A DNA stretch of 64,000 nucleotides, taken from NCBI RefSeq assembly GCF_000233715.2, contig NC_021184.1, forward strand, positions 682,001-746,000, read 5' to 3'. Below the pieces are notes generated by a model, which worked only from the letters and a program-made list of their open reading frames with translations, was not told the origin of the DNA and searched no databases. The translations under genes were made by a program, and so were the position numbers. This DNA comes from Desulfoscipio gibsoniae DSM 7213 (GTDB lineage Bacteria; Bacillota; Desulfotomaculia; Desulfotomaculales; Desulfallaceae). Positions 1-64,000 of the stretch are shown here, in pieces (positions within the stretch are counted from its first letter, which is position 1; the number at the start of each line of letters is the position of its first letter).

Positions 1-308
1 TGAAAAATGTTATTGAGCGGCTGGTTATATTGTGCGAAGGTAATACAATTTCCGTTCAACAAGTGGCCGAGCAGCTTAACCGCAGCCCTAAACGACCGCT
101 GAAGCCTGTGGTTGTAAACGGTTTACTTCCTCTTAAAGATGCCCAGGAGATGCTGGAAAAGGATCTTCTGGAGATGGCTATGAACAGGCACAAGACCACC
201 AGGAAGGCAGCCCGGGCCCTGGGTATCGCCCAGTCAAGTGTAGTGCGCAAACTAGCCCGCTATAATATAAAATCGGTGCAGCAATGGACCACAAGTTTAG
301 ATATTTAA
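1..308 (+). CDS. C-terminal end of a sigma-54-dependent transcriptional regulator (partial)
   Basis: Only the last ~102 codons are present; the reading frame is open from base 3 and runs off the left edge. The residues NVIERLVIL just before the first Met are the usual end of a sigma-54 AAA+ activator domain. The tail (AARALGIAQSSVVRKLARY) is a Fis/TyrR-type helix-turn-helix. The first internal ATG at 30 is therefore not the start. The family activates sigma-54 promoters, often those of neighbouring catabolic genes, so the CoA-transferase downstream is a possible target, although I found no well-spaced -24/-12 element before it. The sensory N-terminus is not visible, so the signal cannot be inferred. 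Confidence 0.85.
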   Translation, partial: KNVIERLVILCEGNTISVQQVAEQLNRSPKRPLKPVVVNGLLPLKDAQEMLEKDLLEMAMNRHKTTRKAARALGIAQSSVVRKLARYNIKSVQQWTTSLDI

Positions 309-370
309 TCGAAATTTCTTAATCTTTGTTGATATGGCACAACTTTATAGCACGAGCCAATTTTAATGAA

Positions 371-398
371 ACCGATGCCTCCAGGCATCGGTTTTTTT
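371..398 (+). terminator. Rho-independent terminator after the sigma-54 activator
   Basis: A perfect inverted repeat ACCGATGCCT/AGGCATCGGT (371-380 and 383-392) is followed by a run of seven T. It closes the regulator transcript. Confidence 0.9.
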
Positions 399-560
399 GT
401 CCCTTAAACGGTTAAATGCGCCGGCTAATAAAAATGTTTACCGTTCAACATGTATATCTGACCATTCGGGCCATAAAAACGGCCATTCGCAGAGCAAGGA
501 CTGTACATAGGACCACCTTTTGCACTTTTTTGAATATTTATTAAAGCGTTAAAAGGATGA

Positions 561-683
561 ATGTTGCGGTATGTAAGGCTGCTCGATGCGGTATTGCCGG
601 TGCTTGCAAAGGCGTGGCCGGAGAAGTTTGTTGTTGATGAGAGGGGTAAGCTGTGGGTAATTGTAAGGACCATGGCAATATAA
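561..683 (+). CDS. small 40-residue ORF, unknown
   Basis: ATG at 561 preceded by AAAAGGA, open for 40 codons to TAA at 681-683, just ahead of the CoA-transferase. The peptide starts MLRYVRLLDAVLPVL and ends KLWVIVRTMAI. It has no recognised domain and may be the remnant of a larger gene, or a leader peptide. Apart from this and the terminator, the 309-707 gap shows nothing clear; the opposite-strand frame over the same bases has no ribosome site. Confidence 0.3.
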   Translation: MLRYVRLLDAVLPVLAKAWPEKFVVDERGKLWVIVRTMAI

Positions 684-707
684 AGGTTAAATTCTGGGAG
701 GTAGAGT

Positions 708-2003
708 ATGTTGAATGTAAATGAAATGTATGATCAGAAACTGGTTTCCCCGGCAGAAGCAGTTAAGGTAATTAAATCTGGTGACCTGATTTATACACCA
801 TCGGAGGGTAATGAGCCTTGTATCCTCTGGGAGGCTTTAGCCGATCGTAAAGAAGAGCTGGAAAATGTGGTTGTCAGGCAATTCTTGACCAGGCGCAAGC
901 ACCGTTATGTAGAACCATCCTTTGCACCTCATATTTTTATAGAGTCACTTTTTGTTACAGATGCTATAAGAAATTTAGTTCACGATGGATATGCAAGCTA
1001 TGTTCCGTCAAATTTCAGTGACATACCCCGTATGATCAGGCAAACTAACCATGTGGATGTACTGATGCTCAGCGCGACTCCAATAGACGAATATGGATAT
1101 ATGTGCTATGGTCTGGGTTGCGACTATACTCTCGCTGCTATTGAAGTGGCCAAGAAAATTATTGTAGAAGTTAACCCCAATATGCCCTGGACCGGTGGTT
1201 ATAACAAAATCCATGTCTCCCAGGTGGATCTTATTGTAGAGAGCAATGCGGAGTTGTATGAGCTGCAACCTCCACAGGTAACTGAATTGGATGAAAAGAT
1301 CGGTTCCTATATAGTTGATCTCATTGACGAAGGTTCTACTCTTCAAATCGGTATAGGCGGCATTCCCGCTGCGGTATGCAAGTTCCTGGAACATAAGAAG
1401 GATCTTGGTATACATACTGAACTTATTTCTGACTACCTTGTGGGTTTACTGGAGAGCGGGGCGGTAAACGGGAGCAAAAAAACAATTCATAAGGGCAAGG
1501 TTGTTTGCACTATAGTCGAAGGCACCAAGAGATTTTTTAAATATATTAATAATCATCCATCTATTGAACTCCTTCCGGTGGACTATACTAATGACCAGCA
1601 CATTATTGCCCAGAATCGTAAAATGGTCAGTATTAACGCTACTATTGAAGTTGATATATTTGGACAATGCTGCTCTGAAAGCATCGGAACCAAAATCTGG
1701 GGGGGAAGTGGAGGTCAGTCGGATTTTGCCAGGGGTGTTACCAAATGCCCGGACGGTAAAGGGTTTATCGTCATGAAATCTACGGCAAAAGGCGGTACTA
1801 TATCCAAGATTGTTCCCAGATTGACTCCTGGAGCCATTGTGACTACCGGTATGAACTATGTTGATCATGTGGTGACTGAGTACGGAGTTGCCGAACTTCG
1901 TTATAAGTCCATGCGGGGAAGGGCCTTGGCGCTGATTAACATTGCTCATCCTGATTTCCGAGATGAGTTGCGCTTCGAGGCAAAGAAAATGAATGTCATT
2001 TGA
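708..2003 (+). CDS. acetyl-CoA hydrolase/CoA-transferase family protein (4-hydroxybutyrate/butyrate CoA-transferase type)
   Basis: The 431-residue protein has the two-half architecture of class I CoA-transferases of the AbfT/Cat type. The glycine motif IGIGGIP lies at about residues 214-220 and LGIHTEL at 233-239, whose Glu238 matches the catalytic glutamate of the 4-hydroxybutyrate CoA-transferase subgroup. EVDIFGQCCSES and GGSGGQSDFARG are typical C-terminal motifs. It would move CoA between an acyl-CoA and acetate or another carboxylate in the cytoplasm. GGGAGGTAG lies just upstream of the ATG. It stands alone between two terminators. The exact acyl substrate cannot be told from sequence. 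Confidence 0.88.
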   Translation: MLNVNEMYDQKLVSPAEAVKVIKSGDLIYTPSEGNEPCILWEALADRKEELENVVVRQFLTRRKHRYVEPSFAPHIFIESLFVTDAIRNLVHDGYASYVPSNFSDIPRMIRQTNHVDVLMLSATPIDEYGYMCYGLGCDYTLAAIEVAKKIIVEVNPNMPWTGGYNKIHVSQVDLIVESNAELYELQPPQVTELDEKIGSYIVDLIDEGSTLQIGIGGIPAAVCKFLEHKKDLGIHTELISDYLVGLLESGAVNGSKKTIHKGKVVCTIVEGTKRFFKYINNHPSIELLPVDYTNDQHIIAQNRKMVSINATIEVDIFGQCCSESIGTKIWGGSGGQSDFARGVTKCPDGKGFIVMKSTAKGGTISKIVPRLTPGAIVTTGMNYVDHVVTEYGVAELRYKSMRGRALALINIAHPDFRDELRFEAKKMNVI

Positions 2004-2034
2004 TAGCTAACCTAACCTAACGATTAACCAACTG

Positions 2035-2064
2035 AAAGCGCCATGTTTTAAGGCGCTTTTCTTT
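2035..2064 (+). terminator. Rho-independent terminator of the CoA-transferase gene
   Basis: Stem AAAGCGCC/GGCGCTTT (2035-2042 and 2052-2059) followed by a T-rich stretch. Confidence 0.85.
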
Positions 2065-2080
2065 GTCAGATAATTAACTG

Positions 2081-2132
2081 TTGACAAAACAATCATAAAT
2101 GATAGTATATATATAAATACACATGTATATAC
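2081..2132 (+). promoter_or_regulatory. sigma-A promoter with GTATATAC operator of the methyltransferase operon
   Basis: TTGACA (2081-2086), 16-bp spacer, TAGTAT (2103-2108), then the palindrome GTATATAC (2125-2132) about 17 bp after the -10. The box fits the GT-N-TA-N-AC shape known for HutC/UTRA-type GntR repressors. The same arrangement recurs at 8572-8625, and a UTRA regulator is encoded at 10605, so this is probably its operator (inference). Confidence 0.6.
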
Positions 2133-2179
2133 GTGTAGAGATCAGTTTCCAGTCAAACTTTAGGAGGGGAGTTCTCAAA

Positions 2180-2995
2180 TTGATTATCATCGGGGAAAAA
2201 ATCAACGGAACCATCCCGGGCGTAAAAAAGGCCATCGAAAATAAGGATGAGCAATTTATTCGCGACTTGGCTGTCAAGCAAGTTGAGGCAGGTGCGGACT
2301 ATATTGACGTGTGTGCCAGCACAGCGCCGGAGTTTGAAGTTCAAACTTTAAAATGGCTGATGGATATTGTACAGGATGCCGTTGATACACCGCTGTGTAT
2401 TGACAGCCCCAACCCCAGGGCAATAGAGCAGGTTTTTAAGTACGCCAAAGCACCCGGTATTATTAATTCTGTGTCTGAAGAAGGAGATAAGTGCGAGGTC
2501 ATCTACCCCATGATCCAGGGTACCCGGTGGCAAGTGATTGCCTTGACCTGTGATCAAAAAGGTATCCCTTCCGACGTGCAAACCAGAGTTGAAATAACTA
2601 AAATAATGGTGCAAAAGGCCCAACAGTATGACATAACTCCCGACAGAATCCATATCGACCCGCTGGTAATGGCTATATCGGCTGATAACCAGTCCCTTTT
2701 AAACTTCATCGAGACATTAAAAGCAGTTAAAGAACTGTATCCTGCCATTAAAGTAACTTCAGGTTTAAGCAATATTTCTTTTGGTATGCCCCTTAGAAAA
2801 ATCGTCAACCAGCATTTTTTAACCATTGCCACTTATGCGGGCATGGATTCAGCTATCTTGGACCCCTGCAACAGGGATATTTTAACCACCCTTTTAGCCA
2901 CTGAGGCATTACTGGGTCGTGATCGGTACTGCCGGAACTTCTCCAATGCCTACCGAAAGAATAAAATCGGCCCGGACAGAGGCGGCCAAAACTAA
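2180..2995 (+). CDS. MtrH/pterin-binding methyltransferase (methylcobamide:tetrahydrofolate type, methyltransferase II)
   Basis: A 271-residue TIM-barrel of the pterin-binding (DHPS/AcsE/MtrH) family. It opens IIIGEKINGTIPGVKKAI; AGADYIDVCAS (about 36-46) and PLCIDSPNPRAIE are typical barrel strands that bind methyl-THF. It would carry the methyl group from the corrinoid protein to tetrahydrofolate. I chose the TTG at 2180 because AGGAGGGG lies 10 bp before it; the longer ATG reading from 2123 begins inside the promoter region. It is the first gene of the locus and lies ~100 bp before the corrinoid protein, as in mtv/odm/mto clusters. Confidence 0.85.
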   Translation: MIIIGEKINGTIPGVKKAIENKDEQFIRDLAVKQVEAGADYIDVCASTAPEFEVQTLKWLMDIVQDAVDTPLCIDSPNPRAIEQVFKYAKAPGIINSVSEEGDKCEVIYPMIQGTRWQVIALTCDQKGIPSDVQTRVEITKIMVQKAQQYDITPDRIHIDPLVMAISADNQSLLNFIETLKAVKELYPAIKVTSGLSNISFGMPLRKIVNQHFLTIATYAGMDSAILDPCNRDILTTLLATEALLGRDRYCRNFSNAYRKNKIGPDRGGQN

Positions 2996-3102
2996 ACCAA
3001 TTGATTTAGGACAAGCTTTTACCGGAAGGTTGGCGGAGTCATGAGCTGTTATCGCGAGGAGCGATAGCTTCTCGAACAAACATTAAAAGGAGGACACATT
3101 TT

Positions 3103-3741
3103 ATGCTGGACGTGCAAGTATTAACCAAAGCGGTAGGAGATTTGGACGAGCCCAAGGTATTAGACATGTTAAAGGAATTTGTCGCTACTAATCCCGGCAG
3201 CGAAGAAACTGAAGCTGTGGTTAGCGCCTGCCAAAAAGGCATGGCTGTTGTAGGCGACTTGTTTGACGCCAAAGAATATTTCGTGGGTGATTTAATATTT
3301 GCCGGGGAATTATTAAACTCTGCTCTCGAAATCTTAAAAACGGTCATGGGTGGAGAAAGCAACGGTAAAGCAGGTAAAATTGTCCTGGCTACAGTGGAGG
3401 GCGATTTGCATGACATTGGTAAAAATATTTTCAAGAGCATGTCGGAAGCAGCCGGCTTTGAAGTATATGACCTGGGCATTGATGTGCCGGCCAGCACATT
3501 TGTAGAAAAAGTTAAAGAAATTAAGCCGGAAATACTGGGTATGAGCGGTGTGCTTACACTGGCCTTGGATTCCATGAAAAACACGGTGGACGCGCTTAAA
3601 GAAGCGGGACTTCGCGATCAAGTAAAAGTAATTATAGGCGGTAACCCTGTTACGGAACAAGCATGTCAAATGATTGGCGCAGACGCATTTACAACCAACG
3701 CTGCCGAAGGAGTTAAAATGTGTCAAGGGTGGGTGAGTTAG
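3103..3741 (+). CDS. corrinoid (B12-binding) methyl-carrier protein, MtaC/MtvC type
   Basis: The protein is 212 residues, the usual length of stand-alone corrinoid carriers. Residues 1-85 form the helical cap (B12-binding 2) and 88-210 the Rossmann-like cobalamin domain. DLHDIGKN at 101-108 is the DxHxxG signature whose His103 is the lower cobalt ligand; SGVLTLA and GGNPVT are further base-off contacts. AAAAGGAGGA precedes the ATG. The following methyltransferase starts at once, so the two are co-translated. It would hold the methyl group between substrate demethylation and THF methylation. Confidence 0.93.
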   Translation: MLDVQVLTKAVGDLDEPKVLDMLKEFVATNPGSEETEAVVSACQKGMAVVGDLFDAKEYFVGDLIFAGELLNSALEILKTVMGGESNGKAGKIVLATVEGDLHDIGKNIFKSMSEAAGFEVYDLGIDVPASTFVEKVKEIKPEILGMSGVLTLALDSMKNTVDALKEAGLRDQVKVIIGGNPVTEQACQMIGADAFTTNAAEGVKMCQGWVS

Positions 3742-3742
3742 C

Positions 3743-4897
3743 ATGATCGATACCAAGGCGCTGGCCCGGGAAAGGACACAATTGTTTTCGGATGTACTGG
3801 AAGGTAAAGTGCCTAAAAGAGTACCCATCTACGCCTTTATTCAACAAGAATTTGCCATACAATATGCGGGTAGGGATTTAGCGGAAGCGCAGTGGGATTC
3901 TGGCGCCTTTGAGGAAGTAGTCGATAAGGTGTGTCAGGACTTTGTGACAGATAATGTACCGGTGCATGCGGTCAGGTATCCATCAATTTATAGAATGCTG
4001 GGGTCTAAAAACTGGATAATGGGTTCAGGTGGTTTTATTCAGCATCCTGAAATTGAAGGTTTATCAGCGGAAGAGTATGATGATCTTATTGCCTCACCTT
4101 ACAATTGTATTGTAGAAAAAGTTCTTCCCAGGTTATACAGTGAACTTGCTTTAGATTCACCTACCAAGGCTTTTGCACTGGCCAAAGCGTTTAAAGTTTA
4201 TAATGATGAATTCGGTACACAAGCCATGCAAACGGCCAGATTAAAAGAAAAATACGGCTATGCCGATGTTAATTTATTCGGCACGATTTGTGAGGCACCG
4301 CTTGATTTCCTAGCGGATCAATTAAGGGGATTTAAAGGCATTTCTCTTGATATCAGAAGGGTTCCCGATAAAGTGGAAGCGGCCGTTAATGCGCTAACCC
4401 CTTTAGTAACTAAAATGGGCATGCAGTCTTTCCACGCAAAAAACACATGTACTTTTATTCCCTTGCATATGGCACCGTTCATGCGCGAGAAGGACTTTGC
4501 CAGGTTTTATTGGCCGGGATTTAAGAAACAGGTTGAAGAATTGGCGGAAGCTGGTTTTCAAGCATTCATTTATTGTGAACAAAACTGGATGCGTTATATT
4601 GACTATTTGGCTGAACTTCCGGAAAGAACTGTGATGTTCTTTGAAGATGGAGACCCCCGGCTTGCTAAAGAAAAACTTGGGGGAAAACATATTGTCACTG
4701 GTTTTTATCCGCAAACTTTACTAAAAACAGGGAATAAACAACAGTGTATTGATAAAGCCAAAGAGCTAGTGGATATTCTAGCACCAGGGGGCGGGTATAT
4801 TTTTGGCTTCGATAAAGTGCTGATTACCCTGGATAGTATCAAGCCCGAAAACTTGCAGGCGGTGTATGAATATGTAGCCGCAAACACCGATTATTAA
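3743..4897 (+). CDS. URO-D/MtaA-superfamily methyltransferase (candidate methyltransferase I), copy 1
   Basis: 384 residues of the uroporphyrinogen-decarboxylase/MtaA superfamily, in the long form found beside corrinoid proteins rather than in haem pathways. IPLHMAPFMREKDF (residues ~235-248), YCEQNW and FFEDGD contain the His/Glu residues likely to bind zinc. Within a locus holding corrinoid, MtrH-type and activator proteins it is probably the enzyme that demethylates the substrate; related proteins serve as O-demethylases of methoxylated aromatics. The substrate is inferred, not seen. It lies 1 bp after the corrinoid stop and is highly similar over its whole length to the protein at 5347, apart from a short loop. 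Confidence 0.8.
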   Translation: MIDTKALARERTQLFSDVLEGKVPKRVPIYAFIQQEFAIQYAGRDLAEAQWDSGAFEEVVDKVCQDFVTDNVPVHAVRYPSIYRMLGSKNWIMGSGGFIQHPEIEGLSAEEYDDLIASPYNCIVEKVLPRLYSELALDSPTKAFALAKAFKVYNDEFGTQAMQTARLKEKYGYADVNLFGTICEAPLDFLADQLRGFKGISLDIRRVPDKVEAAVNALTPLVTKMGMQSFHAKNTCTFIPLHMAPFMREKDFARFYWPGFKKQVEELAEAGFQAFIYCEQNWMRYIDYLAELPERTVMFFEDGDPRLAKEKLGGKHIVTGFYPQTLLKTGNKQQCIDKAKELVDILAPGGGYIFGFDKVLITLDSIKPENLQAVYEYVAANTDY

Positions 4898-4910
4898 GGA
4901 GTGAATAACT

Positions 4911-5054
4911 GTGAAGACCAAATATTATAAAACCTGGGGGGAGTACAAGGCGGAGCATCCCGAGATAGATGAAAAACAGGAGCAAGCTATGGCCGCTAAA
5001 ATGCAGGACTATGAGGAAAACTTGTTCAAATTTATTATGTTTTTATGTGTTTAA
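4911..5054 (+). CDS. small conserved protein following methyltransferase copy 1 (47 aa)
   Basis: GTG at 4911 with AAGGAG about 9 bp upstream, 13 bases after the methyltransferase stop. The 47-residue product is clearly paralogous to the 51-residue one at 6519: both contain KYxK(S/T)WxEYKAxHPEID and AMAxKMQxYE, then a hydrophobic tail. No domain is recognised. It is charged and helical and ends in ~8 hydrophobic residues. Its fixed position behind each URO-D gene suggests a subunit, chaperone or substrate-specificity partner of the methyltransferase (inference). Confidence 0.75.
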   Translation: MKTKYYKTWGEYKAEHPEIDEKQEQAMAAKMQDYEENLFKFIMFLCV

Positions 5055-5134
5055 AAAAACCTTTGGGGCTTAAGATGGCCACTTAAGGTATATAGAGTAT
5101 GGGTGCATGGTTAATCTTTAATGGACTTTAGTAA

Positions 5135-5176
5135 AGAATAATACAGGGAGGGCTTATTCTCTCTCTGTATTATTCT
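5135..5176 (+). other. long intergenic hairpin between the two methyltransferase modules
   Basis: Arms 5135-5150 and 5161-5176 pair over 16 bp with one G-U, loop 10 bases. No T-run follows, so it looks more like an mRNA processing or stabilising element than a terminator. It may set the ratio between the two modules. The rest of the 5055-5346 gap shows nothing else. Confidence 0.6.
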
Positions 5177-5346
5177 AATATGCCCCAGCATGGGTGGCAG
5201 TAGATGATTTTTAGTAACACTGGTGTTGAATAATTCCATCAGCCCGGCGCATACAAAGACAAAAAATATTCTAAATAAAGGGATAATTAAACATGTCGGG
5301 TGATTGGCCAAAAACGTAAAAAATTATTAAAGGTGGGTGAACTAAT

Positions 5347-6504
5347 ATGACCGATACCAATGCGCTGGCCCGGGAGAGAACTGAATTATTTCATGATTTG
5401 ATAGATGGGAAAATCCCCAAAAGAGTACCTGTAGCCATGGGTTTTCCTATTGAGTTTGCCATTAAATATGCAGAAAAAGATTTGACCGAAGCTCAGTGGG
5501 ATACCTCTCACCTGGAGGAAACATTTGATAAAGTATGCCAGGACTTTTTCTCGGATTTGCTGCCGGTCAACGCCTTTAGATTCCCTTCCTTCTATAAGCT
5601 GTTGGGTGCAAGGAACTTTGTCATGGGTTCCAGCGGCTTTTTGCAGCACCCGGAGATTGAAGGTATGACCCGGGAAGATTACGATGATTTTATTGCCAAC
5701 CCTTATGATTGCATAGTGGAAAAGATACTACCCCGTATATATACAGAGCTGAATACCGATGCCAATACCAGGGCAATGACCATGGCCAAGGCTTTTAAGG
5801 CTTTCTTTGATGAAATGGGCAATGCTCAGGCAACTTACGGAAGGTTGATTGAAAAGTACGGTTACGGCAGAGTGAACTTTTTTGCCGGGTTTACCGAGGC
5901 TCCCCTGGATTTTGTGGCTGACCAGCTGAGGGGTTTTAAAGGAATTTCCACTGATATCAGAAGGATGCCGGATAAAGTGGAAGCAGCCGCTGAGGCCGCC
6001 ACCCCCATTATGATTAAAAAAGGCCTACCGCCGGTTCCGCCATCCAAATATAACGCTGTCTTTATACCACTGCACATGGCACCGTTCATGCGCACTTCGG
6101 ATTTTGAAAGGTTCTACTGGCCAACCTTTAAGAAATTGGTTGAGGCACTGGCCGAAGCGGGCTACCCGTCAAACCTTTTTGTTGAGCAGGACTGGATGCG
6201 TTATCTTGATCATCTGTATGAACTGCCGGAGAATACCATCATGAGGTTTGAGTACGGTGATCCCAAACTGGTTAAGGAAAAGCTCGGTAAAAAACATATT
6301 ATATCGGGCTTCTACCCCACATCACTTTTAAAAACCGGGACCAAACAGCAGTGTATTGATAAAGCTAAGGATCTTATCGATATACTGGCACCGGGCGGCA
6401 AGTATTTCTTTGACTTTGATAAAGTTCCGGTTACGCTGGACAGCATTAACGTGGAAAACGCCCGGGCAGTGCTGGATTACGTGGCTGCTAATGCTAATTA
6501 TTAG
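5347..6504 (+). CDS. URO-D/MtaA-superfamily methyltransferase (candidate methyltransferase I), copy 2
   Basis: 385 residues, same family and motifs as the protein at 3743 (IPLHMAPFMRTSDF, VEQDWMRY, FEYGDP). The N-terminal ~20 residues (TNALARERTELF vs TKALARERTQLF) are nearly identical, while the middle differs, for example in the loop before IPLHMAPF. This is consistent with a duplication followed by change of substrate range. AAAGGTGGG precedes the ATG. It has its own small partner gene 14 bases downstream. Confidence 0.8.
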   Translation: MTDTNALARERTELFHDLIDGKIPKRVPVAMGFPIEFAIKYAEKDLTEAQWDTSHLEETFDKVCQDFFSDLLPVNAFRFPSFYKLLGARNFVMGSSGFLQHPEIEGMTREDYDDFIANPYDCIVEKILPRIYTELNTDANTRAMTMAKAFKAFFDEMGNAQATYGRLIEKYGYGRVNFFAGFTEAPLDFVADQLRGFKGISTDIRRMPDKVEAAAEAATPIMIKKGLPPVPPSKYNAVFIPLHMAPFMRTSDFERFYWPTFKKLVEALAEAGYPSNLFVEQDWMRYLDHLYELPENTIMRFEYGDPKLVKEKLGKKHIISGFYPTSLLKTGTKQQCIDKAKDLIDILAPGGKYFFDFDKVPVTLDSINVENARAVLDYVAANANY

Positions 6505-6518
6505 GGGGGGGATATTCG

Positions 6519-6674
6519 ATGAGTGTTAAATTAAATACCAAGTATTGCAAATCATGGGAAGAATATAAAGCCCAGCACCCGGAAATAGATGCCAAGCAAG
6601 CAGAGGCAATGGCTCCTAAAATGCAAAGCTACGAAGATATGATGTTTGAATTTGTAATATATCTGCTGCTGTAA
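6519..6674 (+). CDS. small conserved protein following methyltransferase copy 2 (51 aa)
   Basis: ATG at 6519 with a GGGGGGG ribosome site at 6504-6511. Paralogue of the small protein at 4911: about half of the residues are identical over the shared 44, with the same C-terminal hydrophobic tail. Conservation at the protein level while codons differ argues that both are real genes. Confidence 0.75.
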   Translation: MSVKLNTKYCKSWEEYKAQHPEIDAKQAEAMAPKMQSYEDMMFEFVIYLLL

Positions 6675-6686
6675 TCTTGCTTAGGT

Positions 6687-6784
6687 GCCGGGTGTTGAAA
6701 GGTTGAAAGTTGAAAACGATTGCAGGAGATATGAAAATTGTCTTCGGGTAGTGGCACATCAACTTTTAACACCTGGCACCCATC
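6687..6784. repeat. imperfect inverted repeat in the 6675-7058 gap
   Basis: GTGCCGGGTGTTGAAAGGTTG near 6687 is mirrored by CAACTTTTAACACCTGGCAC near 6761. The rest of this 384-bp gap holds one copy of the GACATG-type repeat (next entry) and otherwise no gene I can support; the forward frame across 6738-6971 runs through repeat sequence and lacks a ribosome site. Confidence 0.45.
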
Positions 6785-6812
6785 AAGGCGGCGAAAGCTT
6801 CATGCGCTGGAA

Positions 6813-6839
6813 GTGACATGGGTGACATGGGGACGTTTC
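6813..6839 (+). repeat. palindromic repeat, GACATG-arm type, copy 1
   Basis: GTGACATGGGTGACATGG then GGACGTTTCC. The same block recurs at 8288 (direct) and 8908-8934 (inverted). Confidence 0.75.
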
Positions 6840-7058
6840 CTTTGTCTTACTTTTCGTTTGGTACCTTTCGTTCGGGACGCTTCTATCGCCTTTCCTACTG
6901 CCCTTCGCAGCGCTCAGGGCATACCACAGTGGCCACGGATACTGTCCCACCGCATTACTTTCAGCCTTTAGCTGCGTCGCGGATTCGTCCGGAGTAGTAC
7001 AGGTAAAAACAGTTCGTTAACTGTCCAAATAAATAATGAATAGGGTTGAACAAAAACT

Positions 7059-8291
7059 ATGAGTGAATGCGCAAAACTTTCGTCATTGCCATACCGCTGG
7101 GTAATTTTGCTTATCATGTGGTCTACCATGTGTGTCGCGCTTATTGCCCAGTTTCAAGTGGCAGCACTGGCCTACCAAATCATTCCTGACTTTAAGCTAA
7201 CCTCCGGGCAGTATGGAATGGTTCTTACAGCTCCCATGCTGGCCGGCTTATTCTTCAGCTTTCCGGCAGGCGCCCTGGCGGACCGGTGGGGCGTTAAAAG
7301 AGTAGTTGCCGTAGGATTTGTTTTCTCCATAGTCGGGACGTTTTTTCGCTTTTCAGCGGAAAACTTTCTTCAATTATTCATCCTGATGTTTTTGGCCGGT
7401 ATTTGTCCCGGCTTTTTAAATGCCAATGCACCCAAGCTGCTGGGGGCATGGTTTTCCAAAGCACAGATGGGCATGGCCATGGGCATCTATTTCTCAGCCA
7501 CCGGTGTGGGTATGGGAATTGCTTTAGCCACCACAGCGTTGTTTCCCAGCACCAAAAGCGCATTTATTGCTGCAGGGATAGCCATGCTGGTAATCTGGCT
7601 GCTGTGGATGCTGTTTATTAAAGCCAAACCCGAGGGGGCCCCCGATCTGCCCGTTATGCCGGTGACTAAATATATTGGTGTAGCTGCCGGGAGTAAAAAC
7701 GTCTGGCTGGTGGGCGTGGCGTTGATGTTCTTTATGGGCTCCTCCATGGCCTTTTCCGGGTTCCTGCCCAATGCGCTGCACAGTGAACAAGGCCTTAGGC
7801 CGGCCGCAGCCGGCTTTATGGCTTCCATAGTCACCTTCGGCACAGTTGTGGGCAGTATTTTGGGGCCGGTTATCTCCCGGCGCACGGGCAAATTAAGGCC
7901 TTTTTTAGCACTGGTGGCGGTTCTGGGGGCGGCGGCCGGAATTCTGGCGTGGCTGGCACCCCAGGGGATAGTCATGCCGGCGCTGTTTGCTTTGCTCGGT
8001 ATCATGTTGGGCATGTGCGCGCCCATCTTAATGTCCTTCCCCATGCTGCTGCCGGAAATAGGACCTGTTTATGCCGGGAGTGCCGGGGGGATTATCGGTA
8101 CCCTGCAGGTGGTTGGCGGAGTCTGCATACCATCATTTATAATTACACCGCTAGCGGGTCAAAATTACACCCTGTTCTTCGCCCTGGGCAGTTTATGCTT
8201 TTTCCTGGTGAGTGTGGTGGTATTGCTGTTACCCGAGTTGGGCGCCAAATCACAGGCCAAGGTTGGTGCTGATTTAGCCGAAGCCATGTGA
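7059..8291 (+). CDS. MFS transporter
   Basis: 410 residues with ~12 hydrophobic segments. GALADRWGVKRV after the second segment is the MFS loop 2-3 motif; overall it resembles the oxalate/formate or nitrate-type (OFA/NarK-like) MFS branch. It probably imports the methylated substrate or exports the demethylated product of this locus (inference from position). Only a weak AGGG lies before the ATG. The TGA stop is embedded in a GACATG-type repeat. Confidence 0.85.
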   Translation: MSECAKLSSLPYRWVILLIMWSTMCVALIAQFQVAALAYQIIPDFKLTSGQYGMVLTAPMLAGLFFSFPAGALADRWGVKRVVAVGFVFSIVGTFFRFSAENFLQLFILMFLAGICPGFLNANAPKLLGAWFSKAQMGMAMGIYFSATGVGMGIALATTALFPSTKSAFIAAGIAMLVIWLLWMLFIKAKPEGAPDLPVMPVTKYIGVAAGSKNVWLVGVALMFFMGSSMAFSGFLPNALHSEQGLRPAAAGFMASIVTFGTVVGSILGPVISRRTGKLRPFLALVAVLGAAAGILAWLAPQGIVMPALFALLGIMLGMCAPILMSFPMLLPEIGPVYAGSAGGIIGTLQVVGGVCIPSFIITPLAGQNYTLFFALGSLCFFLVSVVVLLLPELGAKSQAKVGADLAEAM

Positions 8292-8341
8292 CATGGGTGT
8301 GACATGGGGACGTTTCAGTTGTCTTACCCTGAAGACAACTG
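8288..8341 (+). repeat. palindromic repeat, GACATG-arm type, copy 2
   Basis: Begins in the MFS stop codon; a GGGGACGTTTC centre followed by a GTTGTCTT...AAGACAAC hairpin. It is an inverted partner of 8908-8934, so the two bracket ~600 bp. Confidence 0.75.
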
Positions 8342-8419
8342 AACCTTTCGATGACCATAAAACCTTAGATATGGCTGGATAACTTTAATTAAACCTTGAT
8401 TTACATTGTAGTGTTAGCT

Positions 8420-8540
8420 CTTTAGCCCCAGGGCTGCTTGGCAGCAGGCTCTTTTCAACTCAGGGTAGCGGTCATTCATATGAGTGGAACTACCCCCGTA
8501 GCATTAGGCTACCGTGGCGTAGCGAACGTGGCATAAGCCA
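8420..8540 (+). other. cluster of hairpins, candidate structured RNA or mobile remnant
   Basis: Three stems in sequence: GCTGC/GCAGC (8433-8445); GGGTAG/CTACCC enclosing CATTCAT/ATGAGTG; and GTAGC/GCTAC. No reading frame covers them. They lie ~30-150 bp upstream of the promoter at 8572. No known riboswitch class was recognised. The 8292-8993 gap otherwise holds the promoter and repeats listed here. Confidence 0.4.
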
Positions 8541-8571
8541 AATTATACTGTAGTACTAACGAACATCCCTG

Positions 8572-8625
8572 TTGACAAAAAACCATCCTAATTCTAAGAT
8601 ACACTTAGTATATGGTTGTATATAC
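8572..8625 (+). promoter_or_regulatory. sigma-A promoter with GTATATAC operator, second copy
   Basis: TTGACA (8572-8577), 17-bp spacer, TAAGAT (8595-8600), then GTATATAC (8618-8625). Spacing from -35 to box is 46 bp against 44 bp at 2081-2132. It is the likely promoter for the DUF1638, corrinoid and GntR genes, implying autoregulation. Confidence 0.6.
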
Positions 8626-8633
8626 CTATCTAT

Positions 8634-8963
8634 AAAAGGCGTCGGGTACGCCGTTCTATACTGGGAGAACCGCCTTCCTTATTAAAACTACAGTGATACA
8701 GTGTAAGGGGAGCGGTGTTAGAGGAGCCATGGGAATAGTTCAATCCCGCGAAACGCATGAAAGGTCGCACAATAAGACGATGAAAACCTCCTCGTATCAC
8801 CCCGTGTCACCCGTTTTAGATCGTTTTACCCGTTTCATAGTGAACGGCCGTAGAGTAAGACAACCGAAACGTCCCTGTGTCGCAAACGTACGCGGAGTGA
8901 GTCAAACGAAACGTCCCCATGTCACCCATGTCACGTCCTAAAAGGCGCAGGGTACGCTGTCCT
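8634..8963 (+). repeat. pair of 24-bp direct repeats (8634-8657 and 8940-8963)
   Basis: Both read AAAAGGCG..GGGTACG..GT.CT, 20 of 24 bases identical. The interval lies in the untranslated region before the DUF1638 gene and carries no supported gene. Confidence 0.55.
8852..8934 (-). repeat. palindromic repeats, two inverted GACATG/GACACA-arm copies
   Basis: GTAAGACAACCGAAACGTCC (8852-) and GAAACGTCCCCATGTCACCC (8908-) are the reverse complements of the repeats at 6813 and 8288. Confidence 0.7.
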
Positions 8964-8993
8964 AGTCCCCATGTCATACGCGAGGATGATTTT

Positions 8994-9686
8994 ATGAGCG
9001 ATGTAATTATTGCCTGCCAAACATTAAGTGATGAATTGAATCTGGCCATGCAGCAAACCGGGGTTCGGTATCCGGTGATCTGGGTGGAATCTGATTATCA
9101 TAACGACCCCAACCAGTTAAGGGCTAAATTGCAGCGGGAGATAGATGGGCTGGACGGGGTACACAACGTATTATTTGCCTATGGCTGCTGTGGTTCCGGG
9201 TTGGTGGGTTTAAAGGCTACTAGTGCCAATTTGATTATTCCCAAAACAGAAGACTGTATTTCTATGGTGCTCAGCAGGCCCGGTGAAGCATTTATACGTC
9301 CCAAAGAGACCTATTTTCTGACCAAGGGTTGGATGGAAGGTTCTAAAAGCATCTTTGTGGAGTATGAGCACGCCTTAAAGCGTTATGGTGAAACAAGGGC
9401 CCGCAGGCTATTTGATGTAATGCTTAAACACTATCGTTATTTTATGCTTATCGATACCGGAGCTTATCATGTGCGGGGCTGCCTGGACAAAGTGCAGGAA
9501 CTGGCCCAAAACACCGGACTGCAAACCGTGGTGGCCGAAGGCGGCCTCTGGTTTTTGAAGCAACTACTCACAGGACCGTATGAGCAGGACTTTTGCGTGA
9601 TCCCCAAAGGGGGGACAGTGGATATCAGCCATTTTGGCTTGGCGCAGGCTGTGCCGGTTCGCCAGGCTATACAGGGCGGGGTATAA
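8994..9686 (+). CDS. DUF1638 family protein
   Basis: 230 residues. It opens VIIACQTLSDELNLAMQQTG and has FAYGCCGSGLVGL (~residues 61-73), LIIPKTEDCISM and a C-terminal VAEGGLWFL. These are hallmarks of DUF1638, a family often encoded beside corrinoid methyltransferases; its biochemical role is unproven. The paired cysteines in YGCCGSG could bind a metal or corrinoid (inference). I place the start at ATG 8994, preceded by GAGGA; the upstream extension to 8919 would translate repeat DNA. Confidence 0.82.
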   Translation: MSDVIIACQTLSDELNLAMQQTGVRYPVIWVESDYHNDPNQLRAKLQREIDGLDGVHNVLFAYGCCGSGLVGLKATSANLIIPKTEDCISMVLSRPGEAFIRPKETYFLTKGWMEGSKSIFVEYEHALKRYGETRARRLFDVMLKHYRYFMLIDTGAYHVRGCLDKVQELAQNTGLQTVVAEGGLWFLKQLLTGPYEQDFCVIPKGGTVDISHFGLAQAVPVRQAIQGGV

Positions 9687-9949
9687 ACCACCGGGCTAAT
9701 ATCTCCTGGGCTAATACCCACTGGCACATAGCGGGCTAACAATATTTGCCCTTTTAATGCCGGACAACTTGCCGGGTAGATACCGGACATCTCATAGCCG
9801 AGCGTCAGGCATCTGAAGCGGGTCTATACAGTTTTTACGATAATACCGGGTATAGAGATAACCTGAGGGGTTTGAGGTCGCAATTATTTTTCCGAAGTCA
9901 GACCGAAGTTAAAGGTACAGAGATATCGTGGTTTCGGGGGGCGAAGTAA

Positions 9950-10612
9950 ATGGAAGGCTCGGGTAAAAAAGAGCAGTTATTGATTAAACTGGTGGAGCAG
10001 CTGGACGAAGAAAAAGTGCTGGCCCTAGCCGGCGAAATGCTCAATGGCGGCATGGACCCGCTGTACCTGCTGGACCTGGTCAACGAAGGTATGAACCGGG
10101 TGGGTAAACTTTACGAAAGCAAAGAATATTATATCGCCGATTTAATTATGGCCGGCCTTATTTTCAGGCAGGTGCTGGAACTGGATCAAATGACTGCTCA
10201 TTTCCATGCCAGGCATTTAAACAAAAAAGGCAAAGTTGTTTTGGGCACCGTCAAGGGAGACATCCATGATATCGGCAAAGATATTTTCAGGGGTATGTTG
10301 GAAGCCAATGGCTTCGAGGTTATCGACCTGGGGGTGGATGTCCCCAAGGAAGTGTTTGTCAAAAAAGTCGATGAATACAAGCCGGATATCCTGGGGCTGA
10401 GCGGTGTATTAACTTATACCGTAGAAACAATGAAAGAAGTAGTGGCTGCCTTTGAAGAAGCCGGGCTCAGGGATCGGGTGAAGATCATTGTGGGCGGCCA
10501 CCACCTCACCCGGGAAGCCTGCCGGTATATCGGAGCGGATGACTTTGCCGGCGATGCCTCGGTGGGGGTAAAGATATGCCAGGCCTGGATGGGGGAATCA
10601 GCCAATGGTTAG
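9950..10612 (+). CDS. second corrinoid (B12-binding) methyl-carrier protein
   Basis: 220 residues; helical cap 1-90, cobalamin domain 93-215. DIHDIGKD at 104-111 gives the His106 lower ligand; SGVLTYTVETM and GGHHLTREA follow. Similar to the protein at 3103 but clearly diverged, so the locus has two carriers for two demethylating enzymes. Its stop overlaps the start of the GntR gene by 8 bp, indicating co-translation. The 9687-9949 gap before it holds no clear feature. Confidence 0.92.
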   Translation: MEGSGKKEQLLIKLVEQLDEEKVLALAGEMLNGGMDPLYLLDLVNEGMNRVGKLYESKEYYIADLIMAGLIFRQVLELDQMTAHFHARHLNKKGKVVLGTVKGDIHDIGKDIFRGMLEANGFEVIDLGVDVPKEVFVKKVDEYKPDILGLSGVLTYTVETMKEVVAAFEEAGLRDRVKIIVGGHHLTREACRYIGADDFAGDASVGVKICQAWMGESANG

Positions 10613-11303
10613 CCCGGTTTATTTAAGGATAGTTGAAGATATTAAAGATAAGATCAGCAATGGCGTGCTGAAACCGGGCGATGCCATCCCATCGGAAAAG
10701 GCCTTGGGTGAAGAATACGGGGCCAGCCGCATGACCGTAAGAAAGGGACTGGCCATTTTAGTCAACGAGGGGTACATTTATTCCATTCCGGGCAAGGGTA
10801 ACTTTGTCCAACAACCTGAACTCAACAAATACACGATATGTTACGACGAAATGAACAACTCCATAAACAGCGTGGATAAAACCAAACTGCTTGAAGTCAG
10901 CATAATTATGCCCGATGAAAAACTGGCCGGCGAGCTGCAGATTACCAGGAATAAAAATGTGATCCTGATCCGCAGGCTTTTTTATACCGACGGCACCCCC
11001 GTGGCCTATGACGTAAAATACCTGCTTTATCAAAAAGGGATGCCCATCGTGGAAAAGGAAATCGCCCATGCCACATTCCCCGAAATGCTGTCCAGCAGTG
11101 TCCCCTTGCTGGCGCTGCGCAAAGAGCTGTCCATATATGCTGCGGTACCGGATGAGGATATCAAAAAGCATTTAAATATTTACCATGAGCTGGCCTTGCT
11201 GGTGGTGGAGCAGAAACTTTACAACAGTGAAAACAAACCCATGGGACTGGGGATCACTTACTACCGGGGAGACTATATCAAGCTGCAAGGAGCCAGTCAA
11301 TAA
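10605..11303 (+). CDS. GntR-family (HutC/UTRA subfamily) transcriptional regulator
   Basis: 232 residues: N-terminal GntR winged helix (SNGVLKPGDAIPSEKALGEE, then GASRMTVRKGLAIL) and a UTRA ligand domain from ~85 to 230. It probably represses the locus through the GTATATAC boxes at 2125 and 8618 and responds to a substrate or product. It overlaps the corrinoid gene, so it is likely autoregulated. Confidence 0.9.
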   Translation: MVSPVYLRIVEDIKDKISNGVLKPGDAIPSEKALGEEYGASRMTVRKGLAILVNEGYIYSIPGKGNFVQQPELNKYTICYDEMNNSINSVDKTKLLEVSIIMPDEKLAGELQITRNKNVILIRRLFYTDGTPVAYDVKYLLYQKGMPIVEKEIAHATFPEMLSSSVPLLALRKELSIYAAVPDEDIKKHLNIYHELALLVVEQKLYNSENKPMGLGITYYRGDYIKLQGASQ

Positions 11304-11481
11304 ACGTTACCAAGCTGCATCAACAGGTGCAGTTTAGTTTTTTAGTTTACAGCTTGTTTCATTTGACCTTGTAACCATCGAAAACTTTTAACGCGGAAAA
11401 TATATAAAATAGAACGGTAAAACAGAAGACGATATACAGAAGACGTATAAGTGGAGGACGTATAAAAATGGGGGAATTAAC

Positions 11482-13359
11482 TTGAAAAGTTATCAAGTGA
11501 TTTTTCAACCGGGGGATCAGGCCATGGAAGTGCAGGAAGGCAGCACCATTATGGAAGCCATGGACCAGGCCGGCATTAACTTTGATTTCCCCTGCGGCGG
11601 CCAGGGCAAGTGCGGCAAATGCCGGGTGCGGGTGCCGGCGGGGGCCGGTGATCCCACCGCCACCGAAAAGGAAATACTGGAACCTATGGAACTGGATAGG
11701 GGCATCCGCCTGGCTTGTGCAGCCAGAGTACACGGCCATATGACCGTGGAGCTGCCCGAACGGCTGCAGCACAATATTTTAATGGCCTCAGGGGAAAGGA
11801 CATGCCGGATTGAGCCGCACTTGAAAAAAATATTTGTCCAGGTGGCTGAACCTTCATTGGAGGCCCAGCGTTCGGACTGGCATCGCCTCAAAGACAGCCT
11901 GGCCGGTCAGGGCTACAACTCCGCCCGTTTAGAAATACCGGTCGCCCTGCTGCGCCGGCTGCCGGAAACCATTCGCAGGGCGGGCCACGGCGTTACTGTG
12001 GTAATGTACGGCTCCAAAATCGAGGGTCTTGAGGAACACGACACCACACCGGCCATGCTGGGCATGGCCTTTGATATCGGCACCACCACCATAGTGGGGT
12101 ACCTGCTGGACCTGTATTCCGGCCGGGAGCTTTGTGCTGTATCCACCCTCAACCCGCAAACCAGGTTTGGCGCTGACGTAATCTCCCGCATCACCTTTGC
12201 CAACCGGGAGGAGGGCGGGCTGGAAAAACTGCATGCCGCTGTGCTGGGAGCCATCAATAAACTGATTGGGGAAGCGTTAGAAAAAGCCGGTGCCGGCAAA
12301 GAGCAGATTTATGGGGTATCCGTCGCGGCCAACACCTGCATGCACCATCTATTTCTTGGCATCAACCCCGGTAATATTGCCGTAGCACCCTATGTCGCGG
12401 CCGTCAGCGAGCCCGTGGTGGCCGGCGCCGCTGAGCTGGGTATCGACATTAACCCGGCGGGTAAAATTTTTGTGCTGCCTAATATCGCGGGCTTTGTGGG
12501 GGCGGACACCACAGCGGTGCTCCTGGCCGCCGAAACGGACCGGAGCACCGGTATCAAGCTGGTGATAGATATCGGCACCAACGGGGAGATTGCCCTGGGC
12601 TCCGGGGAAAGGATGGTGGCCTGCTCCGCCGCGGCCGGGCCTGCCTTTGAGGGGGCCCAGATAAGCAGCGGCATGCGGGGTGCCGCCGGGGCCATTGACC
12701 ATGTGCAATTTGAGGACAACCTGGCCTATACGGTGATTGGCGGGGGCCGACCCCTGGGCATCTGCGGTTCCGCTCTGCTGGATACAGTGGCCGGGCTGCT
12801 GGAGCTGGGTATGATTAACAAGCGGGGTAAACTATTGCCCCCGGGGCAGTTAACCGCTGAAGCGGCCAGATTTAAAGATTGTATTGTAGAGCACGAGGGC
12901 CAGCCGGCATTTGTGCTGGCGGGTGCGGATAAAACCGGCCACGGCAGGCCGGTGACGGTTACCCAGGGTGATATCAGGGAACTGCAGCTGGCCAAGGGGG
13001 CCATAGCGGCGGGTATCAGGGTATTAATGCAAACCCTGGGCGTTGAGCTGGACGATATTCAAGAAGTGCTGCTGGCCGGAGCCTTCGGAAACTATTTAAA
13101 TCCCCACAGCGCCTGTGCAATCGGGCTGATCCCATCGGAACTGGAAGGCAAAATCACCATGATCGGCAACGCCGCCGGTACCGGGGCCAAATTAGCCCTG
13201 CTTTCCAGCAGTGAATTTCGCAGAGCGGCTCAAGTAGCCGAGTCTGTTGAATTTGTGGAGCTGGGCAGCTACCCCGGCTTTAACAGCATCTTTGCAGCCA
13301 ACACTTATTTTAACCCAAAAACTCAACAAAAAGGCAAAAAGGTGGCAGTAAAGCAATGA
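11482..13359 (+). CDS. RACE-type corrinoid activator: [2Fe-2S] ferredoxin domain plus DUF4445/ASKHA ATPase
   Basis: 625 residues. Cys38, Cys44, Cys47 (PCGGQGKCGKC) and Cys79 are the ligands of an N-terminal plant-type [2Fe-2S] cluster. A middle linker domain is followed by the ASKHA-type ATP-binding region (GMAFDIGTTTIVGYLLDL ~188-205; VIDIGTNGEIALGSG ~363-377). The family uses ATP hydrolysis to return inactive Co(II) corrinoid to Co(I). Start is TTG 11482 behind GGGGGA. It overlaps the next gene by 4 bp. Confidence 0.93.
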   Translation: MKSYQVIFQPGDQAMEVQEGSTIMEAMDQAGINFDFPCGGQGKCGKCRVRVPAGAGDPTATEKEILEPMELDRGIRLACAARVHGHMTVELPERLQHNILMASGERTCRIEPHLKKIFVQVAEPSLEAQRSDWHRLKDSLAGQGYNSARLEIPVALLRRLPETIRRAGHGVTVVMYGSKIEGLEEHDTTPAMLGMAFDIGTTTIVGYLLDLYSGRELCAVSTLNPQTRFGADVISRITFANREEGGLEKLHAAVLGAINKLIGEALEKAGAGKEQIYGVSVAANTCMHHLFLGINPGNIAVAPYVAAVSEPVVAGAAELGIDINPAGKIFVLPNIAGFVGADTTAVLLAAETDRSTGIKLVIDIGTNGEIALGSGERMVACSAAAGPAFEGAQISSGMRGAAGAIDHVQFEDNLAYTVIGGGRPLGICGSALLDTVAGLLELGMINKRGKLLPPGQLTAEAARFKDCIVEHEGQPAFVLAGADKTGHGRPVTVTQGDIRELQLAKGAIAAGIRVLMQTLGVELDDIQEVLLAGAFGNYLNPHSACAIGLIPSELEGKITMIGNAAGTGAKLALLSSSEFRRAAQVAESVEFVELGSYPGFNSIFAANTYFNPKTQQKGKKVAVKQ

Positions 13360-14063
13360 CAGAGCTGAAGATTTGGGAGATGAACCCGCCTGGTGTCAGG
13401 GTGGAGGACCTTTTTCAGGCCCAGGGGGCCGATTACAGAAAACGTCCTCCTCGCCCGGCCACAGTGGCACTATACCGGCAGATACTGGAGGAGGCCGCCC
13501 TGCTGGTCCGCCCCGTCATTATCTGGCGGGAGGTGGATATACTGGGGGCCGGGGAGCGGGAGCTTTATTTGGAGGATGGCCGGAAGTTAACCAGTCCTCT
13601 TTTGGTCACCGTGGCGGGAAAGGCTGATAAGCTGATCCTTTTTGCCATGACCATGGGAAGCGAATTGGATCATCGTGAGCTTTACTACAGCAAAACCGGA
13701 AAAATGCTGGAAGCCTTTGCCCTGGATGCGGCCGGAACGGCTTTAATAGTTAAAAGCAGCCTGGCGGTACTGCCCGAAATCGAGGAGCATTACCGCCAAG
13801 CGGGTTTTAAGATCAGCTTTCCCCTGGGTCCCGGTCACTCGTACTGGCCATCCCTGAAGGATATGCAGACTATTTTTTACTTTTTGCCGGCGGAGCAAAT
13901 CGGCCTGCACTTAACGGAATCAAATCTGATGCTGCCCCGCAAATCCATGGCCATGGTGCTGGCGGCCGGGCACAACCTGCCCGATTTTAAGGGCAAGACC
14001 CACTGTGATTTTTGCAGCCTGCAGAAGAAATGCCAGCTGAGCCACTTTGAACAAAAATGCTAG
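13356..14063 (+). CDS. stand-alone methionine-synthase-activation-domain-like protein with C-terminal Cys cluster
   Basis: 235 residues resembling the vitamin B12-dependent methionine synthase activation domain (GKADKLILFAMTMGSELDH; FPLGPGHSYWPSLKDMQ). The C-terminus carries CDFCSLQKKC plus a final Cys (Cx2Cx5Cx8C), likely an Fe-S or zinc site. ATGA overlap with the activator gene shows coupling, so the two proteins probably act together in reductive activation (inference). Confidence 0.82.
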   Translation: MTELKIWEMNPPGVRVEDLFQAQGADYRKRPPRPATVALYRQILEEAALLVRPVIIWREVDILGAGERELYLEDGRKLTSPLLVTVAGKADKLILFAMTMGSELDHRELYYSKTGKMLEAFALDAAGTALIVKSSLAVLPEIEEHYRQAGFKISFPLGPGHSYWPSLKDMQTIFYFLPAEQIGLHLTESNLMLPRKSMAMVLAAGHNLPDFKGKTHCDFCSLQKKCQLSHFEQKC

Positions 14064-14179
14064 ACATTTGATGTACTCGCCCTGCTGAGAGAAATTTTCG
14101 CCTATTCCGTCTCGGCTAACTGCTCATCTGAAACCAGGGTACCGTATTTACTATACTCCATTCCTAGAAACGGCTAAGT

Positions 14180-14740
14180 ATGATAATATGCACAGGCGGT
14201 AATATTTTCAAGACAAGAGAATTAGCTGTTCATAAAGGTAACCCGGCACCTGGCATTTACCGGGTGCTAGGGGAATCAATACCGGTTCAAATAATGGTGC
14301 TAAAAGAGCTGCAAGATCCAGAAACAGCCTATATGTTTGCGGTTTTTTTAACTGGTAGAGAAAAAATAAGACTTGACGCTATGATGACATTAATAAAAAA
14401 GCACCTGGCAGACCCGACCAGTCTCTATCGGCGCGATCTTTTGGAATTTAAAATAAAAAACCAGCTGATCTCCACTGAAGAAATGGAGGTGTTGTTAAAA
14501 ATGCTAAATCAGGCAAACGAACAAGAAAAGGCAAAAATAAAGGAATTGTTGCAAAGTCATCCTTTTAGCCAGGAGGTTAAAAAAGAAGGTAAATTAGAAG
14601 GTAAATTAGAAGAAAAAAGGAAAATCGCAATAAAATTGCTACTTCTTAAAATGGATGTTGATACTATTGCTAAAGTAACTGGCTTAACGCAAACCCAGAT
14701 TGAGGAATTGAAAAAGCAAATGCTTGATGGGAAGCCGTAA
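14180..14740 (+). pseudogene. truncated Rpn/PD-(D/E)XK nuclease-type transposase family, C-terminal part
   Basis: 186 residues. The tail GKLEGKLEEKRKIAIKLL followed by TIAKVTGLTQTQIEELKKQ is the characteristic end of Rpn/DUF4351-like proteins. The N-terminal nuclease core of the ~300-residue family is missing and there is no good ribosome site at the ATG. It is probably a decayed remnant. Confidence 0.6.
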
Positions 14741-14899
14741 GCTAAAGGGGGTCAGTCCGTGCGCCAAGCTAAGGGCGTATCATATAGTGGGTGGGAACCA
14801 ATGAACATAATATCAGCGCCAGGATGCAATATTCAAAAGCTAGTATTTAAGGAAAAATTATTATCCTCTAACACATCACAAACAGGTATTTACTTATAA

Positions 14900-16504
14900 A
14901 CTCAACTTTCGCACCTTAAAAATAAGCTCAAGCTCTTAATATGCAAGCGTTTTGGAATTATTAATATCAAGCAACTGCTCTTTTCTGAAGCGAACTTTTC
15001 AGAAAGGCAGGTAATTGCTCGAAAAACGTATCCAAAAAATGTTGAATTTGTTCTTCAGAAAGAAGAAATTCCTTGCTAAATGATGAGGCGAAAAGATCTA
15101 TGATTAAAAGAACAGCTTCGGTAAAGCGAATATCCTCAATTTCATCGCAACACAGATAAAAGAGCTCGCCAAGGGTCTTGGGGTCTTTCTCCTCTCTGGC
15201 ACTTAAAGCCAGCATGATATATCGCACAAAGACAATGGTGGTATGAGCAGTAAGCGCATCATAACTACGGCACTGGAATTCCTTTGCCAAATGCAAATGG
15301 GACTTTGTGACTTTGAAGAAACACTCGATTTCCCAGCGTTTGCCATAAATACGGATAACTTCTTCATCAGATAGCTCAAGGTTTGTTGTTAAGATTGCCA
15401 ACCATTTTTTTGAGCGGTTACGGTCTCGAACGAAGATGATTTTTACCAGAACGTCATTTCCGTTTTGGGCCTTACCAAGCCCGACAACGACGGATGATAG
15501 AATCTTGGCCCGCCCGCGTTTTTTGCGAAGAACTTTGTAAAGTTGACCCAATGTATATTCGCTTCCATTATAGGTGTAATAAACGCGGTGCATATTCTTG
15601 AGCATACAAACAACATGCAAATGGTATTCTGTCAGCACCCGCTTGATTACGACTGGAAAGGCAAACCAGCTATCAAAAAGCAGGGTACTCGCACAAAGTT
15701 GAAAAGGGTTCACTTGGTCGAGAAGCGAGAACATAGTTTCTGTGGATTTTTGAATAGCTTCTTTGCGACGGCGGTATCCAACTGTCCGTTTGTCAATCCT
15801 TTGATTTAGCCCCTGGTAACGATTTTTCTCTTTATCAGAGCTAAGCAGAGAGAACGCAAGGGGCAGAAAGGTTCCACCATCAGACCAACCCAAGGTCAGC
15901 ATCCGAAACCCTTTCAGATACCGATTTGTTGAATGATCGTGAACCCGGGACAATAATTCAACCGATTTACTACGGTTTCTGGAATAAGTAGAGTCGTCTA
16001 AAATCAATACACGAGCCCGGCCCTCTGATGTCAGGGGTAAAAGTCTTGTTTTGATGAGAAATGAGCTGATTGTAACAAGAAATTTCCGCCAATTGAATGT
16101 AGGCCTGTTTAGAAAACGATATATCGCATCTTTGGAAGGAGCGTTATCTATACGACCTGACTCCAATGTTCGATAAAGATTTTTCCCTTGAAATACAAGG
16201 GAAAAGATAAATTGGAAAAGGAACAATGGCGATAGACCGGATTCTTTTCGGATATTCGCCTGGTGCAAAAAGGTTCCTATTTTTGCCTGCTTTATAAACC
16301 GATCAGAATAAGATTTAGCCTGTTCATTGTTATCATTTTTTGGTAAAATTATAGCCACAGAAAACATCCTTTCTTGGTGTGTTGTTGTGGTGACTACATT
16401 TTACCAAAAAAGGCGTGTTTTCTGTTTGTTTTTGCTTAAAAAAGTTGGCCTAAATTCTTATTTTGTAAGGGGTTAGACTGATTTTTGAACTGCGAAAGTT
16501 GAGT
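14900..16504 (-). mobile_element. IS4-family insertion sequence, complete (1605 bp)
   Basis: Terminal inverted repeats ACTCAACTTTCGCA (14900-14913) and TGCGAAAGTTGAGT (16491-16504) are perfect over 14 bp. They are flanked by TATAA on both sides (14895-14899, 16505-16509), a 5-bp target duplication. One full transposase gene lies inside on the minus strand. Intact ends and target duplication suggest a recent insertion. Confidence 0.92.
14967..16367 (-). CDS. IS4-family DDE transposase
   Basis: 466 residues. LILDDSTYSRN holds the first Asp, LLFDSWFAFP the second, and YGKRWEIECFFKVTK fits the IS4 Y-(2)-R-(3)-E-(6)-K signature with the catalytic Glu. The frame is intact, so the enzyme is probably active. 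Confidence 0.95.
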   Translation of the reverse strand: MFSVAIILPKNDNNEQAKSYSDRFIKQAKIGTFLHQANIRKESGLSPLFLFQFIFSLVFQGKNLYRTLESGRIDNAPSKDAIYRFLNRPTFNWRKFLVTISSFLIKTRLLPLTSEGRARVLILDDSTYSRNRSKSVELLSRVHDHSTNRYLKGFRMLTLGWSDGGTFLPLAFSLLSSDKEKNRYQGLNQRIDKRTVGYRRRKEAIQKSTETMFSLLDQVNPFQLCASTLLFDSWFAFPVVIKRVLTEYHLHVVCMLKNMHRVYYTYNGSEYTLGQLYKVLRKKRGRAKILSSVVVGLGKAQNGNDVLVKIIFVRDRNRSKKWLAILTTNLELSDEEVIRIYGKRWEIECFFKVTKSHLHLAKEFQCRSYDALTAHTTIVFVRYIMLALSAREEKDPKTLGELFYLCCDEIEDIRFTEAVLLIIDLFASSFSKEFLLSEEQIQHFLDTFFEQLPAFLKSSLQKRAVA

Positions 16505-16614
16505 TATAAATAGTTAGGTTATTTGTATCCCATATATATAAAACCGTCCTTGTGGATGGCTAAACAAAATACTTTAATAACTTAAAATATTAATGTAGCA
16601 TATACTTTCCTAAG

Positions 16615-16664
16615 CAATAAAAAGACCAAGGATTTATCGCCAAAAGACGATTTAATCCTTGGTT
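16615..16664 (-). terminator. Rho-independent terminator of the corrinoid-uptake operon
   Basis: On the minus strand ACCAAGGATT...AATCCTTGGT followed by CTTTTTATT, ~65 bp after the last gene. Confidence 0.85.
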
Positions 16665-16728
16665 TAATTTGAACTTAGCCAAATAAAAGGTCAACTCGGT
16701 TTCGTTAGGCATATACGATTGTTTCGAA

Positions 16729-18159
16729 TTAGTTGTATAACCGCTCCGCCCTTGCCAGGTACTCCAAAATATCATTACCCGAAACATGTGACTCGGGTCT
16801 AAAGTTCGAGTGCTCATCCAAACTCATTATGTTGTTATTACAAAGCATTTGTATAATTCCAGCGTTTTTACAATTCTTAATATCTTTTATTTCTAAGGAA
16901 TTAGGCTTATCTTTAATATCAAATAACATAAAAATCATATGGGCCAACTCATCTCTGGTAACCTGTTTTTCGGGATAAAATTTTTCATTTTCGCATTGAA
17001 TGTAACCGGACAAAACGGCGGTTTCAATATAATTGAAATAAGGGTGATCAACGGGAACGTCTTGAAAACCACCGTAAACGTGCCCTTCTTTCTTTCCCTT
17101 GTAATAATTCGAATTCGGCGTAAAAACAGGTTTGTGTTTATACTTTACCGCTATTTCAGCTAACTCCTGTCTGCTTATCACATCTTCATCCTTGAATTTG
17201 GAGAGATCATCAAATATCTCCGGGTAAAAAAATCTGGCCAATTCATGCACGCCAATAGCGAACCTAAAGGTTGGACTGGACACCAGCTTTTCATCAATAT
17301 TGTAAATCTTATTTTCCCGCACCGCCTTGATAGTATCAAATCCAGGCCTTATTCTAATAGCATGGGGAGTGCCCCCGGCATTCATCGATCCCTTCTGGGC
17401 TACATATACATCAATTTCTGTCGCCCGGTCGAGTATTCTTTCCAGATTATAACTTGCTATGCTGCTGCCTTCCTTGATGGGTTGGGCATCCGAGGCAATG
17501 TTTATACCTCCCGCAATCCTTATTGCGTTGGCAGCCATGCAGTCATTAGTAATAGTACGATATTCCACCTCCGTTGATTCAAAAAAAACTCTTTTTTTGT
17601 CCTTGATTTTGTTGGTAATGCTTTCAATCTCACATAATTCCCGGTTAAAATCATTGATAAGTTTTTCAGCTTCCTTTTCCCTGCCCGTTAATTGCGCAAG
17701 TTTATTTATATATGGAATAAAATCATCAAATGTGTCCGGGTAGAGACACACCACGTTAATACCGGCATTTTCCAAGGCCCGTACAAAATGGGGACAGCTG
17801 CTGTTAATAAAGGGTCTGATCAGTACCATGTCCGGATTAACAGCTATTACTTTCTCCGGGTCCGACCTGTAGTCAAAAACATCTTTAGTGACTACCCGAG
17901 GGGGATAACTGTCCGTACCGCCTACTCCGATTATTTCATCATCCAGACCAAGGGCAAAGAGGTTCTCCGTATGGGCTGAATAAAGTGAAATAATTCTCCG
18001 GGCGGGCTCCTGCATGATGATAGTTTTACCCAAATCATCTACAATTTTAATGGTACCTTCCAGGTTGTTATTCGAAGAGTCCGTTGCCTTGTCAGCAGCA
18101 CACCCTGAAAGGATAAGGAGAAAAGTAAATATCAATATATAAAATAAATTCTTTTTCAT
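16729..18159 (-). CDS. BtuF-like ABC substrate-binding lipoprotein with C-terminal SLH domains
   Basis: 476 residues. Signal peptide with lipobox ILSGC (Cys20). Residues ~40-320 are a Peripla_BP_2 domain (RIISLYSAHTENLFALGLDD; PDMVLIRPFINSSCPHF), as in vitamin B12 or iron-complex binders. The rest contains SLH-like repeats (FQDVPVDHPYFNYIETAV; FYPEKQVTRDELAHMIFML). It is tethered to the membrane and may also bind the cell wall, which is unusual for an ABC binding protein. Last gene of the riboswitch operon, so corrinoid is the likely ligand. Confidence 0.85.
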   Translation of the reverse strand: MKKNLFYILIFTFLLILSGCAADKATDSSNNNLEGTIKIVDDLGKTIIMQEPARRIISLYSAHTENLFALGLDDEIIGVGGTDSYPPRVVTKDVFDYRSDPEKVIAVNPDMVLIRPFINSSCPHFVRALENAGINVVCLYPDTFDDFIPYINKLAQLTGREKEAEKLINDFNRELCEIESITNKIKDKKRVFFESTEVEYRTITNDCMAANAIRIAGGINIASDAQPIKEGSSIASYNLERILDRATEIDVYVAQKGSMNAGGTPHAIRIRPGFDTIKAVRENKIYNIDEKLVSSPTFRFAIGVHELARFFYPEIFDDLSKFKDEDVISRQELAEIAVKYKHKPVFTPNSNYYKGKKEGHVYGGFQDVPVDHPYFNYIETAVLSGYIQCENEKFYPEKQVTRDELAHMIFMLFDIKDKPNSLEIKDIKNCKNAGIIQMLCNNNIMSLDEHSNFRPESHVSGNDILEYLARAERLYN

Positions 18160-18173
18160 ACGCCACCTCCAAA

Positions 18174-18210
18174 TTCAACAGGCAAACATCAACACTGTTT
18201 GCCTGTTGAA
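18174..18210 (-). other. perfect 15-bp hairpin between the CbiK-like gene and the binding-protein gene
   Basis: TTCAACAGGCAAACA (18174-18188) and its exact complement (18196-18210) with a 7-base loop, directly before the GGAGGTGG ribosome site. With no T-run it may be an RNA-processing site that sets relative expression. Confidence 0.7.
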
Positions 18211-18221
18211 ATCTTTGATGT

Positions 18222-19160
18222 TTAATGAGACTCTCCCGCTGCTATGGCATCTTGAACATGTTGAACATAGATATCCTGGTAGGCAGGGTTCTCACCTAAT
18301 CCATGCAGATATACATCCACCACATAACCGTCTTCTTTCAGCTGAGTTTTCCAGGAGTCTTCCTCGTCTCCGGCCATATCATTCTGAGCATGGTCACCGG
18401 CTACCAGCATGTAGGGCATAAGGATGACATTCTTAATTTGGTTGTTTTTCAAGCGTTTCTTAACGTTATCCAGAGACGGATAGCCTTCCACGGTCCCCAC
18501 GTAAACAGCTAGTCCCATATCGTCCAAAACACTCTGCAAGCATACATAAGCTGCATTGGCCGGGTGATGAGTTCCATGCCCCATCAATACCACCGCCGTA
18601 TCATCTGTTAATTCGGGCAGCTGCTGCTTAAATGCCTCCACGGCTATGGTATAGTCATCGGGAATGTCCTCCCCGCCTTTGGAGTACAGTATCGGCCGGC
18701 CCAATACTATATTGTCAAATTCATTTTCATATTTTGCCACCACGGCACGAACTTCATCATATTCCACCCCGGGAATGATATGTAAGGGCTGAACCACAAT
18801 CTGGGTAAAACCTTCATCCTTCAACTTTTGGAGCGCCTGGTCCGGGTTATCAATAACCAAATTATCCCGTTCCTTTAGCTTTTTAATAATTATTTCTGAT
18901 GTAAATGCTCTTTTTATTTCGTAGTCTTGAAATGTATCTTTAATTTTGTTTTCTACGCTTTCAATGCACGCTTTCCTGGTATCGTTATAGCTTGTCCCGA
19001 AACTAACAACAAGTATGGCCTTTTTATCGGTACCGGTTTTCTGTGCCTGGTGACCTTGGTCTTCTTGCTGCGAATCCCCCTGATTACCGCCGCAGCCCGC
19101 TAATATTCCTACTGTAAAACAAAAAGACAGTAACAGTGCAATAACATTCTTTAATCTCAC
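18222..19160 (-). CDS. cbiK: CbiK-type sirohydrochlorin cobaltochelatase, exported lipoprotein form
   Basis: 312 residues. Residues 47-310 are CbiK/chelatase: VVSFGTSYNDTR, QPLHIIPGVEYDEV (His127) and MGHGTHHP (~193-200), holding the metal-site His residues. The N-terminus (LLSFCFTVGILAGC, Cys23) is a lipoprotein signal, so the protein sits outside the membrane. Exported CbiK forms are known in sulfate reducers, where a role in metal or haem handling was proposed. Being inside a cobalamin-riboswitch uptake operon, it may handle cobalt or tetrapyrroles at the cell surface. Confidence 0.9.
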   Translation of the reverse strand: MRLKNVIALLLSFCFTVGILAGCGGNQGDSQQEDQGHQAQKTGTDKKAILVVSFGTSYNDTRKACIESVENKIKDTFQDYEIKRAFTSEIIIKKLKERDNLVIDNPDQALQKLKDEGFTQIVVQPLHIIPGVEYDEVRAVVAKYENEFDNIVLGRPILYSKGGEDIPDDYTIAVEAFKQQLPELTDDTAVVLMGHGTHHPANAAYVCLQSVLDDMGLAVYVGTVEGYPSLDNVKKRLKNNQIKNVILMPYMLVAGDHAQNDMAGDEEDSWKTQLKEDGYVVDVYLHGLGENPAYQDIYVQHVQDAIAAGESH

Positions 19161-19191
19161 TTTTTTCCTCCCTTTCTCACTTGGTTCACAT

Positions 19192-19959
19192 TTACAATTC
19201 CGGCAATACTGCCAAACCGTTCTTCCCGGCCTCCGCCACCCTGATCTTAAAAAGCGAAAAGATTTTTTCCGGCTTCATCGCCACTTCGACTTCTCCAATA
19301 TCAACTAATCCCCCCTTTTTAAGCATAATTACGGAATGGCAAAAAGCTTTGACAAAATTTAAATCATGCATTATTGATATTACGGTCAGCCCTTCGTTTG
19401 CCACCAGTTTCTTCAAAAGCTTAAGCAACTTCACGCTGTGATAGATATCCATATTGGAAAAGGCTTCATCTAAAAACAACACTTGAGGAGACTGGGCCAG
19501 AGCTTTGGCGAATATAACCCTTTGTTTTTCCCCGCCGCTAACTTCGGTAATTAAGCAGTCAGCAAATTGAAGTGTATCGGTTAATTCCAGGCAACGGTAA
19601 ATAATATCCATGTCCCGTGGCGGCAAGTCCTTGAGCCTGCTTTTAAAAGGCATTCTCCCCATCATTACTACTTCCAGACAGGTATAGGGAAATTTTATTT
19701 CTACATTTTGCGGGACTATGGCCACGTACCTGGCCAAGTCTTCAATCCTGTATGCCAAAATATTTTTATGATTAAACTCAACTTGCCCGCTAGATGCCTT
19801 TAAATAACCAAGCATAACATTAAGCAAGGTCGTTTTTCCGGAACCATTCGGCCCGATAATGCCGTAAAAACTCCCCGGTTCTACGGAAAAACTAATATTT
19901 TTAAGCACAATCTTGCTGCCATATTGGAAATTTACATTATGCAATTTAAACATAGCCAT
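19192..19959 (-). CDS. ABC transporter ATPase, BtuD/FecE type
   Basis: 255 residues. Walker A GPNGSGKTT (36-44), signature EVSGGEKQR, Walker B QVLFLDEAFSNMD and the switch His in SIMHDL. It powers the permease at 19967; only 7 bp separate the two genes. Confidence 0.93.
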   Translation of the reverse strand: MAMFKLHNVNFQYGSKIVLKNISFSVEPGSFYGIIGPNGSGKTTLLNVMLGYLKASSGQVEFNHKNILAYRIEDLARYVAIVPQNVEIKFPYTCLEVVMMGRMPFKSRLKDLPPRDMDIIYRCLELTDTLQFADCLITEVSGGEKQRVIFAKALAQSPQVLFLDEAFSNMDIYHSVKLLKLLKKLVANEGLTVISIMHDLNFVKAFCHSVIMLKKGGLVDIGEVEVAMKPEKIFSLFKIRVAEAGKNGLAVLPEL

Positions 19960-19966
19960 GACTCAC

Positions 19967-21049
19967 CTACTGAATATTTTTATTTCTGATTCTAAAAATA
20001 TAAAAGAAAAATGGCCCGCCCAGAAGCGTAGTTAAAACACCCACGGGAACCTCCACATTCATGAACGACCTGGCGAATGTGTCCGCAAACAAAAGCAAAA
20101 GTCCACCCATCAGGCCGCATAAAGGGATTAAAATCTTGTTATCGGAACCTACAATCATTCTTAACATGTGCGGTACAATAAGACCTACAAAACCGATAAT
20201 GCCACTTATAGAAACACAAACAGCAGTTATAAAAGCCCCGCAAACAAGAAAAATATTTCTAAGTTTACTGCTGTCCACCCCTAAAGCCCGGGCCTCCCTG
20301 TCCCCAAGAGAGACGATGTTCAGGTCTTCGGCATAATAACAACAAAGGGCACTACAAACTATTACAACCGGGAAACTAAATATAACATGACCCCAATTGC
20401 GGGCGGAAAGACTCCCAATCAACCAGGAAACAATGGCCGCTACTTGTTCTCCGGAAATACTTTTGATTAAACTTATCGCTGCCGACAGCACGCAGCTGAC
20501 AATTATACCGGCGATAACCAGGTTGGCAGGGGTTACATAGCCCCCCACCCTGGATATGGAAAGAACTATTCCCAGGGCCAGCATAGCACCTCCAAAGGCA
20601 AATATTGTAACCGGCAGGTTACTGCCGACAACTGAAAAAATATTTAAATAAATAGCTATACTGGCACCAAAAGCAGCGCCTGTAGACACCCCCATGGTGT
20701 AGGAATCAGCCAGGGGGTTCATGAGTATGGCTTGAAATACCGCCCCCGACACGGCAAGCCCGCATCCCACCACAATAGCAGCCAATATCCTGGGTAATCT
20801 TACGTCCCAAACAATGGCTACCCGGGCATCGCCGATGTGGCTGTAATACTCGGCGTTTCCTACAATCTTTCCTGCCACAATTGAAACAACATCGGTTATG
20901 CTAATATCCGCCTTGCCCAGATTTACTGAAGCCAGAGCGGTAACCACCAGCAAGAAAATCAAAACCATTCCGGTAATTTTAGCTTTACAGTGCTTGTTTC
21001 TAACAATTTCAAAAATTTTTTGACGGTCAGTTGTTAGTTGTTTATCCAT
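19967..21049 (-). CDS. FecCD/BtuC-type ABC permease
   Basis: 360 residues, ~10 transmembrane segments. LPRILAAIVVGCGLAVSGA and GIIGFVGLIVPHMLRMIVG are family hallmarks. First structural gene after the cobalamin riboswitch, so it probably imports a corrinoid. Confidence 0.93.
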   Translation of the reverse strand: MDKQLTTDRQKIFEIVRNKHCKAKITGMVLIFLLVVTALASVNLGKADISITDVVSIVAGKIVGNAEYYSHIGDARVAIVWDVRLPRILAAIVVGCGLAVSGAVFQAILMNPLADSYTMGVSTGAAFGASIAIYLNIFSVVGSNLPVTIFAFGGAMLALGIVLSISRVGGYVTPANLVIAGIIVSCVLSAAISLIKSISGEQVAAIVSWLIGSLSARNWGHVIFSFPVVIVCSALCCYYAEDLNIVSLGDREARALGVDSSKLRNIFLVCGAFITAVCVSISGIIGFVGLIVPHMLRMIVGSDNKILIPLCGLMGGLLLLFADTFARSFMNVEVPVGVLTTLLGGPFFFYIFRIRNKNIQ

Positions 21050-21087
21050 AACCTTTACCTTTGTTTTAGTTCAGCTTCACTAAAACC

Positions 21088-21118
21088 AAAAGCCCCCGCT
21101 ATCGCGGGAGCTTTTTTG
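21088..21118. terminator. hairpin in the leader between riboswitch and permease
   Basis: AAAGCCCCCGC/GCGGGAGCTTT with a T-run on the plus strand (21112-21117) and CTTTTGGTTTT on the minus strand. It could act in either direction. Confidence 0.6.
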
Positions 21119-21341
21119 TCATGCCGACCGCAAGCAAGCCATAGTTCAACCAACCCCATTGTATAAAACAATAAATCCGTTTTATACTTATGTGGTTTGT
21201 CTGAACAGGCCCGGGCTTGCTGTCCTCAGGTTTGCGGCCCCAAGTTTGTACTTTTTTTTGGGATACCATACCTTTACAACAAAGAAAACCGATTTAAGAT
21301 GCCGGCTTCTCAAGCGGCAACACCTGAAAAATGTTTTAACA

Positions 21342-21380
21342 ATAAAAATAAAAACCTTGGCTCCAAAGAACCAAGGCTTT
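21342..21380 (-). terminator. intrinsic terminator of the cobalamin riboswitch
   Basis: On the minus strand CCTTGG...CCAAGG followed by TTTTTATTTTTATTG, ~55 bp after the aptamer. Probably the ligand-controlled expression platform. Confidence 0.75.
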
Positions 21381-21433
21381 ATGTTTCAGCTTCACTTACC
21401 TGTACACATAATGTGAAGTAAACACTTATTCCT

Positions 21434-21645
21434 CTCCTCGGGAGGTAATGTTCATTTTCCAGGCAGGTTTCCTGACTCATAGGTCATTGCCTGCATTCCA
21501 CCTTCCCATCCCAACTAAATGCCGGACAGTGGTTTTCGGAAGAGGCTCTCTATTTACAGTGGCCGGACCGTCCAGGACTTGCACCTGGTTCCCTATTATC
21601 CCCCCAAGTAATGGCTTGGGGTTACCCGGAAATATTAACGGAAGT
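21434..21645 (-). promoter_or_regulatory. cobalamin riboswitch
   Basis: Read on the minus strand, the region contains GGGAACCAGGTGCAAGTCC, then CGGTCCGGCCACTGT, GGGAAGGTGG and GACCTATGAGTCAGGAAACC, in the order of the B12 aptamer core. It precedes the permease, ATPase, cbiK and binding-protein genes, which would be shut off when cobalamin is plentiful. Confidence 0.95.
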
Positions 21646-21668
21646 ATTAAATTTAATACATTTTATCA

Positions 21669-21927
21669 TTAAGTTTCCAAGCTGTCTAGTAAGCATATGC
21701 GGCCTTCTTTAATATCCTCTCGTGCCTCAGCTACAGCAGTTTGCTCCTCTTTAGATTCAGGTTCATCATCATAAATTGGGTTGGTTAGATGATCGTCCAA
21801 GGGACGCAAATTTTTTTTTTTCAATTAGAAATTCCATGAACTCAATTAGAATCTTCAGTTTATCAATAGGAACCTCTTTAATTAGGCTTTGCGCTTCGTT
21901 TTATAATCTTTCTGCAGAGCGGCTCAT
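21669..21927 (-). pseudogene. decayed small antitoxin-like gene (stop codon plus frameshift)
   Basis: From ATG 21927 with an AGAAGGTG ribosome site: MSRSAERL, a TAA, then NEAQSLIKEVPIDKLKILIE. The frame breaks at an A11 tract (21821-21831); with ten A it reads on through LTNPIYDDEPESKEEQ to GRICLLDSLET and a TAA at 21669. The reconstructed ~85-residue protein looks like the small acidic partners of toxin-antitoxin pairs (family not certain). Two lesions indicate an inactive gene; slippage on the A tract could restore only one. The remaining 21928-22295 shows nothing. Confidence 0.6.
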
Positions 21928-22295
21928 TGGTTAATACACCTTCTTAATCTTAAATCACTAATAGACATATTAATAGTTTAAACATTATACCATATCCTGA
22001 AATTTGGGACAATGAAGGAGTATTGCCAGCTAGATGAGGCCGGCAGCGGGCTTTTGCAACTGGCCTATGATATATCATTCCCATAACCTTACACGGTATG
22101 CCTGTGCATTTAACGATCTTAAATCGGGGGACTGACTCTCGCTGTATGTTAACTACATTGGTCTAAAATAAGACTTGCCCTTTCGACTATTTAAGATATA
22201 TCCAGGTAAAGTGTTAAGTGTTAAAATAATTAACAGAAAATTTAAAATAATAAATATTTTATAATTTACATTCTAGATATTGCACATAAAACCTG

Positions 22296-22311
22296 AGGCA
22301 TAACAATTGCC
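22296..22311 (+). promoter_or_regulatory. candidate sigma-54 promoter of the TRAP operon
   Basis: AGGCATAACAATTGCC: GG and GC are 12 bp apart and GGCA and TTGC match the -24/-12 consensus TGGCAC-N5-TTGCW. It lies 103 bp before dctP, and dct operons are classically sigma-54-controlled. Confidence 0.5.
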
Positions 22312-22413
22312 TAAAGATTTTTCAAACAAAATGAAGGGGGGACTAAGATAATTGTGTTAATGATTGGGGCAACAAAAGAAAATCTCAATTAATCGAGAGA
22401 GGGAGGTAATATA

Positions 22414-23472
22414 GTGAATTCAAGAAAATTTACTATCTTAGCAACGTTAACATTGTTTCTAATTTCACTGACTTTTTTATATGGCTGTGGTGGGCAGGAT
22501 AACAAATCGGGTACACAGGTAAATTCAAATCAGCAGCAAGCCGAAGAACAATACAAAATCCGTCTCAACCACGGGCTTCCCCAGGAACATTTTATGGCTT
22601 TGGAAATTCAGGAATGGGCTGATCTGGTTGAGCAAAAATCCGATGGTCGCTTAAAAATAGAAATGTACCCTTCAGCCCAGCTCTACAAAGATCCGGATTT
22701 AATTCAAGCAGTTAGAAGTGGTGTAATTGAGGCGGGAGCTACATATAATTTTCTTTTCGAAAACTTAATACCAGAATTCGAGCCTTTAGTATTTCCTAGA
22801 ATAATGACCTCTACAAGACATATGCACAATGTAATAAATGGTGATGTTGGTAATATACTCATGTCCAGGGTTGAGGAAAATGACATGAAGGTATTAAGTT
22901 GGCTATACTGGCCGGTAGAAACCACAGGTACAATAAGCAATAAGCCGATACATGTTCCTAGTGACATGAAAGGTATGAAATTTAGAACAACGGGAGGTAT
23001 ACAGGCGGTTTTACTGAAAAAAGTTGGGGCAAGTAGTTCTTATATTTCTGGCGCTGAAATGTACATGGCACTTCAGAGGAGAACTATTGACGGTGGGCTG
23101 CAAAATAATTTTGCCCACGTTTTAGATAGAAAATTTTATGAAGTGTCACCATATTATACTATAACAAAAATGGGGCAGACCGTAGACCTTATAATAATTA
23201 ATAAAAAGTTTTATGATAGTCTACCCGTTGACTTACAACAAATTTTGGTGGATTCGGGCCGGGAAATGCAGGAAAAAAGCGTAACTATAGCCGAGGATAG
23301 ATATGAAAAACTATTACCGGAAATGAAAAGTGTGATGAAAGAGGTTATTTTGCTGACTAAAGAAGAGGAAGAATCTTGGGATAAACTTAGTCAGGAAGTA
23401 TGGCAAGAGACATTGGATAAAGCTGATCCCGAAACAAGAAAAATAGCAGATGAAATAATTAAGATGAGATAA
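22414..23472 (+). CDS. dctP: TRAP transporter substrate-binding lipoprotein, DctP family
   Basis: 352 residues, GTG start behind GGGAGGTAAT. Signal with lipobox LYGC (Cys25). NHGLPQEHFMALEIQEWADL, MYPSAQLYKDPDLIQAVRSG and GMKFRTTGG are DctP motifs; the Arg of KFRT usually binds the substrate carboxylate. First gene of a DctPQM set. Confidence 0.93.
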   Translation: MNSRKFTILATLTLFLISLTFLYGCGGQDNKSGTQVNSNQQQAEEQYKIRLNHGLPQEHFMALEIQEWADLVEQKSDGRLKIEMYPSAQLYKDPDLIQAVRSGVIEAGATYNFLFENLIPEFEPLVFPRIMTSTRHMHNVINGDVGNILMSRVEENDMKVLSWLYWPVETTGTISNKPIHVPSDMKGMKFRTTGGIQAVLLKKVGASSSYISGAEMYMALQRRTIDGGLQNNFAHVLDRKFYEVSPYYTITKMGQTVDLIIINKKFYDSLPVDLQQILVDSGREMQEKSVTIAEDRYEKLLPEMKSVMKEVILLTKEEEESWDKLSQEVWQETLDKADPETRKIADEIIKMR

Positions 23473-23519
23473 AACAACCGTAATATCGATATGAGAAACA
23501 TAAAACTGGGAGTGTTATC

Positions 23520-24026
23520 ATGGGTATGCTTTCCTTTTTAAGATCGTTATCCTATTTTGCACATACAATTGGGGCTTTGCTATTGGGGTTTATAGTAATT
23601 ATAACGCTGTACCAGATATTTACTCGCCCCTTAGGTTTAGGCTCCATAGGAATTGAAGAGATTTCGGGCATATTGGTTGTTTGGGCAGTATATTTAACAA
23701 TTCCATACGCATTGCGTGAAAAAAAACACATACGCGTAGATATCGTGCTGCGTTTGCTAAGCGAAAAAAATCAAAAAAGATTACTTATAGTAGGAAATTT
23801 TATATGTTTGATTTTTTGTATTGTTATAATTTGGCATGGATTGCAGCTTACACTACTAGAGTTTCAAGGTGGTGGCGTTACTCCTTTGCTAAATATCCCG
23901 GTTTATTTGTTATACCTGGCTGTACCTCTAGGTATGTTCTTATTTGCACTGGAGGCTTCAATGGAAATAATTACTCATATTTCAGGGCTTAAATCTGAAG
24001 ATAATGTGTATCGCATTCACCAATAG
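23520..24026 (+). CDS. dctQ: TRAP transporter small permease, DctQ
   Basis: 168 residues with four hydrophobic segments. GIEEISGILVVWAVYLTIP and the following RVDIVL are DctQ hallmarks. It lies between dctP and dctM. Confidence 0.9.
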   Translation: MGMLSFLRSLSYFAHTIGALLLGFIVIITLYQIFTRPLGLGSIGIEEISGILVVWAVYLTIPYALREKKHIRVDIVLRLLSEKNQKRLLIVGNFICLIFCIVIIWHGLQLTLLEFQGGGVTPLLNIPVYLLYLAVPLGMFLFALEASMEIITHISGLKSEDNVYRIHQ

Positions 24027-24128
24027 AATAGGGAATTTTATAAAAGTGAAGTTAAATTTTAGGATATGAACCGGAGCCAGCTATTGAAAAGGTTATGGTT
24101 TGATTCATGATAGAGGTGTTTTGCATAT

Positions 24129-25427
24129 ATGGAAACGATATTTTTAATTTCAATTGTTTTAATGCTGGTAACGTTGTTTATAGGTACACCCGTTGCCATA
24201 GCACTTGGTGTAAGTGGTTTGGTTGGCCTCTATGCCGTTTTTGGTGAAAATTCCTTGATTATTGGAGCTAAGGTTTTTACGGATACACTTAATGACTTTA
24301 TACTTCTGGCTATACCACTTTATATAATTATGGGTGTAATACTTGCCCGGGGGGGAGTTGGCAAAAAGCTATTTCGACTTTTTGACGCTTTCTTGCGCCA
24401 CATTCCAGGGGGGATAGGTATTGCAACGATTTTAACGTGCGCTGTATTAGCGGCTATGTGCGGTACTAGTGTTGCTATTGCCGCTATGGTCGGAAGCTTT
24501 GCCTTTACTGACCTACAGAAATATGGTTACAGCCTACCTTTGAGCCTGGGGATAGTCGGTGCGGGCGGAGCTCTTGGAATACTAATTCCTCCAAGTGTGC
24601 CAATGATAGTTTATGGTGCTTTTTCCGGAGAATCAGTTGGTAAACTCCTTTCAGCAGGAGTGATTCCCGGGATAGTAACTGTGATATTATTTACTATCTA
24701 TGTAGCGTTTGCCTATATCAGACAAAAGGGTGTGAAGGTAGCTAAAGCTGCCTCTTGGAGAGAACGTTGGGAAGCTTTTATGGATGGAATCTGGGCTTTA
24801 CTAGTACCGTTTGGTATTGTTGTGCCCCTGTACACAGGCATTGCTACCCCTACGGAAACAGCAGCCGTTGGCATCCTCTGGGCATTTATAGTGTGCATGG
24901 GAGTCTACAAGACAATCAAATGGCGGGATATTATTCACATTCTAAAGGAAGGATCAAGCTCTTCGGTAATGGTAATGTTTATCATATGTGGAGCGATGTT
25001 GTTAGGTAACGCCGCTACTCAGATAGGTTTATCCCATATGTTGACTGAAATCTTTGCCGGTAGTATGAGCGGGTGGGTTTTTATACCGATTTCGTTGTTA
25101 ACATTATTAGTATTGGGGATGTTCCTGGAGGGTGCGTCTATTATGCTAATCACTTTACCAATTTACCTGCCCGTATTAATAATGTATCAGTTTGATTTGA
25201 TCTGGTATGCAATTATCATGGTTATGGCTATAGAGATAGCTTTGTTGTCACCACCTGTAGGATTAAATCTTTTTGCTATACACGGAGTAGCAAAGTCCTT
25301 GGGTTTACCTAGCACTCAAGGAATAGTTATCCAAGGGTGTTGGCCTTTCATGGTGATTTACCTATTGTCTATGATTTTTGTAATGGCTATACCACAAATA
25401 GCACTATTGTTGCCGGGTAGAATGTAA
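24129..25427 (+). CDS. dctM: TRAP transporter large permease, DctM
   Basis: 432 residues, 11-12 hydrophobic segments. GGVGKKLFRLFDAFLRHIPG, CGTSVAIAAMVG and LGILIPPSVPMIVYG are conserved DctM motifs. With DctPQ it imports a carboxylate by cation symport. Confidence 0.94.
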   Translation: METIFLISIVLMLVTLFIGTPVAIALGVSGLVGLYAVFGENSLIIGAKVFTDTLNDFILLAIPLYIIMGVILARGGVGKKLFRLFDAFLRHIPGGIGIATILTCAVLAAMCGTSVAIAAMVGSFAFTDLQKYGYSLPLSLGIVGAGGALGILIPPSVPMIVYGAFSGESVGKLLSAGVIPGIVTVILFTIYVAFAYIRQKGVKVAKAASWRERWEAFMDGIWALLVPFGIVVPLYTGIATPTETAAVGILWAFIVCMGVYKTIKWRDIIHILKEGSSSSVMVMFIICGAMLLGNAATQIGLSHMLTEIFAGSMSGWVFIPISLLTLLVLGMFLEGASIMLITLPIYLPVLIMYQFDLIWYAIIMVMAIEIALLSPPVGLNLFAIHGVAKSLGLPSTQGIVIQGCWPFMVIYLLSMIFVMAIPQIALLLPGRM

Positions 25428-25450
25428 TCTAGAGCTTAACTAGGGCAAAA

Positions 25451-25497
25451 AAGGATCGGTCACCGCCAATAAGTTAGGTGTCCGGTCCTTGTTTTTG
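25451..25497 (+). terminator. Rho-independent terminator of the TRAP operon
   Basis: 14-bp stem (25451-25464 with 25477-25490, two imperfect pairs) followed by GTTTTT. Confidence 0.85.
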
Positions 25498-25655
25498 GTA
25501 AAAAAGGTAAATTTCAATCTTATGTTAATCTTTTGTTTTTCAACGATGTTTCTCGTTTCTAAATCAATAAGCATGGCGGAGGTACTGATAAGAGTTTAGG
25601 GACAAACGGCACCTTAATTCGTTCAACAGTTTAAGGGCCGTAATAGTTTATATTT

Positions 25656-26423
25656 CTAGAATAAAATTTTGTGTATACCCAAGAGCTTTGCGGACATGAG
25701 GGATACCGTGACCACTAAAAAGATACGGATCCATTTGTCACCGCCGGATACCGTGAATATACCACCCAGATAAGCGCCCAGGGCGTTCCCGGCAGCCAAT
25801 GCAAGGCCCAGTACCCAATCGACCTTACCGCTAAAAATGAATACCAGCATTGAAGCAGACATGTAAATCAGCGTTACCGCTACCTTTAAACTATTGATCT
25901 TTACCAGAGACATGCCGGTGATTAACGCCAGCGCTGAGATTATGATAAATCCAATCCCGGCTTGAATAAACCCACCATAAAACCCGACTGCGAAAAATAC
26001 CGCTGAGGCGGCAATTAAACGTATTTTACTTAAATCCTCACCTTTTTCTTCGGATAAAAACCATTTCTCGGGTCGTAGGATTATTAATACCAGCACCACC
26101 AGCATTACAATGGCTAATACACGGTTAAATAGTGCATCTGACATGGAGATGGCAAACTTGGCTCCCAAAATGGAACCAACTAGCGCTGGAATACCCAGTA
26201 TTACACTTAGTTTTGGGTAGAAGTACCCTTTATTTTTAAAGTAACCAATGGCCACTATACTTTGTACCATCAGCGCAATCCGGTTGGTGCCATTGGCCAC
26301 CGCCGACGGCAGACCCAAAAGTATCAACACTGGCAGAGTAATTAGCGATCCGCCGCCGCCCACCACGTTAACAAACCCTGCAATGATACCTACTATAAGA
26401 ACAATGGCAATCTCCATGATCAT
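25656..26423 (-). CDS. TSUP (TauE/SafE) family membrane exporter
   Basis: 255 residues, ~8 hydrophobic segments. The N-terminal GFVNVVGGGGSLITLPVLI and central GFYGGFIQAGIGFIIISAL are the two TSUP repeats. The family moves sulfite, sulfoacetate or related anions. It lies 24 bp after the GntR regulator, so the two form one operon. Confidence 0.88.
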   Translation of the reverse strand: MIMEIAIVLIVGIIAGFVNVVGGGGSLITLPVLILLGLPSAVANGTNRIALMVQSIVAIGYFKNKGYFYPKLSVILGIPALVGSILGAKFAISMSDALFNRVLAIVMLVVLVLIILRPEKWFLSEEKGEDLSKIRLIAASAVFFAVGFYGGFIQAGIGFIIISALALITGMSLVKINSLKVAVTLIYMSASMLVFIFSGKVDWVLGLALAAGNALGAYLGGIFTVSGGDKWIRIFLVVTVSLMSAKLLGIHKILF

Positions 26424-26447
26424 TCCCCTTTTATTTTTTTCTCCCGT

Positions 26448-27158
26448 TTAATCGACCTTTGGGGTCTGGTGGCTTTTAATCGGTCGGTTGGCGAGCGTTT
26501 GAAAATATGCCTTTCTAGAATTGTCAATGTGTTCTCGGGCAACCTGCTCAGCTAATGCGCCATTTTGAGCTTTAATGGCTTCCGCTAGCCGACGGTGTTC
26601 CCGGGTAGCCTCTTCAATACGTTGGGGTTGACTATAACCCACCCGGGCATAGCGCTGGATGTGATCCACCAGCGTGGTGATCATGCCGTATAATCGGGGA
26701 CTGCCGGCGGCTTGATAAATGATATCGTTAAATTGACGGTGTTCTTGCTCTAACCCGGTTAAATCCCTTTGTTCGGCGGCTCTTTCAAGCTCCCCCAACG
26801 TTTTCATCAGTTCGTTTGTAGCAGCGGGGGTAATGTTTTCCGCAGCCATGCGGGCTGCCAGGCCCTCCAGCACTGACCGGATACGATAAATTTCCAGTAC
26901 TTCTTCATTGCTTACCTGGGTCACCACCGCGCCCAATTTCGGCAGATAGGATATCAGCCCTTCCAGTTCCAGCATGCGAATGGCTTCCCGGATTGGTGTG
27001 CGGCTGACACCTAGTTGTTCAGCCAGTGTGCGTTCAACTAACCGTTCATTTGGTTTTAACTCCCCGGTGATGATAGCTCGCCGTAATTTTTGGAAAACCT
27101 GATCCCTTATTTGTGGATGGGGCATCAGCTTGACCGGGGTTAAGCTGCTGTCTTTCAA
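26448..27158 (-). CDS. GntR-family (FadR/FCD subfamily) regulator
   Basis: 236 residues; winged helix at 15-80 (GELKPNERLVERTLAEQLG, VSRTPIREAIRMLE) and an all-helical FCD domain to the end. TTG start at 27158, with a GGAGGG site ~11 bp upstream. The palindrome at 27178-27193 is its likely operator. It probably controls itself and the TSUP gene. Confidence 0.9.
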   Translation of the reverse strand: MKDSSLTPVKLMPHPQIRDQVFQKLRRAIITGELKPNERLVERTLAEQLGVSRTPIREAIRMLELEGLISYLPKLGAVVTQVSNEEVLEIYRIRSVLEGLAARMAAENITPAATNELMKTLGELERAAEQRDLTGLEQEHRQFNDIIYQAAGSPRLYGMITTLVDHIQRYARVGYSQPQRIEEATREHRRLAEAIKAQNGALAEQVAREHIDNSRKAYFQTLANRPIKSHQTPKVD

Positions 27159-27351
27159 ACTACATCCCGCCCTCCTTGGTATACTGGTATACCATCTTTA
27201 TTCTATATTAGAAAATAAAGAAGGATAATGCAAAGGCCATTTTACTGAAATAAACTAAATTATTGTGGGATAACTTCCTATTGCGATCATTTTCTAATGT
27301 TGTCGGTTATTCTGCGAGCGACGGTGATCCGTTTTACCGCACCAAGGGAAG
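27097..27351 (+). repeat. 255-bp direct repeat, copy A
   Basis: Identical in length and ~95% identical (13 differences) to 29211-29465. It includes the first ~20 codons, ribosome site, promoter and operator of the GntR gene. Confidence 0.95.
27178..27193. promoter_or_regulatory. palindromic operator GGTATAC-TG-GTATACC
   Basis: Perfect inverted repeat containing TGGTATACCA, the typical FadR-subfamily GntR site, 20 bp upstream of the GntR start. An identical copy lies at 29292-29307. Confidence 0.75.
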
Positions 27352-27410
27352 CAAGGGGACTGTTCTCCTGCTTCCTTCTAATTAAGCAGAAGAACAGTCC
27401 CCTTGCTTCC
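27347..27410. repeat. palindromic repeat, GAAGCA-arm type, double copy
   Basis: Exact 20-bp inverted arms (27347-27366 and 27391-27410) with centre GGGGACTGTTCT. The rest of the 27411-27670 gap shows no gene. Confidence 0.85.
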
Positions 27411-27661
27411 ATGATAGGTCAGTGTCGTAGGCGGTGCAATTGATCAAGGTAAACTGTTTGGTAGTTTTCGGGTCTGACTTGGGCTATCCAGCGGGAAGTG
27501 CTCGGGAGGTTTTGGGCCTAGCTTGGTATTAGCTCTGCGAAGCCAGAGTATCATAGCCGCTTGGGCTTTAGATTATTGGCCGCGCACCATTCTTTGGCAC
27601 TTTGTCCGATGGCCCGATATTCGGCTATAAGATTCTCCCATTTATTTTGCCGTTCAGCTCA

Positions 27662-27707
27662 CGTCAAAATAAAATCTTCCTCCAATTTGTATTCTGAGGA
27701 AGATTTT
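27662..27707 (-). terminator. Rho-independent terminator of the alcohol dehydrogenase gene
   Basis: Perfect 12-bp stem (27671-27682 with 27696-27707), followed on the minus strand by a T-rich ATTTTGA stretch. Confidence 0.88.
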
Positions 27708-27843
27708 CCTATAAATTAAGCTTAAATTTATGTGGGTACGTTTTGACGCTTACATTGTAGACTAAAAACTTCTAAAATCACATAGCGTCTTTATTTTTCT
27801 GCAGCCTTTTAAGATTTGTAATATTAATTACTAAATTAGCCAA

Positions 27844-28998
27844 TTACTTTCCAAATGCTTGTATATAAAGTTGTTTCATGTCTGCAACATTTGGCACCCT
27901 TGGGTTACAGTATGTGCAAATATCATTTAAAGCATTTTGGGCTGTTGCATCTAATCTTTCAAAGAATGTATTCTCATCAACGCCTGCATCTTTTATAACT
28001 TGAGGTAATCCTACATCTTTCTGTAATTGGAAAATTGCTTCCACTAATTTTTCAACTGCATCTCTATTATCCTCGTATTTAATATTTAGCGCATCAGCAA
28101 TTTCCACATATGATTCGGCCACTGCAATGGCGTTAAACTTAATTACGTATGGTAGCATAAGAGAATTTGCTGCTCCATGCGGAATACCATATTGAGAACC
28201 TAATTGGTGCGCTAAACTATGAACTATTCCTAAGAAAGAGTTAGTAAATGCCATACCTGCCATTAAAGAGGCGGTATGCATATCCTCACGGGCTTGTTGG
28301 TTCCTACCATCAGCATAGGCTTTGGGCAGGCTACGGAATACCATTTGAATAGCTCTTAAAGCAATGGCCTTATCAATTTCAGTAGCAGCAATTGATGTAT
28401 AAGATTCAATGGCATGGGTCAAGACATCCATGCCAGTACCTGCAGTTACTTTAGGAGGCATTTGAGATGCTAACTCTGGATCTGTAATAGCAATATCTGC
28501 ACTAATTTCTGTACTTGCAATTACATTTTTTACATGTGGTTCTACGTTACGGTTAGTAATAACGGAAGCACAAGTAACTTCTGAACCAGTACCACTAGTA
28601 GTTGCAATGGCTATAAAACGAGCTTTATTACGCAATGGCGGCACAATACCAAATACCTCATCCCATGTAAGATCTGGATATTCATATAGCACCCACATTC
28701 CCTTAGCAGCATCTATGGACGATCCGCCACCTAACCCAACAATCCAATCTGGTTTAAATTCTCTCATTAAAACGGTACCCTTTTCTACTGTATCACGGGA
28801 AGGGTCCGGTTCGGTTTCGCTAAATACCATCGTTTGTAATCCTGCTTCTTCAAGATAGCCTTTAACTTTATCAACAAAACCTAAACTTTCAATAACCTTG
28901 TCAGTAACAATAAACGCCTTTTCACCTTTAACTTGTTTTAAATATTCCAATGCACCCCAGCCAAATACAATATCCTTCGGCACTCTAAATGCTTTCAT
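27844..28998 (-). CDS. iron-containing alcohol dehydrogenase
   Basis: 384 residues from ATG 28998, chosen because GGGAGGT lies just before it; an upstream ATG would add seven residues covering the ribosome site. GLGGGSSIDAAKG (NAD-binding), LTHAIESYTS and HSLAHQLGSQYGIPHG supply the Fe-binding Asp/His residues. The family reduces aldehydes to alcohols (ethanol, butanol, 1,3-propanediol). The gene and its flanks lie between two 255-bp direct repeats. Confidence 0.93.
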   Translation of the reverse strand: MKAFRVPKDIVFGWGALEYLKQVKGEKAFIVTDKVIESLGFVDKVKGYLEEAGLQTMVFSETEPDPSRDTVEKGTVLMREFKPDWIVGLGGGSSIDAAKGMWVLYEYPDLTWDEVFGIVPPLRNKARFIAIATTSGTGSEVTCASVITNRNVEPHVKNVIASTEISADIAITDPELASQMPPKVTAGTGMDVLTHAIESYTSIAATEIDKAIALRAIQMVFRSLPKAYADGRNQQAREDMHTASLMAGMAFTNSFLGIVHSLAHQLGSQYGIPHGAANSLMLPYVIKFNAIAVAESYVEIADALNIKYEDNRDAVEKLVEAIFQLQKDVGLPQVIKDAGVDENTFFERLDATAQNALNDICTYCNPRVPNVADMKQLYIQAFGK

Positions 28999-29210
28999 TT
29001 TGTACCTCCCTAAAATCATTTATTTGGGTTTATACTGCCCACACCATAATTACATAGCAATTTTCGTGCCAAACACACTTTTGTAATAGCGGTAATTTTC
29101 AGTTAAAATATATCTTTATAAAAGATGCACTGTTAAATTTTATAGCGCTATAACGTTCTATATTGCAGCAACTGTGCAAATATGGAACTAATAATAAAAG
29201 TCATGCGGCT

Positions 29211-29465
29211 ACCTGATCCCTTATTTGTGGATGGGGCATCAGCTTGACCGGGGTTAAGCTGCTGTCTTTCAAACTACATCTCGCCCTCCTTGGTATACTG
29301 GTATACCATCTTTGTTCTATATTGGAAAATAAAGAAGGATAATGCAAAGGCCATTTTGCTGAAATAAACTAAATTATTGCGGAATAACTTCCTATTACGA
29401 TTATTTTCGAATGTTGTCGGTTATTTTGCGGGCGACGGTGATCCGATTTACTGCACCAAGGGAAG
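29211..29465 (+). repeat. 255-bp direct repeat, copy B
   Basis: Second copy of 27097-27351. It carries an orphan GntR start fragment and the intact operator at 29292-29307 but no downstream GntR gene. Confidence 0.95.
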
Positions 29466-29483
29466 AACCGTCCCCGTGCTTCC
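29461..29483 (-). repeat. palindromic repeat, GAAGCA-arm type, half copy
   Basis: GGAAGAACCGTCCCCGTGC then TTCC, directly at the end of direct repeat B. Confidence 0.7.
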
Positions 29484-29590
29484 TAGCCCTTCAGCTTATC
29501 ACTCATTTTTCCACCGCGTTTTGTTAATAATGTAAAATGACGCAGTGATGGATTGGCGTATCAACCAAATGGTGTTCTTGTTTAAGCGGA

Positions 29591-29698
29591 TTATTTACTA
29601 ATCTTTAATATATCAACAATAAGTGCAATGATAACTAATACAAAAAATACAATAGTTGCAGTAAAAATATGATTAGTAATCCTTATAAATGAGTTCAT
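29591..29698 (-). CDS. single-span membrane peptide (35 aa)
   Basis: ATG at 29698 (a second ATG abuts at 29701), with CGGAGGG ~6 bp upstream. The product is a short polar head (NSFIRITNH), ~20 hydrophobic residues (TATIVFFVLVIIALIV) and a DILKISK tail. It diverges from mgtE 108 bp away. A role beside the Mg transporter is possible but unproven. Confidence 0.6.
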   Translation of the reverse strand: MNSFIRITNHIFTATIVFFVLVIIALIVDILKISK

Positions 29699-29805
29699 CA
29701 TAACCCTCCGTTTTATATATATACCCGTCCCTAAGGGTTAGAATGTATACTTTTCTTTTTATAAGGATTTGCTTTTAATGTTTGTTTAGTAAAAGGAAGT
29801 GAAAA

Positions 29806-31164
29806 ATGACTAATAATTTAGCACAGGATGAAAGTACCATTCAAATTATTAAGCTCATAAAGGAAGCAAATAAGGTTGAAGTTCATTCCATATTGAATGA
29901 ACTTCAACCTTATGATATCGCGGAATTATATAACAATCTGCCTCAAAAACATCGTCCCCGTTTCTTGATCTTTCTTGAAACGGAACAATTGGCTGATTTG
30001 CTGCAGGAGCTTGAAAGAGGAAAACAACTAGACGTTTTAAATAAATTAGGCCTTGAAAAATCCGTCAAAGTCATGGATTTAATGGATAATGATGATTTGG
30101 CTAATCTGCTTGAAGATTTAGCTCCTGACAAAAAAGAAGCATTTCTTTCCGGTATGAAACAAGAAGAATCCAAGGCTGTACAAGATTTAATGAAGTACCC
30201 GCCCGAAACCGCCGGAAGAATAATGACCAATCGTTATGTTTGGATACGTCATTACTATACAGTCCGGGATGCTGTTGACAAACTAAAAGTATTTGCCGAA
30301 ATAGCTGAAAGCATAAATTACTTATATGTTATTGATGATAATAAGAAATTAATAGGAGTGGTTTCGTATCGAGATTTAATTCTCGCCGATGCAAATGAGA
30401 AAATAGCGACCATTATGTTTGAGCGTGTGATTTCTGTTACAGTGGATACTGATCAGGAACAAGTTGCCAGTATTATTGAAAAATACGATTTTTTAGCGGT
30501 TCCAGTGGTTGAAAAGGACAATGTTCTGGTGGGGATTGTAACAATTGATGATGTCATTGATATTGTCATTCGTGAAGCTACGGAAGACATTGAAAAACTT
30601 TCTGCATCAGGTAAAGCCATTGATTTTGATACTAAATCCTTTGTTGCTGCCTACCGGCGTTTGCCCTGGCTCATTTTGCTCCTGCTTATTGGACTGATTT
30701 CCGGCACTATTATAAGCCGCTTTGAGGAAACTTTGCAAAAAGTTGTAGCCTTAGCGTTTTTTATGCCGATGATTGCTGGAATGACAGGTAATACGGGAAC
30801 ACAGTCTCTTGCTGTTGTGGTAAGAGGTCTTATCGTGCGGGATATTGATAAAAAATTAATTTTTCATTTAATCCTGAGAGAGTTAAAGGTAGGTATTATC
30901 ATAGGTATTATTTGTGGTTTTCTTATTGCGATTATTGCCTTCATCTGGCAGGGAAACCCCTTTCTGGGTCTGGTTGTGGGCAGTTCACTGGTAATGACTT
31001 TAATCATTGGAACATTGGCTGGGACGGTTATTCCACTTATTTTGTATAAATTTAATATTGATCCCGCGATTGCTTCCGGTCCCTTAATAACAACGTTGAA
31101 TGACATTTTATCGCTTACCATTTATTTTGGAATTGCCAGCCTATTTATTGCTTACTTAATGTGA
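29806..31164 (+). CDS. mgtE: magnesium transporter MgtE
   Basis: 452 residues: MgtE N domain (~35-135), two CBS domains (~140-260) and a five-segment membrane domain (~285-452). MPMIAGMTGNTGTQSLAVVVR and the SGPLITTLNDILSL segment hold the channel Asp and selectivity residues. The family is an Mg2+-gated Mg2+ channel. AAAAGGAAGTG precedes the ATG. No M-box riboswitch was recognised upstream. Confidence 0.95.
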   Translation: MTNNLAQDESTIQIIKLIKEANKVEVHSILNELQPYDIAELYNNLPQKHRPRFLIFLETEQLADLLQELERGKQLDVLNKLGLEKSVKVMDLMDNDDLANLLEDLAPDKKEAFLSGMKQEESKAVQDLMKYPPETAGRIMTNRYVWIRHYYTVRDAVDKLKVFAEIAESINYLYVIDDNKKLIGVVSYRDLILADANEKIATIMFERVISVTVDTDQEQVASIIEKYDFLAVPVVEKDNVLVGIVTIDDVIDIVIREATEDIEKLSASGKAIDFDTKSFVAAYRRLPWLILLLLIGLISGTIISRFEETLQKVVALAFFMPMIAGMTGNTGTQSLAVVVRGLIVRDIDKKLIFHLILRELKVGIIIGIICGFLIAIIAFIWQGNPFLGLVVGSSLVMTLIIGTLAGTVIPLILYKFNIDPAIASGPLITTLNDILSLTIYFGIASLFIAYLM

Positions 31165-31166
31165 AG

Positions 31167-31206
31167 GTAGTTGTTGGGCCTGGCTTGCGCCATCTCCAAC
31201 AACTAC
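31167..31206. other. hairpin after mgtE
   Basis: Perfect 11-bp arms GTAGTTGTTGG (31167-31177) and CCAACAACTAC (31196-31206). No T-run follows. Confidence 0.6.
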
Positions 31207-31295
31207 CAACAGGGGGCTGGCTCTCACTTTTTAACTTGCTCATTGAGTCTTCAGGCAAGCTCAATTTTTTCAGTTGGCGATAAACTTTTAATTAA

Positions 31296-31871
31296 TCAGT
31301 AATTCTTTAAAAAATTAGCCCTGGCGTTTAAGGGAGGATCTATTACTTGATAACCCTTTCTCTTTAAGATGCGAAACTTGAAATCAAGTAGCTCCGCCGG
31401 GACGCACAGCGTATTGGCGGCAGCAAAAAATGAAATATCATCATTTAACATTCTTAATACTTCTTGATCATCTAATATGAAATCAGCAGCAAAGATATTG
31501 GCTTCATACTCATAAAGAGATGTTTGGTCAAATAACGTAAAATCATGAAAACTTTTCACGCCGGGTAATTTTCTATGTAAAACTGCATGTCCTAGCTCGT
31601 GCATTAAAATTATTCTTTGGAATTGTTCATCTAGGTCACTGTTAATGACGATGGCCTGTTTGCGTGATTGCTGTAAATAAAATCCTTTACAGGCTCCTTC
31701 AAATAAACCCATAGGCTGGTGCAGCAAAGAGATTTTCATATTTTGGCACAGTTTAACGGGATTCGTTTCAGAGTATTTCCTTTTTATTTTCCTGACTTCG
31801 TTACTTATAACATCAATTCCCATCATGGTAACCTCAAATCCTTCCGAAGATAAACGATTATCCAATCTCAC
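31296..31871 (-). CDS. ImmA/IrrE-family metallopeptidase
   Basis: 191 residues. HELGH at 91-95 is the zinc protease motif and YEANIFAADFIL the third-ligand helix. The family cleaves the XRE repressor encoded beside it, relieving repression of a mobile or stress module. GTG start overlaps the XRE stop by 4 bp. Confidence 0.9.
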   Translation of the reverse strand: MRLDNRLSSEGFEVTMMGIDVISNEVRKIKRKYSETNPVKLCQNMKISLLHQPMGLFEGACKGFYLQQSRKQAIVINSDLDEQFQRIILMHELGHAVLHRKLPGVKSFHDFTLFDQTSLYEYEANIFAADFILDDQEVLRMLNDDISFFAAANTLCVPAELLDFKFRILKRKGYQVIDPPLNARANFLKNY

Positions 31872-32311
31872 ACGCTAGTCTGCTTTTTTTTCCGGCCATA
31901 GGTCTTCTTTGCTTCTTCCTTACAAGTGACATAAGCTACCATAAGTGCTTCAAAAAATGCATCCTTCGCTTCCTGACTCAAATCGCCGCCTGCAAACAAA
32001 GCCTTGTTCTGTTCAAGCAAAATTTCAGCCTCTTTAGCTCCCTTGCTGCCATAATTCTCACGCACGATGTCCATAAAGGCATCTTTATCTTTATTTGCTT
32101 GTGGATCGGTTTCCTCGTCATTCATTAAATATTCAATAGAAACATTAAGCACACGGGCCAGCTTTCTTATTGTGTTTCCTCTGGGGATTGTATTTTCATT
32201 TTCATACGCAGTGATGGAACGTTGAGAAAGACCTACTTTCCGGGCAAGTTCTGCCTGGCTCATATCCAAACTTTCACGAGCATCTTTTAATTTTTCTGAG
32301 AAACTTTTCAT
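31868..32311 (-). CDS. XRE-family repressor (ImmR type)
   Basis: 147 residues: HTH at 1-65 (LDMSQAELARKVGLSQRSIT) and a C-terminal acidic region before a basic tail. Probable partner and substrate of the ImmA-like protease. Confidence 0.9.
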   Translation of the reverse strand: MKSFSEKLKDARESLDMSQAELARKVGLSQRSITAYENENTIPRGNTIRKLARVLNVSIEYLMNDEETDPQANKDKDAFMDIVRENYGSKGAKEAEILLEQNKALFAGGDLSQEAKDAFFEALMVAYVTCKEEAKKTYGRKKKQTSV

Positions 32312-32489
32312 ATAAAGCTTCCTTTCTGCTGAAAATTATTTAAGTTAATAAAACTTCTTGACTAAACTTCCTAAAACTGCTACAATTAACCTGTGTTTGT
32401 GAAGATAAATTCATTATAGTTCTATAAACTTCGCATGTCAAGGGTATTTATTGAAAAACATAAAAGGTGGGAGAAGGGGGGTATTTAAA

Positions 32490-33080
32490 ATGCAGCCTTT
32501 ATATAACCTGATTAAAAAAGAAAAAGATGATTACAAGTTTCACCAGACAAAGCTGCTTCTGATGATCTATCGAAAGGTAGTATGGCGGGTGGAAGAGGCT
32601 ATCTGTGAAGTTAATGATGCCGCTTATGAATTTGGAAGTAAACGCATTACCAATTTAGTAGACTTTTTATCCTTTGGTTTAGATTATTTTGATGGCATCA
32701 AGGATAAGAAAGCTATTGAAGAAAGACTTATGAACATTGCAGAGTCCAAAAGCATGATAGAAATTGTGGACAAGGCCTTGATAAAGCTAAGGACCCATCC
32801 GGACAACGGAGAGATCTATTTTAATATCATAACCAGCAGCTACATTAACAAGAAGAAATTAACGGATGATCAAATCCGGAGGAAATATCATATTTCACCT
32901 TCAACTTATTACCGCTATAAGAAAAAGGCTATTAATCTGATGGGAGTTATTCTTTGGGGATATATACTGCCATCCCTCAGAGATGTCTGGATGTTAGGCG
33001 GAGATGGAGGCTGTGCAGCTGAGAAACGGTCTGTGCTATACGATATAACAGATAGCAAAACTGCGGTGACAGGTAAATAA
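32490..33080 (+). CDS. phage ArpU/RinA-like transcriptional activator
   Basis: 196 residues; start ATG 32490, with AAGGGGGG 9 bp upstream (an in-frame TTG at 32451 lacks one). The C-terminal KYHISPSTYYRYKKKAINLM is a sigma-region-4-like HTH, as in late phage regulators. Divergent from the XRE gene, so the trio may be a remnant control region of an integrated element. Confidence 0.6.
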   Translation: MQPLYNLIKKEKDDYKFHQTKLLLMIYRKVVWRVEEAICEVNDAAYEFGSKRITNLVDFLSFGLDYFDGIKDKKAIEERLMNIAESKSMIEIVDKALIKLRTHPDNGEIYFNIITSSYINKKKLTDDQIRRKYHISPSTYYRYKKKAINLMGVILWGYILPSLRDVWMLGGDGGCAAEKRSVLYDITDSKTAVTGK

Positions 33081-33172
33081 AAGCAGCTTAACAGTCAAAC
33101 GAAAGTGTAATGGAAGTTCAAGAGAAATATAATCAGTATAGTGGTAAATATGCCCAATAATAACGGAAAAAT

Positions 33173-33226
33173 TAGCCGTTCTGGCTAGGAGCTATTAACG
33201 TTTCTAGCCGGAGCGGCTATTTTTTA
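33173..33226 (+). terminator. Rho-independent terminator
   Basis: 16-bp stem TAGCCGTTCTGGCTAG with CTAGCCGGAGCGGCTA, then a T-run. Confidence 0.85.
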
Positions 33227-33233
33227 CCCTTTT

Positions 33234-33274
33234 GAAGCAAGGGGGTGCTTCCTTGGAACCGTCCCCCTGTTTCC
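33234..33274. repeat. palindromic repeat, GAAGCA-arm type
   Basis: GAAGCAAGGGGGTGCTTCC, then GGAACCGTCCCCCTG and TTTCC. Confidence 0.7.
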
Positions 33275-33305
33275 TGCCGAGCGAGGAATCAAATGAATTA
33301 CCCAG

Positions 33306-33358
33306 GCCGCATAATTGCTGAACAGTAAACGTTCAGCAGTTATGCGGCTATTTTTTTT
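33306..33358 (+). terminator. strong Rho-independent terminator ahead of the sigma-factor cassette
   Basis: 18-bp stem (33306-33323 with 33331-33348), then eight T. Together with the previous terminator it isolates the cassette from upstream transcription. Confidence 0.88.
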
Positions 33359-33414
33359 GCCTTTTTCAGTTTTGACTCCTCCTCGGCCCCAAAAACAAAG
33401 GAGGAGATTGAAAA

Positions 33415-33849
33415 ATGACCAGATTCGTTAAAATTGGCCATGAGTTGGTACCCGTAAGTGAGGAGGTTTACAAGGAGTATTACCGCATGGCCAGGCGTGA
33501 GAGGTACATGGAAAGGGATATTAAGGTTGGGCGCATTGAAATTGATCCTGCCAATGAAACGGCTGCTTTTATTCCTAGTAAAGAGGATTCCATGAACCGG
33601 TTATTGGAACAGGGAGTGGATTTTGCAGATAACCAAATGATTGAAGACATTATCTGCTATAAAGCAAACCTCCTAATCTTGCAGAACGCTTTGGCAGAAC
33701 TAAACCGTGAGGAACAAGAGCTAATCCAGGCACTGTACTATAAAAACCGCACGGTAAGACAAGTGGCCAGGGAAAATAATGTTTCCCATGTGACCGTGGT
33801 TAAAAGGCATAAAAAGGTGTTGGACAAGCTGAGAAAGTTTTTTATATAA
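33415..33849 (+). CDS. sigma-70-like factor (region 4 HTH)
   Basis: 144 residues. The C-terminal LNREEQELIQALYYKNRTVR, then QVARENNVSHVTVVKRHKK is a sigma-70 region 4 HTH; an N-terminal region 2 is not obvious. It heads a set containing DUF1659, DUF2922, YvrJ and an amidase, comparable to the sigO-rsoA-yvrJ neighbourhood of Bacillus. It probably directs transcription of that set (inference). Confidence 0.75.
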   Translation: MTRFVKIGHELVPVSEEVYKEYYRMARRERYMERDIKVGRIEIDPANETAAFIPSKEDSMNRLLEQGVDFADNQMIEDIICYKANLLILQNALAELNREEQELIQALYYKNRTVRQVARENNVSHVTVVKRHKKVLDKLRKFFI

Positions 33850-33928
33850 ATTCAGTTACCAAACCATCCTTCTCATTGGCTAGTTAGTGAAGGGCATTAT
33901 CAAAAAAAGTGAGGAGGAGTGAGTATGC

Positions 33929-34039
33929 ATGAATGAAGCAGGCGATGCAGGCTATGATGAATTTCTGATCTTTGCGGAAGAAGGTGCAGACCAACCGGTT
34001 ACAGGGAAAGTTGTACAGGAATTCAATTTTAAAGAGTAA
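33929..34039 (+). CDS. small 36-residue protein of the YvrJ cassette
   Basis: ATG 33929 behind GAGGAGGAG; ends TAA 34037-34039. The peptide MNEAGDAGYDEFLIFAEEG... ending EFNFKE is acidic. A GGAGGTG site for the next gene follows at once, so it belongs to the operon. No domain is recognised. Confidence 0.6.
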   Translation: MNEAGDAGYDEFLIFAEEGADQPVTGKVVQEFNFKE

Positions 34040-34061
34040 GCATTGAAAGGAGGTGAAATAA

Positions 34062-34289
34062 ATGGCGGTTGAAAAAATTCCCAGCGGTACGGTACTGCGT
34101 ATGCAGTTTCAAACCGGGCTGGACGGTGACGGTGATCCCATTTACCGCACCAAGAGCCTCAGCAACGTTAAAACCGATGCTTTAGATCAGGATATTTTTG
34201 ATGTGGCTCAGGCCCTGGTCCAATTGCAGGAGCACACCCTGATGGCGGTGCTGCGCGTGGATAGTGCTGTGTTGGAAGAGGTAGTTTAG
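34062..34289 (+). CDS. DUF1659 family protein
   Basis: 75 residues with GDPIYRTKSLSNVKTDA, the DUF1659 core. Function unknown. AAAGGAGGTG precedes the ATG. Confidence 0.85.
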   Translation: MAVEKIPSGTVLRMQFQTGLDGDGDPIYRTKSLSNVKTDALDQDIFDVAQALVQLQEHTLMAVLRVDSAVLEEVV

Positions 34290-34470
34290 TTTTTTGTTCA
34301 ATGTAAACGGCGTTGGGTATAAAACGCGGCGCATTAATCATGACTACCAGGCAAACGCTAAATTTACCGGCAACTGATACCGGCATCCGGCTGGCTGGCG
34401 AGGGCAGATTAGTTTAGTTAATCGATTGCCCGGGTAATCAAAAAATTAAGCAGGGAAAGGAGGTGTTCAT

Positions 34471-34695
34471 ATGGCTACTACGCAAACTTTACAGATGTCT
34501 TTCATTAACCAGGCGGGAACCCGTACCACAATTTCGCTGGACAACCCCAAAGATACCTTGACCGAGGCGGAGGTGGTGGCTGCAATGGATCAGATTATCG
34601 CCAAAAACATTTTTAATACCAGCGGCGGCGATCTGGTGGCCAAGCACAGCGCGCAAATCATCGACAGAACCGTCAATGTGGTTTTCGAGCAATAG
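34471..34695 (+). CDS. DUF2922 family protein
   Basis: 74 residues; MSFINQAGTRTTISLDNPKD and a C-terminal RTVNVVFEQ fit DUF2922, a frequent partner of DUF1659. AAAGGAGGTG precedes the ATG. Function unknown. Confidence 0.85.
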   Translation: MATTQTLQMSFINQAGTRTTISLDNPKDTLTEAEVVAAMDQIIAKNIFNTSGGDLVAKHSAQIIDRTVNVVFEQ

Positions 34696-34798
34696 TGAGG
34701 TTAAACATAATCATAGCAGCTCAGCTCAGAATTTAAGATGCGCTGCTATAAATATCATGCTCCTAACTTGATGATAACGTTTCGTACTTATCTATTTT

Positions 34799-34829
34799 GA
34801 GCGGTGGGGATTTTAGCCCCCGCCGCTCA
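34799..34829. other. GC-rich hairpin after DUF2922
   Basis: GAGCGGTGGGG/CCCCCGCCGCTC arms, no T-run. Confidence 0.5.
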
Positions 34830-34948
34830 TGTGGATAGGTAATGGATAGGCAATGGCAGCTGGTAAAAAGAGCGTATAAGAAAACTAAAATCGTATGGTA
34901 CACAAACTCTGCATTTAACAGCAGTTAATAAACAAAGGAGTGCATCCT

Positions 34949-35140
34949 ATGGAAGAAATGATGAAACTGGCGGCGAATTACGGTTTTCCCATGGTGGTGG
35001 CCGGATACCTCCTGGTGCGGCTGGAGCCGCTGATCAAGGAGCTGCAGAAATCCATCACCCTGCTGACCATAGTGGTGGCTCGCCAGGGCGGCGTTGATTA
35101 TGAAGATGCACGGCAGCTGGTCGAAGGTGGCTGGCAATGA
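34949..35140 (+). CDS. YvrJ family small membrane protein
   Basis: 63 residues from ATG 34949, with AAAGGAG 8 bp upstream; the GTG at 34940 overlaps that site. NYGFPMVVAGYLLVRLEPLI is the YvrJ hallmark, and size and membrane segment resemble holin-like proteins. ATGA overlap with the amidase gene suggests a holin-lysin-like pair (inference). Confidence 0.82.
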   Translation: MEEMMKLAANYGFPMVVAGYLLVRLEPLIKELQKSITLLTIVVARQGGVDYEDARQLVEGGWQ

Positions 35141-35739
35141 GCCGGGAGTACCTGATTATCCACCACACCGGCGCAGAGGAAAAGGACACCTCCCAGATCA
35201 GGCGTTACCACAAAAGCTTGGGCTGGCAGGATATCGGTTACCACTTTGTTATTGAGCGAAGTGGCCTGGTGGCTCCGGGCCGATCTCCGGATCAGCCCGG
35301 GGCTCACTGTATTGCAGGCTGCATGAACACTAAAAGCCTTGGCATTGCGCTCATTGGTAATCTGGAGGAGCACCCGCCCCGGCCGGAGCAGGTTGAGGCG
35401 TTAATAGAATTACTTGGCCGGCTCATCAAGCAGTACCACATTCCACTGGCCAACATACTGGGTCACCGGGAAGTGCCGGGCGCGGCCACGGCCTGTCCCG
35501 GCAAATATTTTCCACTGGCGGAGGTGCGGGAAAAATTGCAGACTCGCCCGTCACCGGCGGTGCCTGGTGACGATAAAACCGTGCGGAGCGTGGCAGCCCA
35601 ATTGCCGGACGATTATGAACAGCCGCCAACTTCAAGCCTGTGGATCGTCCAGGCGGGGGCCTTTTCCACCCGGGAGCGGGCGGAACAGTACGCTGAAAAG
35701 CTTAAGCGGCAGGGAATAGAGGTATTCGTGAGGAAGTGA
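35137..35739 (+). CDS. N-acetylmuramoyl-L-alanine amidase with SPOR domain
   Basis: 200 residues. PGRP/Amidase_2 fold at 1-140: IIHHTGA gives the first zinc His and ILGHREVPGAATACPG the others. LWIVQAGAFSTRERAEQYA onward is a C-terminal SPOR peptidoglycan-binding domain. No signal peptide, so export would need the small YvrJ protein or lysis. Confidence 0.9.
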   Translation: MSREYLIIHHTGAEEKDTSQIRRYHKSLGWQDIGYHFVIERSGLVAPGRSPDQPGAHCIAGCMNTKSLGIALIGNLEEHPPRPEQVEALIELLGRLIKQYHIPLANILGHREVPGAATACPGKYFPLAEVREKLQTRPSPAVPGDDKTVRSVAAQLPDDYEQPPTSSLWIVQAGAFSTRERAEQYAEKLKRQGIEVFVRK

Positions 35740-35740
35740 G

Positions 35741-35779
35741 GGAAGCAAGGGGACGTTCTCTTGCTTCCCGGCGTTTTTT
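35741..35779 (+). terminator. repeat-derived terminator of the amidase operon
   Basis: GGAAGCAAG/CTTGCTTCC hairpin (GAAGCA-arm repeat) one base after the stop codon, then GTTTTTT. Confidence 0.78.
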
Positions 35780-35868
35780 CTGAATTACTTCACGTATTCA
35801 AAGGAAAAATGTTGCTATTTAAAGAATAATTCATAATTACAAATATAGCAAACAAAGGAGGGTCTTTG

Positions 35869-37305
35869 ATGAAAAGAATAAATATCTTGCTTTTGGCGGT
35901 GGCTTTTGTAGTTGCAATGATTTTACCAGGTATAGCTTTTGCGGGTGTTCAGGAAGGTACTTGCTGCTACTCTATATTATTCAATGAAAATACCATTCCC
36001 AGTGATTTTAGTGCTCAGGTGGCAGCTTGTGAAGGGGAAATTATTTATACCGTTCCTGAAATAGGATTCGCACAGGTAAAGGGAAATTATAATATCTTTG
36101 CAGAGCTGAAGGGCTTAGCATCGGTAAAATTAATTAACCCGTCAATTTCCTGGTCTTTAAATAAATTAAAAGATGACGGTATGAAAACTGATTTAATTCT
36201 TAATAAAAAGAAATCTTCCTTATGGGACCTGCAATGGGATATAAAACGCGTTACTGAAAATGGTACAAGTTATTCTTTGGGGACCGGTTCCCATGACATT
36301 GTAGTGGGTATTGTTGACAGTGGCATTGACCGTGACCATTCTGATTTGAAGGCCAACCTGCTGCCGGGCTCAAAGAATTTTGTCCCCGCGGGTGGATTCA
36401 ATGGTGAGGAGTCAGGTGAAACAGGTGCTATCAATGCATTTGATGATAAAATGGGCCATGGCAGTCACATTGCCGGCACTATTGCAGCAAATGGAAGGAT
36501 GCAAGGTATAGCACCGGACGTGGGGATCCGTGCTTACCGTATATTTGGGGAATCCAGCGCAGAGACGTCCTGGGTTGCTGCCGCTATTATTGCCGCGGCA
36601 AATGATGATGTCGATGTTATTTCAACCAGCCTCAGTGGTTTTAGTATCATGGGCCAGGTCTTTTACACCGACCCGCTAACGGGTGATAAGGTGGCATTGG
36701 GAAATGATGTTGCCGATTTCGCGGCTTTTAAAAGAGCTATCCAATACGCAGTGAAAAAAGGCAGTTTAGTGGTCGTAGCAGCCGGTAATGAAGGCTTGAA
36801 CATGACGGCGAAGGGTAATGTGACCGATTACCTGAACTCTGCATACGCCGGCACTGGTTTAAGTTTTGTGGGGGCAGTATTTCAAGTGCCCGGTACGATT
36901 CCCGGTGTGGTGACGGTATCCGCAACAGGACCTGATGATTCATTAGCTCTATACTCTAATTTCGGGCTGGGTTTCATTGATATTGCCGCCCCGGGTGGTA
37001 ACATAACCAAGCTGCTTGAGTATGAGCTGAGTGGTAAACTTGATGAATACTATAAGCAGGAACTCTATAAAAATGAGTTTTGTTTAAGTACAGATCATCA
37101 AGGCGGTTATTTTTACAACGTGGGTACATCCATGGCGGTGCCCAAAGTATCTGCCGTTGCTGCCTTGATAATTGACCAATATGGCATAACTGAACCATCC
37201 AAGGTGGCGGAAATGCTCTATAAAAATTGCGTTGAATCGGTAAGCGGGGAGGATAAGGCCTATTTTGGAAATGGCCGGTTAGGGGTCAGGCTTAAACTTT
37301 CTTAA
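35869..37305 (+). CDS. secreted subtilisin-like (S8) serine protease
   Basis: 478 residues from ATG 35869, behind AAAGGAGGG. Signal peptide 1-26 (…AFA). Catalytic Asp150 (GIVDSGIDRDH), His197 (GHGSHIAG), oxyanion Asn in VAAGNEG and Ser421 (GTSMAVPK) are all present; a ~110-residue propeptide-like region precedes. Probably an extracellular protease. Confidence 0.93.
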   Translation: MKRINILLLAVAFVVAMILPGIAFAGVQEGTCCYSILFNENTIPSDFSAQVAACEGEIIYTVPEIGFAQVKGNYNIFAELKGLASVKLINPSISWSLNKLKDDGMKTDLILNKKKSSLWDLQWDIKRVTENGTSYSLGTGSHDIVVGIVDSGIDRDHSDLKANLLPGSKNFVPAGGFNGEESGETGAINAFDDKMGHGSHIAGTIAANGRMQGIAPDVGIRAYRIFGESSAETSWVAAAIIAAANDDVDVISTSLSGFSIMGQVFYTDPLTGDKVALGNDVADFAAFKRAIQYAVKKGSLVVVAAGNEGLNMTAKGNVTDYLNSAYAGTGLSFVGAVFQVPGTIPGVVTVSATGPDDSLALYSNFGLGFIDIAAPGGNITKLLEYELSGKLDEYYKQELYKNEFCLSTDHQGGYFYNVGTSMAVPKVSAVAALIIDQYGITEPSKVAEMLYKNCVESVSGEDKAYFGNGRLGVRLKLS

Positions 37306-37477
37306 ACTAAACTAAATGCGATATCTGGATAATAGGATGCGTTGCCGGATCGGTTACCCAAACATAATCAAGCCAACCTAGCTAAAGCCTACCCGCTAAA
37401 GCCTTTAACCAAAATATTATTATTACAACCTATAGCATAATATACCCAACAGGGTATTTCGCCGGCTTTGAATCTGG

Positions 37478-37645
37478 TATAATACAGGTATGAGAGCACC
37501 GGAAAGGTGTGTGGCTTGGCCGAAGAAAGAGATGCCGGTCAAAAAATGGATACAGGACAACTGAGCAACATAGAAGGGAGTTCTCATTAAGATCGCCCGG
37601 CCATTTTCAGGCCACACAAAAAATCTCTGAAAGGTTGTCTTTTCA
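37478..37645 (+). promoter_or_regulatory. promoter -10 and structured leader before the signal peptidase gene
   Basis: TATAAT at 37478-37483 without a clear -35. The transcript could fold with ATGAGAGC (37490-37497) paired to GTTCTCAT (37581-37588), enclosing a CACC-GGAAA-GGTG hairpin and other stems. No known riboswitch was recognised. The rest of the 37306-37645 gap shows nothing. Confidence 0.35.
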
Positions 37646-38194
37646 ATGAAAATGCTAACAAAAATTTGGGGCTGGATGAGTACTTGTGGAATGGCTTTTG
37701 TGATCACTTTATTCATAAGCGTGTTTATATTCCAGCCCTACAAGGTTGAAGGGCATTCTATGGACCCAACTTTGCACGACCAGGAGCGGATATACGTGTC
37801 TAAACTTCAGCGCACTTTTTCTTGCATACCGGAATATGGGGATATCGTTATCATCGATAGCCGGATTAACCGAAATCGTTCCCTTAAAGATGATATTATG
37901 GAGTTTCCCGCTTTTGAATTTATATTGGGAAAAAAAGATAATATTTACTATGTAAAGAGGGTCATCGGAACACCTGGAGACGTTATAGAGTTTAAAGATG
38001 ATAGATTTTATCGAAACGGTGTGGAGCTAAGTGAGCCTTACATCAAGGAGACCATGAATCATTCTTCAGAAATGAAGTGGGTTGTTCCCGAAAATCATGT
38101 TTTTGTTATGGGAGACAACCGTAATTATAGCTATGACAGCAGGGCAATAGGTTTTATACCCCTTGAACATATCATGGGGAAAATGATTTTTTAA
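37646..38194 (+). CDS. lepB: signal peptidase I
   Basis: 182 residues, one N-terminal membrane segment. Catalytic Ser38 (EGHSMDPTL) and Lys104 (YYVKRVIGTPGD) form the Ser/Lys dyad; GDNRNYSYDSR is box E. It would process secreted proteins such as the protease upstream. Confidence 0.95.
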   Translation: MKMLTKIWGWMSTCGMAFVITLFISVFIFQPYKVEGHSMDPTLHDQERIYVSKLQRTFSCIPEYGDIVIIDSRINRNRSLKDDIMEFPAFEFILGKKDNIYYVKRVIGTPGDVIEFKDDRFYRNGVELSEPYIKETMNHSSEMKWVVPENHVFVMGDNRNYSYDSRAIGFIPLEHIMGKMIF

Positions 38195-38203
38195 TAGAGA
38201 TTA

Positions 38204-38237
38204 TTAGGAAGCAGGGGACGGTTCCCCTGCTTCCTAA
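38204..38237. repeat. palindromic repeat, GAAGCA-arm type
   Basis: Perfect 14-bp arms TTAGGAAGCAGGGG/CCCCTGCTTCCTAA around ACGGTT. Confidence 0.9.
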
Positions 38238-38324
38238 TTTAATCCCACATTTTCCCTCACTTAAGTTATAATAAACTTAAGTTAAAAAACACGGCTAAAT
38301 GGGCCGGAAAGACGGGGTGATCAG

Positions 38325-39173
38325 ATGAAAGTGCGCCTGACCACATTATGCGACAACACGACGGGGGGTACGGGCCTTATCGCAGAATGGGGCCTTTCCA
38401 TACTGGCGGAGTACCGGGGAGCAAAGGTGCTGCTGGATGCCGGTATGGGCGATGCGGTGGTGAAAAATGCTGATCTGATGGGTATTGACCTGGGTGGGGT
38501 GGATAAAATAGTGCTCAGTCACGGCCACCTGGACCATACCGGGGGTCTGACCCCTTTGCTGCAAAGGATGGGTAAAAAAATACCGGTATACGCTCACCCG
38601 GACGTATGGGATCAAAAATATTCGTCTTCTAGGCAGCCCTGGGGCGGGGATACTAGTTATCATTTTATCGGCATCCAGCAGCGCCCTGAAACGCTGGAGA
38701 GCCTGGGGGCCGATTTTAAATACGACAGGGCTCCGGTCTGGCTTAATGACTACATGGTTACCACCGGCGAGGTGCCTATGGTTGCGCCTTTTGAGTCCAT
38801 TGAAGACAACCTGTGCGTAAAAACGGAAAAGGGTTATGTTACCGATCCCTTTTTGGATGATCAGGCATTGATCATCAAGTCGGAGCGCGGCCTGGTGGTG
38901 GTGCTGGGCTGTGCCCACCGGGGCGCCATAAATACTATTCTTCACGCCAAAACCATAACTGGTGTGGACCGGGTGCATGCCGTGGTGGGGGGCACCCACT
39001 TGCTGCGTGCAGGTGAAGAGCGGATTAATCAGACGGCTGCCGCGCTGCGAGAGCTGGGCGTGGAAAAACTGGGCGTGTCGCATTGTACCGGGCTTCCGGC
39101 GGCGGCGATGCTGGCCAGGGAGTTTGGCAGCGATTTCTTTTTCAACTGTGCCGGTACTATAGTTGAGTTTTAG
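38325..39173 (+). CDS. metallo-beta-lactamase-fold hydrolase (COG1237 type)
   Basis: 282 residues. SHGHLDHTGG (His66, His68, Asp70, His71) is the metal site; VLGCAHRGAINT and GGTHLL follow. Resembles the MptE/dihydropterin-phosphate-synthase-like group, whose substrates vary. Stop codon lies inside a repeat. Confidence 0.88.
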   Translation: MKVRLTTLCDNTTGGTGLIAEWGLSILAEYRGAKVLLDAGMGDAVVKNADLMGIDLGGVDKIVLSHGHLDHTGGLTPLLQRMGKKIPVYAHPDVWDQKYSSSRQPWGGDTSYHFIGIQQRPETLESLGADFKYDRAPVWLNDYMVTTGEVPMVAPFESIEDNLCVKTEKGYVTDPFLDDQALIIKSERGLVVVLGCAHRGAINTILHAKTITGVDRVHAVVGGTHLLRAGEERINQTAAALRELGVEKLGVSHCTGLPAAAMLAREFGSDFFFNCAGTIVEF

Positions 39174-39203
39174 GAAGCAGGGGGATGGTCCCCCTGCTTC
39201 CTA
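39171..39203. repeat. palindromic repeat supplying both convergent stop codons
   Basis: 15-bp perfect arms TAGGAAGCAGGGGGA/TCCCCCTGCTTCCTA around TGG. The left TAG ends the hydrolase gene; the right CTA is the TAG of carB on the other strand. Confidence 0.95.
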
Positions 39204-42200
39204 GCGGTTGTCGGTGATGTCACTGTGGTATTCTTGCAGCGATTTTAAACCGGCTTCCTGGGTGTTGTTTTCCTTATAGGCTGCGATGCCTCTGGCGCTG
39301 GCCAGGGCGGCTGCCATGGTGGTGATGTACGGTACTTTGTGTTTGATGGCGGTCTTGCGAATATAAGAGTCATCATGTTGGCTGCGTTTGCCGGACGGGG
39401 TGTTGATTACCAGGTTGATCTCTTTGTTGGTGATGCCGTCGGTGATGTTAGGGCGTCCTTCAAATAGCTTTTTAATCTTCTCGGATTCGATCCCGTTTTC
39501 TTTAAGGTAATTATGGGTTCCTTCCGTGGCTTTTATTCTGAAGCCCATTTTACTAAACACGCTGGCCGTTTCCAGTGCGGCCGGTTTATCCTGATCGGTC
39601 ACGCTGATTAGCACGGTGCCGGATACGGGCAGCGGGGACTGGGTGGCTTCCTGGGCCTTGTAATAGGCCAGCTCGAACGAGTCGGCGATGCCTAGCACTT
39701 CTCCGGTGGAGCGCATTTCGGGTCCCAGCAGCGGGTCAACTTCCTGGAACATGTTAAAGGGGAACACCGCTTCCTTTACGCCGAAATGGGGGATGTTTTT
39801 GGAGGCCGGTGCCTTGAACGGGGAATCTTTACCCGTTTGCTCCGCCAGCATAATTTCAGTGGCGATCCGGGCCATCCGGATGTTGCACACTTTGGACACC
39901 AGGGGCACGGTCCGGGATGCCCTGGGGTTTGCCTCCAGGACATAGACTTTGTCGTCGGCGATGGCATACTGCATATTCATCAGGCCCACTACATGGAGTT
40001 CCCTGGCTATCTTTTTGGTATATTCAACAATGGTGGCAATGTGTTTGTCCGGAATGCTGACTGGCGGAATCACGCAGGCCGAGTCCCCGGAGTGAATGCC
40101 GGCCAGTTCGATATGCTGCATCACCGTGGGCACAAATGCTTCGGTGCCGTTGGCGATGGCGTCGGCTTCCGCTTCGATGGCGTTGTTCAGGAATCTGTCG
40201 ATGAGGATGGGTCTTTCCGGGGTAACCCCCACAGCGGCGGCCAGGTACTGGCGGAGCATTTCCTCATCGTACACAACTTCCATGCCGCGGCCGCCCAGCA
40301 CATAGGAAGGGCGCACCATCAACGGATAGCCGATCCGGTTGGCTATGGCCAGGGCTTCCTCCAGGTTAACCGCCATGCCGGATTCGGGCATGGGGATGTC
40401 CAGTTTATCCATGATCTGGCGGAAAAGGTCGCGGTCTTCGGCCAGGTCTATGGTATCGGGGGTGGTGCCGAAAATTTTCACCCCGGCTTCTGCCAGTTCA
40501 TTGGCAATGTTTAATGGAGTTTGTCCTCCGAACTGGACGATAACCCCCAGTGGCTTTTCTTTTTCATATATGCTCAGCACATCTTCCACGGTCAGTGGTT
40601 CAAAGTACAGCTTGTCGGATGTGTCATAGTCGGTGGAAACAGTTTCCGGGTTGCAGTTGACAATTACTGTCTCAAAGCCCATATCCCGCAGGGCAAAGGC
40701 CGCGTGTACGCAGCAGTAGTCAAATTCAATGCCCTGGCCGATGCGGTTGGGACCTCCCCCCAGGATCATTACTTTCTGGCGGTCGCTGGCGGTGGTTTGG
40801 TCCGGGGCGTTGTAGGTGGAGAAATAGTAAGCCGCGTTTTCCACACCGCTTACCGGGACAGGCTCCCAGCCTTCCACAACTCCCAGGGCGGTTCTGTGCC
40901 GGCGGATTTCTTTTTCCGGCAGGTCTAGCAGCATGGCCAAGTAGCGGTCGGAAAAACCGTCCTTTTTAGCCTGAATCAGCAGCTCGTCCGGCAGTTGACC
41001 TTGCTTGTGCTTGAGGATCTCTTCTTCCAGTTGAACAAGTTCCTGCATTTGACGGATAAACCATGGTTTGATATGGGTTAGCCGGTACAGCTGGTCGACA
41101 TTCGCGCCTTTGCGCAGTGCTTCATACATGATAAACTGGCGTTCACTGGTTGGCTCGGCCAGCAGCAGCATAAGTTCTTCCAGGGAGCGCTGGTTGAATT
41201 CTTTGGCAAAGCCCAGTCCGTAGCGGCCGGTTTCCAGGGAACGGATGGCTTTTTGTAGGGCTTCTTTATAGTTTTTACCGATACTCATCACTTCACCCAC
41301 GGCCCGCATCTGGGTGCCCAGTTTGTCCTGGGAGCCGGGGAATTTTTCAAAGGCCCAGCGGGCAAACTTGACCACCACGTAATCACCCGAGGGGGTGTAT
41401 TTGTCCAAAGTGCCTTCCCGCCAGTAGGGAATTTCGTCCAGGGTCAGGCCTGCGGCCAGCATGGCAGAAATCAGGGCGATGGGGAAGCCGGTGGCCTTGG
41501 AGGCCAGGGCGGACGAGCGGGAGGTGCGTGGATTGATTTCAATAATCACCACCCGGCCGGTCTTGGGGTCATGAGCAAACTGTACATTGGTGCCGCCGAT
41601 TACTTCGATGGCTTCCACAATGTCATAGGCGTATTTTTGCAGGCGTTGCTGCAGTTCCTGGCTGATGGTCAGCATGGGGGCCGTGCAGAAGGAGTCGCCG
41701 GTATGCACGCCCATGGCGTCGATATTTTCAATGAAACAAACGGTGAGCATTTGGTTTTTGGCGTCCCGGACAACTTCCAGTTCCAGCTCTTCCCAACCAA
41801 GCACCGATTCTTCCACCAGTACTTGTCCCACCAGGCTCGCGGTGATGCCACGGTTGGCCACGGTCCTCAGCTCTTCAACATTATAAACCAGGCCGCCGCC
41901 GGTGCCCCCCATGGTGTAGGCCGGGCGGATCACCACCGGGTAGCCCAGTTCCTGGGCGATTTGTTCGGCTTCTTCTACGCTGAAGGCCGGCTTGCTGCGG
42001 GGCATTTCAATGCCCAGCCGGTTCATTGTTTCTTTGAAAGCAATGCGGTCCTCGCCGCGTTCAATGGCGTCTATCTGCACACCGATTACCTTGACGCCGT
42101 ATTGTTCTAAAACACCGGCCTTGTCCAGCTCCGAGCACAGGTTCAGTGCCGATTGGCCGCCTAAATTGGGCAGTAATGCATCAGGCCGCTCTTTGGCGAT

Positions 42201-42431
42201 GATGCTGGTCAGGCTTTTGATGTTCAGCGGCTCAATGTAGATGATATCTGCGATTTCCGGATCGGTCATAATGGTGGCCGGGTTGGAGTTAACCAGCACG
42301 ATCTGATAGCCTAATTTGTGCAGTGCTTTGCAGGCCTGGGTTCCGGAATAGTCAAATTCACAGGCCTGTCCAATAATAATAGGGCCTGAACCAATGATAA
42401 GGATTTTGTTGATGTCGGTCCTTTTGGGCAT
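39201..42431 (-). CDS. carB: carbamoyl-phosphate synthase large subunit
   Basis: 1076 residues, the usual length. Two ATP-grasp halves (LIIGSGPIIIGQACEFDYSG at the start; MILGGGPNRIGQGIEFDYCC ~551-570) and a C-terminal MGS-like domain (KMGFRIKATEGTHNYL). It makes carbamoyl phosphate for arginine and pyrimidine synthesis. No carA, pyr or arg gene is adjacent, so it is an orphan here; repeats lie on both sides. Confidence 0.97.
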   Translation of the reverse strand: MPKRTDINKILIIGSGPIIIGQACEFDYSGTQACKALHKLGYQIVLVNSNPATIMTDPEIADIIYIEPLNIKSLTSIIAKERPDALLPNLGGQSALNLCSELDKAGVLEQYGVKVIGVQIDAIERGEDRIAFKETMNRLGIEMPRSKPAFSVEEAEQIAQELGYPVVIRPAYTMGGTGGGLVYNVEELRTVANRGITASLVGQVLVEESVLGWEELELEVVRDAKNQMLTVCFIENIDAMGVHTGDSFCTAPMLTISQELQQRLQKYAYDIVEAIEVIGGTNVQFAHDPKTGRVVIIEINPRTSRSSALASKATGFPIALISAMLAAGLTLDEIPYWREGTLDKYTPSGDYVVVKFARWAFEKFPGSQDKLGTQMRAVGEVMSIGKNYKEALQKAIRSLETGRYGLGFAKEFNQRSLEELMLLLAEPTSERQFIMYEALRKGANVDQLYRLTHIKPWFIRQMQELVQLEEEILKHKQGQLPDELLIQAKKDGFSDRYLAMLLDLPEKEIRRHRTALGVVEGWEPVPVSGVENAAYYFSTYNAPDQTTASDRQKVMILGGGPNRIGQGIEFDYCCVHAAFALRDMGFETVIVNCNPETVSTDYDTSDKLYFEPLTVEDVLSIYEKEKPLGVIVQFGGQTPLNIANELAEAGVKIFGTTPDTIDLAEDRDLFRQIMDKLDIPMPESGMAVNLEEALAIANRIGYPLMVRPSYVLGGRGMEVVYDEEMLRQYLAAAVGVTPERPILIDRFLNNAIEAEADAIANGTEAFVPTVMQHIELAGIHSGDSACVIPPVSIPDKHIATIVEYTKKIARELHVVGLMNMQYAIADDKVYVLEANPRASRTVPLVSKVCNIRMARIATEIMLAEQTGKDSPFKAPASKNIPHFGVKEAVFPFNMFQEVDPLLGPEMRSTGEVLGIADSFELAYYKAQEATQSPLPVSGTVLISVTDQDKPAALETASVFSKMGFRIKATEGTHNYLKENGIESEKIKKLFEGRPNITDGITNKEINLVINTPSGKRSQHDDSYIRKTAIKHKVPYITTMAAALASARGIAAYKENNTQEAGLKSLQEYHSDITDNR

Positions 42432-42570
42432 ATTTTTCCTCCTGCTTAGAATGTCTAAGTATACAAGTCTCTAGCGGTTGAAATTAATCAACTTATTATA
42501 TCAAAAAATAATGGGGAAGTGGGAACAGTTCTTGCATGCCCATTATTGCCAGTGCAGTAATGCCGCCAGG

Positions 42571-42595
42571 GGAAGAGAACCGTCCCCCTGCTTCC
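42571..42595 (-). repeat. palindromic repeat, GAAGCA-arm type
   Basis: GGAAGAGAACCGTCCCC then CTGCTTCC; located between carB and the CMD gene. Confidence 0.7.
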
Positions 42596-42614
42596 TGGGT
42601 GGAGCGCCGCGCCG

Positions 42615-43136
42615 TTAGTTTTCTATTTCCACCTCGGTGTTCTCTAAAATGCGGGCCACCAGGTTATAAAAACCTATGGTCATGGTGAGCTCCACCAGTT
42701 CCCGGTGGCTGAGAGTTTGGGCCAGTTCATTAAAGGTTTCGTCAGTGGATTTTACGTTCTGGGTTACCTCGTCGGTGTATCGCAGCACTGCTTTTTCCAG
42801 GTCGTTGAATACCGGGCTGGCCGGGTCGGTTTGCACCGCAGCGATTTGTTCCTCAGGCACGCCCACCTGTTTGGCCAGTATTTCATGCTGGTACCATTCG
42901 TAATGGGAACGGCAGAGGGTGGCCACCCTCAGGATGGACAGCTCCCGCAGCCGGGCGTCCAGCATGGCCTGGGTAAGCAAGGAATTGCCCAGCCTCATAA
43001 AATGCCGGGCGCTTTTTTCGGCATGGGCCACCATTCTGTTGATATTTAAACCGCTGAGTTCTGATTTTCCCCCTGTGACCATGTTGCGGGTTTTTTCCGG
43101 CATTTTTTCCAAAGGTAGTACAGGTAATCTTGGCAT
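42615..43136 (-). CDS. carboxymuconolactone decarboxylase (CMD/AhpD-like) family protein
   Basis: 173 residues, helical. LRELSILRVATLCRSHYEWYQH is the CMD core. The AhpD CxxC pair is absent (CRSHYEW), so a thiol peroxidase role is unlikely; the single Cys and His may serve another reaction. Confidence 0.85.
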   Translation of the reverse strand: MPRLPVLPLEKMPEKTRNMVTGGKSELSGLNINRMVAHAEKSARHFMRLGNSLLTQAMLDARLRELSILRVATLCRSHYEWYQHEILAKQVGVPEEQIAAVQTDPASPVFNDLEKAVLRYTDEVTQNVKSTDETFNELAQTLSHRELVELTMTIGFYNLVARILENTEVEIEN

Positions 43137-43354
43137 TATGCTCCACTCCTTGTTTTTATTTAGTCTTAATGTTATTGTTCTTAATTAAACCTTTAAAATC
43201 TTATATTTAAACAATTATTTAAAAAAACGCCTGCCTAAATTATATAGGTTCAAACGATGTTAGCAAGTATTTTTTGTCAGTATGTTGGCGGGCGTTACGG
43301 GCAAGCATTACAGGCTTTCCGTTGTCGTTCTAAGCTCAGCGAAAGGTTTAAGAT

Positions 43355-43400
43355 GAGACAAACGAAACGTCCCCTTGTCTCCCCCTTGTCTCCCTGTGCT
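43355..43400. repeat. palindromic repeat, GAGACA-arm type
   Basis: GAGACAAACGAAACGTCCCC then TTGTCTCCCC: the same GGGGACGTTTC centre with different arms, enclosed by TTCTAAGC/GCTTAGAA. The rest of the 43137-43513 gap holds only this and the terminator below. Confidence 0.75.
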
Positions 43401-43403
43401 TAG

Positions 43404-43450
43404 AATAAAAAACAGGCGCGCGGTGCCCTATATAAGGCCTGCGCGTCTGT
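43404..43450 (-). terminator. terminator of the stalk-protein gene
   Basis: On the minus strand CAGACGCGCAGG...CCGCGCGCCTG followed by TTTTTTATT. Confidence 0.82.
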
Positions 43451-43513
43451 GTTTATTATTGCGGGTGCTTTATATCCACTGACTTCAATTGGTACCGTGG
43501 ACAGCGTCTATGT

Positions 43514-45661
43514 TTATTGTCCCGATGTTTCCCAGAACTTCTCCGGTATCAGGGCGATAATCAGCGGGGTGTCTGAGCCGCTGGGGGGGGTATAGATAAA
43601 TTCTGCAGTTCGTCCTGCCTCCAGTACCCCCAGTATGGCGGCTTTTTGCAGGCCGACGAAGTGGCCGGTTTCCGGGGCTTTGTAAACCTGGCCGTTAAAG
43701 CCTTGAAAAGCTGCTTTAAATATGCTGCCCCGGGGATTTAACATAACGCCGGTTTTATCCGGGGCAGTCAACTTAACCCGGTAAATCACGCCGTAATTGC
43801 CAAAGCTTTTGATGGTCTCCCCGGTAAGCGGGTCTACACCTTCCACCCAGCTGTCAAAGCCGGGGTCTTCCTTGCCCAGGGTGACTTTTTCGTTAATCTC
43901 CCCGTTTGCCTGTATGTTCACCACGCAATCAGCAGTGGGGAAAACGCCCCTAACCTGCTGCGGGTGACGGGGCAGCGCGGGCAGGGATAACAGGTATTCA
44001 ATTTTTTCCTTTAGTATTTGCTCCGGAGTCTTTACCGGGACTGGCTTGCTGGTTTCGTCCTCATCAGGTTCCGGGGTGGACCCGCTGTCGGTATCTGTTC
44101 CTGTTTCTGCATCAGAACCGTTGGCGGTGTTGGGAGTTGTTCCCGAAGCGGACTGTTTAAAGCCAGTTGTGTCGTCGGCCGGGTTGGATCCATCGGCATT
44201 ATTGGAATTTAATCCCGCATCGCCCTGCTGTGTATCACCGGATGCTGTTGACCCATTTTGTGCCGGGGTATCGGCTGGATTTTGTTCAGGATCAAGTCCA
44301 GCTTCAGGGACAAGTTCGGTTTCGGGATCCGGTTCCGGCTCAGGCTCCGGCGCTTTTTCCGGGCCCATAACCACACTAAGGGTAATAGTGCCGTCTACCT
44401 GAAAGTCCTGCATGCCCGTAACTGCTTCCCCTTTATTCAGGTGCCGCAGGCCCTGGTTTAAGATGATCTTTTCCCCGGGTTTGATGGTGACAGCGGGGGA
44501 GGGCTGGGAAGTTAGGTATCTCATGGACACTACCTGCCCCAGGTTCATGTAATCGGTTACGGGACCACCTACTCCGGACCTCAGAGTTTTTAAGGTTACC
44601 GGGTAAGGGTTATCGTTTTCAGCAATTATATAGAGGTACTGCCTTTCGGCGGCACCGTTCAGGTGATGGTAGAAAAACCTGAAACTGCCGGATGCTTCAC
44701 TTTGGTAAAGAATACCGGGCCGGGATACCACCTCGGGGCTGTTGCTCATATGCAGCACCGGTCCGGTGCGCTCAAAGGTGACGTTTTCATTGGCGGTGAA
44801 ATTATGAAAATTAACGTTCTCCAGGTTCTCATATAATTCACCGAAAATGGGCTTGGAGAACTTGAAGGCCATTTCGCTCATCAGCTTCTCGTGTGACACA
44901 GTAAAGCTTGTGGTGGCGATTTCGCTCCAGTTTCCTGCAGCGTCCTGGATGCGCAAAGATAAAATATAATCACCGGGCCGGAAGAAAGCCCGGGGTTGGC
45001 CCGTTTTAACCTGGGTGTCACCCGTAAATTGATAACTCCACTCCCGGGCAGTGATACTTTCCCCGGGTTCGTTGTCATATGTGAAATGGTAGCTGGCTTC
45101 TTCCCCGATTTTAATAACATCACTTTGAAGCCCCAGAGAGGTAATCACCGGTGGTAGATTGACGGGCTCCGGTTCTCCATTGATGTTAATGATGGTAATC
45201 GTTTTTTCCGTGGGATGGTAGTCAATTTGTACATTAAGGTTTTCCGCCAGGAAACGCAGCGGTACCAGGGTACGCCCGTCTTTTACAAAGGGTGGTTTAC
45301 TGATTTCCACTTCCTGTTCATCGATTAGGGCTTGTCCTGTTTCCAGAGACAGCTTAACCTGTATCTCACCTCTGGTTATTTGTACTATTCTAGTTTCCGG
45401 GTCCCATTGAACCGCCGCGCCCAGGGCCTGCTCCGCCACGAAGCGGATGGGCAAAAACGTTGTTCCCTCCACTACTTCAGGCGGTATCTCCAGTTGGTAA
45501 GGGATATCGTTCAGCAGCGCTGTGCTGCTGCCCAGGGTTAAGACCACCTTTTGAGATGTGGTTGTTTCCCCGGCGTCTGCAGTGGTGTCGGCCTGACACA
45601 GGGAGGGGGCCGCCAGCAGGGCAGTTAGTGTTAATGCGGCACAAAATTTCCTGAATATCAT
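43514..45661 (-). CDS. secreted protein with copper-amine-oxidase N-terminal (stalk) domains
   Basis: 715 residues. Signal peptide 1-24. Two copper-amine-oxidase-N-type repeats (~36-155; FLPIRFVAEQALGAAVQWD and LVPLRFLAENLNVQIDYHP), a PKD-like beta domain (~165-255), a further beta region, then a Pro/Glu/Asp-rich linker (EPEPEPDPETELVPEAG) and a C-terminal beta domain. No oxidase catalytic domain is present. Probably a cell-wall stalk or adhesin. Confidence 0.78.
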   Translation of the reverse strand: MIFRKFCAALTLTALLAAPSLCQADTTADAGETTTSQKVVLTLGSSTALLNDIPYQLEIPPEVVEGTTFLPIRFVAEQALGAAVQWDPETRIVQITRGEIQVKLSLETGQALIDEQEVEISKPPFVKDGRTLVPLRFLAENLNVQIDYHPTEKTITIININGEPEPVNLPPVITSLGLQSDVIKIGEEASYHFTYDNEPGESITAREWSYQFTGDTQVKTGQPRAFFRPGDYILSLRIQDAAGNWSEIATTSFTVSHEKLMSEMAFKFSKPIFGELYENLENVNFHNFTANENVTFERTGPVLHMSNSPEVVSRPGILYQSEASGSFRFFYHHLNGAAERQYLYIIAENDNPYPVTLKTLRSGVGGPVTDYMNLGQVVSMRYLTSQPSPAVTIKPGEKIILNQGLRHLNKGEAVTGMQDFQVDGTITLSVVMGPEKAPEPEPEPDPETELVPEAGLDPEQNPADTPAQNGSTASGDTQQGDAGLNSNNADGSNPADDTTGFKQSASGTTPNTANGSDAETGTDTDSGSTPEPDEDETSKPVPVKTPEQILKEKIEYLLSLPALPRHPQQVRGVFPTADCVVNIQANGEINEKVTLGKEDPGFDSWVEGVDPLTGETIKSFGNYGVIYRVKLTAPDKTGVMLNPRGSIFKAAFQGFNGQVYKAPETGHFVGLQKAAILGVLEAGRTAEFIYTPPSGSDTPLIIALIPEKFWETSGQ

Positions 45662-45838
45662 ACATTAACCTCCGTCGTATATTTCTCCAATAAATAGACG
45701 TTTTTTGACCCGGGAAAGTTTCTTTAATTATGTATAATAATTAACTTAGGGAATAATCTGTGGCATCAATAAAAGCTTATGGTGAGGAAAGAGGTGAATG
45801 GGGGACTTTAGTTGGCAAGGTAGGTGGGAAGGCAAGTG

Positions 45839-45861
45839 GGCAAGTGGGGGTGGTTCTTGCC
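45839..45861 (+). repeat. palindromic repeat, GGCAAG-arm variant
   Basis: GGCAAGTGGGGGTGGTTC then CTTGCC: the same centre type with yet another pair of arms; further GGCAAG/CTTGCC copies flank it. Confidence 0.6.
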
Positions 45862-45914
45862 TTGCCTTGCCTTTGTAAAAGTTCTATGACCGGTGATGCA
45901 GTAAGATAATGTTC

Positions 45915-46967
45915 CTACTCGCCCACCGGCAAAAGTACTGTCACAGTAGTGCCCTTTTCCTGCTCACTTTGGACCTCAATACGGCCACCATGATTATCGA
46001 TAATTTTTTTAATAATGAACATCCCAAGCCCGGTGCCACTTTCCTTGGTGGTAAAAAAGGGGTCAAAAATACTGGCTATGGTTTGCTCATCCATACCTGT
46101 CCCTGTATCTTTGATAATAACTTGAACGCATTCTTGATGTCTGTCCCACGAAGTTTGCAATGAAATCTTGCCGCCATGGGGGAGAGCATCAAAAGCGTTT
46201 TTAAAGATGTTTAGGAAAACTTGTTTTAATTGATCACTATCTCCAACAATGGCCGGAATGTCTGTTGCTATGTCCACGTTAATATCCAGCTTGCGAAGAA
46301 ATGCCTCACTTTCTACTAACATAACCACATCGGTGATGATTTTAGAAATGGAACACTGGGTGCGTTTGGAAAAACCAGGCTTGGACAGCTTTAAAAAATC
46401 TGAGATCAAGCTATTAACATGTTTTAACTCATTCAATGTTAAGGTGACATATTCTTCTTTGGGGGTTCCCTTTAAATATTTCTGCAATAATTGCAGAAAA
46501 CCACTAATGGCCGTGAGCGGGTTGCGAATTTCATGCACCATACCCGCAGCCATTTGTCCCAAAATAGCCAGCTTTTCAGCTTTAATAACTGCATCTTCCA
46601 ATTCCTGCTGTCGCCCCGCCGGCATAAATACGGCCAGGGCACCCGTCGTGACACCGCTCTTGTCTCTGATGACATGAGTACTTGCTATGCAAGCAATAGA
46701 GCCTGTGATAGGTAGCACAGTCTTAGGGTTAAGGTCTTCAAATTCTTTCCCTGTACTGATAGTTTGCAGCAATTTATTGCGGCTATGTTTCTGTCCATCC
46801 AAAATCGCAAGCAGTGGACGGTCTAGAACATCATTTTCTTTTAAACCGGTTATCCTGGACAATGCCCGGTTGAAAACGCAGATCCGGCCTTCTCGATCGA
46901 TAATTAATATTCCTAAGTGTAAGTGATCTATTGCCAGACGAAACCAATTCTCCGATAATTCTGCCAT
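45915..46967 (-). CDS. soluble PAS-domain histidine kinase
   Basis: 350 residues, no membrane segment. PAS ~8-115, HisKA with phospho-acceptor His145 (MVHEIRNPLTAISGF), HATPase_c to the end (GTGLGMFIIKKIIDNHGG). Resembles NtrB or sporulation kinases. Last gene of a five-gene operon with KaiC-like proteins; no response regulator is adjacent. Confidence 0.93.
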   Translation of the reverse strand: MAELSENWFRLAIDHLHLGILIIDREGRICVFNRALSRITGLKENDVLDRPLLAILDGQKHSRNKLLQTISTGKEFEDLNPKTVLPITGSIACIASTHVIRDKSGVTTGALAVFMPAGRQQELEDAVIKAEKLAILGQMAAGMVHEIRNPLTAISGFLQLLQKYLKGTPKEEYVTLTLNELKHVNSLISDFLKLSKPGFSKRTQCSISKIITDVVMLVESEAFLRKLDINVDIATDIPAIVGDSDQLKQVFLNIFKNAFDALPHGGKISLQTSWDRHQECVQVIIKDTGTGMDEQTIASIFDPFFTTKESGTGLGMFIIKKIIDNHGGRIEVQSEQEKGTTVTVLLPVGE

Positions 46968-47003
46968 CGTTAAACCTCCCTCAGCTAATAGGCTATCCCC
47001 AAG

Positions 47004-47297
47004 TTACCGCAAAAGTGGTTTTGTAAGGCCTTGGGGATTTTTGAAGTAATTGGTAATTAGGTCGCCGTTGCACAGGCGGTAAATAGTTATCTTTGGAGTG
47101 CCGGCTATTTCCAGTATTCCAAGTGCGCTAAGGGCATTGAGAGCTATTTTTACCTGGTGCTGGGGGCGGTGCAAACGGGTGGCCAAACCTTCTACCGTAT
47201 CCCGCGTATGCGGATTGGCCTGAAAAAAAGCGAGTAACTCAATCCGGATAACACTTTGTAGAATTGAGTCCAGCTCTTCATTTATTTTGGGGACCAC
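47004..47297 (-). CDS. small winged-helix protein of the KaiC operon
   Basis: 97 residues. RDTVEGLATRLHRPQHQVKI and ALNALSALGILEIAG look like a winged helix. It overlaps the V4R gene by 16 bp. It could be the DNA-binding output of the module (inference). Confidence 0.75.
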   Translation of the reverse strand: MVPKINEELDSILQSVIRIELLAFFQANPHTRDTVEGLATRLHRPQHQVKIALNALSALGILEIAGTPKITIYRLCNGDLITNYFKNPQGLTKPLLR

Positions 47298-48304
47298 AAT
47301 GCTTCCTCCCCCCCTGGTAATTGTTTCGGAAGTGGCAAGGCGAGGAATTCGCAGTATTTAGCCCCCATCGATTGGCAGGCCATTTCTTCACAAATAATCT
47401 CCTTTTCGAATAAAACGCTGAGGTACGCAGCAAAGAATCCCCGCAGTAGATCACAAATCACTTGCGGAGTACGATAAAGATGCCCATATTCATTTGTTAT
47501 GGCTACCTGAAAAGAATCATAACACCGGATTATTGCTCTGGTGCGGGACGGACTTACGGAAACCAGTTCTACGTTTCCCAACCCTTGATTTTGTATCTCG
47601 TCCAACAGCACTTGCAAACATTCATGCGGGTCGGGATATAAAGCAATGGTCTTGCGGGCAAGGCTGAGTCCCGACTGGTACCCGGCATCATAAAGCACGT
47701 GTTTTAAAACATGAGGGGCGTGCTCCTTGACTGAGGCCAGCAGGGAGGCATACGTTTCCTGGGGGAGAAGGATTGCCCTCCGGTCGGCGATCTTTAAGAC
47801 ATGTTTTTCCCTGGTAACTATTTCCTCCCTTGGCTTTGTAGTGGGAAAGATTTTCCCATAACAAAATCCATCATCAGCCATCTTTATTGAAGTGGAGTAA
47901 TTCTCACCAAGTACATGGTGCAAAATGGCTTGCATAGCAACGAGATGTATACAATAGTTGTAGGTTAAGCCTTCCTCCTTGGCACGTAGTGAGAAATCCT
48001 GGTAATTGCAATTTTTTCTTTTAATAGATACCAACAGGTTATCTCCCGATTCCCCCAGACGGTAATCACTAGTTTGTATATAACCATTACGTTCCAGGAT
48101 TTTATGGAAGACTCGACAAATTTCTATAGGCTTTTGGGATTCTAACTTTGGATTATTCCAATATTCGTCGATGAAATATTGAGCTATCCCGATTACATAC
48201 TGTTCCATCCAGTGGCGACCGCTGAAGGGAACTTGGTTCATTATCCTGGATATACCCAAATACATATAATTGATCATTTTCATGGAAAAATCGTTATCTT
48301 TCAT
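47282..48304 (-). CDS. V4R-domain sensor protein
   Basis: 340 residues. The C-terminal ~170 residues (GYQSGLSLARKTIALYPD; EEMACQSMGAKYCEFLALPL) match V4R (4-vinyl reductase) small-molecule-binding domains; the Cys/His-type ligands of the tail are visible. The N-terminal half is unrecognised, but NLLVSIKRKNCNYQDFSLRA hints at a related sensory fold. Overlaps the KaiC-like gene by 4 bp. Confidence 0.8.
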   Translation of the reverse strand: MKDNDFSMKMINYMYLGISRIMNQVPFSGRHWMEQYVIGIAQYFIDEYWNNPKLESQKPIEICRVFHKILERNGYIQTSDYRLGESGDNLLVSIKRKNCNYQDFSLRAKEEGLTYNYCIHLVAMQAILHHVLGENYSTSIKMADDGFCYGKIFPTTKPREEIVTREKHVLKIADRRAILLPQETYASLLASVKEHAPHVLKHVLYDAGYQSGLSLARKTIALYPDPHECLQVLLDEIQNQGLGNVELVSVSPSRTRAIIRCYDSFQVAITNEYGHLYRTPQVICDLLRGFFAAYLSVLFEKEIICEEMACQSMGAKYCEFLALPLPKQLPGGEEALWSPK

Positions 48305-49020
48305 TCGTACACCCCCATATCAGCAGACACCAAAATACCGTATATAGGACTAATGGTAAACATGTGATTGGAAGATGCAAATTGCTGACTCTTTACTTTG
48401 CCAATTTGCATCAGGCGTACAGGTTTATGATTGTAGTTACTGAAACTCATCTTAAGGATAAAATTATAAAGATGGCCGGTTATGGTAATAAGCTTGGGTT
48501 CTAAAACTCCGCTCACAAATACGTCCATGGTCAGTATTCCTTTTTTGCGAAGCTGTTTGATCCGGGTCCGATGAAAATCTAAAATATCGGTAATATCTAA
48601 ATTAGTTAACAGGGTGCTTAAACTATCTACTACTAACCTTACCCTGCGATTGCCATAGCCGCGCAGTACTTCCGTTTCCAGAGCAAAATACTTCTCAAGG
48701 TTACGAAGGTCGTTAAGGGCATATTTTTCCGTACTTTCGTCCTCTTCATAAGCATCTATAAAAACCAGCCTGCCTGTTTCTTCGTAGGCAGTCGTCCCCA
48801 CTTTAAAGCTCAACAGGTGCTCACGCATTACCTCGGGAGGTTCATCACAGGCTACATAGACGCAGGTATCGCCGCAGCGCAGCCCTTCTTTGATAAATTC
48901 TCCCGCCAGTACGGTTTTCCCTACGCCGGAATTGCCTTCTACCATAATCTGGGAGCCATACGTTAGCCCTTGCTCCAGGTTACGGTCCAAACCTTCAATC
49001 CCAAAATAGGCTCTATGCAT
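48301..49020 (-). CDS. single-domain KaiC-like RecA-fold ATPase
   Basis: 239 residues. Walker A EGNSGVGKT (28-36), acidic pair Asp59-Glu60 (VACDEPPE), Walker B VRLVVDSLSTLLTN. The RadA/KaiC C-terminal HMFTISPIYGILV motif is present. Likely partner of the double-domain protein six bases upstream. Confidence 0.88.
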   Translation of the reverse strand: MHRAYFGIEGLDRNLEQGLTYGSQIMVEGNSGVGKTVLAGEFIKEGLRCGDTCVYVACDEPPEVMREHLLSFKVGTTAYEETGRLVFIDAYEEDESTEKYALNDLRNLEKYFALETEVLRGYGNRRVRLVVDSLSTLLTNLDITDILDFHRTRIKQLRKKGILTMDVFVSGVLEPKLITITGHLYNFILKMSFSNYNHKPVRLMQIGKVKSQQFASSNHMFTISPIYGILVSADMGVYE

Positions 49021-49026
49021 AAAAGT

Positions 49027-50412
49027 TTATCCTCCTAACCGGGGGAACACTTGTACACCCGAAGCGGTGATTTCAAGCAGATGGTTACCCATGACATGGT
49101 TAACTCCCCGCATTTTATAAAGTTCCAACTGCCTGATCCGGCGGTTTTGCAGCATAATTGATTTGAGCAATATGGTGCCCTGGACTACCGAATGGAGTAA
49201 TTCCAATTTCCCGTCGCCTCCCATTTCCCAGGCGGGACTAACTAATAAAGTGGTACAGTTAAGCTTGTCAAGATGAGAGACAAGGTAATAAATTTTCTCA
49301 TGGAGAACAGCAATATTATCTATACGTAAAAGGAAGGCGTAAATGGAATCCAGTACCAGACGTTGAGCGCCAAAAGCTTTTACTTGCTCACTCAGCCCGA
49401 TAATGGTCTCGTCAATTTCCATTTCTGAAAGAGGCATGTATATAAGCTTGATTAATTCTTGTTTCTGAAGATCGTGCAGATCCCAGTTAAAATGACGAGC
49501 GTTGGCTAATAACTGCGACGTAGTTTCCTCAAAGGATAAAAAAATCCCTCTTTCGCCGTAATCCAGGGCTCCTTTTATAAGGTACTGGAGGCCTAATACG
49601 GTTTTACCGGTTCCGGACCCGCCGGCTATAGCCACGCTGGCGCCCCGGGGGAGCCCACCCCGTAATAAATCATCCAGCCCGGGTACGCCTGTATGTAGCT
49701 GATTATTCTCTTCTTTTACCTCACTGTAAACATTTGCTATTCCTTCCAGGGCAAAAACCTTGATCCCTGTGTCAGTAATACGAAAGGTGTGTTTACCCGA
49801 AAAATGTTCCTGTCCCCGTGTTTTGCAAATCTCCAGCACGCGGAGGCGATGTAGACCCGGTGTTTCTTTGTTTTCCAGGCGAATTACAGCATCCACTACA
49901 TATTCCTCAAAGGCATATTCCCTTTGTCCCTCACCTTCCCGTTCTTTAACTAAAAAGGACGTCAAGCCTAAACGGCGCAGCCCGTTGCAGAAACTATACA
50001 CCGCATTGCGCAGTGAGAGTGGGTCGTTTAGAACATTCCGAAAATGACTGATACTATCTACCAGGATTCGCCTGGCACCAACCTCGCGAACGACCTCCTC
50101 AATGAGGTTAACCTCCGCATCTTGCAAAACTTCCGGAGATGTACACAGAATACGCAGCTTGTTGGCCTCTTCTAAAGCACGGAGGTCCCAGCCAAAGTTA
50201 AGAGCATCACGATATATAGATTCGGGTAATTCCTCGCAGGTAACAATTACCCCTGGCTCATTAAACTCGGTTATGCCTCGATAGACAAACTCTATGCCAA
50301 AGGTGGTTTTACCTGCACCGGGAATCCCTTCAACCAGGACGGAATTTCCACGTACAATTCCGCCGTGCACAAGCTCATCAAAGCCACTTATCCCGGTTGG
50401 TATTATTTCCAA
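49027..50412 (-). CDS. double-domain KaiC-like ATPase
   Basis: 461 residues with two RecA domains. Domain 1: Walker A GIPGAGKTT (29-37), catalytic pair Glu60-Glu61, Walker B RRILVDSIS. Domain 2: GGSGTGKT (264-271), Glu295-Glu296, RLVLDSIYAF. Each ends with the KaiC-type KxRGxxHxxGxH loop. This is the KaiC CI-CII layout, but neither kaiA nor kaiB is present, so a clock is not implied. Archaeal-type KaiC homologues act in signal transduction. Confidence 0.9.
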   Translation of the reverse strand: MEIIPTGISGFDELVHGGIVRGNSVLVEGIPGAGKTTFGIEFVYRGITEFNEPGVIVTCEELPESIYRDALNFGWDLRALEEANKLRILCTSPEVLQDAEVNLIEEVVREVGARRILVDSISHFRNVLNDPLSLRNAVYSFCNGLRRLGLTSFLVKEREGEGQREYAFEEYVVDAVIRLENKETPGLHRLRVLEICKTRGQEHFSGKHTFRITDTGIKVFALEGIANVYSEVKEENNQLHTGVPGLDDLLRGGLPRGASVAIAGGSGTGKTVLGLQYLIKGALDYGERGIFLSFEETTSQLLANARHFNWDLHDLQKQELIKLIYMPLSEMEIDETIIGLSEQVKAFGAQRLVLDSIYAFLLRIDNIAVLHEKIYYLVSHLDKLNCTTLLVSPAWEMGGDGKLELLHSVVQGTILLKSIMLQNRRIRQLELYKMRGVNHVMGNHLLEITASGVQVFPRLGG

Positions 50413-50579
50413 TGGATTACCCTCCTTTCTGTTAACTAATATTAAACAATGTTTTATTTCAACATATTAGCTAATATTTCCTTGCTTATGGAATAATTTT
50501 TTTATTTTTTAACAAAATTCCTTTGAGGATTTTCTAACAAGCGCGGGAGAGGGCGGTTCTTCTGCCTTCTTCGGGGAAA

Positions 50580-50607
50580 GGAAGCAGGGGGACAGTTCTC
50601 TTGCTTC
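50580..50607. repeat. palindromic repeat, GAAGCA-arm type
   Basis: GGAAGCAGGGGGACAGTTC then TCTTGCTTC. A second hairpin CGAGGGG/CCCCTCG lies at 50636-50658. Nothing else is seen in the 50413-50722 gap. Confidence 0.75.
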
Positions 50608-50722
50608 ACCTGGGTAGGAAGGCATAACAAAGAAACGAGGGGGTGAAACATCCCCTCGCTTCGTCGCCCCCTTGCTTATGAGGGCTTTGGGCTAAGTTAG
50701 TTAGTGAACTATTTATACTAGG

Positions 50723-51124
50723 TTATTCTTTATCGTCATCAGTTTTAGCAATTGATTGTTTTTCTACTTTACCTTGGTCATTACTTACTTTTTCCTGTGT
50801 ATATGGAGTGCTAGCCCAGCCTTTGGGTGGGTGGGGGTAGCCGGGTGGGTAATAACCTGGCGGACAGTCGATGCCAGGCTTATAACCGCCGCCGGGAGGA
50901 CAGTAATCGGGGCCTGGTTGGTAGCCGCCAGCGGGACCAGGCATGACACAATCGTTCTGCAGAAACTGCTGCCACCAATATAGCTCCTGTTGTTCATGTT
51001 CTACCATCCCGCATATCATATCCCGCAAGGCCGGGGTCGGTGCGCCGGCAGCAATTTGTTGGTACAGGGCAATTTCTTTCTTTTCGATTTCAATAATCTG
51101 CCTTACAATATGATGCCAGGGCAT
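50723..51124 (-). CDS. ferritin-like helical protein with Pro/Gly/Tyr-rich tail
   Basis: 133 residues. The first ~55 form two helices with EKKEIALYQQIA and MVEHEQQELYWW, a half-ferritin pattern of E..E/E.HE residues; then a tail rich in PGP, GGY and CPPG. Paralogous in its helices to the protein at 51280. AAAGGAGG precedes the ATG, and upstream two ATGGAACA(C/T)TATGTATA repeats are present. Tail composition resembles spore-coat proteins. Confidence 0.65.
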   Translation of the reverse strand: MPWHHIVRQIIEIEKKEIALYQQIAAGAPTPALRDMICGMVEHEQQELYWWQQFLQNDCVMPGPAGGYQPGPDYCPPGGGYKPGIDCPPGYYPPGYPHPPKGWASTPYTQEKVSNDQGKVEKQSIAKTDDDKE

Positions 51125-51279
51125 TTTATTGACCTCCTTTTATACATAATGTTCCATGTAAATATACATAGTGTTCCATTTAACCCACCAAATCTCGAGA
51201 GAGCCTATTTTAAAAGTGACATTTGTTCTTTCATGCGCAACCGGTCATTACCAGGTTCGTTAGCGTTTCTGCCGTGCCG

Positions 51280-51522
51280 TTATTTCTTCTCCTGAGTACT
51301 TTCCTGATTGTAGCACCCGTGCCCGGGCACGTGGGAGGAATCAAAGCAGGCGTAGATACAATTCCAGGTATTGGCTTCAATCGCTTCTTCGGCGATTTTT
51401 TCAATTATCTGCATGCGCATGTTGGCCGTAGGCAGTCTTTCCGCCAGCTGTGCCAATAGGCATATCTCCTGCAACTCAAGTTCCATGGCCTTCTTTACAT
51501 TTTGTAACCAGTGGTATTGCAT
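51280..51522 (-). CDS. ferritin-like helical small protein
   Basis: 80 residues. ELELQEICLLAQLAERLPT and IIEKIAEEAIEANTWN align with the helices of the protein at 50723, with PT at the same turn. Ends with a Cys/His-containing tail (CFDSSHVPGHGC). Ribosome site GGAGG. Divergent from the large beta-helix gene. Confidence 0.65.
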   Translation of the reverse strand: MQYHWLQNVKKAMELELQEICLLAQLAERLPTANMRMQIIEKIAEEAIEANTWNCIYACFDSSHVPGHGCYNQESTQEKK

Positions 51523-51624
51523 TACTGATACCTCCAGTAAAGTTTATTAACCAGTATATTAACTTAACCTTCAATGTGTTACAAAATTTTACAAAGAAAC
51601 CAGAATGTAGGGCAAGGGTTGGGG

Positions 51625-51653
51625 GGAAGCAGGGGGGCGGTTTTCTTGCTTCC
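51625..51653. repeat. palindromic repeat, GAAGCA-arm type
   Basis: GGAAGCAGGGGGGCGGTT then TTCTTGCTTCC, in the leader of the beta-helix gene. Confidence 0.75.
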
Positions 51654-51743
51654 TCTGTGGGAAATGGTGTCAGATGCGCTACGCATTTCATACTATGTAG
51701 AAATATTCTTTCCTTGCAGTCGGGGCTCAAGGAGGTTAGAAAA

Positions 51744-54700
51744 GTGGAGCCTGTTTTCCAATTAAGCAACCTTACTGTGGTGGTTAAAGATGTAATTACC
51801 GGTGAACCCATCCCCACTTTTAAATTCATTGTCAACCAAAATAATGTGGGTGACCCCCAGGTTGATATCCCGGAGGATGAGCGCGATCCCAGTCTATTTC
51901 CTTCATTAAAACCAGGTGCCAGCTATAGCCCTGTGGTGGCCACGGGGGAGGCTTCGGACGTTGCCATACCGGTGGTTGCACTGCCTGACGGAAAATACCT
52001 GGTTTCGGTACTGGCCCCTCGCTATAAGATGGGTGGCAATTGGGTGATCATGGACGGTACAGATAAAACTGTAGAAGTTCAACTGCAGCCCAACCCACTG
52101 CCGCTGTCCAAAATAAGGGTGCATGTCTTCCAGGATAACAACCCGGTTAACGGTGAGGACGATATTCCGCTGGAAAGCGGATTGGGAGGCTTTAATATCG
52201 TTATTGAGGATGCGGTGGGTGAGGTAACGGTCGATTATTTCGGCCACCCGCTGGGTACCGAATACGAAAGGGACCAGTTTGGTAATTTGATTTTGAACAA
52301 CGGTGAACCTGTCCCTATCCCGGGCACCGGGGGCAAAATAATTACAGATGCCAACGGGGACGCGCTGATTGATAACCTGCCCCCAGGTAAATACGGGGTG
52401 CAGGCTATTCCGCCGGATGGCACGGATTGGATTCAAACCACCACCATTGAAGGAACCCATATTATCGATGCCTGGATAGAGGAAGGCAATGACGGTTACA
52501 GCCCCCGGGAAGGGTTCATGATGCCCCTGGTATGGATCGGGTTCGTCATGCCGATGGAATTTGGCCCACCGCGCCCCTGGGAAACCGGGATAATTACCGG
52601 TCGGGTACTTACGGTCATTGAATTTATCCCGCCTTTCAAACCCCTGACTTTGGGCAACCCGGTGGACCGCCCCTGGATTGCGCTGAGTGATATCGGGGCC
52701 AATGACCAGCAGGTTTACACCGGTCGCGGCGATGTGAACGGTAATTTTACCATTAATAACGTACCGCCGGGTACTTACCAGATGGCTATTTGGGATGAAC
52801 CGCTGGATTATATTATTTCTTTCCGCACCGTACAGGTTGAGCCGGGCGAAACCGTTGCTATGGGGGATATCGGCATTCCCAGATGGTACGGCTATATCAA
52901 GGGCACGGTATTTAACGACCTGAACGCTAACGGTGTTCGCGATCCCGGGGAAAGCGGCATTGCCAACGTGGCGATGAATACTCGCTTTAAGGACGGCAGT
53001 ATCCAGTACAGCACCGTCACGGATATGCATGGCCAGTATGCATTTAACGAAGTATTTGAGCTGGAGCGTTTTGCCGTGGCTGAAGTGGGCTTTGCCCGAT
53101 TGGCTTTTACCGGGGCCACAGCAACTCCGGATTACGGCATTCCGGTACCTGACCCGGTTAACCCGGCTGCTTTGTGCCGGGACGCCAGGGGCAACTACGT
53201 CAGGTGCTCCCAAACTTATAACGGTGTCTTGACTCTGGCTGCGCTCACCTGGGCGGCCAAAACAAACCGCATCGACTGGGGCAAAAGGCTTTATGAAGGG
53301 GAAGAAAGCGGCGGCATATCCGGCGTGGTTATCTATGCTACCATGCGCAACGAGAACGACCCCCGTTATGCCATCGCAGAAGAATACGAACCCGGTATTC
53401 CCAATGTAACCCTTAACCTTTATGCGACAGTTACAGATATGGAAGGTAAGGTGGTTCAAGGGGATCTGATCAATGTTGTGGCCACTGATGCGTGGGAACA
53501 TCCCACGGGTTGCATGGATCCCGACGGCAACATTGATGAACGCTGTATTGAAGTTCCCAATATTTCCAACCAAATCAGACCCGGTGTTTTCGACGGCGGT
53601 TATGCTTTTGAGAGTTATTGGCATCCTTATTACGGGCACCCTGAGGCTGCGGAAGAGCCGCTGCCTCCCGGCACGTATATCGTGGAAGTGATACCACCTG
53701 CGGGATACAAAGCGATTGACCGGGAAGGTTCGGTAAATACGGACCAGGGGGACGAATTTACCAGCCCATCTCTGATGCGTGTACCGCCCCCGCCATACTA
53801 CCCCGAGCCGCCGGATTTCAGTATTACCAAGAAAACCGTGACAGTGGTGGCCGGGATGAACGCGGCAGCAGATTTTTTCCTGTATACGGACGTACCTACT
53901 CCCGGTCGCATTGTGGGATTTTTATTGGACGATGTTAATTTGGAAACCGACCCTGATTTCATTTATTATGGCGAAAAAAGAGGTATCCCCAATACACCGG
54001 TGGGCATCCGGGATTTTACCGGCAGGCTGATAACCACGGTTCATTCCGACATGAACGGCATTTTTGAAGTACTGCTACCTTCCACTTATACCCGCAATGT
54101 ACCTACTCCGTCGGGGGTGGCCCCGGGCATGTACCAGGTAATCGGCAATGACCCGGGCGATCCGGACAGACCCAATGAACACTATAACCCCAATTACCAG
54201 ACGCTAAAATTGGTATTTGACGTATGGCCCGGCAAAACCACCTATGCCGATGTGGCTATGTTCCCTATCACCGCCTTTGTGGGGACACCCGGGGCGCAAT
54301 TTTCTCAACCCCCGCAGTGCCTGGCTATTGAAAATACGCCCCAGTTATTTAGGGTAAGCCGTGTTCATGTGGATGTGGCGGACCCCGGCGTTGAGAACCG
54401 GACGGTGGATATTTGGGGCGCAGGGTTTGGCACTGCGCCGGGCAGCGTGACTTTGGACGGCAGGGAGATTAATATTCTAACCTGGTCTGACCAGGAGATT
54501 ACAGCCCTTGTACCCCACGACTTTGCTGCCGCCGGGCCGGGCCCGGTTCAGTTACTGGTGACTAACGCTGCCGGTAACACCAGCCCGTCCGGTATCACCT
54601 GCCACCTTTGCCGGCAGGGCGAGTACTGGCCCAATATAGTGGAGGTGGCCTTAGATGGTACCGCCGATTACAGCACTATTCAGGAGGCCATCGATAGTGC

Positions 54701-56315
54701 TCCCGACGGTACAATCATCGTGGTATCGGCGGAAACATATTATGAAAGCCCCATCCTGTATAAAAACGTCAAACTCCAGGGCAAAGGCCCGGGAGGCATA
54801 AGCACGGACGGATCGGCGGTGGCGGGATCCGTTATTGACGGCCGTTTCTTCCTTTCTTATACAGAGCAATGGATTGATAAGCTGGCCGGTATTGATTTTG
54901 ACGGGCCGGAACTGGTGGCGCCCGATCAGGCACAAGAGATTCCCCGGGGGCAGGTTCTAACGGTGGTTGCCAAAGCAGGTGCGTTTAGTGACACTTTCCG
55001 ACCCCAGGTGGACGGTTTTAAAATCACGGGGGCCAGCGGTGAAGAGGGCGGCGGTATGTACATTAACGCCCACTGCAGCTACCTGGTCATCAGCAATAAT
55101 GTTATCCAAAGCAACGGCGGCGGTTTCGGCGGTGCCATGACCATCGGCAGAGCCTATGTGGGGAATAATTATAACGATTATATTTACATTCACCATAACC
55201 GCATTCTTAATAACGGCGGTATCAGCCTGGCCGGCGGCATGGGGATCTTTAACGGTGCCGGCGGTTATGAAATTGCCTATAACGATATTTGCGGCAACTA
55301 TTCGGCTGAGTACGGCGGCGGCATATCCCATTTCGGTTACAGCCCGGGTGGGAAAATACATCACAACCGTATTCTGTTCAACGCTTCTTTTGACGAAGGG
55401 GCCGGTGTATTTGTGGGCGGTGAGCAGCCCGTCCCACCGGAAACACTTACCGCCGGGTCGGGGGAAGTGGATATTTACGACAACCTGATTAGAGGCAACC
55501 TGGCTAATGACGACGGTGGCGGCATCCGGCTGCTGCAGCCCCTGGACTACCGGATCAATATTTATAACAATGTGATTGTCAATAATGTTTCCACTGATTT
55601 AGGCGGTGGTATAGCCCTGGATGATGCCTCCAATGTAGTGATAGCCAACAATACCGTGGCCAAGAATATTACCACCGCCACGGCGGAGGACAGCGACGGC
55701 CTGGCCCATGCCGCGGGGCTGGTAAGTGAACTTAACAGCGCTGCTTTCCAGGCCTACCTTGATGATGTGCGGCCGGGGTCGCCCAATTTCAGTGACCCGG
55801 TGCTGTTTAATAATATTTTCTGGGATAACAGAGCGGGGACTTTTAACCAATCCCTTAACGAGGGCCGGGGTGGTATAGGCGGTGTCGGGGCCGAGGGTGA
55901 CCCGCAGCCTGTAAACGTTATGGATATAGAAGTGTTCGGCAGCGGCGCGCTGCTTGATCCCCGGTATTGCAATCTGACCTTCCCTTATGCCGGCGGCAGT
56001 AATAATGTCTACGGAGACCCGGTATTTGCAGATGAGTATGATACCGAGCTAACAGCTGTAGCCTTTAATATGGAACCTGATTTTATAACGGTTAAGATAG
56101 TGACCGTTGTTCCCCAATTAACCGGTGATTATCACCTGACCGGTGAATCAACTTTGGTTATTGACCGGGGTGCCGCTGAAATTACCCGGGGTGGAGAAAC
56201 ATACCAGGCGCCCGGAACGGATTTCGACGGTAATACCAGACCCCGGGGTGCCGGTTATGACATCGGGGCCTACGAATACGTTTTCCCCGCCCCGGACCCG
56301 GAAAGGAGCATTTAA
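51744..56315 (+). CDS. giant beta-sandwich/beta-helix surface protein (1523 aa)
   Basis: GTG start at 51744 with AAGGAGG 8 bp upstream; the open frame extends left to 51450 but has no ribosome site there. Carboxypeptidase-regulatory/SdrD-B-like domains repeat through ~1-860 (GTVFNDLNANGVRDPGESG at ~385), followed by an IPT/TIG domain (~870-955) and a right-handed parallel beta-helix (~965-1320, YSTIQEAIDSAPDGTIIVV). The C-terminus DIGAYEY is of the choice-of-anchor-Q type. No signal peptide, transmembrane anchor or LPXTG is visible. It is followed 1 bp later by a multicopper-oxidase-like gene. Confidence 0.85.
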   Translation: MEPVFQLSNLTVVVKDVITGEPIPTFKFIVNQNNVGDPQVDIPEDERDPSLFPSLKPGASYSPVVATGEASDVAIPVVALPDGKYLVSVLAPRYKMGGNWVIMDGTDKTVEVQLQPNPLPLSKIRVHVFQDNNPVNGEDDIPLESGLGGFNIVIEDAVGEVTVDYFGHPLGTEYERDQFGNLILNNGEPVPIPGTGGKIITDANGDALIDNLPPGKYGVQAIPPDGTDWIQTTTIEGTHIIDAWIEEGNDGYSPREGFMMPLVWIGFVMPMEFGPPRPWETGIITGRVLTVIEFIPPFKPLTLGNPVDRPWIALSDIGANDQQVYTGRGDVNGNFTINNVPPGTYQMAIWDEPLDYIISFRTVQVEPGETVAMGDIGIPRWYGYIKGTVFNDLNANGVRDPGESGIANVAMNTRFKDGSIQYSTVTDMHGQYAFNEVFELERFAVAEVGFARLAFTGATATPDYGIPVPDPVNPAALCRDARGNYVRCSQTYNGVLTLAALTWAAKTNRIDWGKRLYEGEESGGISGVVIYATMRNENDPRYAIAEEYEPGIPNVTLNLYATVTDMEGKVVQGDLINVVATDAWEHPTGCMDPDGNIDERCIEVPNISNQIRPGVFDGGYAFESYWHPYYGHPEAAEEPLPPGTYIVEVIPPAGYKAIDREGSVNTDQGDEFTSPSLMRVPPPPYYPEPPDFSITKKTVTVVAGMNAAADFFLYTDVPTPGRIVGFLLDDVNLETDPDFIYYGEKRGIPNTPVGIRDFTGRLITTVHSDMNGIFEVLLPSTYTRNVPTPSGVAPGMYQVIGNDPGDPDRPNEHYNPNYQTLKLVFDVWPGKTTYADVAMFPITAFVGTPGAQFSQPPQCLAIENTPQLFRVSRVHVDVADPGVENRTVDIWGAGFGTAPGSVTLDGREINILTWSDQEITALVPHDFAAAGPGPVQLLVTNAAGNTSPSGITCHLCRQGEYWPNIVEVALDGTADYSTIQEAIDSAPDGTIIVVSAETYYESPILYKNVKLQGKGPGGISTDGSAVAGSVIDGRFFLSYTEQWIDKLAGIDFDGPELVAPDQAQEIPRGQVLTVVAKAGAFSDTFRPQVDGFKITGASGEEGGGMYINAHCSYLVISNNVIQSNGGGFGGAMTIGRAYVGNNYNDYIYIHHNRILNNGGISLAGGMGIFNGAGGYEIAYNDICGNYSAEYGGGISHFGYSPGGKIHHNRILFNASFDEGAGVFVGGEQPVPPETLTAGSGEVDIYDNLIRGNLANDDGGGIRLLQPLDYRINIYNNVIVNNVSTDLGGGIALDDASNVVIANNTVAKNITTATAEDSDGLAHAAGLVSELNSAAFQAYLDDVRPGSPNFSDPVLFNNIFWDNRAGTFNQSLNEGRGGIGGVGAEGDPQPVNVMDIEVFGSGALLDPRYCNLTFPYAGGSNNVYGDPVFADEYDTELTAVAFNMEPDFITVKIVTVVPQLTGDYHLTGESTLVIDRGAAEITRGGETYQAPGTDFDGNTRPRGAGYDIGAYEYVFPAPDPERSI

Positions 56316-56316
56316 A

Positions 56317-57318
56317 ATGGCTACAGTAATTAAACGTTTCGGTGCCACAGACGGGTGGGTGAATATGCCCGACGGCAGCAGCCATTATATCTTTGGATTT
56401 GTCGATATTACCGGGGTACCTGAAGATCAGATATTCGAATACCGGGGCAAAGCCACCCTGTTGGCTCCCTTATTGGATGTGCACCAGGGTGATGAGGTTT
56501 ATTTAACTCTGACCAACCTGGGATTGCCCGGCAGGCCGGATTTGGATGACACCCATACCATTCACTGGCACGGTTTCCCCAACCAGATCCCTCTGTGGGA
56601 CGGCGTGCCCGAAGCTTCCATTTCGGTGCCGGTGGGCAGGGATTTCACTTATTATTACCAACCGCTGGAACCGGGGACTTATATTTACCACTGCCATTTC
56701 GAGCCCGTTGAGCATATTCAGATGGGCATGGTGGGGCCGCTGACGGTGCGCCCCCAGTTGGAAAAAGAACGGGGTATGAAATTTGTCTATAACGATCCTG
56801 ACACTGCTTATGATCGGGAAGTGCTTATTTTCCTTACCGAATTGGATCCTAAAATTCATGGCGCGGTGGCGGATGTACAGGAATTTGACTGGACGGAATA
56901 CAGGCCGGAATACTGGTTAATCAGCGGGCGTGCTTACCCGGATACGGTGCAGCCCGCCCTTGACCCCGCCCTCCCTCTACAGCCATATTCCACTCTTATC
57001 GAGGCTTACGAAGGCGAAAGGGTGCTGCTGCGATTTGTTAACCTGGGGTTTCAACAGCACTGCATTCAAGTACTGGGGATACCTTTAAAGGTGGTGGGGG
57101 TGGATGCCCAGCAGCTGCGCGGGTATAACGGTGAAGATATCAGCCAATGGAGGAACGCCATCTACATTGCAGCCGGCCAGACGGCTGATGTCATCTTTGA
57201 TGCCTCACGGGCGGGAATTTATCCTTTATATAACCGCAACTACAACAAAAACACCACAGCCGGGAAAACATTCGGCGGTATGGTTTCGGAAATACGGGTG
57301 TTATCCAATCCTTTATGA
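56317..57318 (+). CDS. cupredoxin/multicopper-oxidase-like protein 1, with T1 and half of a trinuclear site
   Basis: 333 residues, two cupredoxin domains, no signal peptide. Domain 1 has His80, His83 and His85 (THTIHWHG), then His125-Cys126-His127, His133 and Met138 (YHCHFEPVEHIQMGM), a complete type-1 copper set plus two HxH motifs. Domain 2 is degenerate (FQQHCIQVLG). ATG with AAAGGAG inside the end of the upstream gene. Could oxidise metal ions or phenols. Confidence 0.85.
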   Translation: MATVIKRFGATDGWVNMPDGSSHYIFGFVDITGVPEDQIFEYRGKATLLAPLLDVHQGDEVYLTLTNLGLPGRPDLDDTHTIHWHGFPNQIPLWDGVPEASISVPVGRDFTYYYQPLEPGTYIYHCHFEPVEHIQMGMVGPLTVRPQLEKERGMKFVYNDPDTAYDREVLIFLTELDPKIHGAVADVQEFDWTEYRPEYWLISGRAYPDTVQPALDPALPLQPYSTLIEAYEGERVLLRFVNLGFQQHCIQVLGIPLKVVGVDAQQLRGYNGEDISQWRNAIYIAAGQTADVIFDASRAGIYPLYNRNYNKNTTAGKTFGGMVSEIRVLSNPL

Positions 57319-57387
57319 AATGAACGAAAGTAACCGGTGCCTGGCCTGCGGCAGTCAGGCGCCGGGGAATCCAAAGGAGAGAGCAAT

Positions 57388-58539
57388 ATGCCTGAAATAA
57401 ACCTTTGGGCAAAAGACGGCTACTTAAGCACCCCCGACGGTAATAGTATCTATTTTTGGGGTTTTGCCAAAAGTGCAGCCGGCCCTGCCCAGCTGCCGGG
57501 ACCGAATATTATTGCCAGGCAGGGAGAAACAATCACGGTTAACTTGCATAATATGCTGGCCGAACCGGTATCCATTGCCTTTCCCGGCCAACAAGTTACT
57601 GTGGAGGGTCAGCCGGTGCAGCCCCAGTATAAAAATAACCGGCTGCTGTCTTTTGTAAATTACGCTGAACCGGGGGGCACGGTGGCATATACTTTTACAC
57701 CGTCCCATCCAGGAACCTATTTATACGAAAGCGGCACTAATCCCTATCAACAGGTGCCCATGGGATTATACGGGGGCATGGTGGTGCGGCCCGCCGATTA
57801 CAACCCCGATGTCCCTGAGTATAAAACAGCCTACGGTGCCGGGACAGACACGGGTTTTGACCGGGAATACCTGCTGATCACCGGAGAAATCGACCCGGAT
57901 TTACACCAGGCGGTGGAGAACGGCAAGCCCTACCGGGTCAGCAAATACGTGCCCCGTTACTGGACCCTCAACGGGCGCTGCGCCCCGGATACCATGTTGA
58001 TGGATCATGTTGATTATTTGCCTCATCAGCCATACGGTGCCATGATTATGGGGCTGCCCGGTGAAAAAATACTGCTGCGATACATTGGAGCCGGGATTGA
58101 TAACCACCCCCTGCATCCGCACGGCGCCCATACCAGGGTGGTGGCGGTGGATGGGCGGCTGCTGAGAAACGGCAATGCCGATCTTTCCTATAAAAGGTTT
58201 ACCGTTTTGGTGGGAGTCGGTCAGACCTACGACCAAATATACCAATGGGATGGCTTAGGTTACACCCCCGGCAATCCCATTCCCACTGTGCTTCCTAATT
58301 TACGGAATATGGGAGTCGGGGATGCCGGGTGGACGATGTGGAGCGGAAGTCCTTATCTGGGGGTCAAGGGAGATATACCGGTAGGGGTGGTTTCTTATAA
58401 TGAGATGGGTGAATATTACTTTATGCTGCACTCCCACGAAGAATTACAGATTACCAACTGGGGTGAGTTTCCCGGCGGAATGATGACTATGGTGGCAATA
58501 TATCCGTCACTTGCCCCTGATATTGGGGTAATTGGGTAA
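57388..58539 (+). CDS. cupredoxin/multicopper-oxidase-like protein 2, with the other half of a trinuclear site
   Basis: 383 residues, two cupredoxin domains. Domain 1 lost its ligands (SIAFPGQ, YLYESGTNP), but domain 2 has His240, His243 and His245 (NHPLHPHG) and His348-Ser-His350 (LHSHEE). The type-1 Cys is replaced by Ser349. These motifs are just those missing from protein 1. AAAGGAGA precedes the ATG. No signal peptide. Confidence 0.82.
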   Translation: MPEINLWAKDGYLSTPDGNSIYFWGFAKSAAGPAQLPGPNIIARQGETITVNLHNMLAEPVSIAFPGQQVTVEGQPVQPQYKNNRLLSFVNYAEPGGTVAYTFTPSHPGTYLYESGTNPYQQVPMGLYGGMVVRPADYNPDVPEYKTAYGAGTDTGFDREYLLITGEIDPDLHQAVENGKPYRVSKYVPRYWTLNGRCAPDTMLMDHVDYLPHQPYGAMIMGLPGEKILLRYIGAGIDNHPLHPHGAHTRVVAVDGRLLRNGNADLSYKRFTVLVGVGQTYDQIYQWDGLGYTPGNPIPTVLPNLRNMGVGDAGWTMWSGSPYLGVKGDIPVGVVSYNEMGEYYFMLHSHEELQITNWGEFPGGMMTMVAIYPSLAPDIGVIG

Positions 58540-58565
58540 ATTTTTTTGAAAGGAGTGAAGTAAGC

Positions 58566-59573
58566 ATGGCTATAGTAGCCAGGATATTTCAAGCGGCAGC
58601 CGGATTTTTATCTTTTCCCGGTGCGAATGCTATCCCTTTTTGGGGCTTTACCGAGGCCCTGGCCGATAAACCGCAGTACCCGGGGCCTCTAATTGAGGCA
58701 ACCGCGGGGGATCAAATATTAATTTGGTTAATGCGTAATTATCTAGAACCCATAGTGGAGCCGATTTCGATAACTTTTCCGGGACAGGAAAATGTGCTGG
58801 TAAGAAAAATTCCCTGGGGCCCGTTTATCTATGAACCTGTAAAACCTCAATATGCAGCGGGAAAAATGATCTCCCTAACTAATTATTTGGACGAAAATAG
58901 AGACATTTTAGTTGAATATAGTTTTATAGCTTCAAGACCGGGCATTTACCTGTATGAAAGCGGTACCAATCCGGAAAAACAAGTCCAGATGGGGCTCTAC
59001 GGCATTATTGTAGTAAGGCCGGTGGGCTATAATATTCCGGGGCATCCAAACTATAAGACAGCTTACGGCGCTGATACCAATTCCGGCTATGACGTGGAGA
59101 AAGTATTGGTTTTAGGTGAGATTGATACTGTTATGCATAATAATGTAGTCCCCAATGTTTACTATGACATGCTTGATTTTAAACCGGATTTTTGGGTTGT
59201 CAACGGTCGCAGTTTCCCGGATACAATCAATGAGGAACAGATATCCAGCCAACCTTACGATGCGGCGATAAATTGCCGGGTGGGGCAGAGAGTATTATTA
59301 AGGATCGTCAACGCCGGCTTCCAAAACCATACCTTTTACCTGGGCGACCTGGTGGGGCGGATAGTGGCTGAGGACGGCATGCCGTTAAAAACGCAATCGT
59401 TGGACGCCACCTATGAAAAAACCGGAACAACCCTGGGCTCCGGACAGAGAATCGATATCATCTTAACCCCTGCCACCCCGGGCGAATACTACCTGTACGA
59501 CAGAGAATACCAGCACCTGGTAAACAACGACCAGTTCCCGGGAGGTATGATGACCAAAATAAACGTACGCTAG
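58566..59573 (+). CDS. cupredoxin/multicopper-oxidase-like protein 3, without copper ligands
   Basis: 335 residues, same fold and the shared motifs IPFWGF, ISITFPGQ, YLYESGTNP and FPGGMM. No HxH pair remains, so it is probably structural or a scaffold. AAAGGAGTG precedes the ATG; the TAG stop starts a long inverted repeat. Confidence 0.8.
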   Translation: MAIVARIFQAAAGFLSFPGANAIPFWGFTEALADKPQYPGPLIEATAGDQILIWLMRNYLEPIVEPISITFPGQENVLVRKIPWGPFIYEPVKPQYAAGKMISLTNYLDENRDILVEYSFIASRPGIYLYESGTNPEKQVQMGLYGIIVVRPVGYNIPGHPNYKTAYGADTNSGYDVEKVLVLGEIDTVMHNNVVPNVYYDMLDFKPDFWVVNGRSFPDTINEEQISSQPYDAAINCRVGQRVLLRIVNAGFQNHTFYLGDLVGRIVAEDGMPLKTQSLDATYEKTGTTLGSGQRIDIILTPATPGEYYLYDREYQHLVNNDQFPGGMMTKINVR

Positions 59574-59670
59574 GAAACGGGGGAGCGGGATGGGCGGCAG
59601 CGGGATCGGGAAGGGAACCGTTCCCCTGCTTCCCGTGCTGCTGCCTCCCGCTCTTGTTTCCCACCCTCCA
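59573..59670. repeat. nested palindrome around a GGGAACCGTTCC centre
   Basis: Arms GGAAAC/GTTTCC, GAGCGGGA/TCCCGCTC and GGCGGCAGC/GCTGCTGCC nest outside the GAAGCA-type core. Starts at the stop codon of the third cupredoxin gene and lies between convergent genes, so it probably ends both transcripts. Confidence 0.75.
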
Positions 59671-59696
59671 GGCATACGCCCTCGCTTCCCGGCTTT

Positions 59697-60554
59697 TTAC
59701 CTGGTGAAAAACACAATGTCCCCCAAGTTTGCCCCGGCTGCTTGGCCAATGCATGCACATTTGATCTTCAACAGGAAGAAGATTCTGTCTTTGGCCAGTT
59801 CTTCATGCTCCAAGGTCTCGAAGTTAGCTTGCCCCTTGGATATTACCAGGCTCGATTTTTCCAAAAGCTTGCTTACCTCGTCGGAGATTTTGGTCAGGGG
59901 CGCTCCGAGGTAGTGTGAACCCGTGGTGGTAACCGTGGCGATTTTGTCCATACCGGCCTGCCGGGCATCATCCATAGTGGCGTCATTTAATACTGGGCTA
60001 TCCTTTACAAGATATGTAATCTTTTTACCCAGGCGGATTAATTCTTCCACGAGCAGCCTGTCGAAAACAATTTCCCCGGCATTGTCCCCGATAATGATCA
60101 CGCTGTCCGAGGCAGCCAGTTTTTCCACAAATCTCGGGTAATCGTTTTTAGAGAAACCTTCTTTTAAACTGTATTGCAGGCTGGCGTCAAGGTCATAATC
60201 TTTCTGAATGCCCAGGTCGATGATGTTGCCGGCAACGGATATTTTTAAAGCGTCATAAAGCTTATCGGTGGATTTTTGCAGGTGGTCCTTTAATGCCGGA
60301 TAAAGTTCCAGGGCAAGGGTGTTGGATTTTTCCTTACTTTCTTTAAACGGGTCGTTATTATCGATTTTCCGGTATAACTTCATTAACATTTCTGTTGTGT
60401 TTTCTGCGGGCGTCCTGTAACGGTCCATTTTTTTTATGTCATCCATAAGGTCGAAAAAAATTTGGTACTGCCTATCCTCTTCTATCCCTGCGATGTCCAT
60501 ACAGTTGGCAATTTGTTTAAAATAGCAGTAAAAGCAATCTATCCGCGCTTGCAT
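59697..60554 (-). CDS. DUF89/ARMT1-like protein
   Basis: 285 residues. IIIGDNAGEIVFDRLL (metal-binding Asp-Asn motif), VKDSPVLNDATMDDA and ISKGQANFETL are DUF89 signatures; an N-terminal CFYCY pair is typical of the prokaryotic subgroup. The family has metal-dependent phosphatase (damage-control) members; the substrate here is unknown. Confidence 0.87.
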   Translation of the reverse strand: MQARIDCFYCYFKQIANCMDIAGIEEDRQYQIFFDLMDDIKKMDRYRTPAENTTEMLMKLYRKIDNNDPFKESKEKSNTLALELYPALKDHLQKSTDKLYDALKISVAGNIIDLGIQKDYDLDASLQYSLKEGFSKNDYPRFVEKLAASDSVIIIGDNAGEIVFDRLLVEELIRLGKKITYLVKDSPVLNDATMDDARQAGMDKIATVTTTGSHYLGAPLTKISDEVSKLLEKSSLVISKGQANFETLEHEELAKDRIFFLLKIKCACIGQAAGANLGDIVFFTR

Positions 60555-60710
60555 GAGAAACCTCCCTTGATATGTCTTGTTTCCTCCTATTAGCTTTGAT
60601 TAGTTTTCATTAGCATAACCGGGTTTACTGTTCTACTTAGCATTACTCTTCCACTCGGTATTACTCTTCTAGTCGTTTTACTTTTCTATTCCAGATTAAT
60701 TTTTTTTTTC

Positions 60711-60992
60711 TCATGTTGATTTAGCTTCTCTTTGGTCTTTGATCAACTGCTCCAGTTTTTCCAGGTCGAAATCTTTGCCCAGCACCAGCTCACCAATTAA
60801 TATAAAGGGCGGGACAATTTGTTCGCCTAACTCTTCTTTCTGCCAGGCGATATCCCCGAGACTATCACTACTGGTTATTTTCATTCCCAGACCCAGTTTT
60901 TCGGCTGCCAGTCCGGCATTATAAATAAGCTTGCGGCAGCTGGTGCCCAGCGGCTCAGTGACTACAACCTCAATGATAACATCACGACTCAT
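60711..60992 (-). CDS. thioredoxin-fold small protein
   Basis: 93 residues from ATG 60992, with GGGGTG just upstream; a longer frame from 61040 lacks a site. SRDVIIEVVVTEPLGTSCRK, then IVPPFILIGELVLG (cis-Pro loop) suggests a thioredoxin/DUF899-like fold with a single Cys. Confidence 0.65.
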   Translation of the reverse strand: MSRDVIIEVVVTEPLGTSCRKLIYNAGLAAEKLGLGMKITSSDSLGDIAWQKEELGEQIVPPFILIGELVLGKDFDLEKLEQLIKDQREAKST

Positions 60993-61070
60993 AATAACAC
61001 CCCGATTGGTATGAATTGGTTTATAAGCTAAGTATATCACATAGCCTCTGACAATTCCGGCTCAAATGCA

Positions 61071-61125
61071 GGAAGCAAGGGGGAGTGGGGAAAAAGGAAG
61101 CAGGAGAACCGTCCCTCTGCTTCCC
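61071..61125. repeat. palindromic repeat, GAAGCA-arm type, double copy
   Basis: GGAAGCAAGGGGGAGTGGGG then GGAAGCAGGAGAACCGTCCC and TCTGCTTCC. Confidence 0.75.
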
Positions 61126-61144
61126 CACCACCCTGCGCCCCAAA

Positions 61145-61207
61145 TCTTAAGAAAGTCTTAAGATTTTTATCGAGTGTTTTGTAAAGATAACCTGCCAAAA
61201 TTATTCT
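61145..61207 (+). promoter_or_regulatory. promoter and tandem TCTTAAGA boxes of the two-component operon
   Basis: TCTTAAGA at 61145-61152 and 61156-61163, an 11-bp period as used by OmpR-family dimers, then TTGTAA (61179-61184), 17 bp, TATTCT (61202-61207). Suggests autoregulation. Confidence 0.55.
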
Positions 61208-61260
61208 AAAGGCAGGTGATTTTATGTAATAGAATAAAACAATATAGTGGGGTGATATAA

Positions 61261-61956
61261 GTGGAAAAACTTAATGTCTTAGTTTGTGATGACGATACCG
61301 CCATAGTTGATGCCTTAGAAATATACCTGAAGCAGGAAGATTACGGGGTAGTAAAGGCATATACCGGAATTCAAGCTTTAAAGGCACTGTCTGAACAAAA
61401 AATTCATCTGGTTCTGCTGGATATCATGATGCCGGAACTGGATGGCCTTTTAACAACTATAAAGATTCGTGAAGAGTTAAACGTTCCCATTATAATATTG
61501 TCTGCCAAGTCAGAGGATACGGATAAAATTACCGGGCTGAACTTCGGCGCGGATGATTATGTGACCAAACCCTTTAACCCGCTGGAACTGATGGCCAGAG
61601 TCAAGTCCCAAATGCGCCGCTATACTGCGCTGGGCAGCTTAGCAACCAATAGCAGTATTTTAAAAACCGGCAGTTTAGAACTTGACCCGGAAGCCAGGGA
61701 ATTGCGCGTAGATGGGGAGGACATCAAACTGACCGCCACTGAGTTCGGTATTATGCTGTTCCTGATGAGAAATATGGGCCGTGTATTTTCAACAGAACAA
61801 ATATATGAACATGTTTGGAATGAGCCTTCATATTCTGCGGAGAACACTGTTCCGGTACATATAAGGCGCATTAGAGAAAAAACTGAAATTAATCCGAAGG
61901 AACCGAAATATTTAAAGGTGGTATGGGGAATTGGATATAAAATTGAAAAGTATTAA
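61261..61956 (+). CDS. OmpR-family response regulator
   Basis: 231 residues, GTG start. Receiver 1-120 with Asp10/11, phospho-Asp54 (LVLLDIMMPELDG) and Lys in YVTKPF; winged helix 130-230 (RVFSTEQIYEHVWNE). The kinase gene overlaps it by 26 bp. Confidence 0.95.
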   Translation: MEKLNVLVCDDDTAIVDALEIYLKQEDYGVVKAYTGIQALKALSEQKIHLVLLDIMMPELDGLLTTIKIREELNVPIIILSAKSEDTDKITGLNFGADDYVTKPFNPLELMARVKSQMRRYTALGSLATNSSILKTGSLELDPEARELRVDGEDIKLTATEFGIMLFLMRNMGRVFSTEQIYEHVWNEPSYSAENTVPVHIRRIREKTEINPKEPKYLKVVWGIGYKIEKY

Positions 61957-63880
61957 GTATTCTTTTTGGGCAAAGGTTGCTGCTTTCATTATTGTATGGC
62001 TTTGCGTAATGAGCGCCGTGGGAAGCGCTTTGTTTTTGTTGTATAATCATAACACTGTAAATAGTAAAAGTTATTACGATACCCATCAGTTTAAGAATGA
62101 ATTTAGCACGCTGGTTAGTGATGCCGTAGAATATAATGTTAAACTGAAAAGTGAAGCAAATATAAAATCTTCGGGCGATGAAAAGGAGATTATTAATAAA
62201 AATTTGCAGCGTTATTACTTTATTAAAAAGAAACTTACCGAATCAGTTAATTTCGCGTACTATTTAAAAAATACCAGTACGGGAGAAGCAGTCACCAATA
62301 TTAAGTCCGGGGACGCGCTGGCTTTAATACAAAAACAACCTTCCGATGTATATTATAACCAGGGGACATTTGAATCAAATTTTTTAATTAGCACTGATAT
62401 AATGCAAATGTTGGAGGGTACACAGTATGAGGTTTATGCTGCAGTTATTGAACCGTTAAAGCCGGGCGATGTGTTTTATGATGATTTCATGAGTTATTCT
62501 GAAATTAAGGCATTATCAAATAATGTAACCATTTTATTGATAGCATCAATAATCTTAACAATCTTAGCCTTTATTTATCTGGTTATGGTCACGGGACGTC
62601 GCGAGCCGGGGGGAGAAATAAACCTTTCATTTATTGACAGGTTGTATACCGATGTGTATACTATGGTGGTGTTTTTTGCCGCGTTAATTTCAATAGCCAT
62701 CGTAGCGCAGATTTCATATTTATTTCCCGTAGAATTAATTGTTATGGCACTGATTTTTGGTATAGATGTATTGATAGGTTTATCCTATGTCCTGTCCATG
62801 ATCAGGCAGATAAAATGCGGGCAACTTTTCAGAAACACATTGATTTATAAAATCTTGGACTTATGCTTTAATGGAAAAACTTTTAAATCCTGGGCATTGC
62901 TGCTGCTTTTGGGTTATGGGTTGGTAAACGGCATTTTATTTGCGATAACTGCCGCTTCTGGTGATGGGGGATTTTTTATTTTTCTCTTTTTAATAATCCC
63001 CTTTAACGTTGCCGCTATTTATTTTGCAGCCAAGGCACTTTTGTCCCTGTCGCAGATCATGGAGGCTGTCAAAGAAATATCAGCGGGCAATTTAGACTAT
63101 GCGTTGGATAACTCTAAAATATCTGTTGCCTTTGCTGATTTTACAAAAGACATCCAAAGCATTCAGGGGGGATTGAAAACAGCTGTTGCCGAGGCCGTTA
63201 AGGGGGAACGGATGAAAACCGACCTTATTGCCAATGTGTCCCATGATTTAAAAACGCCGCTAACCTCGGTCATCAACTATGTTGACTTGCTTAAGCAGGA
63301 GGATTTAGACAACGAAAAGGCCAATCAATATCTCTGTATTCTGGAAGAAAAGTCTGCCAGATTAAAACAGCTGATTGAGGATTTAATTGAAGCAAGCAAG
63401 GCTTCCAGCGGGAATCTTGCAGTAAGCGCGGAAAAAGTTGACTTGCATGAGCTGGTTATGCAGGCGTGCGGTGAGTATGAGGAGAAAATAAAAAAGGCGG
63501 AACTGGATGTTCATATTTCAGCAGATAAAACATTAATATCAGCAGACGGGAAACATATGTGGCGTATAGTTGAGAACCTTTTATCCAATGTAGTGAAGTA
63601 CTCACTACCCCATACCAGAGTATATATTAATGTTGCTGAAAGTCATCCCTATGGCGTATTAATAGTAAAAAACATATCCGCTAACCCCCTCGATATCCCG
63701 CCTGAACAACTGACTGAACGTTTTGTCCGGGGGGACGTATCAAGGACAACGGAGGGATCAGGCCTGGGCCTCTCCATTGCCCAAAGCTTGACCAATATAC
63801 AGGGGGGCAGGTTTAAAATAGAAATTGACGGCGATCTATTCAAAGTGACCGTAGAAATGCCCCTGTGGGAGAAGCAATAG
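61931..63880 (+). CDS. membrane sensor histidine kinase
   Basis: 649 residues from TTG 61931 (TTG 61943 is an alternative). One N-terminal membrane segment, an extracytoplasmic region (~40-180), then ~6 further segments to ~375, HAMP-like linker, HisKA with His438 (VSHDLKTPLTSVINY) and HATPase_c (GSGLGLSIAQSLTNIQGG). Partner of the regulator at 61261; the many membrane segments suggest sensing of membrane or wall stress. Confidence 0.93.
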   Translation: MDIKLKSIKYSFWAKVAAFIIVWLCVMSAVGSALFLLYNHNTVNSKSYYDTHQFKNEFSTLVSDAVEYNVKLKSEANIKSSGDEKEIINKNLQRYYFIKKKLTESVNFAYYLKNTSTGEAVTNIKSGDALALIQKQPSDVYYNQGTFESNFLISTDIMQMLEGTQYEVYAAVIEPLKPGDVFYDDFMSYSEIKALSNNVTILLIASIILTILAFIYLVMVTGRREPGGEINLSFIDRLYTDVYTMVVFFAALISIAIVAQISYLFPVELIVMALIFGIDVLIGLSYVLSMIRQIKCGQLFRNTLIYKILDLCFNGKTFKSWALLLLLGYGLVNGILFAITAASGDGGFFIFLFLIIPFNVAAIYFAAKALLSLSQIMEAVKEISAGNLDYALDNSKISVAFADFTKDIQSIQGGLKTAVAEAVKGERMKTDLIANVSHDLKTPLTSVINYVDLLKQEDLDNEKANQYLCILEEKSARLKQLIEDLIEASKASSGNLAVSAEKVDLHELVMQACGEYEEKIKKAELDVHISADKTLISADGKHMWRIVENLLSNVVKYSLPHTRVYINVAESHPYGVLIVKNISANPLDIPPEQLTERFVRGDVSRTTEGSGLGLSIAQSLTNIQGGRFKIEIDGDLFKVTVEMPLWEKQ

Positions 63881-63986
63881 GGAATACCTGGGAAGGCATT
63901 GGGATTACGGAGTACAAATTATGCAATTGGCCCTATCATTGGATACATAGGTATAAAAAAAACAAAGTCAATTAGGAAGGTGCCAA

Positions 63987-64000
63987 ATGGATATATGGGT
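63987..64000 (+). CDS. start of another gene (partial, first codons only)
   Basis: AGGAAGG followed by ATGGATATATGGGT at the right edge. Too short to identify. Confidence 0.35.

Follow-up and report, generated by a model that had tools for sequence, protein, structure and literature searches.

Can a single copper active site be divided between the products of two neighbouring genes? This question is raised by three consecutive open reading frames in the window, i.e., the whole stretch of 64,000 nucleotides of Desulfoscipio gibsoniae DSM 7213 that was analysed. The original prediction described these frames as a multicopper oxidase split over two polypeptides, with a third, copper-free paralogue as a scaffold. 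We consider it quite likely that they encode a heterotrimeric oxidase derived from the type-C enzymes, in which a single trinuclear site would lie between domain 1 of the first protein (P1) and domain 2 of the second (P2), with the third (P3) serving as a dead protomer and anchor.

Copper ligands of the three proteins

P1, P2 and P3 occupy positions 56317–59573 of the forward strand, as originally described, and are separate open reading frames, each with a stop and a ribosome-binding site. Each protein has two cupredoxin domains according to the Pfam Cu-oxidase matches. P1 (56317–57318, 333 aa) carries the ligands of a type-1 site together with those that domain 1 supplies to a trinuclear site: its HTIHWHG segment (residues 80–86, positions 56554–56574) contains His80 and His83-Trp-His85, and a further segment (56689–56730) contains His125-Cys126-His127, His133 and Met138, i.e., the type-1 set and two trinuclear His. 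His80, which was absent from the type-1 list of the original prediction, is presumably the fourth type-1 ligand position, given its role in the family. The second-domain half of a trinuclear site was found in P2 (57388–58539, 383 aa), in which HPLHPH (residues 240–245 of HPLHPHG, 240–246; positions 58105–58122) holds the trinuclear ligand positions 243 and 245, and HSH (residues 348–350, positions 58429–58437) holds the remaining two. Opposite the type-1 Cys of P1 (C126), P2 has Ser115 (57730–57732), and Ser is found at this position in 46 of the 48 P2 copies and in 42 copies of P3. P3 (58566–59573, 335 aa) is a two-cupredoxin protein without copper ligands.

In the window, P1 has 8/8 of the type-1 and first-domain trinuclear ligands and 0/4 of the second-domain trinuclear His, while the corresponding counts are 0/8 and 4/4 for P2 and 0/8 and 0/4 for P3. 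The predicted complementarity of P1 and P2, the degeneration of their matching domains and the absence of copper ligands from the third paralogue were thus verified, as were the individual motifs. The domain-2 segments are YNR (P1), HSH (P2) and YDR (P3), none of which has a Cys, and the type-1 site is confined to the N-terminal domain, where H80, C126, H133 and M138 of P1 are conserved.

Conservation and loss of the divided ligand set

A survey of homologous triplets for the co-conservation of the ligands, which had been proposed as a check, showed a complete ligand set (8/8) in 48 of 51 P1 copies and all trinuclear His (4/4) in 46 of 49 P2 copies. These counts leave aside hits below 75 bits, the proteins of Ktedonobacteria and Dictyobacter, the BIG group and the P1 fragments L061 and L071; the 27 loci that have only distant, larger oxidases with 24–29% identity (L095–L121) also stand outside the ligand table. 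Seven ORFs whose best hit was P2 were assigned to P3, as each follows another P2. The P2 of L036 is a fragment, and that of L094 has gaps at two positions, the result of trimming at its C-terminus; its full ORF carries HSH. The eight P1 ligand columns were 94–100% conserved in 51 copies, a level that only 44 of 358 columns reach (p ~3e-8), and the four P2 trinuclear columns were 98–100% conserved in 48 copies, as were 45 of 401 columns (p ~1.4e-4), where both p values assume exchangeable columns and ignore the relatedness of the copies. All four His are missing from domain 2 of P1 in 49 of 50 copies. Of 48 P2 copies, 37 are devoid of the eight domain-1 ligands, and the other 11 have one or two of them. 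In P3, the eight domain-1 ligands are all missing from 45 of 48 copies, and the four domain-2 His are all missing from 40 of 51, with one or two of these His retained in 11/51.

P1 and P3 are adjacent without P2 in two loci, L063 and L068, and the trinuclear His of P1 have decayed in both: the former kept its type-1 set and lost three trinuclear His, and the latter lost every ligand His. Single changes were observed in L088, in which one P1 ligand is changed from His to Pro beside an intact P2, and in L065, in which P1 is intact and one P2 His is changed. A search of 398 genomes of the phylum gave a full P2 match in 18, all of which (18/18) also have P1. Among 113 genomes of the order, P1 was present at ≥50% identity in 13, 12 of which have P2; the thirteenth (G004) has no P2 and has lost its P1 ligands. 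According to the original prediction, homologues of P1 or P2 that occur alone with the same ligands would speak against a shared site. No stand-alone intact P1 or P2 was found among the 113 order genomes, the 398 phylum genomes and 79 named loci, which were drawn from the best 80 of 229 relatives; the exceptions are the remnant L071, copies that lie at the end of a contig (L050) and relatives with both halves on a single chain (Ktedonobacteria and the BIG group). Besides the contig-end copies, the sole intact P1 domain 1 without P2 is that of L071, a frameshifted remnant joined to half a P3. No other oxidase that could complete P1 was found in the genome of the window, where the only proteins matched by PF07732, PF07731 and PF00394 are P1, P2 and P3. 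Matches to P2 were obtained in 173 plasmid records, two of which were examined, and no relatives of P2 were confirmed in viral contigs.

The complementarity holds up: it is conserved in several phyla and its parts are lost together, which supports the hetero-oligomeric oxidase that had been predicted. What counts against it is the AlphaFold model in which P1 and P2 were read through as one chain (pTM 0.83), since this single-chain model gave no support to the complementary interface between domain 1 of P1 and domain 2 of P2. In the model, the loops flanking both ligand halves (86–100 and 651–694) have a pLDDT <50. Foldseek aligned it to ceruloplasmin over 780–868 columns, an alignment that we read as two consecutive units in the predicted fold, i.e., as a non-complementary contact between domain 2 of P1 and domain 1 of P2. 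The chain order in a read-through model favours that contact.

Known oxidases and competing explanations

In the phylogenetic tree, P1, P2 and P3 each formed one clade (SH-aLRT 99, 97 and 85, respectively), with P3 as the sister of P2. The two-domain 3g5w was the top solved oxidase for all three profiles, and 2zwn was the second for P1 and P3 and the third for P2, behind 5zl1; 2zwn and 3g5w were also the best structural matches of the P1–P2 model (Z 29.6). We take 3g5w, from Nitrosomonas europaea, and 2zwn, a metagenomic laccase, to be type-C two-domain multicopper oxidases. In two-domain homotrimers, each trinuclear site is formed where two neighbouring protomers meet, one contributing domain 1 and the other domain 2, and the known type-C members are the product of one gene, with a full ligand set in every protomer and three active sites in the homotrimer. 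The proteins of the window share with them the type-1 site in domain 1, the HxH and HCH of domain 1 and the HxH pairs of domain 2. They differ in that two genes share the ligands of one site between them, with the third gene lacking such ligands; no product has all of the trinuclear ligands, as P1 is without the domain-2 His and P2 without the domain-1 ligands. An excerpt of PMC13151041 describes two-domain oxidases as trimers in which the trinuclear coppers are held by residues of two protomers, places T1 of type C in the N-terminal domain, and presents three- and six-domain multicopper oxidases as single chains, the six-domain ones being monomeric.

P1, P2 and P3 would accordingly be paralogous protomers that descended from a homotrimeric two-domain (type-C-like) enzyme. 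Two of its three trinuclear sites would have been lost, and the survivor would be formed by domain 1 of P1, with its type-1 copper and four His, and domain 2 of P2, with four His. Electrons from the substrate would enter at the type-1 copper of P1 and may pass over the His-Cys-His bridge to the trinuclear cluster, where O2 would be reduced to water. P3 would be a protomer without catalytic activity that completes the ring and through which the enzyme is attached to GIANT, the product of the upstream gene.

This arrangement resembles ceruloplasmin and MnxG in having six cupredoxin domains in total and one expected trinuclear site, and the P1–P2 model gave Foldseek TMq values of 0.53–0.57 to ceruloplasmin and 0.58 to MnxG (9bxa). 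However, those enzymes are single polypeptides, not three ORFs, MnxG is not found within the 60 highest sequence matches of either the P1 or the P2 profile, and the type-1 copper of ceruloplasmin is in even-numbered domains, unlike the ligands in domain 1 of P1. Heterodimeric fungal laccases also have more than one subunit, but their small subunit is an unrelated protein without copper ligands. MnxEFG of Bacillus is, in an excerpt of PMC5622069, an operon-encoded, multi-subunit copper enzyme for manganese oxidation that is active on spores; the likeness would be a multi-subunit set from one operon. A two-gene oxidase was also found in Dictyobacter (L091 and L092), in which one subunit has the domain-1 ligands and the other the domain-2 ligands, the gene order is reversed relative to P1–P2, and neither P3 nor GIANT was matched in the locus by blastp. 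Its common origin with P1/P2 was rejected (AU p 1.4e-4 and 3.1e-6, for groups picked after inspection of the tree and with L042 omitted). Judged from the sequences, the Dictyobacter split of a complete oxidase is an independent one that arose within the Ktedonobacteria oxidases.

The active unit could also be P1 and P2 only, as a dimer or an alternating higher ring, with P3 belonging just to the GIANT surface structure. A single ORF encodes P3 and GIANT in Cupriavidus metallidurans, in its laboratory strain CH34, and in Paraburkholderia, P3 persists beside a GIANT fragment in L166 where P1 and P2 are gone, and Dictyobacter manages its split without a P3 match, all of which favours such a pair. 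It is nevertheless a doubtful candidate, as P3 is a full two-cupredoxin protein and sister to P2, and two-domain oxidases are trimers in the excerpt of PMC13151041. Less probable still is that P1 is a lone blue-copper (type-1) electron carrier and P2 a separate copper binder with no trinuclear cluster; the type-1 ligands kept by the P1 of L063 without P2 and the unsupported interface in the AlphaFold pair model would fit this, but the trinuclear His of P1 (83, 85, 125 and 127) are 94–98% conserved, near the 98–100% of the type-1 ligands, and L063 lost exactly those His, for which a lone type-1 protein has no need.

That the genes are decaying, functionless remnants of a former oxidase would agree with the single complete ligand set among six domains, with the patchy cassette (P1 is missing from 6/6 other genomes of the genus) and with broken frames in some loci (GIANT in L043 and L046, P3 in L052, P1 and GIANT in L071; the P1 of L061 is interrupted by Ns). 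The 94–100% conservation of the ligand columns over several phyla and the open frames in most loci make it highly improbable. We give hardly any credence to a copper nitrite reductase-like enzyme either: the fold is the same, the top fold matches include nitrite reductases, P2 has 5zl1 as its second sequence match and TIGR02376 matches P1 weakly, but with 38 bits against a cut-off of 296.3, and P1 and P2 jointly supply eight trinuclear His (HxH, HCH, HxH and HxH), a set that nitrite reductases are not known to have.

For the trimer with P3, the fuller statement, which we hold to be probable, is that of an obligate heterotrimer with one trinuclear cluster from two gene products and a dead third protomer moored to a giant surface or spore protein. 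The underlying principle, a change from a homotrimer to a heteromer with divided ligands, would have arisen at least two times independently as a multi-gene route to a ceruloplasmin-like one-site architecture. No description of a heteromeric cupredoxin oxidase of this kind was found among the titles and abstract openings that searches of open-licence PubMed Central papers gave. If true, a heteromer that is conserved and has its ligands divided between chains would give multicopper oxidases a quaternary structure of a new kind, and would correspond, in several chains, to the blood protein ceruloplasmin with its single chain. It would also illustrate how a symmetric enzyme can turn into one with a single site when no genes are fused, and would account for 'degenerate' oxidase genes that are annotated as separate enzymes. 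No P1-P2-P3 fusion was found in the loci surveyed. Six-domain oxidases have been proposed to stem from the triplication of a two-domain protein (PMC3600357, in excerpt).

The GIANT gene and its putative promoters

GIANT (51744–56315, forward strand) is a 1523-aa surface-type protein with several Pfam/NCBIfam matches; it was not part of the original proposal. SdrD_B, CarboxypepD_reg, fn3_3, SpaA and choice-of-anchor Q were matched above the cut-off, and TIG and Beta_helix below it. Its start is GTG, preceded by AAGGAGG, and no signal peptide was seen by eye. The cassette of GIANT, P1, P2 and P3 was found in Bacillota, Chloroflexota, Myxococcota, Pseudomonadota, Planctomycetota and Acidobacteriota. 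Of the 51 loci with P1, 44 have a GIANT relative next to it, and in each of these (44/44) the P1 ligand set is complete at 8/8; in L063, L065 and L068, GIANT is absent despite a long upstream sequence, and the ligand sets are damaged in 3/3. A further conserved neighbour of the cassette was sought in Bacillota, and the top recurrent clusters resembled antisense or shadow frames.

For the promoters, 27 of 34 Bacillota loci were used, as two are without GIANT and five without a clear start. An initial scan with sigma-E and sigma-K patterns gave 6/27. Exact sigma-K-like sites were present 5' of GIANT in 5/27 (0.36 expected from dinucleotide shuffles), and sites with ≤1 mismatch in 18/27 (5.8 expected on the same basis); the best site upstream of the window's own GIANT is sigma-K-like with two mismatches. 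These sites, together with the cassette in anaerobic sporeformers, raise the question of what role an O2-reducing enzyme would have there. SpoIVA, which was considered as a correlate, is present in 104 of 113 order genomes and is therefore uninformative on the cassette. In the Bacillota that were examined, the cassette proteins have no signal peptides, and the mother cell probably deposits them on the surface of the spore. The non-Bacillota parts examined look exported.

Ligand sets of the neighbouring cupredoxin proteins

Four co-directional genes encode a surface-type protein of 1523 aa (GIANT, 51744-56315, with a GTG start preceded by AAGGAGG) and three adjacent two-cupredoxin proteins, P1 (56317-57318), P2 (57388-58539) and P3 (58566-59573); one base separates the GIANT stop from the P1 start. 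P1, P2 and P3 all match multicopper-oxidase families, and the original prediction was right about their ligands: HTIHWHG and HCH...H....M lie in domain 1 of P1, HPLHPHG and HSH in domain 2 of P2, and P3 has neither set. On the minus strand, divergent from GIANT, lie two small ORFs, one of 133 aa (50723-51124) with a Pro/Gly-rich tail and no Pfam match and one of 80 aa that was read by eye (51280-51522).

Relatives were collected at order level (113 genomes, 17 of them matching at E 1e-10), at phylum level (398 genomes, 23 matching at E 1e-20) and from named genome contigs, where the best 80 of 229 relatives represented 79 loci; plasmid relatives were also sampled for the ligand comparison. The joint alignment held 171 proteins from 71 loci (L-numbers below), and the ligand counts cover 56 loci with cassette genes. 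This survey of homologous gene sets bore out the co-conservation of the ligands. All eight type-1 and domain-1 trinuclear ligands were present in 48 of 51 P1 copies, the exceptions being L063, L068 and L088 (a single H to P), and all four domain-2 trinuclear His in 46 of 49 P2 copies, where the exceptions were a trimming artefact (L094), a fragment (L036) and one H to N (L065). The opposite halves were degenerate: P1 domain 2 had none of the four His in 49/50 copies, and P2 was devoid of all eight domain-1 ligands in 37/48 and had one or two in 11/48, mostly the His preceding the Ser. P3 lacked all eight domain-1 ligands in 45/48 copies and all four domain-2 His in 40/51. His240 of P2, which comes first among the five domain-2 positions, is not a marker: four P2 have Y or S there, and His occurs in 38/51 P1 and 45/51 P3; we read this column as a probable vacant type-1 position. 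P3 was above the threshold in 43 of the 47 loci that had both P1 and P2, while the other four (L070, L081, L083 and L088) either stop shortly past P2 or match P3 only weakly.

Concerted loss and the partner of P3

GIANT was found at ≥200 bits in 44 of 51 loci with P1. In those loci, P1 was complete in 44/44 and P2 in 43/43 with P2 on the contig (L094 scored by its full ORF). GIANT was not found in L063, L065 and L068 despite 6-9 kb of upstream sequence, and all three had damaged ligand sets; damage in 3/3 loci without GIANT versus 0/44 with it has an exact probability of ~6e-5 when shared ancestry is ignored. Upstream sequence is short in L081, L082 and L088, the set being damaged in L088 and intact in the other two, and blastp of L071, which lay outside the tblastn survey, revealed GIANT in two pieces. 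In L063 (a 114 kb contig) and L068, P3 directly follows P1, and tblastn with P2 returned only the P1 and P3 paralogues. The P1 ligand positions read HYEHCYHM in L063, where three trinuclear His are gone and the type-1 set is whole, and LDRYCPRM in L068. L166 has kept P3; its P1 and P2 are gone and GIANT is largely missing.

In Cupriavidus metallidurans CH34 (L172) and Paraburkholderia largidicola (L173), P1 and P2, which retain the complementary sets, are followed by a single ORF of ~2700 aa (10506-18632 and 10460-18694, respectively) that starts with P3 and continues as GIANT. Nothing speaks more strongly for P3 and GIANT belonging together than this naturally occurring fusion. In L163 (7429-10689), the P1 frame is open over 1086 codons and overlaps GIANT in another frame, which was taken as a chance overlap.

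Descent of the proposed divided oxidase

A tree of 73 proteins, built after blanking the ligand columns (19 P1, 19 P2 and 18 P3 rows), placed P1, P2 and P3 each in a single clade (SH-aLRT 99, 97 and 85) and P2 and P3 as sisters (99); since each forms one clade, the division predates its spread over the phyla. P1 was absent from all six other genomes of the genus (G019-G024), a patchiness that indicates frequent loss or horizontal movement. Single-chain relatives of 470-570 aa occur in Bacillota (L037-L041, L085, L087 and L090), with both ligand halves complete in 6/8 and some positions missing in L085 and L090; those of Ktedonobacteria L086 and L089 carry both halves. Dictyobacter, also of the Ktedonobacteria, has the domain-2 and domain-1 ligands on two adjacent genes in the reverse order to P1-P2 (L091 7654-9948; L092 7612-9948). 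AU tests, whose groups were picked after inspection of the tree, rejected placing this pair with P1 (p 1.4e-4) or with P2+P3 (p 3.1e-6), and the split thus arose at least twice.

Proposed assembly and cellular location

The top solved oxidase for each of the three profiles was 3g5w; 2zwn was the next oxidase for P1 and P3 and the third for P2, behind the nitrite reductase-like 5zl1. Hits to titin Fn3 head the P3 list because of Fn3-like extensions within its alignment. Several Bacillota P3 have a long C-terminal extension (L028 5121-6956, L031 4467-6401 and L033 5415-7250), where the P3 profile aligns with Fn3 domains of titin. As described in PMC13151041, two-domain oxidases are trimers in which two protomers hold the trinuclear coppers, and type C is defined by a type-1 copper in the N-terminal domain. 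On the favoured reading, the cassette would encode a heterotrimeric, one-site oxidase of type-C descent that is moored through P3-GIANT. The site probably lies between P1 domain 1 and P2 domain 2; membership of P3 in the ring is somewhat favoured, and both this and a spore location are held less firmly than the site.

An arrangement with P1 and P2 as consecutive units, which uses the other, non-complementary interface (P1 domain 2 with P2 domain 1), is suggested by the Foldseek alignments of an AlphaFold model in which the P1 and P2 of the window were read through as one chain (pLDDT 83, pTM 0.83). These matched ceruloplasmin (TMq 0.53-0.57 over 780-868 columns) and MnxG 9bxa (0.58 over 915 columns). 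The pLDDT was <50 in the loops beside both ligand halves, and the fixed chain order biases towards a consecutive arrangement; the model was therefore counted as no support. The proposed hetero-oligomeric oxidase, for which P3 had been suggested as the scaffold, is well supported by evolution but has no support from structure or biochemistry.

By eye, most proteins of the non-Bacillota loci examined had a signal peptide or lipoprotein-like start, and none was seen in the Bacillota examined (the window, Tepidibacillus, Moorella and Desulfoscipio). Whether the cassette proteins are located on the spore is about evenly balanced. SpoIVA is present in the genome of the window and in 104/113 genomes of the order, and being near-universal, its co-occurrence is no test of a spore link. 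Up to 180 bases upstream of GIANT were scanned for a sigma-K-like pattern, AC, 15-17 bases and CATANNNTA. Of 34 loci tried, seven had no GIANT or clear start, and some of the remaining 27 are close relatives. The exact pattern occurred in 5/27 Bacillota loci (0.36 expected; no more than 2 in any of 200 dinucleotide shuffles), and allowing up to one mismatch raised this to 18/27 (5.8 expected; shuffle maximum 11). The site upstream of the window's own GIANT has two mismatches.
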